NCBI GenBank assembly: GCA_000733355.1 | Contig: JNVV01000027.1 | Coordinates: 392,940-456,939 of the forward strand | Length of the DNA stretch: 64,000 nucleotides | From: Falciphora oryzae | Lineage: Eukaryota; Ascomycota; Sordariomycetes; Magnaporthales; Magnaporthaceae | Direction: 5' to 3' | In this document: positions 1 to 64,000 of the stretch, piece by piece | Layout of the letters: each line of letters begins with the position of its first letter | Position numbering within the stretch: the first letter of the stretch is position 1 | The notes under the pieces: model-generated | What the model was told of the DNA's origin: nothing | Database searches by the model: none | Seen by the model: the letters and a program-made list of their open reading frames with translations, nothing else | Made by a program: the position numbers and the translations under genes

Positions 1-68
1 CGCCGATGAGGGTGGTGATGCAGATCCCGGCCGGCATAGCCGGGGTACCCCCTCGATCCTTTGCGACA
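1..68 (-). repeat. 3' LTR of the copia element (partial, cut by the window edge)
   Basis: These bases match 31938-32005 at 67 of 68 positions. On the minus strand the LTR begins TGTCGC at base 68 and runs leftward out of the window. The next internal bases (69-80) are a purine-rich AATTGGGGGGTG on the minus strand, a typical polypurine tract for plus-strand priming, which fixes the LTR boundary. Confidence 0.8.
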
Positions 69-573
69 CACCCCCCAATTGGTGCCCGGAAGGCACCGGC
101 TGTAGTAAACAAAGGAGAGCTAAAATGAAAGTATCACGAGCGTTTTTGTCCTTTTATTAGGTGCTCGTTTTGGCGTTTTCTAGACCTGACCCGAAGCTCC
201 GGGTGCTCGTTAGTGAGCCTGGCCCAGAGGGTCGGCGCCTTTCGTGGGGGCTCCTTCCCTCCTTAAAGATCTGGGTGCTCCTTCCCTTTTGGTGCGCACC
301 CGGCACCTGCCGTTGGTTGCGCGATATTAAAAAAGGTTCTACCGTTAGCTTTTGCCCAAGCGTTCCTTTTTCCTCTCCTTTTTTCAGCAGCAACCAACAA
401 TTTATACGTAATAATACCCTCAACCCCTCCAGCGGTAGGCCCAGGCTAACTTTTATGCGTTATTGGAGCCCAAACCTTAAAATAACCGTAAGTTTATTTT
501 ATTCCCGCGTTTCCGGGCGCGCGCGTGCGTGCGCGCAACGAGTTAAAAAACACCTGACGCTAACTTGTTGCAA
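69..573. other. Copia 3' noncoding region, probable 5' flank of the antisense cargo gene
   Basis: No convincing coding sequence is seen. It holds the copia polypurine tract at 69-80 and a GC-rich, alternating CG/CA stretch near 515-540. It lies between the 3' LTR and the first ATG of the plus-strand cargo gene at 574, so any promoter of that gene is expected here, but no clear TATA box is visible. Confidence 0.5.
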
Positions 574-769
574 ATGTTTGGCAATACCAAATCTCGGCAA
601 AAGAGGGCGGCGGAGCGGGCGCAAGCCCGTAAGCAGTAAAAGCTTTATACTTTTTAAATTGCGGTTGTAAAAGTGCGTTAACCATATTGGGCGTATAAAA
701 AGCGTTTGGATTACGACCTAGCGTTAGCTTTCCAAGCCTCGCAGGCGGAGGCTTCGCAGCCTCCGCTTG

Positions 770-860
770 CAGTAGCAGCAACAGCAGCAGCAGCAGCAGC
801 GCCGCCGCCGCCGCCTACCGCGCCTCCGGCGCCGCCACCGCCCGCGCGCCGCCCGCTGCC
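770..860 (+). repeat. Trinucleotide (GCA)n/(GCC)n tract
   Basis: Runs of GCA and GCC units at about 770-860 encode Ala and Pro in the frame of the cargo gene. The tract is much more GC-rich than the RIP-affected DNA around it and is likely length-variable. Confidence 0.6.
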
Positions 861-1073
861 ATCCGGGCGCCCGCTCCCGCCGCCGCCGCAAAGGGCGAGG
901 TATTCGGACCTCGTCCCCTCCGCCGCTACCGCCGTCGCCTTCAAGGCCCTGGCCTTTATTAAAAACACGTCCGTTAAGCGGCCCTTTTCCGTCGTTCCGT
1001 CGGGAATGTCCCTTTCGTTCGAAAAGGTGCGTTTTCCAATCCCTAACTGGGTAAACGACGAAGGGAGGGTCCG

Positions 1074-1359
1074 TGTAACAAGGGGTCAAAGACGGCTTGG
1101 AGAAAGAATCTCTAGATTGCAGATAATCTTTCTATGGGCTCAAGAGATGCTTGAGGAAGAAGGAATCTTTCATGGAGGACATAGGAGATGGCAGGGTTTA
1201 TATAAACCACCCTGTAATCCGTACGAAGTATTAAGTACATGATTCACACTGCCCCTCCGGCCTTCGGCCTTTGGGCCTCGGGGCCGTTGGGCACCTATAC
1301 CGGTTCCCGGACCTTCTGTAAGGCCAATTAGGTAAGTCCACAGGTTCTTCCGTGTAACA
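1074..1359 (-). repeat. Gypsy I 3' LTR
   Basis: 286 bp, TGTAACA at the left end and TGTAACA at the right end, matching 7884-8169, 12373-12667 and 19086-19380. It contains a TATATAAA-like box near 1198-1207. The pol reading frame runs into it and stops at 1329-1331. Confidence 0.92.
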
Positions 1360-4300
1360 CTATCCTCCTCTTCCTAAGGCGCGTCTCGAAACCTTTTAAA
1401 GCCCGCTTAAGGGATGCGGCTGTGCCTATATCTTATAACACGCGGGGGTCCCTAAGCTTATCGGGGTTAAGCCGATAAAAGGCAACAACGTGTTACTTAA
1501 ACCCGTCGGTATCAAAATGCTCCCAAAGTTCCCACGTCCAATCCTTTTTGCGTAAGTAATCTTCCCATCGGACAAAGTAACGAACCTTCCCGCCTATATC
1601 CATAAAATCCATAACCTTTTCTACAACGAAATCTCCTATAACCGAAAAGGCCTCCCGCAATACCTAGTCAAGGTCAGGTCGTGCCTAAATGCTAAAGCGG
1701 TAGGGTTCGATAAAAAACACGTGGAAAGCGTTATAAATTTTCCAAATTTTAGGCAAAGCCAATCGTACCGCCGTAAAAGAAATAACCTTAAAAATCCGGA
1801 AGGGCCCGAGCATTTTAGCATCAAATTTTTTAGTAAGGCGACGGGTCTTTATATACCGGGCGTTTAACATAACGAACTATCCTTCGGTGAAAACCGGCGA
1901 AGGGCTTCTCCTTTTGTCAGCCCAATACTTCATTCGTTCCCGGGCTTTTTCGAAATATTATTTAACTTCTTCATGCACCTAGGTTATCCAATGCCGGTAG
2001 AATTGGCTTGCTAAATTGCGTACTCGTTCTAAAAGAAGGGGATTATTAGAAGCTAGGTGGTACCCGTAGTTAGCGAAAAAGGGAGTAATAAAGGTACTTG
2101 CCGAAAATATATTATTATAAGCAAATTCCGCCGTAAGTAATAGCTTAACCCAGTTAATTATTTCGTAATTTACGAAAAACCTAAAGTAGGCTTCCAAGCT
2201 TTAATTAAACCTTTCGGTTTATCCATCCGTTTAAGGATAGAAAGCAGTGCTCATTCTTAGCTTAATACCTACCAAACGGAAAAAATCTTTCCATAAATAG
2301 CTCGTAAATCTAAAATCTTTATCAAAGATAATATCCAGAGGCATACCGTGCAATCGCCAGTATTCTTTAGCGAAAATGCGGATAAGGTTATCCGACTTCT
2401 TACCCTCAACTTTAAAAGGAACGAAATACGCCATTTTAATAAAAGGGTCTACCATTACCCAAATTGAATCGCACCCATCGCTTAAAGGGAGGTCCGTAAT
2501 AAAGTCCATAGCCACCGTTTTCCAGGGCTGGTAATGCAGCTCCATAAGTTATAAGGGTCCAAAAGGGGCATGCCTTAAGGCCTTATTGCGTTAGCACTCC
2601 AGGCATCCCCTTACGTATTCCCGGACTTTTGCCTCAATATTAAGCCACCAAAAATGCCAAATAATTAACTCGAAGGTTTTATCCATACCCATATATCCAG
2701 CGACTTTTATATCATATTCGGACTCGAAGACTTCCTTTTGCAAAGCCTCCGTTAGCACCCACAATCTTTCCTTATAATAAAAAAGGCCATCCTCAACTTC
2801 TTCACCCTTTTCGGGCTTCTAAAGGCGGCCCTGGTATTCGGAATCCGATATACCAACTTGCTTAACTTTATCAGTAAATTCCGTAACCCACTTTAGGACT
2901 GGAATACTGCAAAACCGGCCTAAGGACAGGAAAAAAAAAAGTGCTCCTTACGGCAAAGCTTCTTCCATAAAATTATCTCCTTATCCTTCCAAAGCCGAAA
3001 TTCTTGCTAAAAAATGTTTTTCTTGCAAAATCGTCGTAATCGGCTGATCCTCACTCCTCCCTTTCTCAAGCTTGTACTAAAATAATCTCGACAGCACATC
3101 AGCCTTTTCATTTTGCTTTCCTAGCCGGTAATTAATCATAAACCAATAACCAACCAGCTATTATGCCCATCTAGCTTGCTTTCAATTAAAAACTTTAACC
3201 GTCAGGAAATATTCGAAGTTCCGGTAATCCGTATAAACCTCTATCCGGTACTTTACCCTTTCAAAGTAATACCTCCACCTAACGAAGCAATCAACGACCG
3301 CCAAAAATTCCTTATCGTAAATTTTATAGTTAATTTCGGCGGGCGACATTTTACGTAAATAGAAAGCAACGGGGTATAATTTATTAATTTCGGGGTCCCT
3401 TTGGAATAACACCCTTCCAAAGGCAAAATCCAAAACGTTTACTTCAACTTATACTGGAAAAAATGGGTCGAAATGCCGGAATATCGGAAGCGAAACGAAA
3501 GCGACTTTAAAGGCTTCAAAAGCCTATTCCATTTCGGGGGTCCATCGCCATTAGCTTTTAAGCAAAGCGTTAGCCGTCGTTATAAGCCTAACGATTCCTA
3601 AAAACCCCTTAATAAACCTCCTATAAAGGTTAGCAAAAGCAACGAACAACTGGGAGTTTTTAAAGCAATTGGGGGCCTTCCATTAGATAATAGCATCAAC
3701 CTTGTCCTTGGACATTGCGATGCCCTCGGGTCCTATTATATAACCAAAAAACTCGACTTCGTATACCCCCCAAACGCATTTACAAAGGGCCACAGCCAGG
3801 TTATGTTTAATAAAGCGGCGAAGCACCTCCTTTACCAAACTATCGTATTATTCCTTAATCTCTACGTATATTAAAAGGTCATCCAAATACACAAAGAGCC
3901 CGGCATCGATAAAATCCATAAAAATATAGTTCATCATACTTTAAAAAGTGGCGGGGGCGTTAATAAAGCCCATAAGCATAACCGTGAACTCGAAAACGCC
4001 GTATTTGCAACGGAAAGCCGTAAACCATTCGTACCCTTTTTTCATCCGAATCAGGTTAAACCCAATTTTAAAGTCGATCTTCGTTTTCCATTTGGCATTC
4101 CGAAATCGATCCTAAAGCTCCGTAATAAACGGGATAAAGCACCAAATCGGAATCGTTTTAGCGTTTACGTCCCTATAATCAACCACCACCCTTAAAAGAT
4201 CGAAAGGGTCTTTCTTTTCTGCAAACATAAAAGGCGAACTATTAGCAATTTTGCATAACCTAACCTTGCCGGTTCGTATTTGCTTTTCCAACCACGGCTT

Positions 4301-5074
4301 TAAAACGTCCAGCTCTCTTTAGCTCATTTGGTATAAAGGGCCATAAGTTAATTGGGCTCCTTCCTTTAAATAAATTTCGTAATCCCAAAACTAATAATCG
4401 GGAAAACGGGTAACGGCCGCTTCCGTCATAATAAAAAAAAACTCCCTAAACTCCTCTAATACCGATTCGAAGCCGTCCGAATCCGCTTTAGTCACTTCCT
4501 CAAAGGAAGAAATACCGTACCCGTATTTAATAACGGCAATAATCGCGGGCTCAACTATTTTCATATTCTCCCGAAAGCGTAAACCTTTAAGCGGCCGTAA
4601 ATCCTATAGCTTTCGGGCCCGGGGCTTATTACACTTCCAACATTTGTCCAAATCCATCCGGATATCCCAAAGGTCGCGATCCAGTAACCCCAGCGGTAAG
4701 TATTACCTTTACCATACGAAAAGCAAAATAATATCGCAATCTGGATCAGTAGGACTAACTTCGAACGTTTCCGTAAAATAATACGTTTTGTACCGGAAAG
4801 TAACGTCAACGACTAATTGCTTTCCGGCCTCTAATTCGATTTTCCCTAAAAAAAAGGTCATCACGCGAAGGATAACTCTATCAACCAGGTAACCCAGGAA
4901 TTGCTTCGCTATTTTATCCGACATAACCTTCGTATCGCTACCTCCATCCAAAAAAACCCGGACAAGTATCTCCTTCGATCCCCTCGCCCGTATATACATA
5001 CGGAAAATCGGTCTTGCGAATTCCTTATCCGTTAAAAGCCTTCGGGACTAGTTAGCGGCGATAATCAATAGTTA
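1329..5074 (-). pseudogene. Gypsy I pol (protease-RT-RNase H-integrase-chromodomain), RIP-broken
   Basis: Readable blocks, in transcription order: aspartic protease with LDGGSDTKV (4709-4999); reverse transcriptase with YLDD at 3878-3889; RNase H (3182-3433); integrase core with MDFITDLPLSDG (2231-2545) and its C-terminal part (1979-2197); and a chromodomain running into the 3' LTR, with a TAA at 1329-1331. Many TAA and TAG codons interrupt the frame, mostly where the gypsy II copy has CAA, CAG or TGG. The gene is not functional. It would have encoded the enzymes for cDNA synthesis and integration, with the chromodomain steering insertion to heterochromatin, as is known for chromoviruses. Confidence 0.88.
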
Positions 5075-7519
5075 TCAACAGTCATCATCCGATTCCGAAT
5101 CTAATAGTTTAAAAATTCGTAATTCGCTCGGGGCTTCTAAAATAAGGCCAACGATTTTAGCCTTTTTAACCTATAGCTATTCCTCCTATTCGTCCGTTAC
5201 AAAGCGTTTAAAAATAGATTTGGCACCGGCCGTTTTTGCTGGTATAGGAGGGAATTCCTTACCGTTAGTGTCCTTTTTAGCGTAACATTCTAACGTATAA
5301 TGCCCTTCTCTTCCGCAGCGCCAGCAATCGGCCTTAGCCAACTTTCGTACGTCGATATCGCGTTATTCGATTCCTTCGAATGCCAATTTGGTAGTAATCC
5401 AAATGTTATTCTTTTTATCGGCGGCCTTTTTATCATTAGCCTTCTTTCCGAAACGGGAGCTTAAGGATGGACTTAGGTTCCTATCTTTGGAGCCCTTACC
5501 GCGGCGACGGCCCGCGTTCAAACGCTCCTAATTCGAAACGGGCTCGTCTTTTCCCTTTTCCTTTTAACCCGTTCCTTACATCAAAACCTTAATAAAAGCT
5601 CTATCCGCGAGCTTTTGCTCGTAAATAATCCCTGCCTTTTAAAAAGCTTCAAAAAATTCGGCGTCGTCCGTAAAAATTCAACCCTTATTGGCATATACCA
5701 AATCGGCGATACCTTCGGGTAGCAAAAATCGGACGAAATCCCGGAAGGTCGTACCGGTCCATCGGGTAATAATATTATACTGCCCCAACTCCGTTAAGTA
5801 ACCGACGATATCGCCGTTATACTTTAAAAACCGGAGCTTTTTGGCATCGGTTCGTTCCTCGTTAAAATCCTTATAATGTTCCTCCAACAACGAAACGTAT
5901 CCTTTCCAAAAATCTTAAACGTTCATGGATTCCAATAAACGTACCCTGGCCACATGCCATTAAAAAACGGCTCCTTTTAGGAAAAACCCAACCCAAATAA
6001 TACGGTACGGATCACCCGTAAAACTTTGGGGGCAGGCGTTCATATAAGCCTGTACCACGAACCACCAGTCCTTAAATTTGGTACGATCCCCTTCAAAGGC
6101 GCTAAGGGCTTTAAATTGCACGGGGTTAACCATAAAAACCGTGCCCTAGGGAATTCCCCTAAAGGGTTACTGTCACGGGACAAGACCAAGGTTGTACCAC
6201 GTGCACCACGAAGGCAAAAGAGGAACGTTGTTGTAGCTGGGACTACAACCGTGCGAGGTCCTTATCAAGGGATCGCACCGTGACAGTTACGAAGCCCTAT
6301 CGCCTAGCGGAAAAAGTAATCGGAACAACCGTAACCTTCGGTTAAAAGGTCTCGGTAGCAAGTTATTATCGCTATCATCCGATTCCAAAAAATCCGAAAA
6401 ATCCGGATTACCGGCAGGTTATCCTTGTATCCGTCCCGGCGTAATACTTATGCGGGCTTAATTTACTCGGGTTTATAAATCCCTTAAGGTCCGTTCCATT
6501 TATGCGGCTAGCAAACCGGCGTTTAATCCGACGATCCGTTCCCGCGCCATCGAACTTATTTATTTAAAAGCGGAAGGCGGAAATATATCGGTATCAACTT
6601 CGGCCCTATCTTCCCTAATAAGTACGTTTTAGGGAGAGCTTCGGTTTGATCCGGGTTGTTGAGACGATCGTTGCAGGGCCGAGAGTACAGTAGCTAATTT
6701 AAGCCGCTTTCCTTATGCTATAAGCCGCCGGCTTTCCCGTACGGCGTCCTTAACAAGCTGGCGAATTTAGGCCAATATACGTCGCTCGGCTTCGGTGAAG
6801 GCCTCGGGCGAAACATGCTCCTTGGTTAAAAGATTCTAGATCTAGGCATCCTTATCGACGGCCCAGTTAGTAACTCCCTTTTCGAAAGTGGAAAATCGTG
6901 CTTATAGGTTTTGCAAATGGTTTTGTTAGGCCCGAATAACATCCCGAAGCTAAACTAGGGCCTCCGAACGGGTCTGTTGCTCTTTAGCCAAAATAGCAAC
7001 CGTAGCCCAAACTTATTATGCAAATACCTAGCTTTCTCCGATAATCCGTTACCGGAATGCCTTTTGTTAGTCGGCGGAAGCGATTAGGCTTTTTTTATAT
7101 AAAGAAACGACGGTATTGTACGCGTAGGTGATATGGTTGTAATAGGTCCTTATTTCGCGGATTTGTTCCCGATCGGCGAGGATTTCCTGGCTTACATTTC
7201 GGAATAAGGCCGAAATTGCTTCGTACGTACTAATAAATTCCCGTTGGATTTCGGTTATCCAGCTTGGGGGGTTCTAAAAGCGTCCCACGGATATAAGGGC
7301 TTATTGTTCGAAGGCTATGCTGAAGGGGGGTACCGAATACAAGATAAGTGCCCCCTAATCGTCAAGCATAAAAGTATCTTAACGTTTTTCCGGTATAAAC
7401 CGGGAGGGGCCTTCGGGGGCTTTTCCGGCCGCTTTTCCAAATTAGGCCAGCATCGTATTGGCAAATATACCGGAATCGCTAAGCAAAAAAAGGGATTCCG
7501 TTAATTCCCGGGCCGGCAT
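5075..7519 (-). pseudogene. Gypsy I gag, RIP-broken, ends at an in-frame UGA
   Basis: Starts near ATG 7517-7519, at the same place as in gypsy II. The central gag homology is legible at 5678-5890, and the CCHC zinc-knuckle region lies at about 5290-5350. The frame ends TGT-TGA at 5075-5077 and then continues directly into pol. Several in-frame stops make it a pseudogene. Gag would form the nucleocapsid of the virus-like particle. Confidence 0.8.
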
Positions 7520-7883
7520 ACCAAAATCGCTTAATAAAGAAAAAGATATCGTTACAAACAAAATAAAAAGGTCCGGTTCCCTATATTCCTAGGCAGCGTA
7601 AAATCCCAAACGTACAAAGGAAATCTTCCGGCCTCTTTTAAAATCCCGTAATTTCGCCAAAGCGACTAAAAAAGTAAAACGACCCTCTTATATATTCTTC
7701 TCGCTTTCACCCGTTCGAAAACACCGGTAACAGTCAAAATGTCTGTGGTATGGCCCCAAGGTTTTATTCGCTAAAAAAAGCAACAGTTAGGGTTTAAAGG
7801 TACCGACTAACAAGGCCTCTCCAAAGCTTAAAAGGAAAAATAATGAAGCTTCCGTCAGGGGGCAAAGCGTAAAAAAAATTATT

Positions 7884-8169
7884 TATAACAAAGGGTCAAA
7901 AACGGCTTAAAAAAAGAATCTCTAGATTGCAGATAATCTTTCTATGGGCTCAAAAGATGCTTGAGGAAGAAGGAATCTTTCATGGAGGACATAGGAGATG
8001 GCAGGGTTTATATAAACCACCCTGTAATCCGTGCGAAGTATTGAGTACATGATTCACACTGCCCCTCCGGCCTTCGGCCTTTGGGCCTCGGGGCCGTTGG
8101 GCACCTATACCGGTTCCCGGACCTTCTATGGGGCCGATTAGGTGAGTCCACAGGTTCTTCCGTGTGACA
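7884..8169 (-). repeat. Gypsy I 5' LTR
   Basis: 286 bp, the partner of 1074-1359, starting TATAACA (RIP form of TGTAACA) and ending TGTGACA, followed by the TSD GTCCG at 8170-8174. I could not identify a tRNA primer-binding site next to it on the minus strand (7850-7883). Confidence 0.92.
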
Positions 8170-9048
8170 GTCCGCCCGGCGGACGTAAACAGCGAAAAGG
8201 AGGGAAAAAAAAAGGAAAAGGAGGAGGAGGTTAACGAGATCTTATGGTCGCCTCGGGCAGACCGATAGAGTTGGGGTAAACCCCCGTTCCCGGTAAGTTT
8301 TGCGTGTTTATGCTATTTAAGCATAAGCTTATTAGTTTAAGTGCTTCCAGCGCACCCGACTGCTTTTCCCAAGCTTTACCCCCCTTTTTGTGCTAACTTT
8401 CCTTTATAGTTTTCGCGCGGCCGTATTCGCGCCCCCGTTTCCCGTCCCCGCCGGCCTGCCCTCGAAAGGGGCACCGTTATCGGGATGCCTAAGGGGGCGA
8501 CCCCTCGGGCTGTCCCGTGCGACGGCTGCACCCGCGCGTACCTCACGGGGTACCGCGGGCTTTGCTCCGACCGTCCTATGCGCCGTAAACGCAAGGACGG
8601 CAAAGCCCCTTGTTGTTAGTAGTGCTCGGCGGGTCACTTTTGTAAGCCTCTACCTGCGGACGAGACTTTCCGTAGTAGGGCTATCCTGCTCGGAAAGGCT
8701 TTCGCCCGTAACGATAGGACGGAGGTTCGGAAACTCCGCATTATCGTCCGCGATTTGATTAGGCCGTATCCGCGTGGTCATTTAAAGACAATCACGCAAA
8801 AAAAAAGCGATTCGGAAAAGGAGGAGGTGCGCGCGAAGCGTCCCCGCAAAACAAGGGATACTCCTCGGAATTAAGGCCCGAAAAGGAGACGGGATGACGA
8901 TAATGACGATAAGGGAGGCGCGGTGGGAAATATGATGCTGGCCGGGTATCGTCGCTTTAGCGACGACTTTCTAGCTGGCATCGCTTTTATAGGCGCTAAT
9001 TACCGCCGCGAGCGCGGTATTTAGCCCCCCCGCGCTTTAAAAAGCTTA

Positions 9049-9139
9049 AAAAGGAAAGGGAAAAGGAGGAGGGGAATAGGGAAAAGGAAAGGGAAAAGGA
9101 GGAGGGGAATAGGGAAAAGGAAAGGGAAAAGGAGGAGGG
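9049..9139. repeat. 33-bp tandem repeat, about 2.8 copies
   Basis: The unit is a 12-bp purine block (AAAAGGAAAGGG) followed by a 21-bp purine block ending GGGAATAGGG. The period of 33 is a multiple of three, so in the plus-strand frame of the cargo gene each unit reads as an 11-residue Lys/Arg/Gly repeat. The repeat lies just past the TAG at 9022-9024 that I used as the gene's end. It is not a CRISPR array, as there are no spacers. Confidence 0.75.
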
Positions 9140-9349
9140 AAACGTTTACGGCTATAAAAAGCCGTTTATCTTTTATTCGTTGTTTTTGGGCTGCAAAGCC
9201 CGTCTCCACCTCTTCGTGCTGCTGCCGCCGCCTTTTTTACGTTGTTTTTTTTTTTTTTTAAAAAGAAAATGCATATTGGGTTGTTTTGCTCGTTTGTGCC
9301 TTGCCGAGCTTCCGTTAACGTAGTTTCCTTTTCGTTACTTAACCGAGCT
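9140..9349. other. Gap between convergent cargo gene and copia pol
   Basis: About 200 bp with a 13-base T run near 9244-9258 and no supported gene. Transcripts from the cargo gene (+) and copia pol (-) would meet here. Confidence 0.4.
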
Positions 9350-12300
9350 TTAAAAAACCTTTCGGGCGGCGTTGTGCAACTTTAGGAGTGATTTGAAATG
9401 CTTAAATTTGGCTTTCGATAGTGCTTTGGTTAGGCCGTTTGCTGGCATCTCGGAGGTTTTGAAATAGGTAACTTTAAAGGACCTTTTCGAATGCTTTTAA
9501 CGTAGCCACATGTTTTGGATATTAACGTATCGGAATGCGGTTGCAATACGGGCGTTATTTTATACTACTAATCGAATCGTTTGCTTATTATCGCAAAAAA
9601 TCCTCCAAAGCTCGCCGAGCTCCAGCTGCACGTTTTGGAAAAATCTTTTTAAAGCTATAGTTTTTTTGGCCACTTTGGCGAGCGTTAAAAGCTCCGCTTC
9701 GGTGGTTAAGGTTGTAACGGTTGCTTGTTTTCCTGCCCTCCAATTAACCGGTCCTTTAAAAAGGAATATAACGTAGCCTTTTAAAAAGTGCCTTATTTCG
9801 GGGTCGTTTGCATAAAAAGCATCTCCCGTAATTCTTAGGTGCTTAAACTTTCGGCTCCGACTATACTTAATAGCTAAAAACCTCGTTCCGTGCAAATATT
9901 TGATCGTTTGGTTTGCAGTTTTGTAATGCGTAAGCGAAAGGTTGGTTAGGTGCTTAGAAAGCGCTACGGTTGCGTACGCAACGTTTGGTTTAACCATAAT
10001 TGCCGTGTAAAGTATCGACCCTACTTTCTCTTAAAAAATTAGTACCTTTTGCGCAATAGCTATGTTTAAATGCTTTGTAAACTCCTTAACAGGGAGTAGG
10101 ATGCTTGGAAAAACTGCCTTATCGTCCAGGTTAAAGCGGTGGGCGATTTTTTCGATATAAAAGTTGTACAGTAGGTTAACAGTACGGTTTTCCCTGTTCC
10201 TAACGATCCTTATGCCTAAAAACCACTTTAGCGGACCTTTTCGCATTTCGTACTTATTACGGAATCTTTTTAATACGCGTTATGCTTTGCCCGCATGCTT
10301 TTTACGGTAAAAAAGCACGATATCGTCGATATAAAAAAGCAGGAAGATTTGGCGCGTTTCGTCCATAAACAAGCAGGGCTCGTTTGCAGCCGCTTTTAAG
10401 CCGAATTCCCTAAAGGTTGCTGCCAATTTTCGATATTAAAGTAAGGGAAAGTTTCGCATTCCGTAAAGGGCTTTTTAAAGGCGTGCTACGTAGCCTGGTT
10501 TCGTAAAGCCAGGTGGAAGGTTAACGTAAACTGGCTCGTGGTTTGTACCGAGCTTTGCGTATAAGAACGCGTTGCTTACGTCCATTTGGTGCGCTTCCAG
10601 GTCGAAGTAAGCTATAATCGCCATTATAATTTTGAACGTTCGAGCAGCGAGCGTTGCGGCGTAGGTGTTTTGTAGCGAGTTAACCGGTTGTTGGTTACCC
10701 CTAACCATTGCTTTCGTTTTAAACTTTTCGAAGTATCCGTTTTCGTTAAATTTGTAAGCAAATACCCATTTGATATCAAACGCCCTGTTAAGGGCTTTAG
10801 CGCGCGGTAGTTTAGCCTAAATGCCTTTTTTTATAAACCTTGTCATTTTTGCCCGGGCGGCTTTTTTAAATTGGGGTCCCAACGGGTGCTTATCAAGCTT
10901 TTTCTAGGATTTGGGGACGCTTTATAAAGCATCCCGGTATATCCTTTTGCCTGCCTGGTATTTGAGCCTGTTTGCCGTTTTTAAAGTTATGGCCGCAACG
11001 ACCTCGTAAAGGGGACGGTGGCCTTTAAAGCTTTCTGCTATCGCTTTTTAGTAATTAAGCAAATACGTGCAGAAAAAGTCGTCCTACCGCTATTTAAGTG
11101 ATTTCCCTTTAAAGGGTTGTTCTGTTAGCTCTTTGCCTTATAGCGTAGCGAACACGTAATTGATAAGGTTCCTTTGCTAATTGGCCTTCCTTTTTAGGGA
11201 TCGTTTTTCCTTTAGCTTTTACCTCCTCGCCGCCTTCGAGTCCCTAACAAACTGCTAAGCGGTTAGCATTTAAAAAGCAGGTGGTGCTTGCGCCGGTGTT
11301 TGTGGAACACTCGTTAACTGTTGCGGCGCAAGTAAAAAAGGCCGTTGTTAATCCTTTTTAACTGGTTAATTGTTGGTTTTAACCACGATTGTGTTTCGGA
11401 TTTCCGGGCCGTTATCGGGTTCCGGAGTGCTCGGTTGTTGTTCCCGCGTATCCGAATATCGTGAAGGAAAGCGCGTTATAGGTAGCGAGCGCTAACGCCC
11501 TTTTAGCGGCTTATCCTTTTCACCCCCCAGATTTGTAGGGCTGTTACCCCTTATTTTGCTAAGGCCGCTGTTAAAGCCATTATTTAACTCCTAACTGCGC
11601 ACCGGCTCCTTTGTTTGGCTGCCTTTTGAAGCATTTGGAGTCGGGATTTTTTACGTGGTTTAACGTCGCACGTTTACGGCGTTTTCCGCGTTTTTTTAAA
11701 CCAGTTCTACAACCTGCTTTTTAAAAGGTTAGTCGTCGACGATCTCTTTTAGCGCCTGCACCCCCGAATTTTAACCCGGATGCTCGGTTGCGGTAATAGG
11801 TGCTTCCGGAACTTTTGGCGTTAAAAATCCGAATGCATTTGCAAATCCTTTTCGGGATTAAAAAGGCTCCTTCTGCTTATCCATTGCCAAAAGCATATCG
11901 TATATTTTTTAGGCGATAGGAAGCTCCTTTCCTATTTTTGAAAAAAAGGTTCCTTTATTAAAACGCACGTCGCGGGATATTATAATACGTGCTTTATTCG
12001 GTACTTAGATCCTATAGATGTACGAGGCTTTGTAGCCCACTAGGTATCCGATATGCCCGCGCGGTTATACTTTAAATTCGGTGCGTTTATTGTTTTTGGC
12101 TTTTTCCGGGTTAAGCACGTAAGCTCGATAGCCGTAAGCATAAATCCCGTCCCAATCCGGGCGCAAATCCGTTTTTAGCCTTTTAACGAGCTCCGGGGTG
12201 TAATAACGGAAATACCCCTTAAACTAGGCGAGCATAACTTCGTTAAGCGAACGCATCCTTTTCAAAGACGAAAAGCTCATGTTCTTAAGCCAGATGGCTG

Positions 12301-12372
12301 CGTATACGGCTTCCGGCTAGAGATTTTCAGGAAGGTTGGCGCTTTGCCGCATGCGTATCGAGCGAATAATAA
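9350..12372 (-). pseudogene. Copia pol, C-terminal half (integrase end, RT, RNase H)
   Basis: Read leftward from 12372 this continues the integrase reading frame broken by gypsy II at 19381. Downstream lie reverse transcriptase blocks (10475-10708 with the QMDVSNAFLY block typical of copia), YIDD at 10322-10333, the RNase H region (9560-9997 with a CDNK motif) and the copia C-terminus with EMPANGLTKAL, ending at a TAA at 9350-9352. The frame carries many TAA/TAG codons of RIP type, for example TGG to TAG in the integrase. It is non-functional. Confidence 0.85.
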
Positions 12373-12667
12373 TGTAACAAGGGGTCAAAGACGGCTTGGA
12401 GAGAGAATCTCTAGATTGCAGATAATCTTTCTATGGGCTCAAAAGATGCTTAAGGAGGAAGGAATCTTTCGTGAAGGACATAGGAGATGGCAAGGTTTAT
12501 ATAAACCCTTTGTGATCCGTGCGAAGTATCGAGTACATGATTCACACTGCCTTCCGACCTTCACCGCTTGGCCTTAGGGCCGTTAACCGCCTATGCGGGT
12601 CTTCGACCCTCCGTAAGGCCGACTCGTAATGCCGACTAGTTAGGTCCACGGGTTCTTCCGTGTGACA
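12373..12667 (-). repeat. Gypsy II 3' LTR
   Basis: 295 bp, TGTAACA to TGTGACA, the partner of 19086-19380 and homologous to the 286-bp gypsy I LTRs. It holds the last codons of pol and its TAG stop at 12636-12638. Confidence 0.92.
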
Positions 12668-15600
12668 CTATCCTCCTCTTCCTAGGGCGCGTCTCGAAAC
12701 CTTCCGAAGCCCGCTTAAAGGATGCGGCCGTACCTATGTCTTGTGGCACGCGGGGGTCCCTAAGCTTATCGGGGTTAAGCCGATAAAAAGCAATAACGTG
12801 CTGCTTAGATCCGTCGGTATCGAAATGCTCCCAAGGTTCCCACGTCCAGTCCTTTTTACGTAAGTAATCCTCCCACCGGACAAAGTAACGAACCTTTCCT
12901 CCTGTATCCATAAAGTCCATAACCTTTTCTACAACGAAATTTCCTATAACCGAAGGGGCCTCCCGCAATACCTGGTTAGGGTTAGGTCGTGCCTAAATGC
13001 CAAAACGGTAGGGTTCGATAAGGGATACGTAGAAAGCGTTATAAATTTTCCAGGTTTTAGGCAGGGCCAATCGTACCGCCGTAGGAGAAATAACCTTAAA
13101 GATCCGGAAAGGCCCGAGCATTTTGGCATTGAGTTTTTTGGCGGAGCGACGGGTTTTTATGTGCCGGGCGTTTAACATAACGAACTGTTTTTCGGTAAGG
13201 ACCGGCGAGGGGCTTCTCCTTTTGTCGGCCCAATGCTTCATTCGTTCCCAGGCTTTCTTAAGGTGTTGTTTGGCTTCTTCGTACACTTAGGTTATTTAAT
13301 GCCGGTAAAGTTAGTTTGTTGGATTGCGTATTCGTCCTGGGAAAGGGGGATTATTAGAAGCTGGGTGGTACCCGTAGTTGGCGAAAAAGGGAGTAATAAA
13401 GGTACTTGCCGAAAATATATTATTATAAGCAAATTCCGCCGTAAGTAACAGCTCGACCCAGTTAGTCATTTCGTAATTTACGAAAGACCTAAAGTAAGCC
13501 TCCAAGCTTTAATTAAACCTTTCAATTTATCCATCCGTTTGGGAATGGAAAGCAGTGCTCATTTTTGGCTTAATGCCTACCAAACGGAAGAAATCTTTCC
13601 ACAAATGGCTCGTAAATTTAAAATTTCTATCAGAGATAATATCCAGAGGCACACCGTGCAATCGCCAATATTCTTTGGCGAAAATGCGGATGAGGTTATC
13701 CGACTTTTTACCCTCGATTTTAAGGGGGACGAAATGCGCCATTTTAGTAAAGGGGTCTACTATTACCCAGATTAAATCGCACCCATCGCTTAAAGGGAGG
13801 TCCGTGATGAAGTCCATAGCCACCGTCTTCCAGGGCTGGTAATGCAGCTCCATAAGTTATAGGGGTTTAAAAGGGGCATGCTTTAAGGCCTTATTACGTT
13901 AGCACTCCAAGTATCCCCTTACGTATTCCCGGACTTTTGCCTCGATATTGGGCCACTAAAAGTGCCGAATAATTAACTCAAGGGTTTTATCCATACCCAT
14001 ATGTCCAGCGACTTTTATATCATGTTCGGACTCGAAAACTTCTTTTTGCAAGGCCTCCGTTAGCACCCACAATCTTTCCTTATAATAAAGGAGGCCATCC
14101 TCTACTTCTTCACCCTTTTCGGGCTTTTGGAGGCGACCCTGGTATTCGGGATCCGATATACCAGCTTGCTTAACTTTGTTAGTAAATTCCGCAGCCCATT
14201 TAAAAACAGGAATACTGCAAAGCCGGCCTAGGGACAGGAGGAAAAAAGGTGCTCTTTACGGCAAAGCTTTTTCCATAGGGTTATCTCCTTGTCCTTCCAA
14301 GGCCGAAATTTTTGCTAGGAAGTGTTTTTTTTGCAAAATCGTCGTAATCGGCTAATCCTCACTCCCCCCTTTCTTAAGTTTATGCTAGGGTAATCTCGAC
14401 AGCACATCGGCCTTTTCATTTTGCTTTCCTAGCCGGTAATTGATTATAAACTAATAACCAGCCAGCTGTTATGCCTATTTAGCTTGCTTTCGATTAAGGA
14501 CTTTAGCCGTCAGGAAATATTCGAGGTTCCGGTAATCCGTATAAACCTCTATCCGGTGCTTTGCCCCCTCAAGGTAATGCCTCCACCTAGCGAAACAATC
14601 AACGACCGCCAAAAGTTCCTTATCGTAAATTTCATAGTTAATTTCGGCGGGTAACATTTTGCGCGAATGGAAAGCAACGGGGTGCAGTTTGTTGGTTTCG
14701 GGGTCCCTTTAGGATAGCACCCCTCCAAAAGCAAAGTCCAAAGCGTCTACCTCGACTTGCGCCGGGAAAAACGGATCGAAATACCAAAATATCGGAAGCG
14801 AAACGAAAGCGACTTTAAAAGCCTCGAAGGCCTGGTCCATCTCGGGGGTCCATCGCTATTAGCTTTTAAACAGGGCGTTAGCCGTCGTTATAGGCCTAAC
14901 AATTCCGGAAAACCCTTTAATAAACCTCCTATAAAAGTTGGCAAAGCCAATAAAGGATTGGGAGTTCTTAAAGCATTTAGGAGCTTCCCATTGCACAATG
15001 GCGTCCACTTTATCCTTGGACATTACGATGCTATTGGGTCCTATTATATAACCAAAGAATTCGACTTCGTGCACCCCCCAAACGCATTTGCAAAGGGCCA
15101 CGGCCAAATTATGCTTAGTAAAGCGGCGAATCACCTCCTTTACTAAATCGTCGTATTATTCCTTAGTTTCGGCGTATATCAAAAGGTCATCCAAATATAC
15201 AAGGAGCCCGGCATCGATAAAGTCCATAAAAATATAGTTCATCATGCTTTGGAAGGTGGCGGGGGCGTTAATAAGGCCTATAGGCATAACCGTAAATTCG
15301 AAGACTCCGTATTTGCAACGAAAAGCTGTAAGCCATTCGTAGCCTTCTTTCATTCGAATTAGGTTAAACCCGGTTTTAAGGTCGATCTTCGTCATCCATT
15401 TGGCATTTCGAAATCGATCCTAAAGCTCCGTAATAAGCGGGATAAGGCACCGAATCGGGATCGTTTTGGCGTTAACGTCCCTATAGTCGACCACCACCCT
15501 TAAAGGATCGAAGGGGTCTTTCTTTTCTGCGAACATAAAAGGCGAACTGTTGGCGGTTTTGCATAGCCTAACCTTGCCGGTTCGCACATGCTTTTCCAGC

Positions 15601-16382
15601 CAAAGCTTTAAAACGTCCAGCTCCCTTTAGCTCATTTGGTATAAGGGGCCATAGGTTAATTGGGCTCCTTCCTTTAAATAAATTTCGTAATCCCATAGCT
15701 AATAATTAGGAAAACGGGTAGCGGCCGCTTCCGTCATAATAGGAAGGAACTCCCTAAACTCCTTTAGTACCGATTCAAGGCCGTCCGAATCTGCTTTGGC
15801 CACTTCCTTAAGGGAAGGAATACTATGCCCGTACTTAATGGCCGCAATAACTGCGGGTTCGACCGTTTTCATATCCTCCCGAAAACGTAAGCCTTTTAAG
15901 GGCCGTAAGTCCTGTGGCTTCCGGGCCCGGGGCTTATTGCACTTCCGGCACTTGTCCGAATCCATGCGGATATCCTAAAGGTCGCGATCCAATAAGCCCA
16001 ACGGTGGGTGTTGCCTTTGCCATGCGAAAGGTAGGATAACGTCGCAATCTAAATCCGTAGGACTAACTTCGAACGTTTCCGTAAAATAGTGCGTTTTGTG
16101 CCGGAGGGTAACGTCGACCACTAGTTGCTTTCCGGCCCTTGGTTCGACCGCCCCTAAAAAGGTAGTTATAATACGGGGAATAGTTTTGTCGACCAAATGC
16201 CTTGGAAGCTGCTTGGCTATTTTGTCCGAAATAACCTTCGTATCGCTACCTCCGTCCAAAAGGACCCGAATAGGTATTTCCTTCGATCCCTTTGCCCGTA
16301 TATATATACGGAGGATCGGCCTTGCAAGTTCCCTATCCGTTAAGGGCCTTCTGGTCCGGTTGGCAGCGATAGTCGATGGTTG
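12636..16382 (-). pseudogene. Gypsy II pol polyprotein with C-terminal chromodomain
   Basis: Blocks in transcription order: protease with LDGGSDTKVISDKIAKQ (15975-16310); reverse transcriptase (14859-15700) with YLDD at 15186-15197; RNase H (14475-14734); integrase core (13527-13853, MDFITDLPLSDG) and C-terminal part (12993-13505); chromodomain at 12700-12968 (VRYFVRWEDYL, then DWTWEPWEHF). Pol ends at TAG 12636-12638, 32 bp inside the 3' LTR. The frame follows gag directly after an in-frame UGA. Several RIP-type stops and at least one frame change make it a pseudogene, but most domains are still easy to read. Confidence 0.9.
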
Positions 16383-18722
16383 TCAACAGTCATCGTCCGA
16401 TTCCGAATCTGATAATTCAAAAATTCGTGTTTCGTTTGGGGCTTCCGAAACGAGGCTTGCAATTTTGGCCCTTTTAGCCTGTGGCTGTTCCTCCTGTTCG
16501 TCCGTCGCAAGGCGTTTAAAAATAGATTTAGCGCCGGCCGTTTTTGCCGGTGCAGGAGGGAGTTCCTTACCGTTGGTGTCCTTTTTGGCGTAACATTCTA
16601 ACGTGTGGTGCCCTTCTCTTCCACAGCGCCAGCAGTCGGCTTTGGCCAACTTTCGTGCGTTGATATCGCGTTGTTCGATTCTTTCGAGTGCCAATTTGGT
16701 CGTAATCCAAACGTTACTTTTTTTGTTAGCAGCTTTATCGTTGGCCTTTTTTCCGGAACGGGAGTTTAAGGATGGACTTTGGTTTTTGTCTTTGGAGCCT
16801 TTGCTTTGGCGACGGCCCGCGTTCGAGCGCTCCGAAGTCGAAACGGGCTCGTTTTTTCCCTTATCTTTCGGGGTTAGCCCAGGGTTTTGGAGCATACCTT
16901 CGTAGATTTTGCCGGCTTTTTAGATTGCAGTAAGGAATTTTTCGTCCGTATTAAGGACTTTTCCGCAACGGGAATATACCAATTTGGTAATTTCCTTTGG
17001 AAGGGTGCGGGAAATGTGCTCCTTGAACATGACGCTGGACCATTGGACCGCTTCGTTAAGGTTAAAAAGCTTAGTAAGGTATTGAACGGTATTTCCTTTA
17101 TACTTAAGCTCCCGCATTTTTTTAGCGTTGCGGTAGTGTTCGGTGGCGTCCCGGAAGCGTTTTTGTAGTGCCGCCGAATAGGCCCGCCAGTTGTTTTCGA
17201 GCTGCGCGTTTCGAAGGGACCGAAGGCGTTAATAATGCTAAATTTGTGCGTTTTCCGTAAGTAGGGACCCGACCCAGTTGATTTTAATTGTATCGTTAGG
17301 AAAGCTTTCGACGTAGGTTTTTATATAGGAGGTAACGCGAAGCCACTATAGCCTAAATTTAGCCAGGTTTTTGCCGTCGTAACTAGGTGGCTTGTTAAGC
17401 TGGATTGGGTTAATAACGGCCGTAGGGATCGGACTACGCGGGCGAGCAGTTTTTTGTTAAATGGCTTTAATAAAGTCCCGCAAATCGGTGTCCTTAAGGG
17501 CCCGTCCGTTATTTTCGGGGGCGTCGTCGTCCGAGGAGGAATCCGAGGGTTCCGAAGGTTCCGAAGGTTCCGAAGGAATAGCAATATGCCCGGGGGTATC
17601 GTTAGGTGGCCCCTAAGGAAGCCCCTAGGACGGCCCCTAAGGAAGTCCTTCGAAGCTTCCGGAGTGCCTGGAACCTGCCGTTGCGGCCCTGTACTGTTGT
17701 TGGGCAGCGAAAGCGGTAGCCCGAACTTGTTGCCGTCGGAGGTTATCGTCCAATAAGGGGTCGGCCTGTTGCGAGGATGCCGATTTCTTTATAGCCGATT
17801 GGGGTAACGGTTTTTCCGTGGAAGGAGCGGGTTCGTCCCTTGCTGGAGTGCTTTGGCGTGAACCTGGTGGAAGGGACGACCTTTGGAAGGCCGAAAGTAC
17901 CGTAGCTGATCTAAGCCGCCTTCTTTGTGCCGCAAGTCGCCGGCTTTCCCGTACGGCGTCCCTAACGAGCTGATGCGTTTGGGCCAATATGCGCCGTTCG
18001 GCATTAGTAAGGGCTTCGGGCGATACGTGCTCTTTAGTTAGGAGATTTTGGATCTAGGCATCCTTATCGACGGCCCAGTTAGTAACTCCCTCCTCGAAGG
18101 TGGAAAGTCGTGCTTGTAAGTCCTGCAAGTGGTTTTGTTAGGCCCGAGTAACGTCCCGGAGCTAAACTAAGGCCTCCGAACGGGTTTGTTGCTCTTCGGC
18201 CAAAGTGGCGACTGTGGCCCAAACTTGTTATGCAAATACCTAGCTTTCTCCGATAATCCGTTGCCGGAATGCCTTTTGTTGATCGGCGGAAGCGATTAGG
18301 CCTTCCTTATATAAAGAGACGACGGTATGGTACGCGTGGGTGATGCGGTCGTAATAGGTCCTGATTTCGCGGATTTGTTCCCAATCGGCGAGGATTTCCT
18401 AGCTCACACCTCGGGATAGGGCCGAAATTGCTTCGTGCGTACTGATAAATTCCCGCTGGATTTCGGTCATCCAGCCCGGGGGGTTTTAAAAGCGTCCCAC
18501 GGATATAAAAGCTTGTTATTCGAGGGCCATGTCGAAAGGGGGTGCCGAATAAAGGATAAGTGCCCTTTAATCGTCAAGCATAGGGGTATTTTAACGTTCT
18601 TCCGGTGCAGACCGGGAGGAACCTTCGGGGGCTTTTCCGGCCGCTTTTTCAAATTAGGCCGGCATAATATCGGTAAGCATATCGGAATCGCTAAGCAAAA
18701 AAGGGGATTCCACAGCCGGCAT
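16383..18722 (-). pseudogene. Gypsy II gag with CCHC zinc knuckle
   Basis: ATG at 18720-18722 opens a frame with several RIP stops (for example near 18655, 18600 and 18400). It then runs through a Ser/Gln/Arg-rich region (17637-17987), the conserved gag core (16920-17117) and a basic region with an intact CCHC knuckle, CWRCGREGHHTLEC, at about 16600-16650. An acidic DSESDDDC tail leads to TGA at 16383-16385. After the TGA the same frame continues into protease. Gag builds the particle and binds RNA. Confidence 0.82.
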
Positions 18723-19085
18723 GCCAAAATCGCTTGGTAGGGAAGGAGATATCGTTACCGACGAGATAAGGGGGTCCGGTTCCCTGTATTTCTGGGCAGC
18801 GTAAAATCCCAAAGGTACAAGGGAGAATTTCCGGCCTCTTTTAGAATCCCGTGGTTTCTCCAGGGCGATTAAAAGGGTGAAACGACCCTTTTATATATTC
18901 TTTTCGCTTTTACCCGTTCGAAAACACCGGTAACAGTTAAAATGTTTATAGTGTGGCCCCAAAGTTTTATTCGCTAAAGAAAGCAATAGTTGGGGCTTAG
19001 GGGTACCGACTAACAGGGCCTCTCCAAAGCTTAAAAGGAAAAATAGTAAAGCTTCCGTCAGGGGGCAGAGCGTAAAAAGATTATT

Positions 19086-19380
19086 TGTAATAAGGGGTTA
19101 AAAACGGCTTGGAGAAAGAATCTCTAGATTGCAAATAATCTTTTTATGGGCTCAAAAGATGCTTAAAGAGGAAGGAATTTTTCGTAAAGGATATAGGAGA
19201 TGGCAGGGTTTATATAAACCTTTTGTAATCCGTACGAAATATCGAGTACATAATTCACACTGCCTTCCGACCTTCACCGCTTAGCCTTAAGGCCGTTGAC
19301 CGCCTATGCGGGTCTTCGACCCTCCGTGAGGCCGACTCGTGATGCCGACTAGTTAGGTCCACGGGTTCTTCCGTGTGACA
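19086..19380 (-). repeat. Gypsy II 5' LTR
   Basis: 295 bp, TGTAATA (RIP form) to TGTGACA, the partner of 12373-12667, with a TATATAAA-like box near 19208-19217. The TSD GATAA follows at 19381-19385. Confidence 0.92.
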
Positions 19381-21178
19381 GATAACGTCCTGTTTTGCGC
19401 GCTCTATTTTGCTATTGGGTTCGTAAGTATCCGGCGGTAGGTTTTCCAGCTCGATACCTATAGATTCGCACCACCTTTAATACTATGTTTTCCCTTTATA
19501 CGCGATTAGGGTTAGCTTGTTATCATGCCGGAAAATAGCGACCTTTAGGCTGTACTAACGGGCGACCTAGGCTTCTTAATTGATTAGCAAAGGCGTAAGT
19601 TTATCAGCACTCTTGCCGGATATCGTATACCCCCAAAACTTGCTATTAAAATCGTTTTTTAGTAGTAGAAGGACCTTTTGCTTGTTTCCGCTGGATGGAA
19701 AGTGGAATAGGTCCAATTAGACCTTTTAAAAGGGCTTGGGGGCCGGGTCCATTTGGCGTTGAGAGATGACCGCTTTGGCATGCGTTATTGCATAGTCCTC
19801 GCACTCGATCTGCCGTATCCCTTTGATTTGTACGTTCCGAGCGCTTTAGACCATGGCTTCGAATGCTTGTTGATTTAAATGTCTACTTCGTAAGTGCTAT
19901 AAGTGTGCCGTATTTTTTTTGGGCTTGGTAAAATCGATGTTAGGGCGCCAGGTCGGATTGTCGCGCATTTGTTGAAAGTATTTGCTGCGTATGGCTATTA
20001 CGAGCTTTGGGGGGAACTGTTCGAATGCTTTTAAAGCACGGCTATAGGAGGAAAAGTGCTTGTATTCGAAAAAAACAACATTGTTTTTACGTTCCAATTG
20101 CTTGACGAGGAGGCTCGAGTTTAGGGGCCTTATGCGGAGAGTGCAGTTTAGGCTATAGAACTACACGCTTGCAGCCATAAGCTTTGCTTCGGAGATGATA
20201 TTGATATAAAAGCCATCCATAAATGCGACGTTATTAAGCACCAGGTCCTTGTCGCCGAAAAGCGATCCTTTAAAAGTGCGCTTCCCTTTGCCTAATATCG
20301 GGAGCGTTTAGGTACCGCACTCTACGGTCTCGCTGCCGTCGTTCGGTATAAAGGATCCTAGGTCCAGTTTATTGATGGAGTTAACCAGATGCATTGCACC
20401 GCAGTTATCCAAAAGCGTGCTGTACCAGTGCGCGTTATGCACCGGGCTGATCGTTGAGTATACCGCATTCGCGTTGCCAGTGTTTTCGAAGATTGCCGCG
20501 TTAATATAGCTTGGTTTGGGCTGGTTTTGGTTATTTCCTAAACTCTGCTGCTACTTCCCCCAATCGGAATTGGCGAAGCGATTAATCTCCAGCAGGGTCT
20601 TTTTAAGGCCTTTCTACTGTGGCTTTTCAAGTTCCTTTTTAATCGCTTTGACCTTTTGCTCGGTAGGGGGTTTGCCGCGCATCGCCGACCTTGTAAAAGC
20701 GTGCTGTATGGTCCAGTACCACTCTGGCTTTTATGAGTGATTTTTGTGACTGGCTGGGCAATTATATGTTTTGCCGTTATTCCTTTAAGATTTTCCGTTG
20801 CGTTAGGAACTTCCGTTCCTTTGCTTCGAATGCTCGTTAGGGGATGCCGAGCTTCCGCCCAAAGTGGCATAAACCGGGTTCTTTTTGCCCCCGATTTTCC
20901 AAATAGAATTTCGGTATTGGAGTAAGCCGAACTAGTTAACTAGGGTTTCAAAAGTGTTGTTACTGGCACCAATTGCAAGGTCCTCGGCATAGCGCTTAGC
21001 CCAAAAGGCCTGGAAGCGCTCCACGGCATCCAAGAACTCCAAGGCGCCGTTGGCACCCATGATCTAAGAGATCTGGTGGATCTGGGCCTGCCCGAACGCG
21101 AAGCGGAATTTCACGAACCATTTGTAGGTATCCGTTGTGCTTTTTGCTTTTTTAAAGGCGTTGTTATACTGCGCAATC
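19381..21178 (-). pseudogene. Copia gag C-terminus, protease and integrase N-terminal half
   Basis: Reading leftward from 21178, the frame continues gag from 29022 across gypsy III (WVI then AQYNNAF). It passes a damaged knuckle region, then a copia-type protease motif LLDNCGAMHLVNS at about 20380-20440, in which Asp and Gly-Ala are kept. A GKGKRTF / VAFMDGFYINIISEAKL block follows, then the integrase core (19400-19660), which is cut by gypsy II at residues AKQDVI. RIP-type stops are scattered through it. Pol resumes at 12372. Confidence 0.82.
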
Positions 21179-21705
21179 TGTAACAGGCCTCCGCCCTACT
21201 ATAGCCAGCTACAGTAGTGTCAGGCCTGGAAAAGGGGGGTTCTCGCAGGGAGGTCTCAAAGGTTCAGCAGCTCAACAGTTGTATTCGTGCAGGGCTCAAC
21301 AAGTTTATGGTGTAGGTAGAAACAGAAACGATAGCTTGCCCTCCGAACCTCCTTCACAGGGGGTCTCTCGGGCCCTCCTTATGCTCTAGCCCTCCGTCCG
21401 TCCTTCGGCTGTCGTCGGCGCGCCTTCTCCTCCGTGGCGTCCGTCGGGGCCTGCCTTTCGGTTGTTATCGGCACATTGCTTCCTTCGCGGCGTCCGTCGG
21501 AGCCGGATGTGTTTCGTCCCTTTTAAGGTTCCGGGCCGGGCTGATTTGCGGGGGCTGATCGGCGCGCGTGTCGCAAAATTAAACTTTCCTAATCCGCACA
21601 TCCGTTAGGGCTTGCGCCCCCCCGGCTACCACCCGGAGGCCTCCCTTGTGGTTACCGGTGGCGTCCCCTGCGGCTGCTGGCCATGCTTTTGTGTGGGGTG
21701 TTACA
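21179..21705 (-). repeat. Gypsy III 3' LTR
   Basis: 527 bp, TGTAACA at the left end and TGTTACA at the right end. Matches 28490-29016 over the full length with equal size. The TSD CAATC precedes it. Confidence 0.93.
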
Positions 21706-22595
21706 ACTATCCCCCTCCTAAGGAGGCTATCCTCGGCCTCTAACTTTTTCCTTTTCCCTGGTGCAACGACAAATTTTCGTGGACTCGCAAAGGCGTTGAC
21801 CGTCTTTTTCCCTCGCCTGGGGTGGGCGCTGGTTTCCAGTAAAACCTTTGAAAAAGGATGACCAACTTGGCGATTTCAGGTGTCCCTTTTTTCACTGCTT
21901 GGCTCCACGTCCTGGAGCTCGCGGATCTTTCGGTTCCTTTTGTTCCGGGCCCTCTGGAAGGCTCGTACTTTCGTGGGTGCGCCGCGAAAGTGTTTTTCGG
22001 GCTCCCAAGTGTTGTACTTTGCCGGCCAATCCTTCCATTTGATTAGGTAGTACTTCTTGCCTCGGATCCGTCCCTTATTTCGTATTTCTTTAACCTCCCA
22101 TTCCTTTTGGTCGTCCTCGTACTTTGGCATAGGTAGCGGCGCCTCGTCTCCTTATTCTCTAGCAGTATACCGCTCGAGGTACTGCACGGGAATAACGTCG
22201 TAAAAACGGCGGTGATGCTCGGGAAATGCCAAACGGTAGGCCTGCTGGCCTATGCGTTCGGTAATCCGGAAAAGACCGATCTATTTAAGTGCTAACTTTT
22301 TGTTTTTTAAGGGGCTGTCTATCCAGCCCCTGCGTTTGGCTATTTGGCCCCAAGATAGTGGATCCACTGTGCGGATCATAATTAGATTCGACTTTTCATG
22401 TATTTCCCACCCAAATAATCCCTGCTCCCGAATCCCCGGATGTACCGATCAAAGCGCCACGGTCTATCGCCCAACTCCCCACCTCTCCAATTAAAATTTT
22501 CCCCCACAACAACGCATGCACAACAACAACAACCTTCCGCACCGCCTTTTTGAAGCTATTCCCACGCACCCACGCACGCCAACAACGCTATCGCC

Positions 22596-22925
22596 ATGGA
22601 GTTCCCTGCCACTTACGCGACCGCCGACGAGGCCACGGCCGCCCTAAAAAGCCAGGCGCACGCTGCAGGCTACGAGATAATCCTCCGGGACAAGTACGTC
22701 GGCGCCGACGGCGTCGTTTCTCGCAACAGGGCCGGGGGCCAACTCAACAAGGCGGTTGCCAAGTGCCCACGAGATTGCGGGCCTCGAGGAGGCCCGGGAT
22801 GCTTTGCCGCCCTCAACGGCCCCCTTTGCAGTAGGCAGGGCACGACCACAAGCAAGGGGCAGGGCCCTTGTCAGCAGGGGATCTTCCCTGGCACGCAACG
22901 AGGCCCCCACGTCGTCTGCCCCTGA
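22596..22925 (+). pseudogene. Transposase N-terminal remnant (FAR1-like DNA-binding start)
   Basis: ATG 22596 begins a frame of 109 residues. The first 45 (EFPATYATADEATAALKSQA onward, then GYEIILRDKY) resemble the FAR1-type zinc-binding start of fungal MULE transposases. The frame then enters low-complexity Gly/Pro/Gln sequence and stops at 22925. The catalytic domain is missing. A second frame (22756-23292) carries what looks like the transposase C-terminus, with an acidic tail ending TAG at 23290-23292. The two parts appear fused by an internal deletion that also changed frame. The FAR1 call rests on pattern recognition only. Confidence 0.5.
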
Positions 22926-23292
22926 ACTGGGCCTGCTCAAACCCGGGCCCGAGTCACGCCCTGCTAATTTGGCAGGGCGCGCCTCCGCCGTTGACCTGAC
23001 AAGGTTAAGCCGACCCCCAGCCTCAGAGGATCTCTCCCACCCCCTCGATCTCTACGAACCAGGCACGGCCGCACCACGGCGCTCAGCACGCCTTCTTGCC
23101 CGCCTCGCCGACGAGGTTGACGACGAGGTACTTGAGGCCGCGTTTTCGCAAATGACGCTTCCAGATGATGAATATGACGATATTCCGGTGATAAACGAGG
23201 GGGATTTTGACCGTATAGTTGAAGAGGCGCTCTCACAGGCTAAATTGGGCGCCCAGGAGACCCAGGAATGCATTGTTGTTGAAGCCTTTTAG
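22756..23292 (+). pseudogene. Transposase C-terminal remnant of the deleted MULE
   Basis: Open frame of about 178 residues, starting with LPSAHEIAGLEEARDAL, which resembles the end of the SWIM zinc-finger region of MULE transposases (usually LPCAHE). It continues as a Ser/Pro/Arg-rich linker and an acidic C-terminus. There is no proper start codon; the first codon is TTG. It overlaps the FAR1-like frame out of register, as expected from a deletion junction near 22740-22760. Confidence 0.45.
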
Positions 23293-26200
23293 AAGATGAC
23301 TTTGAGCATAAAAAGATTATCACGGCTTTTTTTATGGTGTTGAGCTTTTTTGATTTTCTACGATCCATAGGGCTGATATGAAATACCTCCAGATCTTTCG
23401 CCATTAGGTGGAGATTTGGCAGAGGTACCGAATCCGTGTGTGGTGGCACTGTGGACCCGCAATCTTGGGGCCAAATAGCCAAACGCAGGGGCTGGATAGA
23501 CACTCCCTTTTTTAAACGCAGGTTTTTCGTAGATATTTTAACCAAATCTCCAACTGCGAACTGCATAGGGATATGGTTTTTGTTGTAATACTTAGCTAAC
23601 CGTTCCTATGCTTACAGCAACGTCTTTTTAAGCTTTTTACGCAATATATAAAATCGTTCGATGCGGTTTTTTACTGCGGGTACCCTCCCCTTAGGGATAT
23701 TGTCCGCGATATCAATCCGCATTTCGCAATCCGATCCGTACAAGAAATAGAACGGCGAGTGCCTTGTAGTGAAGTTCCTGCTATTGTTATAAGCGTAAGC
23801 TACTAACGGTAGCAGTAATGCCTAAAAGTTTTCCAAACCGGCGCAATAATTGCGAAAGTAGTCTTCGATAACGCGGTTAAGGACTTCCGTTTGCCCGTCC
23901 GTTTAAGGATGGTAGGCGGTCAACATGCGTCTTTTAATGATTTGGTGCTTGCACACTTTTTCCCAAAAGCTACTGGTAATGCGGCTATCGCGATCGCTAA
24001 CGATGCTTTTAAAGGTACCGAACACGCATTCGATACGCTCGAAAAACAGCTTTGCGAACTGTCCTACATTTGTGTTAGTTCGTATGGGGATAAGAACTAC
24101 GTACTTGGTTAATCGGCATACGACGACGAAAATCGCGTTAAAAACCTGACCACCCGCCGTCCTGCTTTTAAATAGGCCGGTCACCCAGTCCAAAGAGATT
24201 TCTTTTATAAGCTGCCCGTTTTTTGGCGGTAGTAGGGGTTTAAATTTGCCGTAAGGTTTGTGACGATAAATCGCTTTCCTTTGGCATTGAGGGTACGATG
24301 CCATATATGCCGTAATATCCCCCTTAACTTTATCCTATTAAAAAAAGCGCTAAATAAGATTTAAAGTTTTGGCCACGCCCCAGTAACCGGCTCCTAGGAA
24401 ATCGTAAAACTGTTTTAGGATTTCGGTCCTTAAAGCTTCGTTTGCAAAGACATAAACCTAATTTCCCCGGAAAATCAACTCGTTACCGTTAGTTAGGTAA
24501 AAGCACGATGCTTTTTGCTGCCGAGTCGTTATCGCAATATTTCGGTGCGGTACGGTATATTTCACGTTAGGTACTGCCAAACGGGGCTTTTTAATTATTG
24601 TTAGCCTTTTAAGCAAATTTATGCTCGCCGGATCCCGCTTTTATACGTCCCCAATCCATTTTTTTAGCGGCGTTGGGATTTTTTCCGGGGAATCCGTAGT
24701 TACGCTACTTTTAAGCCAATTTAAAGCAATGCGTGCCTTTTAACAAGTAATAAATTGCATTTATAAAGCATGGATAACCTTAAAAGCGTTTGGATCGTTA
24801 GTTAACGTAAATTGTGCCAAACGTACGCTATCCCGCTCGCTTCGCCGGTTAAAAATAAAGTCTTTAAGGGATCGCTCGTTAGGTGCGCTTTTTGCGCTTA
24901 CTGGCTAAGGAGGCTTATTAAGCGACGTTCCCTCGGCAGTGTCCTTTACGTACTACTTATAAACAAATACGTTTTATTCCCAACCCATTTTATTAGATAA
25001 CGTCGGCAAAAGTTTTTTAATAAGAATTTCCTATCCTTCCTCGCGACCGTTTATATAATCCGGCCAATAAAACGGAGCGTCGGCTGGGTTTAAAAACCCT
25101 AGCCGGTATTTAATTTCGAAATCGTAGGGTGCTAATTGCAATAACTAGCGTATTTGTCGTCCGTTTAAACGCTTTTACTTTATAAAAGCCTTAAGGTTTT
25201 TATAATCCGAAAACACCTCCGTAATTTGCGCCCCCTTAAAGTAATGTCGCTAATAGCAAAAACTTCCCACTATTGCGAAAAGTTCTTTATCGTACATAGG
25301 ATACCGAGTTTCGGCACCTTTAAATTTCTAGAACCAGTAAGTTATAAGGTGCTATTGGCCGTCGTGCTTTTGCGATAGGATGCCTGCTATAGCAAAGTTG
25401 GAAACGTCCGTTTCAATCCGTAACGGTAAAGTCGGGTCGTAATGCCGCAGCATTAGTACGGTCATAAACGCGTTAATTAGGTCCTCGAATGCTTACTATT
25501 AGGGTTCCTGCTAATAATAGCCTATCTGGCCTGGCTTGCGTCCGTTTTTTATTTTTTGCAATAAATCGTACAAAGGCTTCGCCATACGGGAAAAGCCGTA
25601 GATAAACCGTCGATAAAAGTTGCAAAATCCCACAAAGATTTAAATGTTTTTATATATGCGAAGTAGGTGGTCAATCCATTTGCGGACGATTTGAATACGC
25701 GTAGGATCCATTTTAAGCCTTTCGGTATTAACGATAAAACTTAAAAACTTAAGTTTTTGCTGGAAAAAAATGCACTTTTTGGGATTAGCATAAAGCTTAA
25801 AGCTGCGAAATCGATCCAAAACCAGCTTTAGGTAGTACTAGTGCTCCTTTTTATTACCGGAATAAATAAGGATATCGTTCAAATAAACGATAACGAAATC
25901 GTTTACTAAACCCCGTAAAGCTTTATTAATGTAAATTTGGAACGATGCCAAAGCGTTGGTAAATTCGAACGGTAATACGAGGTATTCGTAATGCCCGTAT
26001 TTAATACGGAACGCGGTTTTCCATTCGTCCCCCTTTTTAATACGAAATTAGTAATACGCATTAACGAAATCGATTTTAAATAAGCATTTGGCACCGTTTA
26101 AACGGTCGAACATCTTTCCGATTAACGGAAGCGGTACTTTATTTTTAATAGTAATATCGTTAAATCCTCGATAGTTAACGCACAATCGTAACGTACCGTT

Positions 26201-27179
26201 TTTCTTCGGAACGAAAATAACAAAAGCTTTTGCTAGTGATTGTAACTCGCGGATAATGCCTTATACGAGGGCATCGGTAAGGTACTTTTAAAGTGCCGTC
26301 GATTTAGCTAAAAATAAGTAATAAATCTGCTTCCACGGGAGCTTTTTGCCCGGGAGCAAATTAATAGTATAGTTACCGTAACTATGCTTTAAAAGCGTTT
26401 TCCTTTTGCAAACGTTGAATACGTTGAAGTGATTTATCCGTAAATTTGTAAGAACGTTTTTCAAATTTAGCGGTTCGTTTGGACGGTTTTCGAAAAGGTC
26501 GTCCTCCCCGGTGCTACCAATAAAAAGGTTAAAGCGAAGGGAATAAACAAATACGCGATTTTTAGTTTAAAAGCTTTTTCGGAAATGGTATGCGGATAAC
26601 TAATAAATACGAGGACGTTGGTTGAAATACCAAGTGCTTTTAACCGGGTAAAAGTCCATAACTAGTTTTTGCATTAATGGTATACCTATAAAAATAGGGG
26701 CGTTTGCTAAACTTCGTTCGATAGCAAGGAATGGCCGGATAATTTTTACCGGAATGCTATTTTAATTACGAAAACTTAATCGTAAGTGGTAAATACTATA
26801 AGTTTTAACGCCCTAATCGTTTGCGGCGGCGAAAGTAAGGGATTGGTAATTGTGTTTAAAATGGTTGCATAGCTTATAGCTTAGGGATTTGCAAAAAGTG
26901 ATAAAAACGGTATTGATTTCGGCGAACGTATTTAAACCGATTTCGACCTTAACTTTCGGGCCGCCGTTAAAAAAGCTAATAGTTCCCTTAGTAACGAACG
27001 CAGGGGCTGTGCGTATCTGGTCGTTACGGAACGTCGGTACGGGGATGACCGGGTTCCCTTTTAATTTTTCTAGCGCTTTTCGCTCTACTTTTTTCCACTT
27101 TCCTCTTTCCGGCGTTTTAAAAAGTTAATTTTAGCTTTTTCCCTTTAGGGGGATTCGCCCTTTTTAGTTAAAAGTTTGG

Positions 27180-28000
27180 TAGCGGAAAAGGGGTTTTTGC
27201 AATCTTTCGCTATATAGTTAGGTTTGCCGCATTTAAAGCATACGCCTTCGTTCCGGCGTCGTTAGCGTTTAGCGTTTAAAAGCGTCGAGCGTCCGTTGCC
27301 TTTGCTATCGCCGTTGCGTTGGTCACGCCCCTTTTGCTTGCTTCAAAACTTGTGCTTCCCGTCTTTGTTCGATTCCTTTTGGTCCTTTTTGTGGGAGGAC
27401 TTATAGGAATCTTTCTTTTCGTCGTACGGGGCGCGAGCACCCGTACTTAAGGTATCCTAAAGGATTTAGGCTGTAGCGACGAGGTCTTCCAAAGTTTCCG
27501 CTTTATGATGCATTCCGCGGGTAATTTGGACTTTTAAAGCAAGGATTAAACGGATAACGTAATTGTTAATATTTGCTATTTGTCCTGCTTTACCGCACAT
27601 ACGTCGGTACCGTGCTGCGAAAACACCAAGGTCCTCGTTATTTTTTTGCATAAGTTGCTATAGGTCGTTAGTAGCCCTTAGGAGTAAAAAATCTCCTCGC
27701 AATGTGGTATTACGGAGCTATCGCATAAATTTGCGCTAATATAAGCCCAATACCGGATTGGCTTTGCGCGAGCCGTTATAAGCGGAATTAAGGTTGCTAT
27801 CGAAAGTTCTGACAGCGGCTGCGATACGTAATTTAGCCGTAGTAAAGCCGTTAAAATTGGCTTCGAACGTAAGGTCAAATTTGCTTTCCCAATGGTCGAA
27901 ATTTTGCACTGAGCTTGGAAGCTTTAGCTCGGGCATCTTCCATAAAATTTTGTGACTGCCTTTGTTTTTATCGTACGAAAGAAAAATGTCGTTTTTTTCG
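27180..28000 (-). pseudogene. Gypsy III gag remnant
   Basis: Legible pieces: 27736-27936 (MPELKLPSSVQNFDHWESKF), 27466-27651 (a helical gag core, LGVFAARYRRMCGKAGQI) and a zinc knuckle near 27230-27260 reading CFKCGKPNYIAKDC. There the expected His is Tyr, a CAC-to-TAC change of the RIP type. From 28000 to 28489 there is leader or further gag sequence that I cannot assign. Confidence 0.7.
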
Positions 28001-28489
28001 TCGTCGTCCCTTACTAGGGTGTGGTGCGACGGTGCCCGGGGTATCTACTAGTTGCCGGGTTTTCCTAACGGGCGGTTAACCTTTTGGCCGTATTGTTTTG
28101 GGGTTAAATTTTAGGAACGAGCCGGAATTTAAAGCTTGTGGTTAGGGCGATTTGGATCGTTCGAATCGTTTGGGAGGCTAAGGGCTTCGCGAACTGCCTT
28201 CCGTTTTATAAGTGCTTTTTGGAACTATGGCAGGATTTTGGTAGGGATGCAGTTTCGCGTTACGTAATAGGCGAGCTGCGAACGAGTGTAGGATGCAACG
28301 CTGTGGATGCTAAAGTTAGGGTATTTACGAAGGTTGTTGGGGGTAGGTTGCTTACGTCCAAGGGGAAGGGTGGATGTTCCCGTTTTTGGATCCTCGTCCT
28401 GGCCTGGGTCGTTAATGTTAACGAAATCGTTAAAATCCGATATGGTAATTGGTAAATGTTAAAGGTTTAAGTAAAGGAAGCTATCGAAT

Positions 28490-29016
28490 TGTAACAGGCT
28501 TCCGCCCTATTATAGCTAGCTACAGTAATGTTAGGCTTAGAAAAGGGGGGTTTTCGCAGGGAGGTTTTAAAGGTTCAGCAGCTTAACAGTTGTATTCGTA
28601 CAGGGCTTAACAAGTTTATGGTATAGGTAAAAACAAAAACGATAGCTTGCTTTCCGAACCTCTTTTACAGGGGGTTTTTCGGGCCCTCTTTATGCTTTAG
28701 CTTTCCGTCCGTCCTTCGGCTGTCGTCGGCGCGCCTTTTCCTCCGTGGCGTCCGTTGGGGCTTGCTTTTCGGTTGTTATCGGCACACTGCTTCCTCCGCG
28801 GCGTCCGTCGGAGCCGGATGTGTTTCGTCCCTTTTAGGGTTCCGGGCCGGGCTGATTTGCGGGGGCTGATCGGCGCGCGTGTCGCAAAGTTAAACTCTCC
28901 TAATCCGCACATCCGTTAGGGCTTGCGCCCCCCCGGCTACCACCCGGAGGCCTCCCTTATGGTCACCGGTGGCGTCCTTTGCGGCTGCTGGCCATGCTTC
29001 TGTATGGGGTGTTACA
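28490..29016 (-). repeat. Gypsy III 5' LTR
   Basis: 527 bp, TGTAACA to TGTTACA, the partner of 21179-21705, followed by the TSD CAATC at 29017-29021. Confidence 0.93.
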
Positions 29017-29021
29017 CAATC

Positions 29022-29538
29022 ACCCAATCGTTCGAAAGCGTTGCATTAAAAGCGAGCAACAGCTGCAAACATTTAACTGTTCCTTTAAAAAAGGCCCATC
29101 CTTTAATATTCGCCTTTTGCATGGCTTCGGTGAGAACGGAACGGTCGATAAAGGTAAACACCTATTTGGTAAGTGCTATAAGCTATTTATCGGAAACGCT
29201 CGCCTTATTGCTGGTTTTTTATGCTTATTGCGCATTTGTAAAGCGTTTGTTAAGCTCATTTTAAGTAGCGAAAACCGGATCTTTTAGCTCGGGATGAGGC
29301 TTTCCAGCCTTTTGTCCTTCCTTATCCCAATTTTTAATGCGCTGGCTTTTTTCGATTTGGGTAAGCTTTTTCCAGACGAGCAGTTGTATTTCGTGTGCTT
29401 TAAGCGTATTATCCCTATCTTCCCTTTGCATTTGCTCCAAAGTGGGAAGGTTAAAGTACGCTTGCTCGGTATCTGGCTGCAGGTCAGGGTTGACCTTGTG
29501 CCAAACGGCGAGCATTTGAACGTTTTACCGGAAAACCG
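29022..29538 (-). pseudogene. Copia gag, middle segment
   Basis: Open mostly without interruption at 29261-29515 (MLAVWHKVNPDLQPDTEQAY onward). On its right it joins the segment at 31404 across the Fot1 insertion, in frame (HIWFTVF then R-stop-NVQML, the stop being a TAA of RIP type for CAA). On its left it continues across gypsy III in frame. Capsid-like gag protein of the copia element. Confidence 0.75.
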
Positions 29539-29540
29539 TA

Positions 29541-31401
29541 ACGTGGTTCATAAGCGAGTCGCGCACATAAGCGAATCGCGCATTTTCTAATACGACGCGT
29601 ATCTCCCACTTCCAACCTCAATTGCTCAACAACCACAAATAGTATCGACATTAAAAAAAGCTCGGATTGCCTTTGTTTTACGGGCAATCCAATCTAATGC
29701 ACAATTAAATATGCGAAAGGCAGCCAAAATCTACGATATTCTTCAATCCACATTACGCGACCGACGCGCCGGCCGACCTACTCGACGCGATAGTATACCC
29801 AAATTACGGAAATTAACGGAATCCGAAAAGGAAGCGCTTATTAAATATATCCTCGAGCTGGATTCTTACGCATTCCCTCCCCGGCGTTCTGGTGTTAAAA
29901 ATATGGCCAACCGATTGCTCGCCGAACGTAACGCGGACGCCGTTAGCAAGTGCTAGGTCGCGAACTTCGTTAAACGCCGCGCAAAGCTCGGCATACGCTG
30001 GATTCGAAAGTACGACTACCAAAGGGCCAAATGCGAAGATCCTAAGCTCGTTTCCGCGTGGTTCGACCTTATGCGGAACATTGTAGCCAAATATAGCATC
30101 CTGGATAACGACATTTATAACTTCGACGAAACCGGCTTCCTTATGGGCATAATCGCCGCCGTTATAGTTATTACAACATCGGAAAGCCGTAGTAAAGCAA
30201 AGCTGGTTTAGCTTAGTAACCGGGAATGGGCTATAATTATCTAAAGGGTTAATTATTGCGGTTGGGCGATCCCCCTTTTCATTATCGTTAAAAGGCAATA
30301 CCACCTAGCCAATTGGTACTCGGAAACCGACCTCCTACGCAATTAGGTCATCGCAACAAGTTCTAACGGGTGGACTACGAACGAACTCGGCCTGGAATGG
30401 ATTCAGCATTTCAACAAACACACTGCGTCGCGTACGAAGGGCCCCTATCGTTTGTTAGTGCTAAACGGATACGAAAGCTACCACTCGACGGATTTCGAGC
30501 TCTATTGCCAAAAACACAACATCATTACGCTTTGCATACCTCCGCATTCGTCTCACTTCTTTTAGCCGCTTGACGTTAGGTGCTTTAGCCCAATAAAAAA
30601 GGCGTACGGTCGACAAATCGAAAACCTAATAAGGTCGCACGTTAACCACGTGACTAAAGTCGAGTTCCTTTCCGCGTTTAAAGCGGCATTTTTTAACTCC
30701 ATAACCGAAGGAAACATCCGAGGAAGCTTTCGAGGGGCTGGCCTTGCTCCTTTCAATCCGGATTCGGTTTTAAAAAAGCTGGATGTGAGGTTACGGACTT
30801 TAACGCCCTTAAAAACGCCCCTAAACGACCCCGAACTTTGGACCTCCAAAACGCCCAGGACAGTTAGGGAAGCAACTTCGCAATCTAAACATATCAAAAT
30901 TCGAATTTCCAATCACTAGGGCAGCTTTCCAACTTCTATTTATACGGTTATAGACCAAATTGCAAAAGGGGCGAAAGCGATAATGCATAAGGTAGCCCTT
31001 TTCCGAGCCGAGGTAACCACGCTTAAAAAGGCGAACGAGGCACTAAGTAAACGCCGGAAGGCTAAAAAAACACGTGTCCGACTTGGAGGGTCACTTACTA
31101 TCAACGAAGTACGAAATGTTTTGGACTAGCAGGAGCTGGATGGATAGCTATAGCAAGAAATGCGCGACCATGGGGGTTAGGAAAGGAGGGCGACGACGAC
31201 TCGTTAGCGATATGGCACGTGCGGCAAGACCGGACACAATGCGCGCACCTGTCAGGAAAAAGTAGAAATGTCCGATGTATATAGTTCAGAATAGTTTGAA
31301 TGGATTGCTGGCGTTGTTGGGTTGGCATGCGCGTTGATTGACCGGAGGTCGGGTGTGGGTGCGCGACTCGCTTATATGCGCGACTCGCTTATGAACCACG
31401 T
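29541..31401 (+). mobile_element. Fot1/pogo-type DNA transposon (Tc1-mariner superfamily)
   Basis: 1861 bp, flanked by TA at 29539-29540 and 31402-31403, the TSD of this superfamily. Terminal inverted repeats of about 42 bp start ACGTGGTTCATAAGCGAGTC; the few mismatches are RIP-type transitions. Each repeat holds two tandem copies of a roughly 17-bp motif (CATAAGCGAGTCGCGCA). It encodes a damaged transposase on the plus strand. It is inserted in copia gag, which it splits in frame. Confidence 0.93.
29645..31265 (+). pseudogene. Fot1/pogo DDE transposase, RIP-inactivated
   Basis: One frame runs through the element with several TAG/TAA codons. N-terminal helix-turn-helix (about 29650-29800, RKAAKIYDILQSTL), CENP-B-like second DNA-binding part (29800-30000), then the catalytic part. 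The first Asp is present (YNFDETGF, about 30118-30141). The second reads VLNGYESYHS at about 30460-30490, where Asn stands for the expected Asp and Tyr for His, both RIP-type changes. The third Asp is kept (PPHSSHFF-stop-PLDV, about 30540-30575). The C-terminus carries a CCHC-like knuckle (CGKTGHNARTC, about 31220-31255). There is no ATG at the expected start. Family length is about 540 residues, which fits. Confidence 0.88.
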
Positions 31402-31403
31402 TA

Positions 31404-31690
31404 AACCATATGTGCCATTGGTATTTGTCCCGCAGGATCCCCGTGGGGATCAATCCTGCATCGTTGTCAAACATGGTGGGTGCTTCTAACGCACGGGAAC
31501 GTTTTAAGGTGCGCTCGGGAAACGCCGGGTCTGGTAACAGGGGTTGGGAGTGGAGGTCCGAAAAGGAGGTGGCGATAGCTTCAACGTTGGTGATCGGTAA
31601 ACTCGTGAGCGTAAAATGGGTGTTCTACACGGGCCTGCCGCGCACTGGTGAAAGTCTTTGTGTGTTTGATGAAGGTAGGTAAGCGGAGGT
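31404..31690 (-). pseudogene. Copia gag N-terminal segment
   Basis: Legible from about 31560 down to 31404: a Ser/Pro-rich start, then MFDNDAGLIPTGILRDKYQW, reaching the Fot1 insertion at HIWFT. One in-frame TAG near 31634 may be RIP-derived. The true start codon is not clear. Base composition here is close to normal, so RIP was light. Confidence 0.65.
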
Positions 31691-31699
31691 AGAAGGGGC

Positions 31700-32005
31700 T
31701 ATTGCAATGCAACCTTTAAAATGCGGAAAAGGGGTTTAAAACGCCGGGCTTATAACTATTGCAAAGTAGAGGGTATGCAGTAGAAGGATTGTTTTGATTT
31801 CTACCTTTAAGGAACTAATAGGAAAGCGCCCGAGGGTCTACCACCCTCGGGGTCTTTATACACGAGTGCGCAGTAGGAGTGGAGAGCCCTTCTCGGCGTC
31901 GCCGAGTGCTCTGTAACTGCTTGTTGAGCACCTGCGACGCCGATGAGGGTGGTGATGCAGATCCCGGCCGGCACAGCCGGGGTACCCCCTCGATCCTTTG
32001 CGACA
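31700..32005 (-). repeat. 5' LTR of the copia element
   Basis: On the minus strand it begins TGTCGCAAAG at 32005 and has a TATAAAG box at about 31856-31862. The first 68 bases are duplicated at 1-68. The inner end (about 31700) is not fixed, because I found no clear CA end followed by a tRNA-complementary site. Confidence 0.7.
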
Positions 32006-32892
32006 ACTGTTATCCTAAGGAAGGCCCCAAAGGTGGAAGTCCCCCAGACACGTGGCAGGTAAAGTGCGAAGACATTTTTCGAGAAAGGCCCGACGCAAAA
32101 GTGAGTCGCCAAGCTCCTTGGGAGCCGCCAAAGCCCCCCTTTATCGTTCGTGTACCGATGCGCTAACATGTTCCGTTGCCTACAACCAGCCTCGACGGGA
32201 CCAACCCTGCGCCATCGCCAAATATAGTGTGAAGAAGAGAACGCAGACGTGTTTGTTGGGATTGTGCATTACGAACATCTTGGAAAAGGAGGAGGAGGAG
32301 CGCACCGTTGCGGTGTGCCAATTCGTCCCCGGGCTCATGTTTGAAGAGGTTAAAAAGAAACTCGAAATTCCTTAAAGAGGAAGCAGGGGCATGTCAGAAG
32401 CGTGAGGGCGTTTGGCGTTCGCTGAGAAGGAATAGGGAGGAAGATAAATTTCGTATGTGTTTCCGAAATGACGCAATGGAGAAGCGATACCTCTTGTAGA
32501 AGACGACTTTTCTCCTTAGGCTTGCCTTGGGAAAAATTTCATATTGTGCGCATATTGTGTCATCCTATCATCCCGGGCTTCTCGTGGAGGACGATCACAG
32601 AAGCTGAGGGGGAGTGCACAATCATCGTGCCTAGTCTGAAGATGAGCGTATTAAGATGCTGTCCGTGACAGAGTGCTCTGTGGGGGCTTGTGTCACGGTG
32701 GTGCGGAGCTGGCGCCCTTGGTTGTGGTAATTAAGGACTAGGGAGATATCTGGACGTCACCGTGGCAGGTAAGGTAGGGTTTGGGAGGAGGGAAATGGGA
32801 GATTTCGTTGAAAACAACGTTTTATTAACCGTCCGGGGTCGGACGGTCGTCAAACTCGGCCCTAATTTCCTAGACGCCGAAAGAAGTGCACC
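32006..32892. other. Intergenic region between the transposon nest and the first host gene
   Basis: No supported gene. Base composition turns normal at 32,006. A short near-inverted pair (GTGACAG at 32667, TGTCACG at 32690) is visible, but I could not make an element of it. The 3' flank of the spherulin-like gene (stop at 32893) lies at the right end. Confidence 0.5.
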
Positions 32893-33696
32893 TCACGATA
32901 AGAGCCTTGCCTGATTCTCCGCATTGGCAGGCGGCGCAGTGTACTGGTGATAGTCGGTAGCCGTGAACCACACCCCGCCGACGCCGGCATTGCCGATCCT
33001 GTCTAGCTCCGCATCCAGCGCCGCCAAATCCCCGGTGAAGGTGTGCACGACGATGGCGCTCTTCCCCGCCCGGCCCCGAGGCGCGCTGTTGGCGACTGGG
33101 TTGACGGTCCGGTACACGGACCATGCCTCCTCAAACACGATGACCCGGTCCGCGATGTCAAAGTACGTCGGCACGTTCGCGTCGACGACCTTTTGCCCTA
33201 CGTTGAAGACTAAAAAATCGCCTGCCGCGCCGGCAGCGGTGCGCGTGCGCTCCGCGATGCCGCGCATGTAGCCCGGCTCGTCGGCGTTCCAGGGGTTGCC
33301 GTTGGGCGTCTCGTCGAATAAGACCCCGCCCAGCCCGTACGGGGCGGGCCAGGCGGCCCAGGCGGAGACGTTGCGGAGCACGGCGTCGGCGGGGAGGCGG
33401 CCGTAGTCGGTGTGGACGTAGCCGAGGGTGCGGACGTTGGGCTCGGCGTTGAGCAGCGTGACGCCCGAGACGTAGTTGACGTCGTCGCGGCCGAAGCCCG
33501 GGCCGCCGGGGCCAGAGTCTGGGTTTATGACGACGTCGAATGAGACGGAGCGGTGGGTGCGGATCGTGGAGAGGAGGGACTGCCAGTGCGAGGCGTTGTC
33601 GTTCCAGAGCGCGCTGGGGTAGACGTACAGCGGGAGGAGGATGTTGGTCGCTGAGGCAGCCAGGGGGAGGATGGAGAAGGTCAGGAGGGACTTCAT
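32893..33696 (-). CDS. Spherulin-4-like secreted protein
   Basis: 267 residues from ATG 33694-33696. The frame is open 38 codons further upstream, but this Met begins a clear signal peptide (MKSLLTFSILPLAASAT) and a TATA box lies about 140 bp upstream. The mature part starts ILLPLYVYPSALW and has the family's YVHTDYG, GVLFDETPN and VWFTATDYHQY blocks, which fit the spherulation-specific family 4 (spherulin-4) with a TIM-barrel fold. Related domains act on galactosamine-containing polymers; no activity is proven for this gene. No intron is seen. The gene is undamaged and GC-rich, only 0.9 kb from the decayed transposon nest. Confidence 0.88.
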   Translation of the reverse strand: MKSLLTFSILPLAASATNILLPLYVYPSALWNDNASHWQSLLSTIRTHRSVSFDVVINPDSGPGGPGFGRDDVNYVSGVTLLNAEPNVRTLGYVHTDYGRLPADAVLRNVSAWAAWPAPYGLGGVLFDETPNGNPWNADEPGYMRGIAERTRTAAGAAGDFLVFNVGQKVVDANVPTYFDIADRVIVFEEAWSVYRTVNPVANSAPRGRAGKSAIVVHTFTGDLAALDAELDRIGNAGVGGVWFTATDYHQYTAPPANAENQARLLS

Positions 33697-33834
33697 CTTG
33701 GGGTTTGCTTTGTGGACTTGGGGATTGCAAAGCGATGATACTTGGCTTCTGCTGCGATGGTCTGATTTGCCTGTCGAGTGCAGTGGGACTCGAGACAAAT
33801 CCAATGCCACTGTTGGGGGCTTCTTCTGGTGGCC

Positions 33835-33842
33835 ATTTTATA
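33835..33842 (-). promoter_or_regulatory. TATA box of the spherulin-4-like gene
   Basis: GTATAAAA on the minus strand, about 140 bp upstream of ATG 33696. It supports the short start. Confidence 0.5.
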
Positions 33843-33849
33843 CTCGAAC

Positions 33850-34391
33850 AGCCCGATGGTGGCGCAAGATCCACTGTTAGGATCGACGGATAGAAGCTTG
33901 GCCTGGCCTAGCCCAGGCCGGTAGTATCTAGACCGGAGCTTGCGTCCTCTGGTTTGGGGTCCGATGCGACGCGGATGCATGAAGGATTTGTCTCGATCTG
34001 GTGTTTTTGGTGGGCTAACGCTGACGTTTTTCTTGGCCCGGCGAGGAGCGGCGTGAGAACGGAGCGCAGGGGCTGGCTTACACGCAGACGCCACCAGGTT
34101 AGCGAATGCTAAAACGCGGCGCGGGCCGGGGCCGGAATCCTCGTGGCGGGAGCTTGCATAAACCATGAACATTAAAGATGGCAGGAAATAGCGATATTAG
34201 TCAACAAATATTGGGCCCCGTCCGTCGGAGGATGGATCAATAATTCGCTGATTGGCGGTTCCGGGGTATTTGTGATGTCTTGGCGGCACCGGCGCGACTG
34301 AGAGTCTTGGAGTCGGACTTCAATCGAGGGACTCCATTCAGAGAAGAACAAGAAAATATTTCACTATTGAAGAGGTAAACTAGATAGAACA
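33850..34391. other. Intergenic region
   Basis: Upstream flank of the spherulin-like gene and 3' flank of the dioxygenase gene. No gene, repeat or RNA recognised. Confidence 0.5.
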
Positions 34392-35672
34392 TCAGATCTC
34401 GACATTTGCAACGCCTGCAGCCACATCAGCCGGCCCGTCAACCTCGTCGTCGAAAAGCAGTCCCAGAGCCTCCCGACGGGTGGGTGCCTTGGGGTCGTTG
34501 AAGGGCTTCTCGGCAAGGGTGGTGACGCGTGTGCCATGGCGCGGGTGGCGACCACTAGAGCTGTTTGTCAGCTTCGATGTATCTTCCAGTAGGTGGTGAG
34601 AGTAAGTAGATATCACTTACGCGTAGTCCCAGCTGGCATTGTGCATGGTGATGCGGTTGTCCCAGATGGCCGACGTCCTGGGCGTCCACTTGAAGCGCAG
34701 CTGGATGTCGACGTTGCTCTCGTAGACGCGGTACAGGTGGTTGAGGATCGCGTCGCTCTCCTCTCTGTCGAAGCCGACCAGGCGGTCCGTCATGGCCCGG
34801 TTCACCCACAGCGCTTTCCAGCCCGTGGCCGGGTGCACGCGCACGATGGGGTGCACGCGCTCGACGTGCTTGGGGCCCGAGGTGGGGTCGTCGCGGTCCA
34901 GGTACGCGTGCGCGGACCGGTAGACGGCCTGCAGCGGGTCGATGAGCTTCCGGAAGGCCGGCGACAGCTTCTCGTAGGCCGCGTATCCGCTCGCCCACAG
35001 CGTGTCGCCGCCCACGGACGGGATGGTGTCGTTGTGCAGGTGCGTCACGCCCGCCGGGTGCAGCTCGTGCACCAGGTCCGTGTGCCAGCGCGACGCGCCT
35101 CCCGGCCGCCGGAAGCTGGTGGGCTGCGGGTTGGTGGCAGCCTGCAGGTCCGGCCACATGGTGTTGACGCCGGGGAGCCCCGGGACGTGGGGCACCTGGG
35201 CGTGGACCTCGATCTCGCCAAAGTGGCGGCCCAGATCGAGCTGGTCCTGCGGGCTGAGGTCCTGGTCGCGGAAGAAGACGACGCTGCGCTCGGCCACCAG
35301 CAGGGCCAGCTCGTCGCGCTGCTGGGGGGTCAGGTCCTTGAGCTGCAGGCCCTCGATCTCGGTGCCGATGTAGGCCGTCAGGTCCGTCACCTTTGTGGCG
35401 GCCCCCAGGAGCGCCTTCTTCTCCTTGTCGGCGCGCAGGCCCGGCTCGACGTGCTCGCGCTCCTTGCTGCGCAGTTTGTAGACGTCCTGCACGTATAGGG
35501 GCGTTGCCGGCCAGTGTGGGTAGCCATTGGACAGGTCGATGCCGGCCTTCTCGAGGCGCTTTCGTGCTCCCTCGGGGAGTGGCAGGTCCTGCTTGGGCTT
35601 GAAGGGTGCTTTGGTGTTGCTCTTGGGGATTACCGGGTCCACGGGCGCATACTCGACTGCCGCGGGAGCCAT
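34392..35672 (-). CDS. TauD/TfdA-type Fe(II)/2-oxoglutarate sulfonate dioxygenase
   Basis: Two exons, 35672-34621 and 34560-34392, total 406 residues. The intron (34561-34620, 60 bp) has GTAAGT, a CTGAC branch and CAG. Without it the frame would stop right after the splice point and lose the catalytic C-terminus. The HxD metal ligands are in ASRWHTDLVHE. The distal His and the Arg that binds 2-oxoglutarate come from exon 2 (RHGTRVT). The family, which includes yeast JLP1, releases sulfite from taurine and other sulfonates, using O2 and 2-oxoglutarate, to supply sulfur. The N-terminal 90 residues are the usual fungal extension. It is divergent from a Dal5-type transporter, which suggests a sulfonate-use pair. 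Substrate is inferred. Confidence 0.92.
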
Positions 35673-36920
35673 TGTGACGTGTTAGGCAGACGGCTGGGAT
35701 AGATGTGCTGGGATAAGGGTCCTGGGACAGGGGTGCTGGTATGGTTTAAAGTACGTGGTGGTGTCAGCCCGTGGCGACCATACCTCAGCTTAAAGCCTGA
35801 TGCTGCTCGGTGAGTGTTTGTTCATGATCAGTGCAGGGCGGCCAAGACTTATAATGATGCTGTCATCAAGGCGACATCGGGCCTGGAGGCCTGTTGGTTG
35901 CGCCGAGTATCCCAACATGATGCCGAGGGCGTCCCGAGGGCGTCGCATCGGCACGACACCGGTCCATGATGAAGAATGGTCCCTGGATCACGCCTTGTCT
36001 TCCCCGCTCTAAGGCGCCTCTTTGAGGCCGCTTACTGGCGGTCATTTCCATGGTCTGCAGCCGTATTAATAAACCATAAATGCCGTGCGGCCCCACTGGG
36101 AGGTTGTCTCGGAGCACGTCAGGACGCACCCCGCACCGCGTTCCATGCGGCGGGATCGCGTCGTTCCCCGCATTTATTTCGTGACCACGCCCAGCACCAA
36201 ACATTCATCATGTCGCCCTGCACTGCAGTCGCTGCAGATGCACGAAATACCCCACCCACGCGCCCCTTTTTAGATGCGTGAGGATCGGTGACGGTATTGA
36301 AAGTCCGCGCCATGGTTGCCTCTTGACTCCTCGGTCGAGCTGGTCGGCGCGTCGTTACAACTGCCGATCACAGCCTGCACACGACTCACCTCCTCGACGC
36401 CCGGGGTCAGCAATGCTGCAGCCCCATCAGCCCCCTCACTTCCCGTCCCCGAGGAAGACCTTATCTCCGGGACGAAGAGCGATGCTGGCCAGCCCTGCTA
36501 TTCTGATCGGCCGTTCGCTCTTCGGTGGGGACCCGGGCGATAGGGCCGGCGGAGCAGCGTAGGACTCGGGCCTGGACGCCATACGTTGGACAAGCACGCC
36601 AGCGATTAGTTTTTTCGACTAGAACCAGGAACGCCATGGCTACCTCCTGTTGAGCAGGGGCCTGCTGCTCCCAGGGTCAGGTAGCAGCTAGTGTTGGGTG
36701 GGAAGAACAAGAGCCATCATGTACCCGAAAAGGGGCTCGGACTCACATAGACTCCCTCATTAACTCTTGTCATCCCATTCTCGAGACGTCGGGAAGACCT
36801 TGAGCCCGCGCACACGGCCCTCAGATTCGACTGCCGGATCCAGAGCTCTGCCCTCCGCTGTACCCGCAGAGTCAACAGAACAGCACCGAGCGCTGCTGAG
36901 ACACCAAGTCCACCGAGACG
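35673..36920. other. Divergent promoter region between dioxygenase and transporter
   Basis: About 1.25 kb with no supported gene. At 35857-35866 lies ATGCTGTCAT, nine of ten matches to the ATGRYRYCAT site of the CYS3/MetR-type sulfur regulator. This fits sulfur control of both genes but could be chance. Confidence 0.4.
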
Positions 36921-38542
36921 ATGGCTCCGGAGCACAAGGCCGCCGACCTCCCGGCAATCCAATCGCTAACAGCTGGCAGCAAAGACGTCGATGTCGGCAG
37001 CACTCACAAGCCCCCCGCCGTATCTTCGTCCAGCTCCGCTGCCTCGTCCGTCAATGGCGTCGTCCAGGCTGAGCCAAAGCGGACGTGGCGCTCCACGTTT
37101 TGGGACACGCTGGACAAGCCGCCCGAGGAGCGCCGGTTCCTCTTCAAGCTCGACGCCGTCATCCTAACAATGGCGAGTCTTGGTTACTTCATCAAGAACC
37201 TGGATCAAGTCAACATTCAGAGCGCCTTTGTGTCAGGGATGAAGGAGGATCTGGGCCTGTACGGGAACGAGCTCAACTACATGGTGACTGCCTGGACTGT
37301 GGGCTACGTTCTTGGAGAAATCCCTAGGTGTGTTCTATCGCCTCCCCTGCCTCTCTCCTGAGTTGGGACTGTTGACAGACGAACAAAACCACTAACTTCT
37401 CGCCTAGCAACATGCTCTTAACACGGATCAGGCCCTCAATCTGGATCCCCACCTGCGAGGTTGTCTGGTCAGTCTTGACGATTTTGCTGGCCAAGTGCAC
37501 CAGCGCGACACAAATCTACGTGCTGCGCTTCTTCATCGGGCTGGCTGAGAGCGCTTTTTACCCGGGGATGCAGTACGTGATCGGGTCGTGGTACCGCAAG
37601 GACGAGCTGGCCAAGCGCAGCTGCATCTTCCACGCTAGCGGCAACATCGGCTCGATGTTCTCGGGGTACCTCATGGCCGGCGCCTACAACCTCAACGGCC
37701 TGACGGGCTTCCACGGGTGGCAGTGGCTCTTCATCATCAACACCATCGTGTCGCTCCCCATCTCCGTCGCCGGCTACTTCTTCTTCCCAGACGTACCCGA
37801 GGTCACGACGGCCTGGTGGCTGACGGCCGACGAGGTCGCCATCGCCAAGAAGCGCATGGCGCTCGAGGGCCGCGCCGAGCGGGCCCCCTACACAAAGGCC
37901 AAGTTCCGCAAGATCTTCTCATCGTGGCACATCTACCTGCTCCCGCTGCTCTACATCCTCTTCAACAACGGCGTCGGCTTCGGCGGCCAGCCCGCCTTTG
38001 CGCTCTGGCTCAAGTCTGAGGGCTACAACATCGCGGCCGTCAACTCGTTCCCGACCATCGCATCTGCCCTCGCCGTCGTCTTCACGCTTATCTACGCCTG
38101 GACGTCGGACTCGCTGTTCCGCGGCGCAAGGTGGCCGGCCATGGTGTTTGCGGGCTGCTTCAACATTACGACCTTCACCTCGCTGGCGGTCTGGAATATC
38201 CCGACGGGGTGGAAGTGGTTCTGCTACCTGTTTGCCAACATTTCGAGCGGCATCTCGGGCCTGACTATGTCGTGGGCGCACGAGATCTGCAGCGACGACA
38301 ACGAGGAGCGCGCACTCGTCATCGCCACCATGAACGAGATGGCCTACGTGGTCCAGGCGTGGCTGCCCCTGCTCATCTGGCAGCAGACGGACCAGCCGCG
38401 GTACCAGAAGGGCTTCATTACTATGGTGTTTATTGCAGCGGGCCTCATCGCCACGGCCCTGACCATCCGCCATCTGCACCACAAGGAGCAAGCTGCCAAG
38501 GCGAGGGCGAGGGCACAGGAGGCGCAGGGGACGGATGCATAG
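36921..38542 (+). CDS. MFS anion transporter, Dal5/SOA1-like (candidate sulfonate permease)
   Basis: Exons 36921-37327 and 37408-38542, 513 residues. The 80-bp intron has GTGTGT, CTAAC and TAG. The N-terminus of about 75 residues is Ser-rich and cytosolic. Then come 12 expected membrane segments, beginning AVILTMASLGYFIKNLDQVN, a start typical of the allantoate permease (Dal5) family, and including FFIGLAESAFYPG. The C-terminus is a short Lys/Arg/Ala-rich tail. The family brings in anions such as allantoate, pantothenate, nicotinate and, in yeast Soa1, sulfonates. Divergence from a sulfonate dioxygenase points to sulfonates. This substrate call rests on gene context only. Confidence 0.88.
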
Positions 38543-39250
38543 AGTTGTTAGCCTGATATAACCAGTTGAGTGTAATAGGTTCCGCGGGGAGAAGGGACAT
38601 TGTGTTGTGAATAGCAAACAAGATAACATGTATATGCGATGACGTCTTGGACAGCGGGATAAGAACTGCTGTTACACGGTCTAAAATGGAAGTTGCGTAA
38701 GTTATGGAGAATGAAAATGGCTGTGCCCCCTGAAACAACGTTGGTTGGACGGCAGCACACGCTGAACTCGCGATCCAGTCTGATTGATAAGAGTTGAAAT
38801 CCCACGCCCGGGAAATCTCAGGCATCCATCAATGAATACTTCGCGCCATGTTGTCTTGCAAACGCCGAATGCACACCGCTGGAGCTGCTCCCGGCGTTGG
38901 CAGGCCATCCCCCAATGACTCGGCGCGGCCATGACGTTGGTCGGTGGCGTCATCGCGTCTCCAAATTGGTTGCCATCCAATATTGAGGGTGCTGACATCC
39001 ATGCTACCACCTTCTCTGTTGTAATGGTGGTTGGTCTGGTCGCGAGCCCGGCCCAGACCCGGGTAGGATTGGCAATCCTATAAGTCCTATAGGCAGGATA
39101 AAAGGCAATTTTCCGAGGCTAAGCAGATACAGCACGGGTGTCACATGGAAACGCCTTGTTAGTCCGAAAGTGTGCGGCCCTTTTTTGAGTTAGCCACCAT
39201 ATCCTCTCACCCACCCATCCCGCGCTGGCTTGGTCTCGTGGGACAGAATC
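38543..39250. other. Intergenic region
   Basis: 3' flank of the transporter and promoter side of the monooxygenase. No gene, repeat or RNA recognised. Confidence 0.5.
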
Positions 39251-40954
39251 ATGGGCAACTACTTTGGTAAAACAAAGGAGGATGATAAAGCGGCCAAAGA
39301 CGATAAACACACGCCAGAAGGTGGCAACAGCAACAAAGCCGACAAAAAGCCGGTACGCCGCCGCCGCCAAGTGCACGGCGTCGCGGTCATCGGCGCGGGC
39401 TACAGCGGCGTGGTGACGGCGGCGCACCTATCGCGGTACGGCTTCTCCGTGCGCGTGTTCGAGCGGTCCTCGGACGTCGGCGGCGTCTGGCGCTTCGACC
39501 CGCGCGTCCCGCCCGACCCGCCGTACCCCAACGAGAGGCCGCAGACGCCCTTCTCGGATCAGCAGCCATTATCATCATCATCGTCGTCGTCAGCCCCGGG
39601 ACCAGCAGCAGAAGCAGCGCAGATCGCGCACGCGCCGCCGGGCCCTTGCTACGCCGGGCTGAAGAACAACGTGCCGACGACGCTGATGCGGAGCACCATT
39701 GTCCCCTGGCCGGCTGGGACGGAAGAGTCCGTCACGCACGACGATGTGGAGGCGTACATCCGCTCCATTGTCGACGCGGCTGGCATCCGGCCGCTGATAT
39801 CGTTCGACACCAACGTGCTGCATATAAACAAAGCGCCCGACGCCAAGAAGTGGACCGTCCGCACCAGAACGCTACAGCGGGCGGCAGAGACAGAGGCAGC
39901 AGTCAGCTTCGAGGAGCGCGAGTGGGCTTTCGACGCGGTCGTCTGCGCCTCGGGCCACTACCAAGTTCCCCGCGTGCCCGACATCCCGGGCCTCGCGGCG
40001 TGGAAGGCGCGCTTCCCGGGCCGCGTGGGCCACTCCAAGAGCTACCGCGACGCGGCGCGGGTCGGGTTCGAGGGCAGGAATGTTTTGCTCATCGGCGCGG
40101 CCGTGTCGTCGCTCGACATTTTGAAGGAGGCGGCTGGGGTTGCTGCAAGAGTGTACCAGTCCTCGCGCGGCGGGCTGTTCGACATACCCGCCGCGATGCT
40201 GCCGACGGATTTCGGGAACGTCGAGCGCGTGGCGGGGATTAGCCGGTTCGAGCTGCTGGCGGATGGAGAGGAGGCAGGCGGCGAGCTGGGAGAGCAGGAC
40301 CCGATCCCCGGCGGCGTCGTGCACCTGGCGGACGGAAGGGTGTTGACCGACGTGGCGCAGGTGGTCGTGGCGACGGGCTACGTGACGTCGTATCCCTACC
40401 TAGGCCCGCGGCTGCAGCGGCCGGGGCTGGCGCTGGCCGAGGCGCGGCGCGCGCGCGACCGCGACGTCGTGGTGGCCGCGGACGGAGTCGTCAACCACAA
40501 CCTGCACAAGGACATGTTCTACATCCCGGACCCGACGCTGGCGTTTGTGGGCGTCCCGTACTACAACTCGACGTTTTCTTTCTTCGACACGCAGGCGCAG
40601 GTCGTGGCGCGCGTGTTCGCGGGCGAGGCGAGGCTGCCCTCGCGCGGGGAGATGGAGGCAGAGTTTGACGCGAGGTGGAGGGTCAAGAGGAAGAAGGGGG
40701 TGCAGGCCGGGGATAAGGGGGAGGAAAAGGAAGAGGTGGAGGACCCGGAGGCGGCGGTCCTGTGGGGGAAAAAATTCCACAGCCTGCTGGGGTTGGATGA
40801 GGCGTTTACGGATGAGCTGTTGGCCTGGGTCAACCCGCAAGTGGAGGCGGCCGATGGCACACCCATTACCGGGCCGGATGAGGCGTGGCGCGCTCGGTAC
40901 AACCAGATGTTGAAGGAGCGTGCCTGGAGGTGGAAGGCGGAAGATGAGGACTGA
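39251..40954 (+). CDS. Flavin-containing monooxygenase (FMO/BVMO-like)
   Basis: 567 residues, no intron. ATG 39251 is the first Met; the frame is open 21 bases upstream only from TTG codons. After a charged N-terminus of about 40 residues comes the FAD-binding fold (VIGAGYSGVV), an FMO-type signature (FPGRVGHSKSY, close to FxGxxxHxxxY), a second nucleotide-binding turn that is altered (LLIGAAVSS rather than GxGxSG), and the ATG-type motif VVVATGYVTSYPYL. A Ser-rich insertion lies near residues 108-118 and a Lys/Glu-rich insertion near residues 483-505. The family adds one oxygen atom to N, S or C atoms of small molecules using NADPH. Substrate is unknown. It is not clearly part of the sulfonate pair, although S-oxidation is conceivable. 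Confidence 0.88.
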   Translation: MGNYFGKTKEDDKAAKDDKHTPEGGNSNKADKKPVRRRRQVHGVAVIGAGYSGVVTAAHLSRYGFSVRVFERSSDVGGVWRFDPRVPPDPPYPNERPQTPFSDQQPLSSSSSSSAPGPAAEAAQIAHAPPGPCYAGLKNNVPTTLMRSTIVPWPAGTEESVTHDDVEAYIRSIVDAAGIRPLISFDTNVLHINKAPDAKKWTVRTRTLQRAAETEAAVSFEEREWAFDAVVCASGHYQVPRVPDIPGLAAWKARFPGRVGHSKSYRDAARVGFEGRNVLLIGAAVSSLDILKEAAGVAARVYQSSRGGLFDIPAAMLPTDFGNVERVAGISRFELLADGEEAGGELGEQDPIPGGVVHLADGRVLTDVAQVVVATGYVTSYPYLGPRLQRPGLALAEARRARDRDVVVAADGVVNHNLHKDMFYIPDPTLAFVGVPYYNSTFSFFDTQAQVVARVFAGEARLPSRGEMEAEFDARWRVKRKKGVQAGDKGEEKEEVEDPEAAVLWGKKFHSLLGLDEAFTDELLAWVNPQVEAADGTPITGPDEAWRARYNQMLKERAWRWKAEDED

Positions 40955-41084
40955 GGGATGCCGTGGCGGTCAGCTAGGCACCCATCACGATACGAGCTTG
41001 CATGGTCGGAGTCACGGCACGAAAGAGGTAATGAGGAATGGTATCATTTATTGCGCTGAAACTACAAGATCACAATCAAGCCCC

Positions 41085-42383
41085 TTAGATGGTCAGAGAC
41101 ATGGCCGCCGGGTCCGGCTGGCTGCCGGGCTTGGAGACGCCACCCTGGGCCAGGGCGATCTCGCCGGCAGCGTCGTCGGCGGCAAAGTAGGCGGCGGCGC
41201 TGAAGGCGGCGCCCATCATGCAGCCGCCCGTGTCGACGCGGAGGGTGCACAGGCCCGGCTGGGCCTCGGGCAGGGCGTTGGGCCTCGCGTAGTGGCGCAG
41301 CGGCACACTGATGGTGACGCTGTCGTGCCCCTGGCCGGGCAGGGCCGGGAAGGTGAGCTCGAAGGTCTTGTTGAGCGGGATGCTGTCGCAGCTGCCCGGC
41401 CAGGCGGGGCTGCCGTACCGGTCCTTGACCAGGCCCATGGCCTTGTAGAACTCGGCCGACACGACGGGCAGGTCGTCGGTCGTGGTGCCCGAGTCGAGGT
41501 GGCACACGCCCGTGATGAGCTGGCCGCGCTCGACCTGGACGCCGTTGACGGTGACGTTGGGCTGCGCGACAAAGTAGCCGACGCTGGCGCCGAGCCCGTC
41601 GTACTCGAGGACCGGCACCTTGACGAGGGGCCCCTTGAACTTGGACTTTTCGATGCCGCCGAACACGGCGTTGCCCGAGAAGGCGCCGTTCCACTTGGCG
41701 GGCGCCTCGTCGAACCACATACTCTGGACGGGCTTCTTGATGGCGCCGCGCTCCAGCAGGTCCTGGCGCAAGTGCGGGCCCGATGTGTTCCACTGCGGCG
41801 TGCGGTAGAAGGGCGCGGTGCCGAGGATGCCCAGGTCGTAGCCAGGCGTGGCCTTGCCGCAGGTGCCGTCCGAGTTCATGCGCCGGCGCGTCGACATGAA
41901 GTCCTCGACGGCGACGCGCACGTTGTTGATGGTGCTGGTGAGGCCGCTGTCGGCGGTGAAGGTCATGGTGTCGTTGACGCTGATGGAGCCCGTGATGTAT
42001 TTGGTGTAGGAGCCGTAGGCGTAAAAGCTCTTGAAGGGCTCCGGCTTGGACGCGGTAGGGCTGGACCGGTAGTCGTAGATTGGGCTGACGGTGTCGTTGC
42101 AGGGGCCCGGGCACAAAAGGCCAGTGCAGCCCCAGTTGGTGATCGCGCCGGGCCCGAAAACCCAGAAGTTTTCGGAGCCCGTGTCGAAGACGAGCTCGAT
42201 GGACTTGTCGTCGTCCTTGGCCCAGGGCAGCGACATATTGGTGGTGATCTTGAGGTTCCAGCCGAGCGGCATGTGGACGGTGGGGATGGCCGCCGCCGCG
42301 TCGTCGCGTGGCACCGCGCGGGGCGATGCGACGACGGTGGCGGCAAGGGCCGAGGCGGCGATAACGAATGCCTTGGCGGACAT
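41085..42383 (-). CDS. Secreted pepsin-like aspartic protease (A1)
   Basis: 432 residues, no intron, signal peptide MSAKAFVIAASALAATVVAS. Both catalytic motifs are present: DTGSENFW near residue 67 and LDSGTT near residue 295. No long propeptide is seen, so the protease domain starts close to the signal peptide, which is unusual for secreted pepsins. Cys residues in the N-lobe (CTGLLCPGPC) and near the C-terminus suggest disulfides. It is divergent from a sedolisin across 0.9 kb, and tail-to-tail with the monooxygenase (130 bp between stops). A TATA-like TATAAG lies about 140 bp upstream, near 42521. Confidence 0.9.
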   Translation of the reverse strand: MSAKAFVIAASALAATVVASPRAVPRDDAAAAIPTVHMPLGWNLKITTNMSLPWAKDDDKSIELVFDTGSENFWVFGPGAITNWGCTGLLCPGPCNDTVSPIYDYRSSPTASKPEPFKSFYAYGSYTKYITGSISVNDTMTFTADSGLTSTINNVRVAVEDFMSTRRRMNSDGTCGKATPGYDLGILGTAPFYRTPQWNTSGPHLRQDLLERGAIKKPVQSMWFDEAPAKWNGAFSGNAVFGGIEKSKFKGPLVKVPVLEYDGLGASVGYFVAQPNVTVNGVQVERGQLITGVCHLDSGTTTDDLPVVSAEFYKAMGLVKDRYGSPAWPGSCDSIPLNKTFELTFPALPGQGHDSVTISVPLRHYARPNALPEAQPGLCTLRVDTGGCMMGAAFSAAAYFAADDAAGEIALAQGGVSKPGSQPDPAAMSLTI

Positions 42384-43287
42384 TATTACGGATGTATATA
42401 ATTATCGACAGTTATTAGGAGGGACGCGGCCGCAGACAGAGCGAGTGACTGGAGGTGGGTGGGGTGCCTCTGGACTCTCCATTCCGACAGCTTGGCTCAG
42501 GGCGAGGCGCAACCCGTCACTTATACCTCCTCCTCTCGACCACGATATCATGGAAAAGGGGCGGATACGAAGTGTCTCCGGACTCCAGGGCACGAAACCG
42601 TCTAGCCCAACCTCCCTCCCTAATCCGGACCTGCACGACGGTTCGTGGAGTTTCTCCCGCCGACTCCAGGCAAAAAGAGATTGACGAACCAAGCAAAGCT
42701 CGTGTTTGTGGGGATGAGGATCCTCTGCGGCAAAAGAAAAAGGAGACGCTAAAAAGGGCTGTTGGAGAAGCTTGTCTTCCAAGGATAAGCCCCGACATCG
42801 AGTGGGGTTGGGCCGACGGGCAGGGGTCATAACGCATGACGGACAGGGCATCGCGGCCCCCTGGCTCCTCAATCGCAACCGTTGCGTGGTGTCAATTGGT
42901 CAAACACGAGATGATCTTCGATATGCACATGGGGCGGTGGATCTGCTCGCCCAACACGGGACGGAAGAAGCCAATACAGCGTGACGCTGGGGTCAACACG
43001 AAGAGAAAGGAGGAGAGTAAAGTCACGATATTGGCGTCGGGCACCGACCGTACCTTGCTTTCCCACACGATGACGTGAAGTAGCGGTCGGGACGGCAATG
43101 CATGCCGAGCAGCTCCGCCTGGCAATTTCGGCCGGTGGGCAGTCATGATGCGCCCCTTTTGGAGATCCGAGGAGACAAGCTCAAAACCCCCTGGGATCCC
43201 GCCTCTCGGCTTTCTTGGCCTGCTTTCTTCTCCAGGTGCCTGTGCAGCCATCCTCACACACGGACAACCGCCAATCCCGCCAACACC
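42384..43287. other. Shared promoter region of two secreted acid proteases
   Basis: 904 bp between divergent ATGs. Several open frames cross it, but none has supporting features. The divergent arrangement may allow joint regulation. Confidence 0.45.
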
Positions 43288-45195
43288 ATGAGGGTCCTCC
43301 TTTCCACCGCAGCCGTGAGCGGCCTCCTCCTGGGCGCCGCAGCGGTCCCTACCACTGGCAGCAACCCAGCCGCTGATGCAGTGGTGCACGAGAGGGCTAA
43401 GGACGGCACGCTCTCGAGGTGGCGCCGCGTCGGACACGCTCCCGAGTCGACGCCGCTGCACCTCTCGGTGGTGCTGAAGCAACCCGGCATGGCCGAGCTG
43501 CGGCGCCGCGTCGACGCCATCAGCGACCCGGCGCACCCGGACTACGGCATGCACCTGTCGCGCGACCAGGTGGCCGCGTTCCGGAGCCCCGGCGACGAGG
43601 CTGTCGCGGCCGTTTCCGAGTGGCTGAAGAGCAGCGGCGTCGACGACCTGGCCAGCAGCGGCAGCGGCGCCAGCAGCAAGGTCCGCTTTAACACCACCGT
43701 CGGCACCGCCAACCGCCTGCTGGGCTGCAAGCTCTCCACCTACAAGGATGCCGAGACGGGGAGGCAGGTCGTGCGTGCCGAGGAGTACAGTCTTCCTCGG
43801 CGCTTCAGCGACGTTGTCGACTTCGTCTACCCCGTGACGCAGTTCATCAACGCCCCGAAGCAGTCCGAGGTTGTCGAGATGGCGCCGTCGCCGGAGCTCA
43901 AGAAGCGACAGTGGACCAGTAAGCCGAGACTCTGCACCTTGACACTGCCCGCGTTACCCTTCCATTGCATCACGTCCAAGGCATTCCTCTAACACGCTTG
44001 TGCAGTCCCCGACCGATGCGGTGACTACATCACGCCACAGTGCATCGTCGACATCTACAACATCACCTACTTTGTGCCCGAGGGCCCGTCTCCTGTCGAG
44101 TTCGCCGTCGCCGGCTTCCTCGAGGAGTACCCCAAGCAGGACGCGCTCAACACCTTCCTATCCCAGTACAGCCCCCGCAGGAACGAGACGGGCTACTCGC
44201 CCAACTACCCCATCAACATGGAGCGCGTCAACGGCGAGCCGCTCAAGGGCCCGACCAGCGGCGTCGAGGCCCAGCTGGACGTGCAGTACACCATGCCCTT
44301 CGTGCAGCCCATGAACTTCACCTACATCTCGACCGCCGGCCGCGGGCCCGACCTGTCGGGCCCCAACCGCACCGCCGTGCCGGACCTGCAGAGCGGCCAC
44401 GAGCCCTGGGTCGAGTTCCTCGAGCACCTGCTCGCGCGTCCCACGGTCCCGCAGGTCGTCTCCATCTCGTACACGGACGACGAGCAGACCATCCCCGAGG
44501 CCTACGCGCACCACGTGTGCGACCTCTTCATGCAGGTCGCGGCGCGCGGCGTGTCCGTCCTCGTGGCCAGCGGCGACGGCGGCGCGGCCGGCATCAACTC
44601 GCCCTGCAAGGCCAACGACGGCAGCGGCAAGCGCAAGTTCCTGGCCACCTTCCCCGTCGACTGCCCCTACGTCACCGCCGTCGGCGCCACCAGCCTGTAC
44701 TCGGACCCGGGCCCGGCCGCCTTCAGCTCGGGCGGCTTCAGCGAGTACTTTGAGAGGCCCGCCTGGCAGGACCGCCAAGTCAAGTCGTACCTCGACCGCA
44801 TCGGCGACGCCCACAAGGGCTGGTACGCGCCCGGCGGTCGCGGGTACCCGGACCTGTCAGCCACGGGCTCGCGCTTCCTGATGGCGGCGCCCAACGGCGC
44901 CCCGCGCCCCTGGACGCAAAAGGGCACCAGCGCCAGCACGCCCGTGGTGGCGTCCATGATCGCCCTCATCAACGACAAGCGCATGCGGGCGGGCAAGCCG
45001 GCCCTGGGCTTCCTGAACCCGCTGCTCTACTCGGACGGGCTCAAGGAGGCGTTTTACGACATCACGCGCTTCTCCAGCGGCAGCTGCAGCGACGCCGACT
45101 ACGTGGAGCCCGGCTGGGATGCGCTCCCGGGTTGGGACCCGGCGACGGGCATGGGGACGCCCAACTTTGTCAAGCTGATTGAGCTGCTTGGCTGA
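43288..45195 (+). CDS. Sedolisin, S53 acid serine peptidase (tripeptidyl-peptidase type)
   Basis: Exons 43288-43918 and 44006-45195, 606 residues. The intron (87 bp) has GTAAGC, CTAAC and CAG. ATG 43288 opens a signal peptide (MRVLLSTAAVSGLLLGAAA); the frame is open upstream, but this is the sensible start. The S53 propeptide covers about residues 35-190 and ends near a KKRQ site, a likely Kex2-type maturation point. Catalytic residues: Glu and Asp in GVEAQLDVQY, oxyanion Asp in VASGDGG, Ser in KGTSASTPV. The C-terminus has the calcium-site region (FYDITRF, then GWDPATGMGTPNF). It acts outside the cell at acid pH, removing tripeptides or cutting internally. The family also occurs in lysosomes of animals. 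Confidence 0.93.
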
Positions 45196-45403
45196 TTGAA
45201 GTAGATCGATCCGCCGTCCTGGCGATCCCTATAATTAGACGTTGTTAATATGATTGAGTAATGCCGACTTGCAGATCCAACTCTTTATCCCGAACAGGCG
45301 TTCGGTTCGCATCCATGGAGATCCAGCTCTTTGTCCCGAAATGGAGTTTGCTCAACGTACACTGTGAGATGCTGTCCTGGACTGGTATTCATTGCAAACG
45401 CAC

Positions 45404-45434
<31 letters not shown>

Positions 45435-46340
45435 CTCTCTGCGGGCCCTTGATGCCGCTGTTGGTCCAGTCGAGAATGTTTGAGATTACGTTTCCATCCA
45501 GATGTTCTAGATGGGCCCCTGTACAGGGCTGGGCGGCGCTGTTGCCAGGGTGGCAAACCATCTCCAAGCGTCAACGGAATGGCAAACTGTTGGTTGTTAG
45601 GTGCTAGCTAAAGGGGAAGTCTTCCATGCTCGGGATACGGCAGCCGGGCTTCGCAGGGTCATGGTGCTGAGGAAAAGGGGATGCGCGCTTCTCGAGACAC
45701 GGGGAAGCCGCTCCAACACAGGGGTTGGCCCGCTGTGAGGGGTTACATATTCCCAGTTTGCTGGTCCCCCACCCCGATGCGACACCACGGCCCCGATTTG
45801 ACAAACACTTGGGCAAGAGTTCAGCAGAAGATGCGGCTGCGAGCGAAACATTATGGAAAATGACGGCAGATGGACCAAAACATCCGCAAAAAGTTCCACA
45901 TGATAACTATAATTATCCCGATTCGGGACAATCGTAAAACTGCACACCCCCCAGTTCCCCAAGGCGAAGAACAAAAGCAGACCCGGCGAGTGGGCACGCT
46001 CCGTTGCAACGGGAGTGCCTGAAACGACAAAGAAGGGACGAAGGCTGTCAACAATTGATGCACACATCTTGGCGGGCTCTGGCGGGAGTCGCATTCATCG
46101 GGATCGTGGCAACCATCCATCTCAACCTTGTTGGACATCTATAAAACTCTCCCGATTTCCCATCCCGTCTTGCTGTTTTCTTCTCCCTCTCCTCGGCGAG
46201 CCTCAAAAACAACCTTCGAGCAGATATCCAGCTTCGATTTCATTTCTCCACGATCGGCCGGTCCATCAACCTTTAATATCCACTTTTACAACGCAAACCC
46301 CTTTTCAGGCTTCCCTCCTCTCTCCCCACCAGCCGCCAAG
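45196..46340. other. Intergenic region with a long T run
   Basis: About 1.1 kb without a supported gene. A run of about 26 Ts followed by CTCTCT lies near 45408-45440. TATAAAA at 46140-46146 is the likely promoter of the small secreted protein gene. The other open frames here lack family features. Confidence 0.5.
46140..46146 (+). promoter_or_regulatory. TATA box of the small secreted protein gene
   Basis: TATAAAA, about 200 bp upstream of ATG 46341, with pyrimidine-rich leader sequence in between, typical of highly expressed fungal genes. Confidence 0.5.
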
Positions 46341-46638
46341 ATGCAGTTCAAGACAATCCTCGTCGTCGCCTTCGCCGGCCTCGCCATCGCCTCCCCGACG
46401 CCCCAGAGGAGCAGGAAGACGCAGGCCGAGCGCGTCGAGACCAACAGGAAACTCGGCCTCACCTGCAACGACAGCGGCCGCGGGGACGGTGTCGTGATCT
46501 GCGACGACGGCCAGGGTGGCAACTGGTGAGCTCTCATACAACCACCATCGAGCCCGGCACATGAGGAGCGGCAGGCGCTGACCAAAATCCTACTGCAGCT
46601 TCATCAACAAGGCAGGTGGCGGCACTTGCCTGTTCTAG
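46341..46638 (+). CDS. Small secreted cysteine-rich protein (74 aa)
   Basis: Exons 46341-46525 and 46599-46638. The 73-bp intron has GTGAGC, a CTGAC branch and CAG. Without splicing the frame stops at a TGA formed at the exon/intron boundary (46527-46529) with only two Cys; splicing adds two more and a stop at 46636. The signal peptide is MQFKTILVVAFAGLAIAS, followed by a basic segment with an RK pair near residue 25 that may be a processing site. The four Cys are at residues 42, 54, 62 and 72, enough for two disulfides, in a Gly/Asp-rich core. No family is recognised. The size, secretion signal and even Cys number resemble fungal effector-like or defence-type proteins, which is inference only. 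Confidence 0.75.
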
Positions 46639-46913
46639 GAGAGGGGAAGAACAGGCGAGAGAAGTGGCGCCAGACAAATCCATGGCATTGAAACTATGGA
46701 GGACTTTTGTGTGCTACAACCAACGATGGACGGGAATCGAGCGACTACCTCAGCTTTCTTTCCTACCTTCAACAATGATACCCAATATACCACCAATTTT
46801 TTAACACTGCCTGCGCACGATGAAACCATAACCTGCCTTTTTTTTTATTTTTTTTTTTACGCCCACCTCGAGTCGACCCATCTCGGCGTGCTTGTCTGAC
46901 CGGCACTCCCTTC
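46639..46913. other. Short convergent intergenic region
   Basis: 275 bp between the stop codons of the small secreted protein (+) and the GTPase (-). Contains T runs near 46839-46859. Nothing else seen. Confidence 0.5.
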
Positions 46914-48421
46914 TCAGGGACCCGGCGGCACCAGCTGCCCCAGAAGCTCGGCCTCGTGGATCACATTCTCGAACTCGCTCTCCGGCGTCTCCCCCAACAC
47001 CACCTGACGCACCCCTATCTCGGAGATGACGTGGTCCCGGAAGTTGAGGCCGAGGACCTCCACCTGCTCCGCCTGCTTGTTGGCGGCGTCGGTGTCCTTC
47101 TGGACCTGGCGGAGGTAGTCCTCCCTCGCCGCGCGCACCGTGGCGTGCCCCTTGTTCCGCTTGCAGTTCCGGATGTGCAGGTCCGCCTTGGAGCGCGCCA
47201 CGACGCAGGAGTGGTTGCGCAGCTTGGCGACCTGCAGGATGCCGATGTCGAGCTGCGTCGTGGTCAGTATCCATTGATATCAGGCTGACAAAAAAAATAC
47301 AGTCAGTAATAGCGCTACTCACCTCGGTCAGTGTGGACGAGTGCACCAGGAGGAGCTTGTCGTAGGCGAAGAGCCTGAGGTTGTAGTAGTAGTTGAACGC
47401 CTTGCTCTCGTGCGTCCCGCCTCCGGGCAGGTCGTGCCAGACGACCCCCTTGTGCTGCGCGTCCGGGTAGGCGTCGTGCTTCATCGTCGTCTCCGACTCT
47501 TCGACCTTGGCCGCGCCCGCGTCGCTGTGGCGCACGCCGCGGAGGCTGTTGCAGAGCGACGACTTGCCCGCGTTCTGGAACCCCACGATGGCGATGTTGG
47601 TGCACCCCTGGACGTATCCCAGCTCTTCTCTGGCGTTTTGGATCTCCTCGTCGGAGATTTCTCGGGCTGGGTCGAATCCACTGTGGTACGGGAGGACAAC
47701 GCGGTAAATGTCAGCATCGTTCGAGTGAGGGGTTAAGTATCCGACAAAAAGAAAGAGAAGAGAGGGGAAGAGAGCGAAGAGGAAAAGGGGCTACCCACAG
47801 GGCGCGCACCCGTTGTTCGAGCTTCACCTGCTGCTCCAGCGTGTCGACGGCTTCAGCTGCATCCGCCGCTTCCTTGGCTGCATCGTCGGCCCGCTGGGCA
47901 GCTGCTTCAGCATCCCGCTGGCTGCTGTCGGCCCTCTCCGCCTCCTGCTCCGCCCTTCTCTCCGCATCCTGTCGGCGTTCTCTCTCGGCCCTCAGAGCGC
48001 CGTCATTGCCGCTGGAGGCGAGAAGCAGTGACGCCAAACCGGCAACTAACGCGATCGCATTGGCTTCTGGCCCGTAGTTCCTCATGTCTACCGATCGGTT
48101 CTGCAGGTCAATGGAAACGCTGACTGGACCGGAGAGCTGGGATGGGGTAGATCGGTGGACGGATGGGATGTGATGGTCAAACTCTTGGGGAAATGGTGGC
48201 AAGACTGATGAAGAATGTGAGAAGACGGGTGAAAAGGGCTGTAAGGGCCGAGAATGAAAGAAATTCTCTTGGTTGAAGTTGAACTGGGACACCTGGGTGG
48301 TGCCGGTTGATTCGGTGTCGCTCGTGTCGGGTGATTCCATCGAACCGACAAGTGACCCTAGAGTCCTGGCAGCCGCACGATATACTCCTGTGAACACTCT
48401 GTGTGCGCTCATGGGTGTCAT
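46914..48421 (-). CDS. IRG-like (immunity-related GTPase family) protein with N-terminal membrane segment and coiled coil
   Basis: Three exons, 48421-47799, 47680-47323 and 47252-46914, 439 residues. Introns are 118 and 70 bp; intron 1 would use the donor GTGGGT. ATG 48421 is chosen over 48532 because a TATA box (GTATAAAT, 48481-48488) lies between them. Order: Ser/Pro-rich N-terminus, a hydrophobic segment (NAIALVAGLASLLLAS, about residues 123-138), a long Ala/Glu/Arg coiled coil, then a GTPase domain. P-loop GFQNAGKSS, switch/G3 region WHDLPGGGT and G4-like ARSKAD are visible, as is LRGVRHSDAGAA after the P-loop, a pattern shared with IRG proteins. It ends soon after the G domain. Known animal IRG proteins remodel membranes in cell-autonomous defence; the fungal role is unknown. 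Confidence 0.75.
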
Positions 48422-49562
48422 CGAGCGAGGGTGCTGCTGTGCGGGCCGCAAGGGGGGAAGGGAAGTGGATGTTGAACTAGATTTATACACCCAAGAACCC
48501 TTTGTATGTCTAGGCTGCGGTGACCTACCCATAACCTAGCCAGCAGCCTACCGGACTGCTTTTTAGGCACAGTCCATCCCTGTGTCGAGAATGCTACAAA
48601 CCTGCACCTGGACTGCCTCCAACAACCATGGATGTGTCGCCTAGGCGCGCGCCCAAGTGGCAGCCCCCATCCTCGGAGCCCAGACACATAGGTAGATATG
48701 TAGCCCCAATGGTGTCCTCGTCCCCATTGCCTAGTTGTGTGGTCATTTGGACCTCTTGGATCGCCCATGGAACGTTACGACCATTTGGTGGGCTGTTGGC
48801 ATTCGTTTTTCCGGCTCAGTCTGCCTCGTTCTGAAGCAGTGTGTGCGGTAATATCTGTATTCTGAGGGCAGACGTACACAAGTGAGCCTAGACATATGCA
48901 TTCCTACGGAAGGTGCAACGTGGACGTTGGTCGTCAAGACGGTCTGGCATCGTGGCCGCCAAGCGATATAACCGCCACCCCAGAATGTCTCACCCGACAC
49001 ACCCCAACCCCAAGTAGAGAAAAGGCGCCAATAATCGAGACCGGCCAAGAAAAGAGGGCCCTGGCTCTGGGTCACCTGCATAAATATTGGCGGTGGCCTT
49101 CTTTCTGGAGACCGGGCTAGATCCCAAGGCGTCCTTGGGAAATCAAGACGCTGAGGCTCACGTGCGAATTGTGCCTAGCAGGCCGCCTTGGGGGGACCGC
49201 GGCCATCCAAGTTCCTTGAGTTAATCCATGAAGCAACGCACAACTTGCCGTTGGCAGAACAGTCGAGCTTGAGGTCCCTCACTCTAAGAGATGCTCCACG
49301 CGTGTCGCCTCGCATCATTACAGGTAAAAACCGCGTTCCCTCAAAGGTAGGTACCTAGGTAGCTACCTGTTTATATATGTAGGACTGGTGGTAGTCTCAG
49401 TACCTGGGCGGAGAGGGGTAAGTAAAAGGGCGTCCTTGGATGGGGAGGCATATAAAAGGGGGACGTGGGATATCAACAGGGGAGCTGTCAGTCCAACAAT
49501 CAAGTCAAACCACCTTGCTCGCTCTAATCGTTATAGTTGAGAAAACCTCCACCATTACAGCC
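48422..49562. other. Divergent promoter region between GTPase and membrane protein genes
   Basis: About 1.1 kb. Holds TATA boxes for both neighbours (48481-48488 minus, 49451-49457 plus). A GGTAGGTACCTAGGTAGCTACC direct and inverted run near 49345-49370 is typical fungal promoter repeat sequence. No gene supported. Confidence 0.5.
49451..49457 (+). promoter_or_regulatory. TATA box of the membrane protein gene
   Basis: TATAAAA about 110 bp upstream of ATG 49563. It argues against the more upstream ATG at 49440. Confidence 0.5.
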
Positions 49563-51371
49563 ATGGCCGAGACGGATCATCCGGCTCTCGAGTGGCTCCG
49601 TCTCCTTTCCCGCGACAAGTCCGATACCTTCTTTTCCTGCCTCGCCACCATCTCGGCCAGCACCTTCCTCGGCCTTCACCTGAACGTCCCTAAACCCGAC
49701 CCTGCCCGCCGTTCCTATCTCATGCGGGACTGGCCGTCCCTCCGGCGCCACCTCGGATGGGCGGCGCTCGTGGTGATCGCGCCCGAGCTTCTCGTGTGCC
49801 TCGCGTTCGGCGACTGGCGCGCCGCGTCTGTCGGCCTAGCGGTGCTGCAAAAGTTTGGACACGGCGGGAACAAGCAGCACTGGACACGAGCGCATGCCAG
49901 CTACGCGAACATGGGCGGCCTCGGGCTCAGAATGAAACTTGGGGGGCAGAAAATCCCGGCCTGGGTCAAGTTTCCAGACATGAAAGTCAAGCAGGTGGAC
50001 CGGGAGCGCTTCCGTCGCACTATGATTGGCGATATAGGAGAGATCTTGAGGGCGCTTGCCGAGAGGCTCTCGAATTTGTTGCGACCTTTGGTGACCCGGG
50101 TGACAGCTGCTGTCCTCTACCTAGGAATCAAGAGAATGATGGACGTTATGTTTGAGTGGCGCAGGGGCTGGCAGCGACTAACAGGGCTGCAAGTGCAGGC
50201 CAGTGAAGGCCTTGGTCAGGAGGCAATTGAGCTGGCAGCTCTGCAAAACATCGTCGGAGGGAGCCATGAGAATGAGCAAGACACCACCCTTGCTGAGTTA
50301 TCATCTGCTCGGCCGCCGTCTATCGATCTCGGGCAAGTTAGGTTGGTCCCAAAGGCCACTGCCACAAATCGCAAAGCTAGGCGGAGGCCGACGATCCCGA
50401 TCCCCTCGGTGGCTGAGTCGTCTGCCAGTCAAGAGAACAAGGCGAGAAGGAGGATCGCGCAGGCACCAGACGGGAGTTCTGCACTTGCCAGCGCAGATGA
50501 CTGGCAGGGGGGCACTGTCGTGCTGTATCTGAACACGTTCCAGATCAGCGCAGCGCAGAGACTGGGCGTGCTCGGCGAGGTGCCAAACATACCCGAGGAT
50601 GAGATCGACGACAAAGGAAAGACGACCGGGCTGTCCAAGGCATATGCCGCTGCTGTTCTGTTGTGGTTTGCCCTCCGGATCGCGGTACAGCTCTACAACC
50701 ATGGAGCCATCACGCAGCTCGAGCTGGCGTCGTCGACCTACGTCGCGTGCGCGCTCGTATCCTACCTGCTGCACTTGTCGAAACCACAGGGCGTCGAACG
50801 GCCGCATATAGAAGACGTCAGCCCCTCGGCCACAGTCCGCCCGGTGACAGAGGATGACATTGAAGAAATGAGGCGGCTGGGCGGCAGCCCGTTTCTCGTC
50901 CGCAACTTCTGGCCCCCATTCGGCTTGGGCAGCCGGCCTCGCGACCCGCGGGAGCCCATAGCTACAGGCACGTCGCTCACCCTATGCGCAATCGTGGGCA
51001 GCGAATATCCCGTCGCATTCTTCGACGATGACTTCGTCGGCATAGTCGCTGGGTCCGTATTCGGCGGCCTGTACTGCCTGGGTTGGAACCAAGTCTTCCC
51101 GTCAGCATGGGAGCTGCGGGCTTCGCGAGCCGCGGCAGTCATGATAACGGCGTCTTTGATACCTTACTCTGTAGCCAACGCGATTTGTTCAATGGTGGCT
51201 ATAAAAAAAGACTGTGAGAATAGAGACAGGGAGAGTAGGGGAGGTGGAAGGCCGACCGGAAGAAAGACGCACGCGACCCATCGGTTGGTACTTTACGCGT
51301 TGCTGGCATTCTATGTCCTTTGCAGAGTTTTTATGCTTGCCGCGATGGTCAGAACGTTCTTTGTGCTATAG
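49563..51371 (+). CDS. Fungal multi-pass membrane protein of unknown function
   Basis: 602 residues, no intron. The frame is open 41 codons further upstream, but TATAAAA at 49451-49457 lies inside that extension, so ATG 49563 (context GCCATGG) is used. Visible: an N-terminal hydrophobic region (ATISASTFLGLHL), then WAALVVIAPELLVCLAFGDW and the WTRAHASYANMGG block. These match a large ascomycete family whose members usually read APEL and W-T-x-H-x-x-Y-A-x-M-G-G. A long polar loop (about residues 230-330) and at least five further hydrophobic segments to the C-terminus follow. No enzyme motif is seen. Function unknown. Confidence 0.8.
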   Translation: MAETDHPALEWLRLLSRDKSDTFFSCLATISASTFLGLHLNVPKPDPARRSYLMRDWPSLRRHLGWAALVVIAPELLVCLAFGDWRAASVGLAVLQKFGHGGNKQHWTRAHASYANMGGLGLRMKLGGQKIPAWVKFPDMKVKQVDRERFRRTMIGDIGEILRALAERLSNLLRPLVTRVTAAVLYLGIKRMMDVMFEWRRGWQRLTGLQVQASEGLGQEAIELAALQNIVGGSHENEQDTTLAELSSARPPSIDLGQVRLVPKATATNRKARRRPTIPIPSVAESSASQENKARRRIAQAPDGSSALASADDWQGGTVVLYLNTFQISAAQRLGVLGEVPNIPEDEIDDKGKTTGLSKAYAAAVLLWFALRIAVQLYNHGAITQLELASSTYVACALVSYLLHLSKPQGVERPHIEDVSPSATVRPVTEDDIEEMRRLGGSPFLVRNFWPPFGLGSRPRDPREPIATGTSLTLCAIVGSEYPVAFFDDDFVGIVAGSVFGGLYCLGWNQVFPSAWELRASRAAAVMITASLIPYSVANAICSMVAIKKDCENRDRESRGGGRPTGRKTHATHRLVLYALLAFYVLCRVFMLAAMVRTFFVL

Positions 51372-51419
51372 TTATCTCAATATGTCTATAGTCAACTCAC
51401 CTTGAAGTGTCCTGATGTT

Positions 51420-52741
51420 CTACAGAAGAATTTGGTTTTCTCCGTCTGGAAGCTCGAACAGACCGGTACGAGGCCGGTATTCCCTAAGATCGACGACTGT
51501 ATTGTGGGATCCACGTAAACGATCCATCTCAGCACTGCTCCGCGGCAGTGGGCCGAAGGCCTCGAGCGGCAGCAGCCAAAAGCCCACCGCTGAGGCGATC
51601 GGCGGACCACCACCACCGCCGACACCGTCACCATAACCATCATCATCCGGATCTGTGTATCCGAAGTGTTCGTAGATGCCTCCATCCCGGAACCGCGCCG
51701 CCCACTCCCTCGTCTCGCGCTCCAGGTACGAGAGCGCACTGGAGCGGGACCTGATAATGTCCCATCTGCGGGGTTCAGCCAACGGTCGTGCGGCGAGGAG
51801 GACGCGTAGCTCGGCGCCTGGAGCGGTCCGGGCCCCAATGACGAACTCCATTGTCTTCCACAAGCGCACCATTACGCGCGGGTCGTCGCCGACCGCGACG
51901 GCTCCCATCATCTGCAGCCGCCGCTGGTGACTTGGGTCGTCCTCGTCCGGCAGATCGCGGTGGTGCCGGCTCGCCATCCCTCGGAGGCGGAGGGAGCTGG
52001 GCAAGAGCTCGTCCTGGTCGAAGACGGAGAAAGGGGCGACGGGCGACCACAGCGGCAGGGCGCGGTTGAAGCGGGGCCGGCCTCTGCCGATCGAGGGGAA
52101 CATCATCCTGCCTTCGCCGCAGACGATGTCGACGAAGGCTACCGAGCGGAAGAGCGCAACGGAGGCGCGCAGGGCCTCCGCCACCCTGGGCGACTGGGCC
52201 TGTCGGGCTGAGTTCCATAACGGCAGGCGGAGACCGCCGCCGCCGACGGCAATATGCAGCACCCCCAGGCCCTTGGGGTCGCTCGCCCGCGCGTCACATA
52301 GGACTTGTGGCAGGAGGTCCTCGCTGCCTGGCATGAGAAATTGAAAGTGGATGATGTCTAACTCGGGTCGGAAACGCAGCGGCACCGGGCGTCTTCGCCA
52401 CTGCAATCCTCCTTCCAGCGCACGTCTTCACAGAGTATATGGGCGTGTTGGTGATCAAGGACCACTTGGCGCGCCTCCATGTTGACGCTGAGGAGTGGAC
52501 TTGGGCGGAGGCATCTCGTCTCGTAGGCTTCGGCCAAGTAGCGCCTGTCGTCGCCGGTCGTGTCCGCAAGTGGCGTATCCGGGCGAATGCGCAGGTCGAT
52601 CAGGCGTTGTTGCCTTGGGAGAAGTAATTGCCAAACCTTGACCCGAAGCTCTGCCGGGAGGTTGGCAAAGCAAGGAAAATCACGGTGCGGGCCATGGTAG
52701 GCCGCGGGCGCGAAATAATCGTTAAGAATCCCGTGAGGCAT
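51420..52741 (-). CDS. 2EXR-domain protein, frame broken near 52,380-52,440 (intron or frameshift)
   Basis: The N-terminal half (ATG 52739-52741; open further up to 52870) has the 2EXR start FPCFANLPAELRVKVWQLLLPR and LLSVNMEARQVVL, and ends in frame at 52358. The C-terminal half (52406-51420, stop 51420-51422) lies in another frame and begins with FRPELDIIHFQF, the usual second half of the 2EXR motif. A 62-bp intron (GTGCGC to CGAG) or a 66-bp one (GTGGTC to GCAG) would join the frames, but either would remove motif residues. A one-base shift would keep them. So the gene may be spliced oddly, mutated or mis-sequenced. 2EXR proteins are abundant in filamentous fungi and their function is unknown. 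Its stop is 48 bp from that of the convergent membrane protein gene. Confidence 0.65.
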
Positions 52742-53112
52742 GTTCGGCGTTTGCTTGACGAGGATAGTGTCTCGAGATGACGGATGCCAGGCGAGCAATG
52801 AACTGATGACAATTGACCTACCGGAGGGGGAGGAGGGCTGCTGCCTGCTGGCATGGAAGTTAGGGGGCAATCAGCGCGGCACGCCTGGGGCTTACGCAGC
52901 ACCGCACGCTACAGGTGCTTGCGGGCGGCACCTTCAATTCGGACCGTGCAGTCAAAGTGCACGTGCAGGTCACGTACAGTTTGCCTTTCTCGCTGGTGGC
53001 ATCCTTGTCATCGACACAAGGAGCGTCTTTCACAAGCCTGAGAGACGTTTTTTTTTTTTTTTTACGGATCCTCTCAGAGACTAGCAAGTCCCCTTAATAA
53101 TGACCAAATTAG
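52742..53112. other. Intergenic region
   Basis: Promoter side of the 2EXR gene and 3' flank of the 285-residue gene. A T run of 16 lies near 53048-53063. Nothing else recognised. Confidence 0.5.
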
Positions 53113-54086
53113 TCACTCCACAGTCGGCTCCGGTAGGATCCAGACAGACATGGGCATATCTGCATCTTCTTCTTCGTTAACCACCACTGTTTCGCCAGAC
53201 TCAGTGTAGTCGTCCTCGAATACAAGCCCGTCCAGGTAGGCACTTGGGCCTTGGCGATCCCCGAGGGTGGCACCGGCCACCCTGTTCGACACCCTCACCA
53301 CATCCTTCTTCCACGAAATCTTGCAGACGCGGATCCCCAATATGAAGTCGTCGGACCCCTCGAAGGAGTCCTGCGCCGCCGTCTCGCGCTTGAACGCCGC
53401 CTTGAACCCCATGGTGGTGCTGGTGCTCGGGTCGGACGCCCCGGCGTCGCTCTCGAAGCCCCTGGCCCGCGACTTGGTGCTTGAGAATGTGACCTGGTGG
53501 GCCACCTTGATGCCCGTGACCAAGTAGATCGGCTTTCGTTTGGGATCGAGGCTGAGGTACTCCTGGACTTCCTTGGCCGCGATGCTCTGCTCAATGTAGT
53601 CCCTGGTCGGGGAGAAGGTTCGGGTCCAAATCTCCCCGACATCCAGGACGGTGGAGTCAGACTTGTCCCAGAGCCATTTGAAGCCCACATCGGGCCCCGT
53701 TTGTCCAAGTCTATGGATTTTAGCATCGAAGGTGATAAGGTAGATTGATAGCAGAGGGAAATATGCAACGCGTTCACGGTAGGGCAGAGTTCTCTTAAGG
53801 ATTCCTAATCAACCGATAAAACTTACACTCTGGCCCAAAGGTTCAAGGTATTGGTTGACCGCAGGGCCTCCAGAGTCGTCTTGATTCCCTGCTTTTTATG
53901 CCAATTCTCCTCGTTCTTGGGGAAAATCTGGCCCTCGGGAATCACAATAGGTTTCTCATTGATAGGGAAGCCCACTCCGTCATCAAGATTGTAGAGGAGC
54001 GAGCCAAGATCAAGTTGGCCTTCACCAGGAGGCGAGAGGTCAAAGTTGGGGCAGGGGTGAAAGGACTGGGTTGGATTAAGGGGCAT
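53113..54086 (-). CDS. Orphan fungal protein, 285 aa, next to a subtilisin (gasdermin-like candidate)
   Basis: Exons 54086-53827 and 53710-53113. The 116-bp intron has GTAAGT and ATAG and restores one frame (NLWARV, LGQTGPDVGFKW). No signal peptide and no clear membrane helix. Visible blocks: VGFPINEKPIVIPEGQIFP, FSPTRDYIEQS, PIYLVTGIKVAHQ, EGSDDFILGIRVCKISWKK and an acidic C-terminus ending MSVWILPEP. These blocks recur in a common fungal family of unknown function as I remember it. The length and the adjacent S8 protease on the same strand, 420 bp away, are like the HET-Q1/HET-Q2 gasdermin/protease pair of Podospora. I have no direct sequence proof of a gasdermin fold. TATAAATA at 54259-54266 is a likely TATA box. 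Confidence 0.7.
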
Positions 54087-54505
54087 GCTGGTTTCTTGGA
54101 GAGGCTTTCCCTAATTCCATAAACCAGGGGTCATTTAGGGGCGGAGTAAATTTGAGGGGGAAAAGAGCACAATGTTGGGGATAGAGAATGTTAGGACGAC
54201 GGAAAAAGGAGACCGAGTGAGACTGGGAAATGCACGGCATAAAATGGATGCTACGCATATTTATAGAGTGAGTCGAGGGGCTTGGCGAAATTTCCCCGCC
54301 CCAGAGCACCGCTCATAGGTCAACATTTAGGCCTCCATGCCAAAAGCCGGATGATTCGCCGGCTGCGTCTTCGAGTGGCGGGGTAGGCGGTGAAAGGACA
54401 TCTTCCACTGAGGGGATTACAAACGAGGTGATCTTTATAGACCGAGAGGTATCCAAAGAAACAACAGTAGACAATCGAAATTAGCCAACACCAGGAATGG
54501 CTGGT
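54087..54505. other. Region between the S8 protease and the 285-aa gene
   Basis: 420 bp on the path from one minus-strand gene to the next, with a TATA box for the downstream gene at 54259-54266. No other feature seen. Confidence 0.45.
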
Positions 54506-57500
54506 TCACTGTGCTACTTCATCGATCTTGTCCCGGATCCTCTTGGACACGTCCTCGGAGTATTCCCAGCCTTTCCTCCAAATCTTCGTCCAGGGCGCGA
54601 TGTACCGATACTTCCCAGGTCCCCCATCCGACATCTCTCGAAACATCCTCTTCATGACTGCGTGCTTCCGCAATCTGTTGGCGCTCCGAGCCTCGCATCC
54701 CATCAGGCCTGCCATGCGCAGGATGTTCGCGGCGATGCCCGCCAGGACCGGTGTCGCATAGGAAGTTCCGGACCTGCAGACGTCCTCCCACTGTAGCCTC
54801 CTCGAAGTCGGCCTTCCATCCAGGTCCGGCTTCTTCGGCTCCTTGCAGCTGATGCCCACACCAACCGTCGCGAAATTGTCGTCCGCGCCTGTAACAGCCT
54901 GGGGGCTGATGCCCTTATCCTCGCCGCTTCCGTCGCAGGCGTGGACGGCGAAGACATCCCTCAGTGTAGCGGGGAAGCACCGGCCTTCATTACGTCCCTT
55001 ATTACCCGCTGCGGCGAAGAAGAGACACCCTGTCCCCGAATACTTCTCTATCGTATCCTCGATAACGTCCCGAACCTCTCTGAGTTCCTTGTCATCTTGG
55101 TCAATGCAGAATGACATACAGATAATATCGGCCTGCCAGACTTCTCTCGCATGCTCAATTGCCTAGGACTCCGGCATTTGTTTAGTTTATTCAGTTTGCA
55201 ATCACGGCTAGAACGGGTCCAACATACCTTCGCGACGTTCTGTGCTTGTTCAATGTCAAACTGATCGTCCCGGAACACCCTTGCCACGCACACTTCTGCA
55301 AATGGTGCGACTCTCCGCACTAGCGCTGTCACGTTCGTCCCGTGGTTGCTCGTGTCATTATAGTCTCCAGAGCCGCCGACCCAGCTTTGACACCAATCAG
55401 AGTGCATGAGTTTGACGTCCTTTCGAAAGGCTTGCGAGATGGTTTGGTTCTCTTTGTTGACACCGGTATCAAGGACTGCAATTCGGACTGTGGGCTCGTG
55501 CGGCTCGCCGTTGATTTGTTTGTACGTTTCGCAGGCCTCGAGAAACTCGCGTACCCTAGTGAAGAAGCACTCGGCCCGTTTGGTATCGTTCTCGCTTGTG
55601 GGAGTCAGTTATGGATCTTGAATCGCTCAAGGTGCTCGGAAGTTCTGTACCTCGACTTATAACCCTCGCCATCGAAAACAGACTTGGGACCCCGGTTCAA
55701 CCGATCATCCTTGAATCTGACTCCCTTCGCCGACCCCATGCTAGCTTTTTGAACCGTATGCGGCCTTGTAATCCTGGCAGGAGTGTCGTACATACTATAA
55801 TTCGTTGTCATCACCCACCCCTGACCAAGAGTCTCGTACTCTCTGCTGGACTTGGCCCCTAAACCACCGATACTAGTAAGTGGCGAGTCTCGGATTCGTT
55901 GGACGATGTCTATTCCAAGCTCCATTGCATCTTGAGAGTTTCCATTGGGCGTATCCCGGAACAATGTCCCGTAGTCATAACATGCCTGAACCGCTTGGAG
56001 GTAAGGCCGCAGACCGACGTGCTCTTTCATGAGATCGACTATCCGACTGCGGAACGAGATCGGATCGTCGCCACCAGGAACAATCTGGCTGTAATTGTAG
56101 CCGCTCTCGATCTCGAGCAAGAGCCTGGCTAGACGGCGGAAGGCCTCATCTTGGCACATGCGTAGAGTGTCATCAGTTACCCGGTTCTTTTCGGCTCGGA
56201 TCGCTTCCTCGATCGGCTCGCAAAGGACGAAACAAAGATCCTTGCTGTAAGCTTTTCCTTCCTCTCCTGTCAGGAAGAATACCTTATTTGAGTCCCAGGT
56301 CATTGTCATGTGACACGAGGTCATTGACTGACAAAGACCAAGGACAAGCCTGGCTGCCAGAGCACGCTTCTCGTGAGGCCCAAACAGACCTTCTTGGGGC
56401 CTCAGATCGATGGCGCTTTGCACAAATGCGTTTTCTGCGAGTTTCTCCCGAAGCGTTGTGACTGGCCACTGTCTGAGAAAACGAGGTTCATGCCGGTCCC
56501 ATATTCTTTGCGGAGAAAAAATCGTGATTGTGCGGCCCTGGGCCATGAGACGAAGTGACTTGGCACCATGAGAGTCACATGAGTGCTTGATGTCAGCACA
56601 TATGGCCGAGGATCTCCAGTTAGAGCCAGTGCTTGCACAAGATTAAAGTCAGCCATGTTGCAAAAACCGAATTTTATGAATTTTCATAGAACGGCTATAA
56701 TGCTGTGCCATACCAAAAGGTACTTACCACGAAACTGCATCCTCAAAGACAACCAGCTGGGCCTCCTGCCAAATTCTTTGTGCGTCTGGGAGAGAAGCCG
56801 TAGAGTCCCAATCGTGACAGGTTGACAAGAAAAGATTCAGGTCCTCCTGCCTCAAGCCAGGATTTAGATCAAAGTCTGTCAACTGAACTAAAACCCTATG
56901 TCCATGACTTTTGCAGGATTCCGGATCCATTTTGTGGACAGCCAGGAGAAGTGCGTCGAGCGCCTCTACGGAGCGGTCCCCACTTGTGTGCGCTGTTGCA
57001 CCAGGGTTCGGGCTGCTAGACCAAAGGGTCCCGGGGCATAGATCACTGAGGGGCGGCTGGTTCTGGTCTCTGAGAAGGTCCATGACCGCGCCAATCGTAT
57101 CACTGGCGCTGATAGCGACATCGATGGATGTGGTATGGAAGATCTTCCGGCCGGGTCCAGTGGCCAGGCTGAATTCCCAGTCAGATGTCTGGAGGACGTA
57201 GAGAAGAGAATCCAACTGTTGATAACCAGTGTGATCCGCGTCGCCGATCTGAAGGCTTCCCTCCTTGAGTAATTCTAGGTTGACCAACTCGTTGAGCAGC
57301 TTGCACAGTGCTGTGAGATCCTCAAGAAACAAAGGGTCGACCTTGGTCAACTCCTCGATGTCTGCCGTCCAGAACAGTTCCCGCAATTCGCTGTCAAAGA
57401 GACTAAGGAAGAGATATGCATCGTTTTCCCGGCCTGCATCGTCGTCGCCCACCGGCTCGTACTTCATGTAGGTAAGGCGATCCCGGAAAGAGCGGAGGCG

Positions 57501-57635
57501 ACAGATTCGTGCCCATTCGGGGCTCTCGGCGGCAGGATCAATGTCCGCCTGGGTGTGACAGCTTGTCCATTTGGGCTTCTCGGCGGTAGGATCAAAGTCC
57601 GGCTGGGTAGGTTGAGCCTGAGGCATCGCGCGCAT
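54506..57635 (-). CDS. DUF7580-type N-terminal domain fused to S8 subtilisin protease
   Basis: Four exons, 57635-56728, 56631-55651, 55594-55228 and 55162-54506, 970 residues. Introns are 96, 56, 64 bp and all phases agree. Residues 1 to about 630 are a helical, intracellular-type region (no signal peptide). Its second half, with GPHEKRALAARLVLGLCQS, looks like the DUF7580 domain found with fungal signalling proteins. The C-terminal S8 domain has the full triad: Asp in RIAVLDTGV, His in SNHGTNVTALV, Ser in SGTSYATPV. It thus looks like an active cytosolic subtilisin, unlike secreted proteases with a signal and inhibitor propeptide. Related S8 proteins act in fungal cell-death and incompatibility systems, cutting a partner. 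The neighbour at 53113-54086 is a possible partner (inference). Confidence 0.85.
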
Positions 57636-58003
57636 AATGGTGCGGAGATGGCGGCGTACAATCCCAACGGATCGAATCCATGGGAAAGCTGGGCGAGCTC
57701 ATCTGTGCCGACAATGAGTGGGAGAAGGAGTGAACGAGAAACATTGAATGGATGGAGGGGCAGGCTGTGAGCGGCACGACCGCCACCTCCCCGCCAGCGT
57801 GCAGGGTAGGTAGCAGCCAATATTATGGCTGCATCATCACCGTCACGTGTCAAAAATTGCGGGTGAGCGCGGGGTTTGCTTGGCCAGGCTGTGCTCCTGG
57901 GTTTCTCACACACCCAAGGAAAATTCCTTCTGTTTTCCCATCGGCGTTGCGACCTTGACATCTTCTCGAGCTGGCAGACGCCTTTAAGACCAGCGCGTTA
58001 GAT
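57636..58003. other. Divergent promoter region
   Basis: 368 bp between the ATGs of the S8 protease (-) and the C2H2-type protein (+). No other feature seen. Confidence 0.5.
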
Positions 58004-60356
58004 ATGGCCTCCGAACGACGACCCCACGGGAGGGCTGGTCGAAACAGTCACGAAGACACCTCACGACAAATCACGCACGAGGAACATGGTCCCATCCGAA
58101 AAATGGCCGATGACTGTCGCACTCTGTTTTTGCAGGCTCTGAGCCAAGTTGAAGGGCCAAGCGATGCCTTGAAGCGGTTTCTGGACGAGTCTAGAGACCG
58201 CTTCGAGGCATGGGCGGCTTTTCTAGTTGTGTTTGGAACGAGGGAAACTGGTTCCCTTGACCATCGTCTCCGCCGCCATGAGCCCCTTTCGGACATGGTA
58301 ATGCGCCTTCTCGATACTCTGAGACGAAGCATCTTGGCTGGTATGACACCTTTCCCTTTCCCGCCCCCTTTTCTGGGTGGGATTAATAATAAAGCCCTTA
58401 CTTTCACAGTACAACTTCGGTCTAAGCGGTCTATCGGCACCGCGAGGCCCCCCTCCGTGCCCTCTAGATCTGGCAGCGCCCCAGCGTTGTCGGCTCTTGA
58501 TGCTCTCCCTTCCACTGTGAGGGTCAGTTGCTTGGGAATCCAACGCTCGCTCACAGGCCTTAATAAGCTTGGGATGTCCATCAGGGCGTCTTCCAGAACA
58601 CCAGCAAATGCCAGAGCTCGTGCCTATGCTGCTACATCCGGTCTGGACTTGGCTAGGTACGAGCAGGCGAGCCTCCTAGCGCTCAGGAGTCTGTACCCCA
58701 ACGCTCCCGATAGCCTGCGACGCCAGCTCGCCGATTCGATGACAGACAGATATGCGAGATTGCACTATAAAGCAGCGCGGCTCGGCAAGTCGATGCCACG
58801 ACAAACACCCAAGATAGAAGTCGGCACACCTGACTCCACGAACAAGGAAACGGTAGCAAGACCTGCTTTACAAGATGTACTCAACGAGGACACCGGAAAC
58901 ATTCCACCAAATCCCGAACAACCTATGGTGGTCACCACGCCCCCAGTGCCGCCTTCATCAATAGACACGAAGAAGATCTACGTCAGACTAGATGCCCCTG
59001 CTCCATCGCAGTCCAAGCAGCCAACGACTATTGGTCCTCGAGGTCAGAGAGAACCAGATTTGCCTCAACTAAAAGATGGTGTGCGTACATGTACATGGTG
59101 CCTGCAAAGGATGGACCCGTCGTGGACCAGGAAAAGGGAGGATAGCAGGTGGATCTGGACGTCGGCAGGAAGGTATGTGTCCACTTCGTCAGCCCGGGCT
59201 GGTTCGTCAGGCACAAATTGCGATGTTTTCTAACATTGCCCAAAATCTTAGGCGCCACTACAGACAGGACCTTCAGCCTTATGTATGCCTTGCAGAGAGC
59301 TGCGCAACTGAACGGCCCGCATTTTCCTCGTACCAAGAGTGGCACAAACATGCCCGCGGTGAGCAAGGACACGGCCAAGCGGATCTCCACTCGGAAGCCT
59401 GGCCAGACCTCATCCATCAGGGGCCTCAGTGGCTGTGTCAGGGGCCCCATGAGGGAGGGTCGACCTATGCGTTTTCCAGCAAACAAGAGCTGCAAGATCA
59501 CATTGCACTCTACCACGCCCACTTGACCAGAGCGGAGTTCCAGAAAATGTTGGCAGAGCCTCCTACCCGAGAGATCTCTCCGGAGAACATTGGTAAAAAG
59601 ACGATCCTCGCTGAGGGGAAGTCTGCGTCGCAAGGCCTAGCCCATCTCCCCAGGCTGGCCAAAGACTACACATCTAACCGGTCAAGACCAGCATCTGCCT
59701 GCCTTCTCTGCAGGTTTACCCACGATCCGGTGGATACTCAGGAACCAAGGGCTGGCGACCGCCCCGATACTACGCCCGAGTTATCGGGCAACACAAGCTC
59801 GGGCTATAGGATGCAAAATCTCTCCAGACACGTTGCGGATCATCTCGAGACCATTATGATGCTCTCTCTAATATTGATGGCAATAGTCGATGGGAAATTC
59901 GATGGCGACGAGAGCGACACATGCAGAACGGGCACTGTGCAACATGCCACCTCCCAACAGTCGAGCCGCGCTTGGCGGGAAGAAATGCTTGATAACCTCC
60001 CTGCGGAGTTCCATGGGCCGATCGAATGGGGCACTCCTGAGGGATCGCCGCCAGTGTCGGAACCGGGAACGCCTGCATCCACCCAAAAGCTTATACGGGG
60101 AGGCGGCGCTGGCGCTGGCGTCCCGCCTGTGTCCGATAAGCGGCCTGCTCAATCATCCCGCCCCACCGCTACGCCGCCCGCGTCCACTGGATCGCCTGCT
60201 GGGCCCAGAGGACCGCGTATGATTATGAGGGATCGTATGGAGCGCGAGGCCCGCCAAAGGGCGGAGAGGGAGCAGGTTGCGAAATTGGAAATGGAGCAGC
60301 GTGAGCGTGAGGAAAGGGAGCAGGAGCTCCTGAGAGAACGCGAGCGCGAGCGGTAG
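58004..60356 (+). CDS. Fungal C2H2-like zinc-finger protein, possibly truncated by a nonsense codon
   Basis: Exons 58004-58340, 58410-59172 and 59252-60356, 734 residues. Intron 1 (69 bp) is a multiple of three with no stop, so an unspliced 757-residue form cannot be excluded. Intron 2 (79 bp) has GTATGT, CTAAC and TAG and rejoins RRHYRQDLQPYVC. N-terminal helical part (residues 30-110), then CTWC-type Cys pairs near residue 365 and further degenerate C2H2 fingers (HYRQDLQPYVCL, EWHKHARG, LQDHIALYH). The arrangement is that of a fungal family often seen in helical-domain/zinc-finger proteins. The C-terminus is a Glu/Arg coiled coil ending at TAG 60354-60356. The frame stays open and coding-like for about 120 more codons, and CAG to TAG would explain the stop. 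Confidence 0.7.
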
Positions 60357-61076
60357 CGCAGGGCTACCGCTCACTCTGCTGCTGGCGCTGTTGATATACC
60401 CACACAGACCCTGGATCCGGCCGTCCAGCGGCGGCAACGAAGAGCGACCGAAGCCCAAGCCCAAGCTCAAGCCCAAGCCCAAACACATCACGCCCAGGGA
60501 TCCTTACAGCCCGCTCAGGCTTTACAGTCGAGGCCTCCGAGGACGACGCAGGCTGCAGGCCCGAGCTTCTCGGGTCCTCCGCCAACAGCCGGCCCAACTA
60601 GCGGGCCGTCTGGAGCTGAGGCAGGACAGGGCATCTCGGCCGGAGAGTCTTCCTCCGGAGGCGCGGGACGACCATCCCCCATGCCTTTGAGCGTTAGGAG
60701 GCACTGTCGGCGCATTGGGAGGGGCTCATAAGCTTCTGGATCCGGAGATTGCAGCAATATTTAGATGAAATTGAGCGTGATCCGCTGCCCCAGCAACTGT
60801 TGCGGCAGGTGACGGACCTGTCGGCCGCGGGCGCGACAGGGAAGAGGCGCCTCGAACTCACGAGGACCTCGTGGGCCAACTTAAGGAGGCGATACCAGGT
60901 ATCTTCGACTGGTATCAAACGGACCATTTGGGTCACGAAGCGTTGGTGGTGGAGAAACAGACCCTGCCTTCTGCGAGCACCTGGAAATACCATCCGGATA
61001 AAACTTCTCTTCGACGATTGTTGCAGCGATCTGGCGGAAGAAGACCAACTCCCCTGATCCTGATCTATTCCCGACC
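60357..61076 (+). pseudogene. Degenerate coding region linking the C2H2 gene and the HET gene
   Basis: After TAG 60354 the same frame reads on through Gln/Ala repeats (AQAQAQAQAQ, about 60450-60480) and Ser/Gly/Pro-rich sequence to about 60690. There a shift leads into a helical block (EALSAHWEGLISFWIRRLQQ) to about 60880, then another frame (LKEAIPGIFDWYQTDHLGHE) to about 61045, then the frame of the HET gene. Each block looks like real protein, so the region seems to be one coding sequence with a nonsense codon and three frame changes. Short introns could explain some of them; I saw no good splice sites. Confidence 0.5.
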
Positions 61077-62976
61077 ACTACCCACGACATCTGCAAGCAG
61101 TGTAGTACCTTGGGCATTTTGGACCCGGAGTTCAAGGCCGTCTATTCTGTGCACTGTCTGCAAGAGCAGGCGGACACTTGCAGGCCATGCCGTCTCTTTC
61201 TGAGCTCTCAGACACAGAATGTGGCCGCCCACGCAAGCACCGTCTCCTTCAAACGCAGCGGTTCATCGATCGAGGCACGAGGAAATCGATCTCGGATACT
61301 GTCCGTTTGCTGTAGCGTAGGGACAACCAGTAGCCCGCCAGCTTCCTCGGGCATCCCTATCGGACTGCCCAGGCTCCCAGACCCTGGAAGCCAAGCTCAG
61401 TTCCAAATAACCAGGCAATGGGTCGCCTCCTGCGATGCGGGACACCCCATGTACCAACCACGCCACCCCGGAGCGAGTTTGAGCGCCTCGGGGAATTCGC
61501 TGTTGCCTGGGCGCCTCATCGACGTGGGGAAAGATGGCGAGGACGACATACGCCTTTGTGGGACCGACAGCAATTTCGAGATAGATCGTTATGTCATGCT
61601 CTCGCACCGATGGGGCAGCGGACGGGCCCTTTTCACCCGCCGAAACAACATTGAGCACCACAAGCGAGGAATCGGCATTTCCAACCTTCCGCCCACCATC
61701 CGTGATGCCGTCAAAGTGACCCGAGCACTGGGACGGAGATACCTGCGGATCGACTGTCTTTGCATCCTCATGGAGGACTCGCTAGAGTTTGACCAGGATA
61801 CTCGACGGATGGAAGAGGTGATCAGCGGTGCCCACTCCGTTATCTCTGCTGTTGTGGCCACCAGCCAGGAAAGCGGATTCTTAGGCCGACGGCGGCAGAG
61901 AGACTTCGTCACGCTCCCGGGACCCAGCTGGGTCGCAGGTGCCGCAGGTCCACGAGCGTATCTGCGAGAACATTGATCTTTTCGAGGACCAAATTCTGTG
62001 CTCGTTGCTTTTGAGGCGAGCATGGGTGCTTCAAGAACACGCGCTCGCCCGGCGAACAATCTTCTCCGGCCCGGAGCAGGTATACTTTGAGTGTGGACAG
62101 GGGGTCTTCTGCGAGACGTTGTCTTTGATGACCAAGTGAGTGATCCGATATTCCCACAGAAGCGGTGGTGTTCTGCCTGACGACTTGCTGACTGCGACTG
62201 CTTGTGCAATAGCAACGGAGCTGCCGTTCTGGGAGATCCAAACTTTCCGACCAAGCTCCTTGACCACTTCGGTTCCGGGCGAATCGACAGAGCGCTGTCT
62301 ATCTACAAAATGTACTCGGGTCTCAGAGTTTACCCTGGAGCAGAACCGACATTTGGCTGTTCTTGGGATCGAAAATCGAATCCTGCGCGCACTCGATGCC
62401 CACGGCTGGTTTGGGCTCATTGACACGGGCAACGAAAATCGCCAGCGCGACATCTGCCGGAGTCTCCCGTGGCACGGCCCTCGAGACTCGGCCTTGGTGG
62501 AGTATTGGGTCACAGCTCCCGCACTGCGGTGGATAGACGCGTCGGGCCCGCAGTCGCCGGTGCCCTCGTGGTCGTGGATGGCGTATCTGGGCCGGATCGA
62601 CTACTTGGACGTTGGCAAAGACGTCGTGTGGAAGTTCCCGCGTCTCGACGAGCCGTCTTCTTTGTTCACCATTGTATCGTGCGAGGCCGCCTTCGCGCTG
62701 GACGTGTGCGTCAGGGGCTTCGTCGGCGGCAACGGACCCTCCGAAGCGGACGATGGGGGGCTCATGTACGACAGGCCCGATGGCAAGACCCAGAATGTTG
62801 CTTGTGTGGTTCTGGGAGCCACCCCGGGCGAGGACACGATGCTCCTCGTCCTTCTCGTGTCGCCAGCGGGTCGCCTCATCGGCCAGCTCCCGGCATACGA
62901 GCGCGTCGGGGCGGGGAAAATACCCGAAGGCCGTGTGGCACCGGAGGAGACGGCCGCGCTTGCGAAACTGCGCTGA
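61077..62976 (+). pseudogene. HET-domain (heterokaryon incompatibility) gene, frameshifted
   Basis: Order: an N-terminal CKQC / CRPC pair of Cys motifs, GLPRLPDPG, then the HET core: YVMLSHRWG, the GIGISNLPPTIRDAVKVTRALG block and RRYLRIDCLCI, then RRAWVLQEHALARRTIF and a C-terminal VPSWSWMAYLG. A 77-bp intron (62136-62212, GTGAGT to ATAG) is clear. Two frame changes remain, near 61937 and near 62320, with family sequence on both sides of each, so the gene is probably dead in this isolate. Stop at 62974-62976. HET proteins trigger cell death after fusion of incompatible strains, and such genes often carry null alleles. The stop is 151 bp from the convergent carboxypeptidase gene. Confidence 0.8.
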
Positions 62977-63127
62977 AGGAGACTCCTCGCACGCTAAGGG
63001 TATCCATCATACGCGCGTCGCTACGATATTGACCCATCTCCACATCGTTAATCAGCACGGACTGCTTCATGTTGCTTCGGCCAATTATTTTATTGCGGTG
63101 ATTAATCCCTAGGTGCCTTGGCCGCCT

Positions 63128-64000
63128 TCATTTCATCACCCTGTAGACCTGGTATTCATCTCCCGTGTTCACGGGGAGGATGTTGAAGGTCGCATACGAG
63201 TCGATGTTTTCTGGCTCGAGCACGTTGAACGCGTGGGCGGCATTCTTTTGTCGAGTGTTGACCCAGTACCCTCCAGCAGGGATGGTGATGTTCTTCCGCA
63301 CGGCCTCCGTTGTGACGGCGGTCCTGACAATGCCCTCGTACTTGGACGATGGCAGCACGGCCCCGGTGACGTTGAAGGCCTCTACCTGCCCCCTAAAGTC
63401 GGCGCGTAGCTCGTCGACAACCACGCCCGCGGCCCGGAGACGCTCGGCGGCGTCGTGCCAGGCGCGCGAAAACACGTACGCCTCGGGCCGGGCGCGCGTC
63501 AGGCTCGCGACGGCGGGCGTGGTGTTGAGGAAGGTGACGGGCACATCGACCAGCGTGCCGTTGCGGACGTCGACGAGGGTCCACGAGATGTTAGTCGGCC
63601 GCGGGGAATCCGTGACGACGATCTCGTCGTCGTTGGAAATGAAGTCGGCCCGCGCATTTTCGACAATCGAATAAACCAGGGCAGCGTTGTCAGCAGCAGT
63701 CTGCACGAGGGCCTCCACCATGGTCAGGCCCGACGCGACGCGACGCTGGAAGTGCTGGTCCGCGAGCCCGATGCCCCTGGTTTCGGTCAGGAACATGACC
63801 GCCTGAGAGAGCGCCACCGAGGTGTCGCCCATTTTGGCGTCGCCCGTCGTCTCCTCGAGCAGGAGGCCGCCGTCGGGCGCGTCGGAGCCGACGACGTAGG
63901 GGCTCCAGCGCAGGCCGCGGGCCTCGAGCGCGGCGGCGATGGAGTCGGCGAAGAGGGTCTCGGACAGGCGGCGGATGTCGCGGTGGATGTTGAGGTTCTT
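63128..64000 (-). CDS. M14-type metallocarboxypeptidase, C-terminal part (runs off the window)
   Basis: 290 residues are visible; the gene continues to the right of 64000. It is open without a stop to the edge and ends TGA at 63128-63130. The block VMFLTETRGIGLADQHFQRR carries the likely catalytic Glu (TETRGI) of the fungal M14 carboxypeptidase group, followed by SGLTMVEALVQTAADNA. The zinc ligands and the signal peptide, if any, would lie outside the window. After the peptidase core, about 150 residues form a C-terminal beta-rich extension with several N-glycosylation sites (NISW, NGTL, NVTG, NITI), consistent with secretion. It would remove C-terminal residues from peptides. The family call rests on one motif and general pattern. 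Confidence 0.75.
   Translation of the reverse strand, partial: KNLNIHRDIRRLSETLFADSIAAALEARGLRWSPYVVGSDAPDGGLLLEETTGDAKMGDTSVALSQAVMFLTETRGIGLADQHFQRRVASGLTMVEALVQTAADNAALVYSIVENARADFISNDDEIVVTDSPRPTNISWTLVDVRNGTLVDVPVTFLNTTPAVASLTRARPEAYVFSRAWHDAAERLRAAGVVVDELRADFRGQVEAFNVTGAVLPSSKYEGIVRTAVTTEAVRKNITIPAGGYWVNTRQKNAAHAFNVLEPENIDSYATFNILPVNTGDEYQVYRVMK

Follow-up and report, generated by a model that had tools for sequence, protein, structure and literature searches.

Copia elements are usually described as carrying gag-pol only. In a 64,000-nt stretch of Falciphora oryzae DNA, hereafter the window (GCA_000733355.1, contig JNVV01000027.1, forward strand 392,940-456,939), a first-pass annotation had placed a plus-strand gene between the end of a copia pol and the 3' LTR, and this raises the question of what such a gene is and whether it belongs to the element. 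The placement was borne out, and the gene is real. It lies tail-to-tail with the 3' part of pol, in an element interrupted by gypsy insertions. Coordinates are window positions unless a contig is named, family 1 is the copia family of the window gene, and the pol boundary at 9350 is taken over from the first-pass annotation.

1..68, minus strand: internal portion of the 3' LTR of copia, mapping to the final 69 bases of the LTR (250 bp) of copy L026; the remainder of the LTR precedes the window
1074..8169, minus strand: gypsy I, inside exon 2 of the gene; LTRs 95% identical; site uninterrupted in other copies
9350..12372, minus strand: 3' part of copia pol, RNase H end and reverse transcriptase, with an RVT_2 match
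12373-19394: gypsy II including its target copy, splitting copia pol
19382..21178, minus strand: following part of copia pol, beyond gypsy II
29013..29541, minus strand: more 5' part of copia
31402..32005, minus strand: 5' end of copia, including its 5' LTR (31757-32005)

The RVT_2 match is G000:C27:403057-403728:-, and the 5' LTR (31757-32005) is 98.4% identical to the L026 LTR. Gypsy I is flanked by 5-bp target duplications (1069-1073 and 8170-8174) and is missing from all 11 other copies aligned across its site, where window 1-1073 joins 8170. Copy L016 has about 50 unaligned bases at the site, and in L011 and L022 only the last 238-275 bases of window 1-1073 were matched. In the divergent L019/L035 the alignment jumps from 856 to 8207 with only about 250 bases between, therefore gypsy I is absent there too.

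Comparison of the copies led to the following gene model.

488..573, plus strand: probable 5'-leader intron, GTAAGTTT ... CTAAC ... CAA in the window
574..635, plus strand: coding exon 1, 62 nt, ATG start
636..698, plus strand: intron 1, 63 nt, donor and acceptor both mutated in the window
699..1073, plus strand: coding exon 2, first part, Ala/Pro-rich, ending at gypsy I
8175..8292, plus strand: coding exon 2, second part, with a single stop at 8266
8293..8409, plus strand: intron 2, 117 nt, GTAAGT ... TGCTAAC ... TAG
8410..9024, plus strand: coding exon 3, with the Cys cluster, a conserved C-terminal block and the terminal TAG at 9022-9024

Splice sites were counted in ten sequences (the window, L026, L028-L034 and L036, with L034 and L036 cut within exon 3). 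L027 and L038, whose 5' side is cut, and L037 and L039, in which the gene lies mostly outside the match, were left out, as was L035, which is too divergent for the anchors and for which the introns were aligned separately. The intron at 8293-8409, already proposed in the first-pass annotation, was confirmed, with GT in 10/10 and AG in 8/10 copies and a length of 117-119 nt. Intron 1 is 63 nt long in all ten (GT 9/10, GTRAGT 7/10, AG 5/10) and had been overlooked because 63 nt leaves the frame unbroken. Thus, the earlier count of 618 nt, or 206 codons, is arithmetically correct, but this stretch is not all coding since it includes 636-698. Exon 1 has 62 nt in 9/10 copies and begins with ATG in 9/10, and the length of exon 2 is 1 mod 3 in 8/10 despite a range of 409-559 nt. 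Judged from its sequence, 488-573 is probably a 5'-leader intron of the antisense gene (GT in 11/11 copies and CAG in 5/11, L035 included; 78-86 nt).

Seven in-frame stops had been attributed to RIP acting on CAA/CAG codons, an explanation that holds only in part. Three of them, the TAA at 637, 655 and 679, are intronic because 636-698 is an intron, 637 lying within the donor and 679 within a GTTAAC branch-like site. The segment 699..1073 is free of in-frame stops, and the window gene retains four internal ones, 8266 TAG, 8617 TAG, 8620 TAG and 8872 TAA. Position 8617 reads TGG in the remaining aligned family-1 copies and GTA in L035, so that the stop there did not come from CAA/CAG, and 8872 reads CAA in L029 and L031 only. 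Of 582 polymorphic columns, 535 show C/T or G/A differences, and both CpA and CpT are over-represented; the changes are RIP-like, not strictly CpA. Further long frames are present on both strands of the gene region.

The first-pass annotation had proposed checking whether other copies carry the gene in the same position and direction, and 11/11 of those aligned to the gypsy I site do, a count that is not a full census since the alignment search misses copies without the gene region. Four family-1 copies with both LTRs (L026, L029, L031 and L035; LTR identity 92-99%, about 8.3 kb) carry it between pol and the 3' LTR. In L029 all exons are free of internal stops and the intron-1 acceptor is mutated, and exon 3 is open over 205 codons, in the same frame, in both L029 and L031. 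The majority of copies carry transition damage, and several splice sites are mutated. When the surroundings of 12 of the 13 family-1 places were inspected (C35:9958 was omitted), RVT_2 was found within 1,016-7,001 nt and antisense to the gene in eight, and no copia domain was near the other four. These results support the view that the window copia family has, as a fixed component, a spliced protein gene in antisense orientation.

Homologues of the gene were found in two further copia families of the same genome, families 2 and 3. There, it lies tail-to-tail with copia RNase H in 48/52 places, at a distance of 213-904 nt (576-588 nt in 33/48), and in the other four no copia domain was seen close by. 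The 52 places were merged by hand from 56 + 109 match rows, omitting second-exon rows, same-place pieces and family-1 rows as well as three weak or small matches (C33:360745, C27:467621, C1:2282611). At C82:100802, one of the four misses, a small RNase H piece (C82:100094-100219:+) is present among the unused rows. Conversely, 66 of 86 RNase H rows were used for the gene-neighbour count, and 18 of these were without a gene match. In the family 2 copy L058, which has both LTRs (95%), the gene sits between the 3' LTR and pol. In the family 3 copy L057, conceptual splicing of three exons, with introns at 2325-2378 and 2452-2514 in L057 coordinates, gives an unbroken 209-aa protein, and the gene adjoins a 1114-aa gag-pol frame; an LTR pair was not found in the 8 kb examined. 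RVT_2 scored above the cut-off in family 1 and in some family 2 copies and below it in L057, and the pol sequences of the gene-bearing families are too divergent for tblastn at 1e-5. The family 1 and family 2/3 proteins aligned with an hhalign score of 51.7 vs a maximum of 24.4 over 200 column shuffles, and with 22.5 once cysteines were masked; this sequence link depends largely on the cysteines. Four in-frame stops in the window and long frames on both strands are what could be expected if the frame had stayed open by chance in 3' untranslated, GC-rich sequence and the splice-like signals were coincidental. However, the near-fixed distance to pol in 48/52 places of two other families contradicts such a coincidence, as does the recurrence of the gene in full-length family-1 copies, and we give it practically no credence.

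A dN/dS check, also proposed at first pass, gave a divided answer. In family 1 (L026, L028, L029 and L031), dN/dS was 0.33-0.37 in the gene frame vs 0.94-1.02 in the other plus frames, but the opposite-strand frame with the same wobble positions, compared in three of these copies, gave a similar 0.33-0.39; L030, L032, L033, L034 and L036 were left out of both frame tests. Transversions alone show no codon-position bias in family 1 (6/11/7 against L035, p=0.42; 8/11/5 in an alternative alignment). Within exon 3, counted over all nine family-1 copies and the window, they are few at every codon position, third included. For pol, two of five parts are strongly biased (28/15/63 and 15/4/47), one weakly (20/11/26) and two are unbiased (16/15/18 and 23/8/15). 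Conservation in the gene frame is frame-linked, yet the wobble-sharing antisense frame scores alike. Between families 2 and 3, two exons gave dN/dS of 0.17 (dS saturated) and 0.39, and the wobble-sharing minus frame of the last exon was again similar (0.39 vs 0.45). Their transversions are distributed 27/25/50 over codon positions (p=0.003); taken singly, one exon is position-biased (p=0.004) and the Cys exon gives p=0.17.

The cysteine cluster of the predicted protein is real, but the "CC" first read in the window is not part of it: the extra cysteine is an Arg-to-Cys change, and the family-1 pattern, seen in L026 and L031, is C-x2-C-x11-C-x15-C-x2-C-x5-C. The second-half cysteines are lost in L029 and L035. 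Families 1 and 3 together give C-x2-C-x11/13-C-x15/9-C-x2-C-x5-C, with basic stretches close to the start of the protein and, in family 3, an acidic tail. This cysteine-rich protein is probably metal-binding. The Zn2Cys6 spacing of fungal binuclear clusters is C-x2-C-x6-C-x5-12-C-x2-C-x6-8-C. This class (PF00172) was rejected, the spacing being different and a Pfam match absent, and SQHop_cyclase_N (E 0.02-0.15), Phage_GP58 (0.53) and Bflower (2.3) fell below the Pfam cut-off and were judged to be chance matches. Retention of the Cys pattern across families, while the DNA is not retained, bears on whether the region could act as an antisense RNA, in small-RNA silencing or copy-number limitation, with the protein frame incidental. 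Noncoding antisense transcripts are known for other elements (PMC7264820), and the scarcity of transversions in family-1 exon 3, third positions too, would fit an RNA. The unbroken frames of the L029 and L057 genes, the conserved splice sites and a gene-frame dN/dS below 0.4 argue, like the Cys pattern, for a protein instead, and we consider the RNA explanation highly improbable.

A homologue search had likewise been suggested. Outside this genome, 5.8 billion proteins were searched. Family-1 exon 3 (query A1) was compared with 5689 candidates at E 0.001 and the family-3 protein with 675 at E 0.01, and no homologue was found within the length and word limits of the search; candidates were at most 1.75x the query length, and relatives of the complete family-1 protein, about 390 aa long, are thus beyond the reach of the exon 3 query. 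A control with the family-3 pol matched 84 proteins, many of them named from Pyrenophora, Hirsutella, Talaromyces, Colletotrichum and further genera, therefore the database includes fungal copia. A PDB search with P0004 gave no match. In viral contigs, 12 stretches fit the gene pattern, none encoding a relative, and pol had no match.

At seven further, more distant copia places, the antisense gene contains a DUF3716 domain (PF12511) above the Pfam cut-off, and all seven lie tail-to-tail with copia RNase H; they account for 7 of the 18 RNase H rows without a gene match. The C61 domain (E 8.7e-9) has the layout C-x3-C-x11-C-x10-C-x2-C-x8-C, a six-Cys arrangement similar to that of families 1-3, but the proteins of families 1-3 have no Pfam match to DUF3716 at E up to 1, nor up to 10, and profile comparison with the C61 domain gave no significant relation. 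DUF3716 genes are linked to families 1-3 by position only. Our literature search found no paper mentioning DUF3716. Matches to it with long open frames also occur apart from copia matches (C37, C10, C59, C38, C13 and C1), making a Cys-rich host source conceivable for the window gene, which the first-pass annotation had regarded as cargo. A recent capture, in which a host gene was taken up by one copia family and carried passively, nevertheless appears improbable: homologues share place and strand across copia families with pol too divergent for tblastn (1e-5), conservation is frame-linked, and genome matches revealed no homologue clearly outside copia, bar the weak C1:2282611 and the 4/52 RNase H-less places.

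The first-pass annotation knew of no fungal copia family with such a gene; that fungal elements in general lack one is not supported. The antisense gene brtn is carried by Boty, an element of Botrytis cinerea and Sclerotinia, and is listed among pol-3' LTR cases (PMC7264820; named too in PMC8365987 and PMC4227169, as far as the parts consulted go). Boty is Ty3/gypsy whereas the elements studied here are copia (RVT_2), and brtn was compared by description only. For fungal copia, no antisense gene was found among the literature matches listed, although a copia case may be among the additional ORFs reported for Botrytis consensus elements, gypsy or copia (PMC8365987, in part). The antisense additional ORFs of the aORF-3R type, known from Ty3/gypsy elements of plants (Grande gene23, RIRE2, Retand), likewise follow pol before the 3' LTR on the opposite strand in most copies, and a DNA-binding or nuclear role is suspected for their proteins in the parts consulted of PMC11963269 and PMC7264820. 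The Retand antisense domain is TRP28 (PF04195), unlike the six-Cys protein of our fungal copia. The window gene has two coding introns and a probable leader intron, and the main texts of the same two papers do not contain the word "intron"; PMC7264820, in the part consulted, urges the examination of antisense and spliced transcripts. As for aORF-3R, the gene is placed between pol and the 3' LTR, is antisense to gag-pol and occurs in most family-1 copies found. HBZ of HTLV-1 is spliced and encodes a bZIP protein. This antisense accessory gene with a nuclear product (PMC11963269, in part) belongs to an animal retrovirus and is likened here by description, not sequence.

As read from sequence, the place, orientation, exon-intron structure, six-Cys protein, homologues in three families and frame-linked conservation of the gene are established, and suggest a helper or regulator gene long retained by these copia elements. 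Very probably, it belongs to fungal copia retrotransposons as an accessory gene, encoded on the antisense strand in the interval from pol to the 3' LTR and expressed from its own spliced mRNA. An antisense promoter in the 3' LTR, the leader or their vicinity would drive a short pre-mRNA, whose introns would persist because retrotransposition copies the RNA of the opposite strand. The Cys pairs of the protein may fold around zinc, and the protein could enter the nucleus, bind nucleic acid or chromatin and regulate the expression, silencing or integration of its own element, a role put forward for the Grande/Retand antisense proteins and recognized for HTLV HBZ. More tentatively, DUF3716-kind six-Cys proteins might represent an ancient class of antisense multi-intron accessory genes of fungal copia, kept or exchanged among deeply split lineages (families 1, 2 and 3 and those bearing DUF3716). 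They might counteract silencing or regulate their element from within the nucleus, and at least some DUF3716 genes of the host might descend from domesticated copies or be the source from which the class arose. The copia antisense place already supplies a context for this domain of unknown function. Because of their host-like introns, such genes may be counted as host genes in annotation. Finally, fungal copia elements are able to keep a third gene, common to families with very different pol, and this antisense gene is a concrete candidate for copia control of transcription or silencing.

The copia element of the window, in a genome assembly of 50.2 Mb and 123 contigs, lies on the minus strand and is parted by later insertions. 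Antisense to its pol runs an intron-containing gene for a cysteine-rich protein, whose exons were placed by aligning copies of the same family (family 1) from this genome.

Features of the copia element and its antisense gene
Much of 1-32005, minus strand: copia element, in pieces 1-1073, 8170-12375, 19382-21178, 29013-29541 and 31402-32005
31757-32005: copia 5' LTR
1074-8169: gypsy I insertion, LTRs 95% identical
488-573, plus strand: probable leader intron, GT in 11/11 copies, CAG in 5/11, length 78-86 nt
574-635, plus strand: exon 1
636-698, plus strand: intron 1, 63 nt in 10/10 copies, GT start in 9/10, AG end in 5/10
699-1073 and 8175-8292, plus strand: exon 2
8293-8409, plus strand: intron 2, GT in 10/10 copies, AG in 8/10
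8410-9024, plus strand: exon 3

Three further insertions are nested in this copia, which thus spans about 32 kb: gypsy II (12373-19394), an element with repeats of about 590 bp at 21130-21715 and 28435-29025 (21178-29013), and a further element (29541-31402).

A DNA search with window positions 8166-9345 gave 17 matches in the genome, the window itself counted. That gypsy I is an insertion, as the first-pass annotation held, was confirmed by the other copies: in each of the 11 aligned as far as this point, 1-1073 joins 8170. Of these, L016 has some 50 bases at the junction that do not align, and in L011 and L022 the matched part of 1-1073 is its final 238-275 bases. In L019/L035, a divergent copy, 856 and 8207 are about 250 bases apart, so that gypsy I is absent there also. 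Both LTRs were found in four family-1 copies, L026, L029, L031 and L035 (98.8%, 98.0%, 92.0% and 93.9% identical, respectively), and in each of them the gene region lies between the 3' LTR and pol, the placement that had been predicted. The gene is tail-to-tail with an RVT_2 match at 8 of 12 family-1 places, at 1,016-7,001 nt, the longest distances containing insertions; the other four places showed no RVT_2 neighbour.

The single intron first proposed, 8293-8409, is borne out by the copies, and their alignment adds a second coding intron and, upstream of the ATG exon, what is probably a leader intron. Since intron 1 is 63 nt long, reading through it stays in frame, which accounts for the 206 codons initially counted. 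Three of the seven in-frame stops then listed (637, 655, 679) fall in intron 1, while those at 8266, 8617, 8620 and 8872 remain as internal stops. No exon of L029 contains an internal stop; in L031, exon 3 is open for 205 codons, but exons 1 and 2 carry stops and the ATG is missing. Exon 2 measures 409-559 nt among the ten copies (493 nt in the window, one target copy included) and is 1 mod 3 in all except L028 and L030. These lengths fit selection on the frame, but the region abounds in three-base repeats, and such repeats alone already favour steps of 3 nt. Among family-1 rows, 535 of 582 polymorphic columns are C/T or G/A, and changed C is enriched in CpA (23% vs 12% background) and CpT (36% vs 20%). 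The changes are RIP-like, but the preference for CpA is not strict. Together with the intron signals and the named relatives of pol, this RIP-like damage suggests a filamentous ascomycete.

Using exon 3 of L029 as query, we obtained 16 matches, 15 of them in 13 family-1 places, those of the window and L035 included. The sixteenth (C100:24825, 38% identical) led to family 2, for which a DNA search returned 43 rows and a protein search 56, the latter including some from families 1 and 3. In the family-2 copy L058, with LTRs at 1500-1802 and 8977-9279 (95.4% identical) and pol on the minus strand, the gene starts at ATG 2329 and adjoins the 3' LTR. In the family-3 copy L057, the gene has 209 unbroken codons (ATG 2035, introns 2325-2378 and 2452-2514, stop 2781) and is flanked by a gag-pol frame of 1114 aa, whose RVT_2, rve and gag_pre-integrs matches are weak and below cut-off; no LTRs were found within the 8 kb fetched. 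Across families 2 and 3, 48 of 52 gene places, merged by hand, are tail-to-tail with copia RNase H at 213-904 nt (33 of these at 576-588), and for one of the remaining four the unused rows include a short piece of RNase H. A weak match to the family-3 protein (28%, E 0.035) lies at C1:2282611-2282868 of the genome, G000.

Family-3 pol is 50-75% identical to the family-2 pol pieces in L058 and gave no tblastn match at 1e-5 to family-1 copies L026, L029, L031 and L035. With hhalign, the family-1 accessory protein nevertheless aligned with those of families 2/3 (93.6%, score 51.7; maximum 24.4 in 200 column shuffles, 16.3 with a reversed profile). Masking the cysteines lowers the score to 22.5, within the shuffle range, so that this link rests on the Cys pattern, its near surroundings and the common position. 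Intron positions differ, preceding the Cys cluster in family 1 and following it in the other two families.

Exon 3 of L026, L028, L029 and L031 against L035 gives a dN/dS of 0.33-0.37 in the gene frame and 0.94-1.02 in the other plus frames; the wobble-sharing minus frame gives 0.33-0.39, with 9 stop codons set aside vs 3-4. The 24 transversions show no codon-position bias (6/11/7, or 8/11/5 in an alternative alignment), and the family-1 signal therefore rests on transitions, which a RIP-like process also produces. In pol, transversion bias is strong in two of five parts (28/15/63, 15/4/47), weak in one (20/11/26) and absent in two (16/15/18, 23/8/15). Exon 3 transversion divergence, 4-5%, matches the best conserved pol parts and is below that of LTR, leader and exon 2; gene conversion could be an alternative cause. 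By third-position transversions, L035 exon 3 (G000:C62:240497-241274) is closer to family 1 than several pol parts are; gene conversion or a template switch between subfamilies may be the cause. Between families 2 and 3, dN is 0.46 and dS 2.65 (saturated) in the Cys exon, and 0.375 and 0.97 in the last exon. Their transversions fall 27/25/50 over codon positions (p=0.003), the last exon contributing most; there the wobble-sharing minus frame scores alike (0.39 vs 0.45) and the other four frames 0.89-1.62.

The Pfam family DUF3716 has a six-Cys layout similar to that of the gene. Its profile gave 28 matches in the genome, none in families 1-3. Seven are tail-to-tail with copia RNase H, at 350-364 nt, and all seven belong to the 18 copia places previously without a gene match.

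DUF3716 domains antisense to copia RNase H
G000:C61:3601-3762
G000:C55:173254-173415
G000:C55:177396-177557
G000:C17:136723-136875
G000:C35:69151-69237
G000:C30:252281-252442
G000:C4:858848-859000

The C61 domain, the one read, has an E of 8.7e-9. Its direct comparison with families 2/3 fails, so that homology of the DUF3716 gene to that of families 1-3, which we put forward as a hypothesis, rests on position and layout; the two may have been acquired independently. Six other matches, distant from copia matches and with open frames of 220-720 aa, look like host genes. Short matches at G000:C34:305517 and 306134, C40:259, C89:93432, C94:32058, C69:157680 and C61:58923, all within open frames of 75 aa, four with identical score and none adjoining a copia match, are perhaps another repeat family.

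PMC8365987 mentions further additional ORFs in Botrytis gypsy or copia consensus elements. Among the papers listed by our literature searches we recognised no fungal copia case, and the word DUF3716 occurred in no paper of the collection searched. The proteins carry basic stretches that precede or surround six cysteines, arranged as two CxxC...C halves, and, downstream, a block paired across families by hhalign; that of family 3 ends in an acidic C-terminal tail. The product is best read as a putative nuclear, zinc-binding regulatory protein. It would be made from a spliced antisense mRNA; the gene can retain its introns, since retrotransposition uses the opposite strand as its template.
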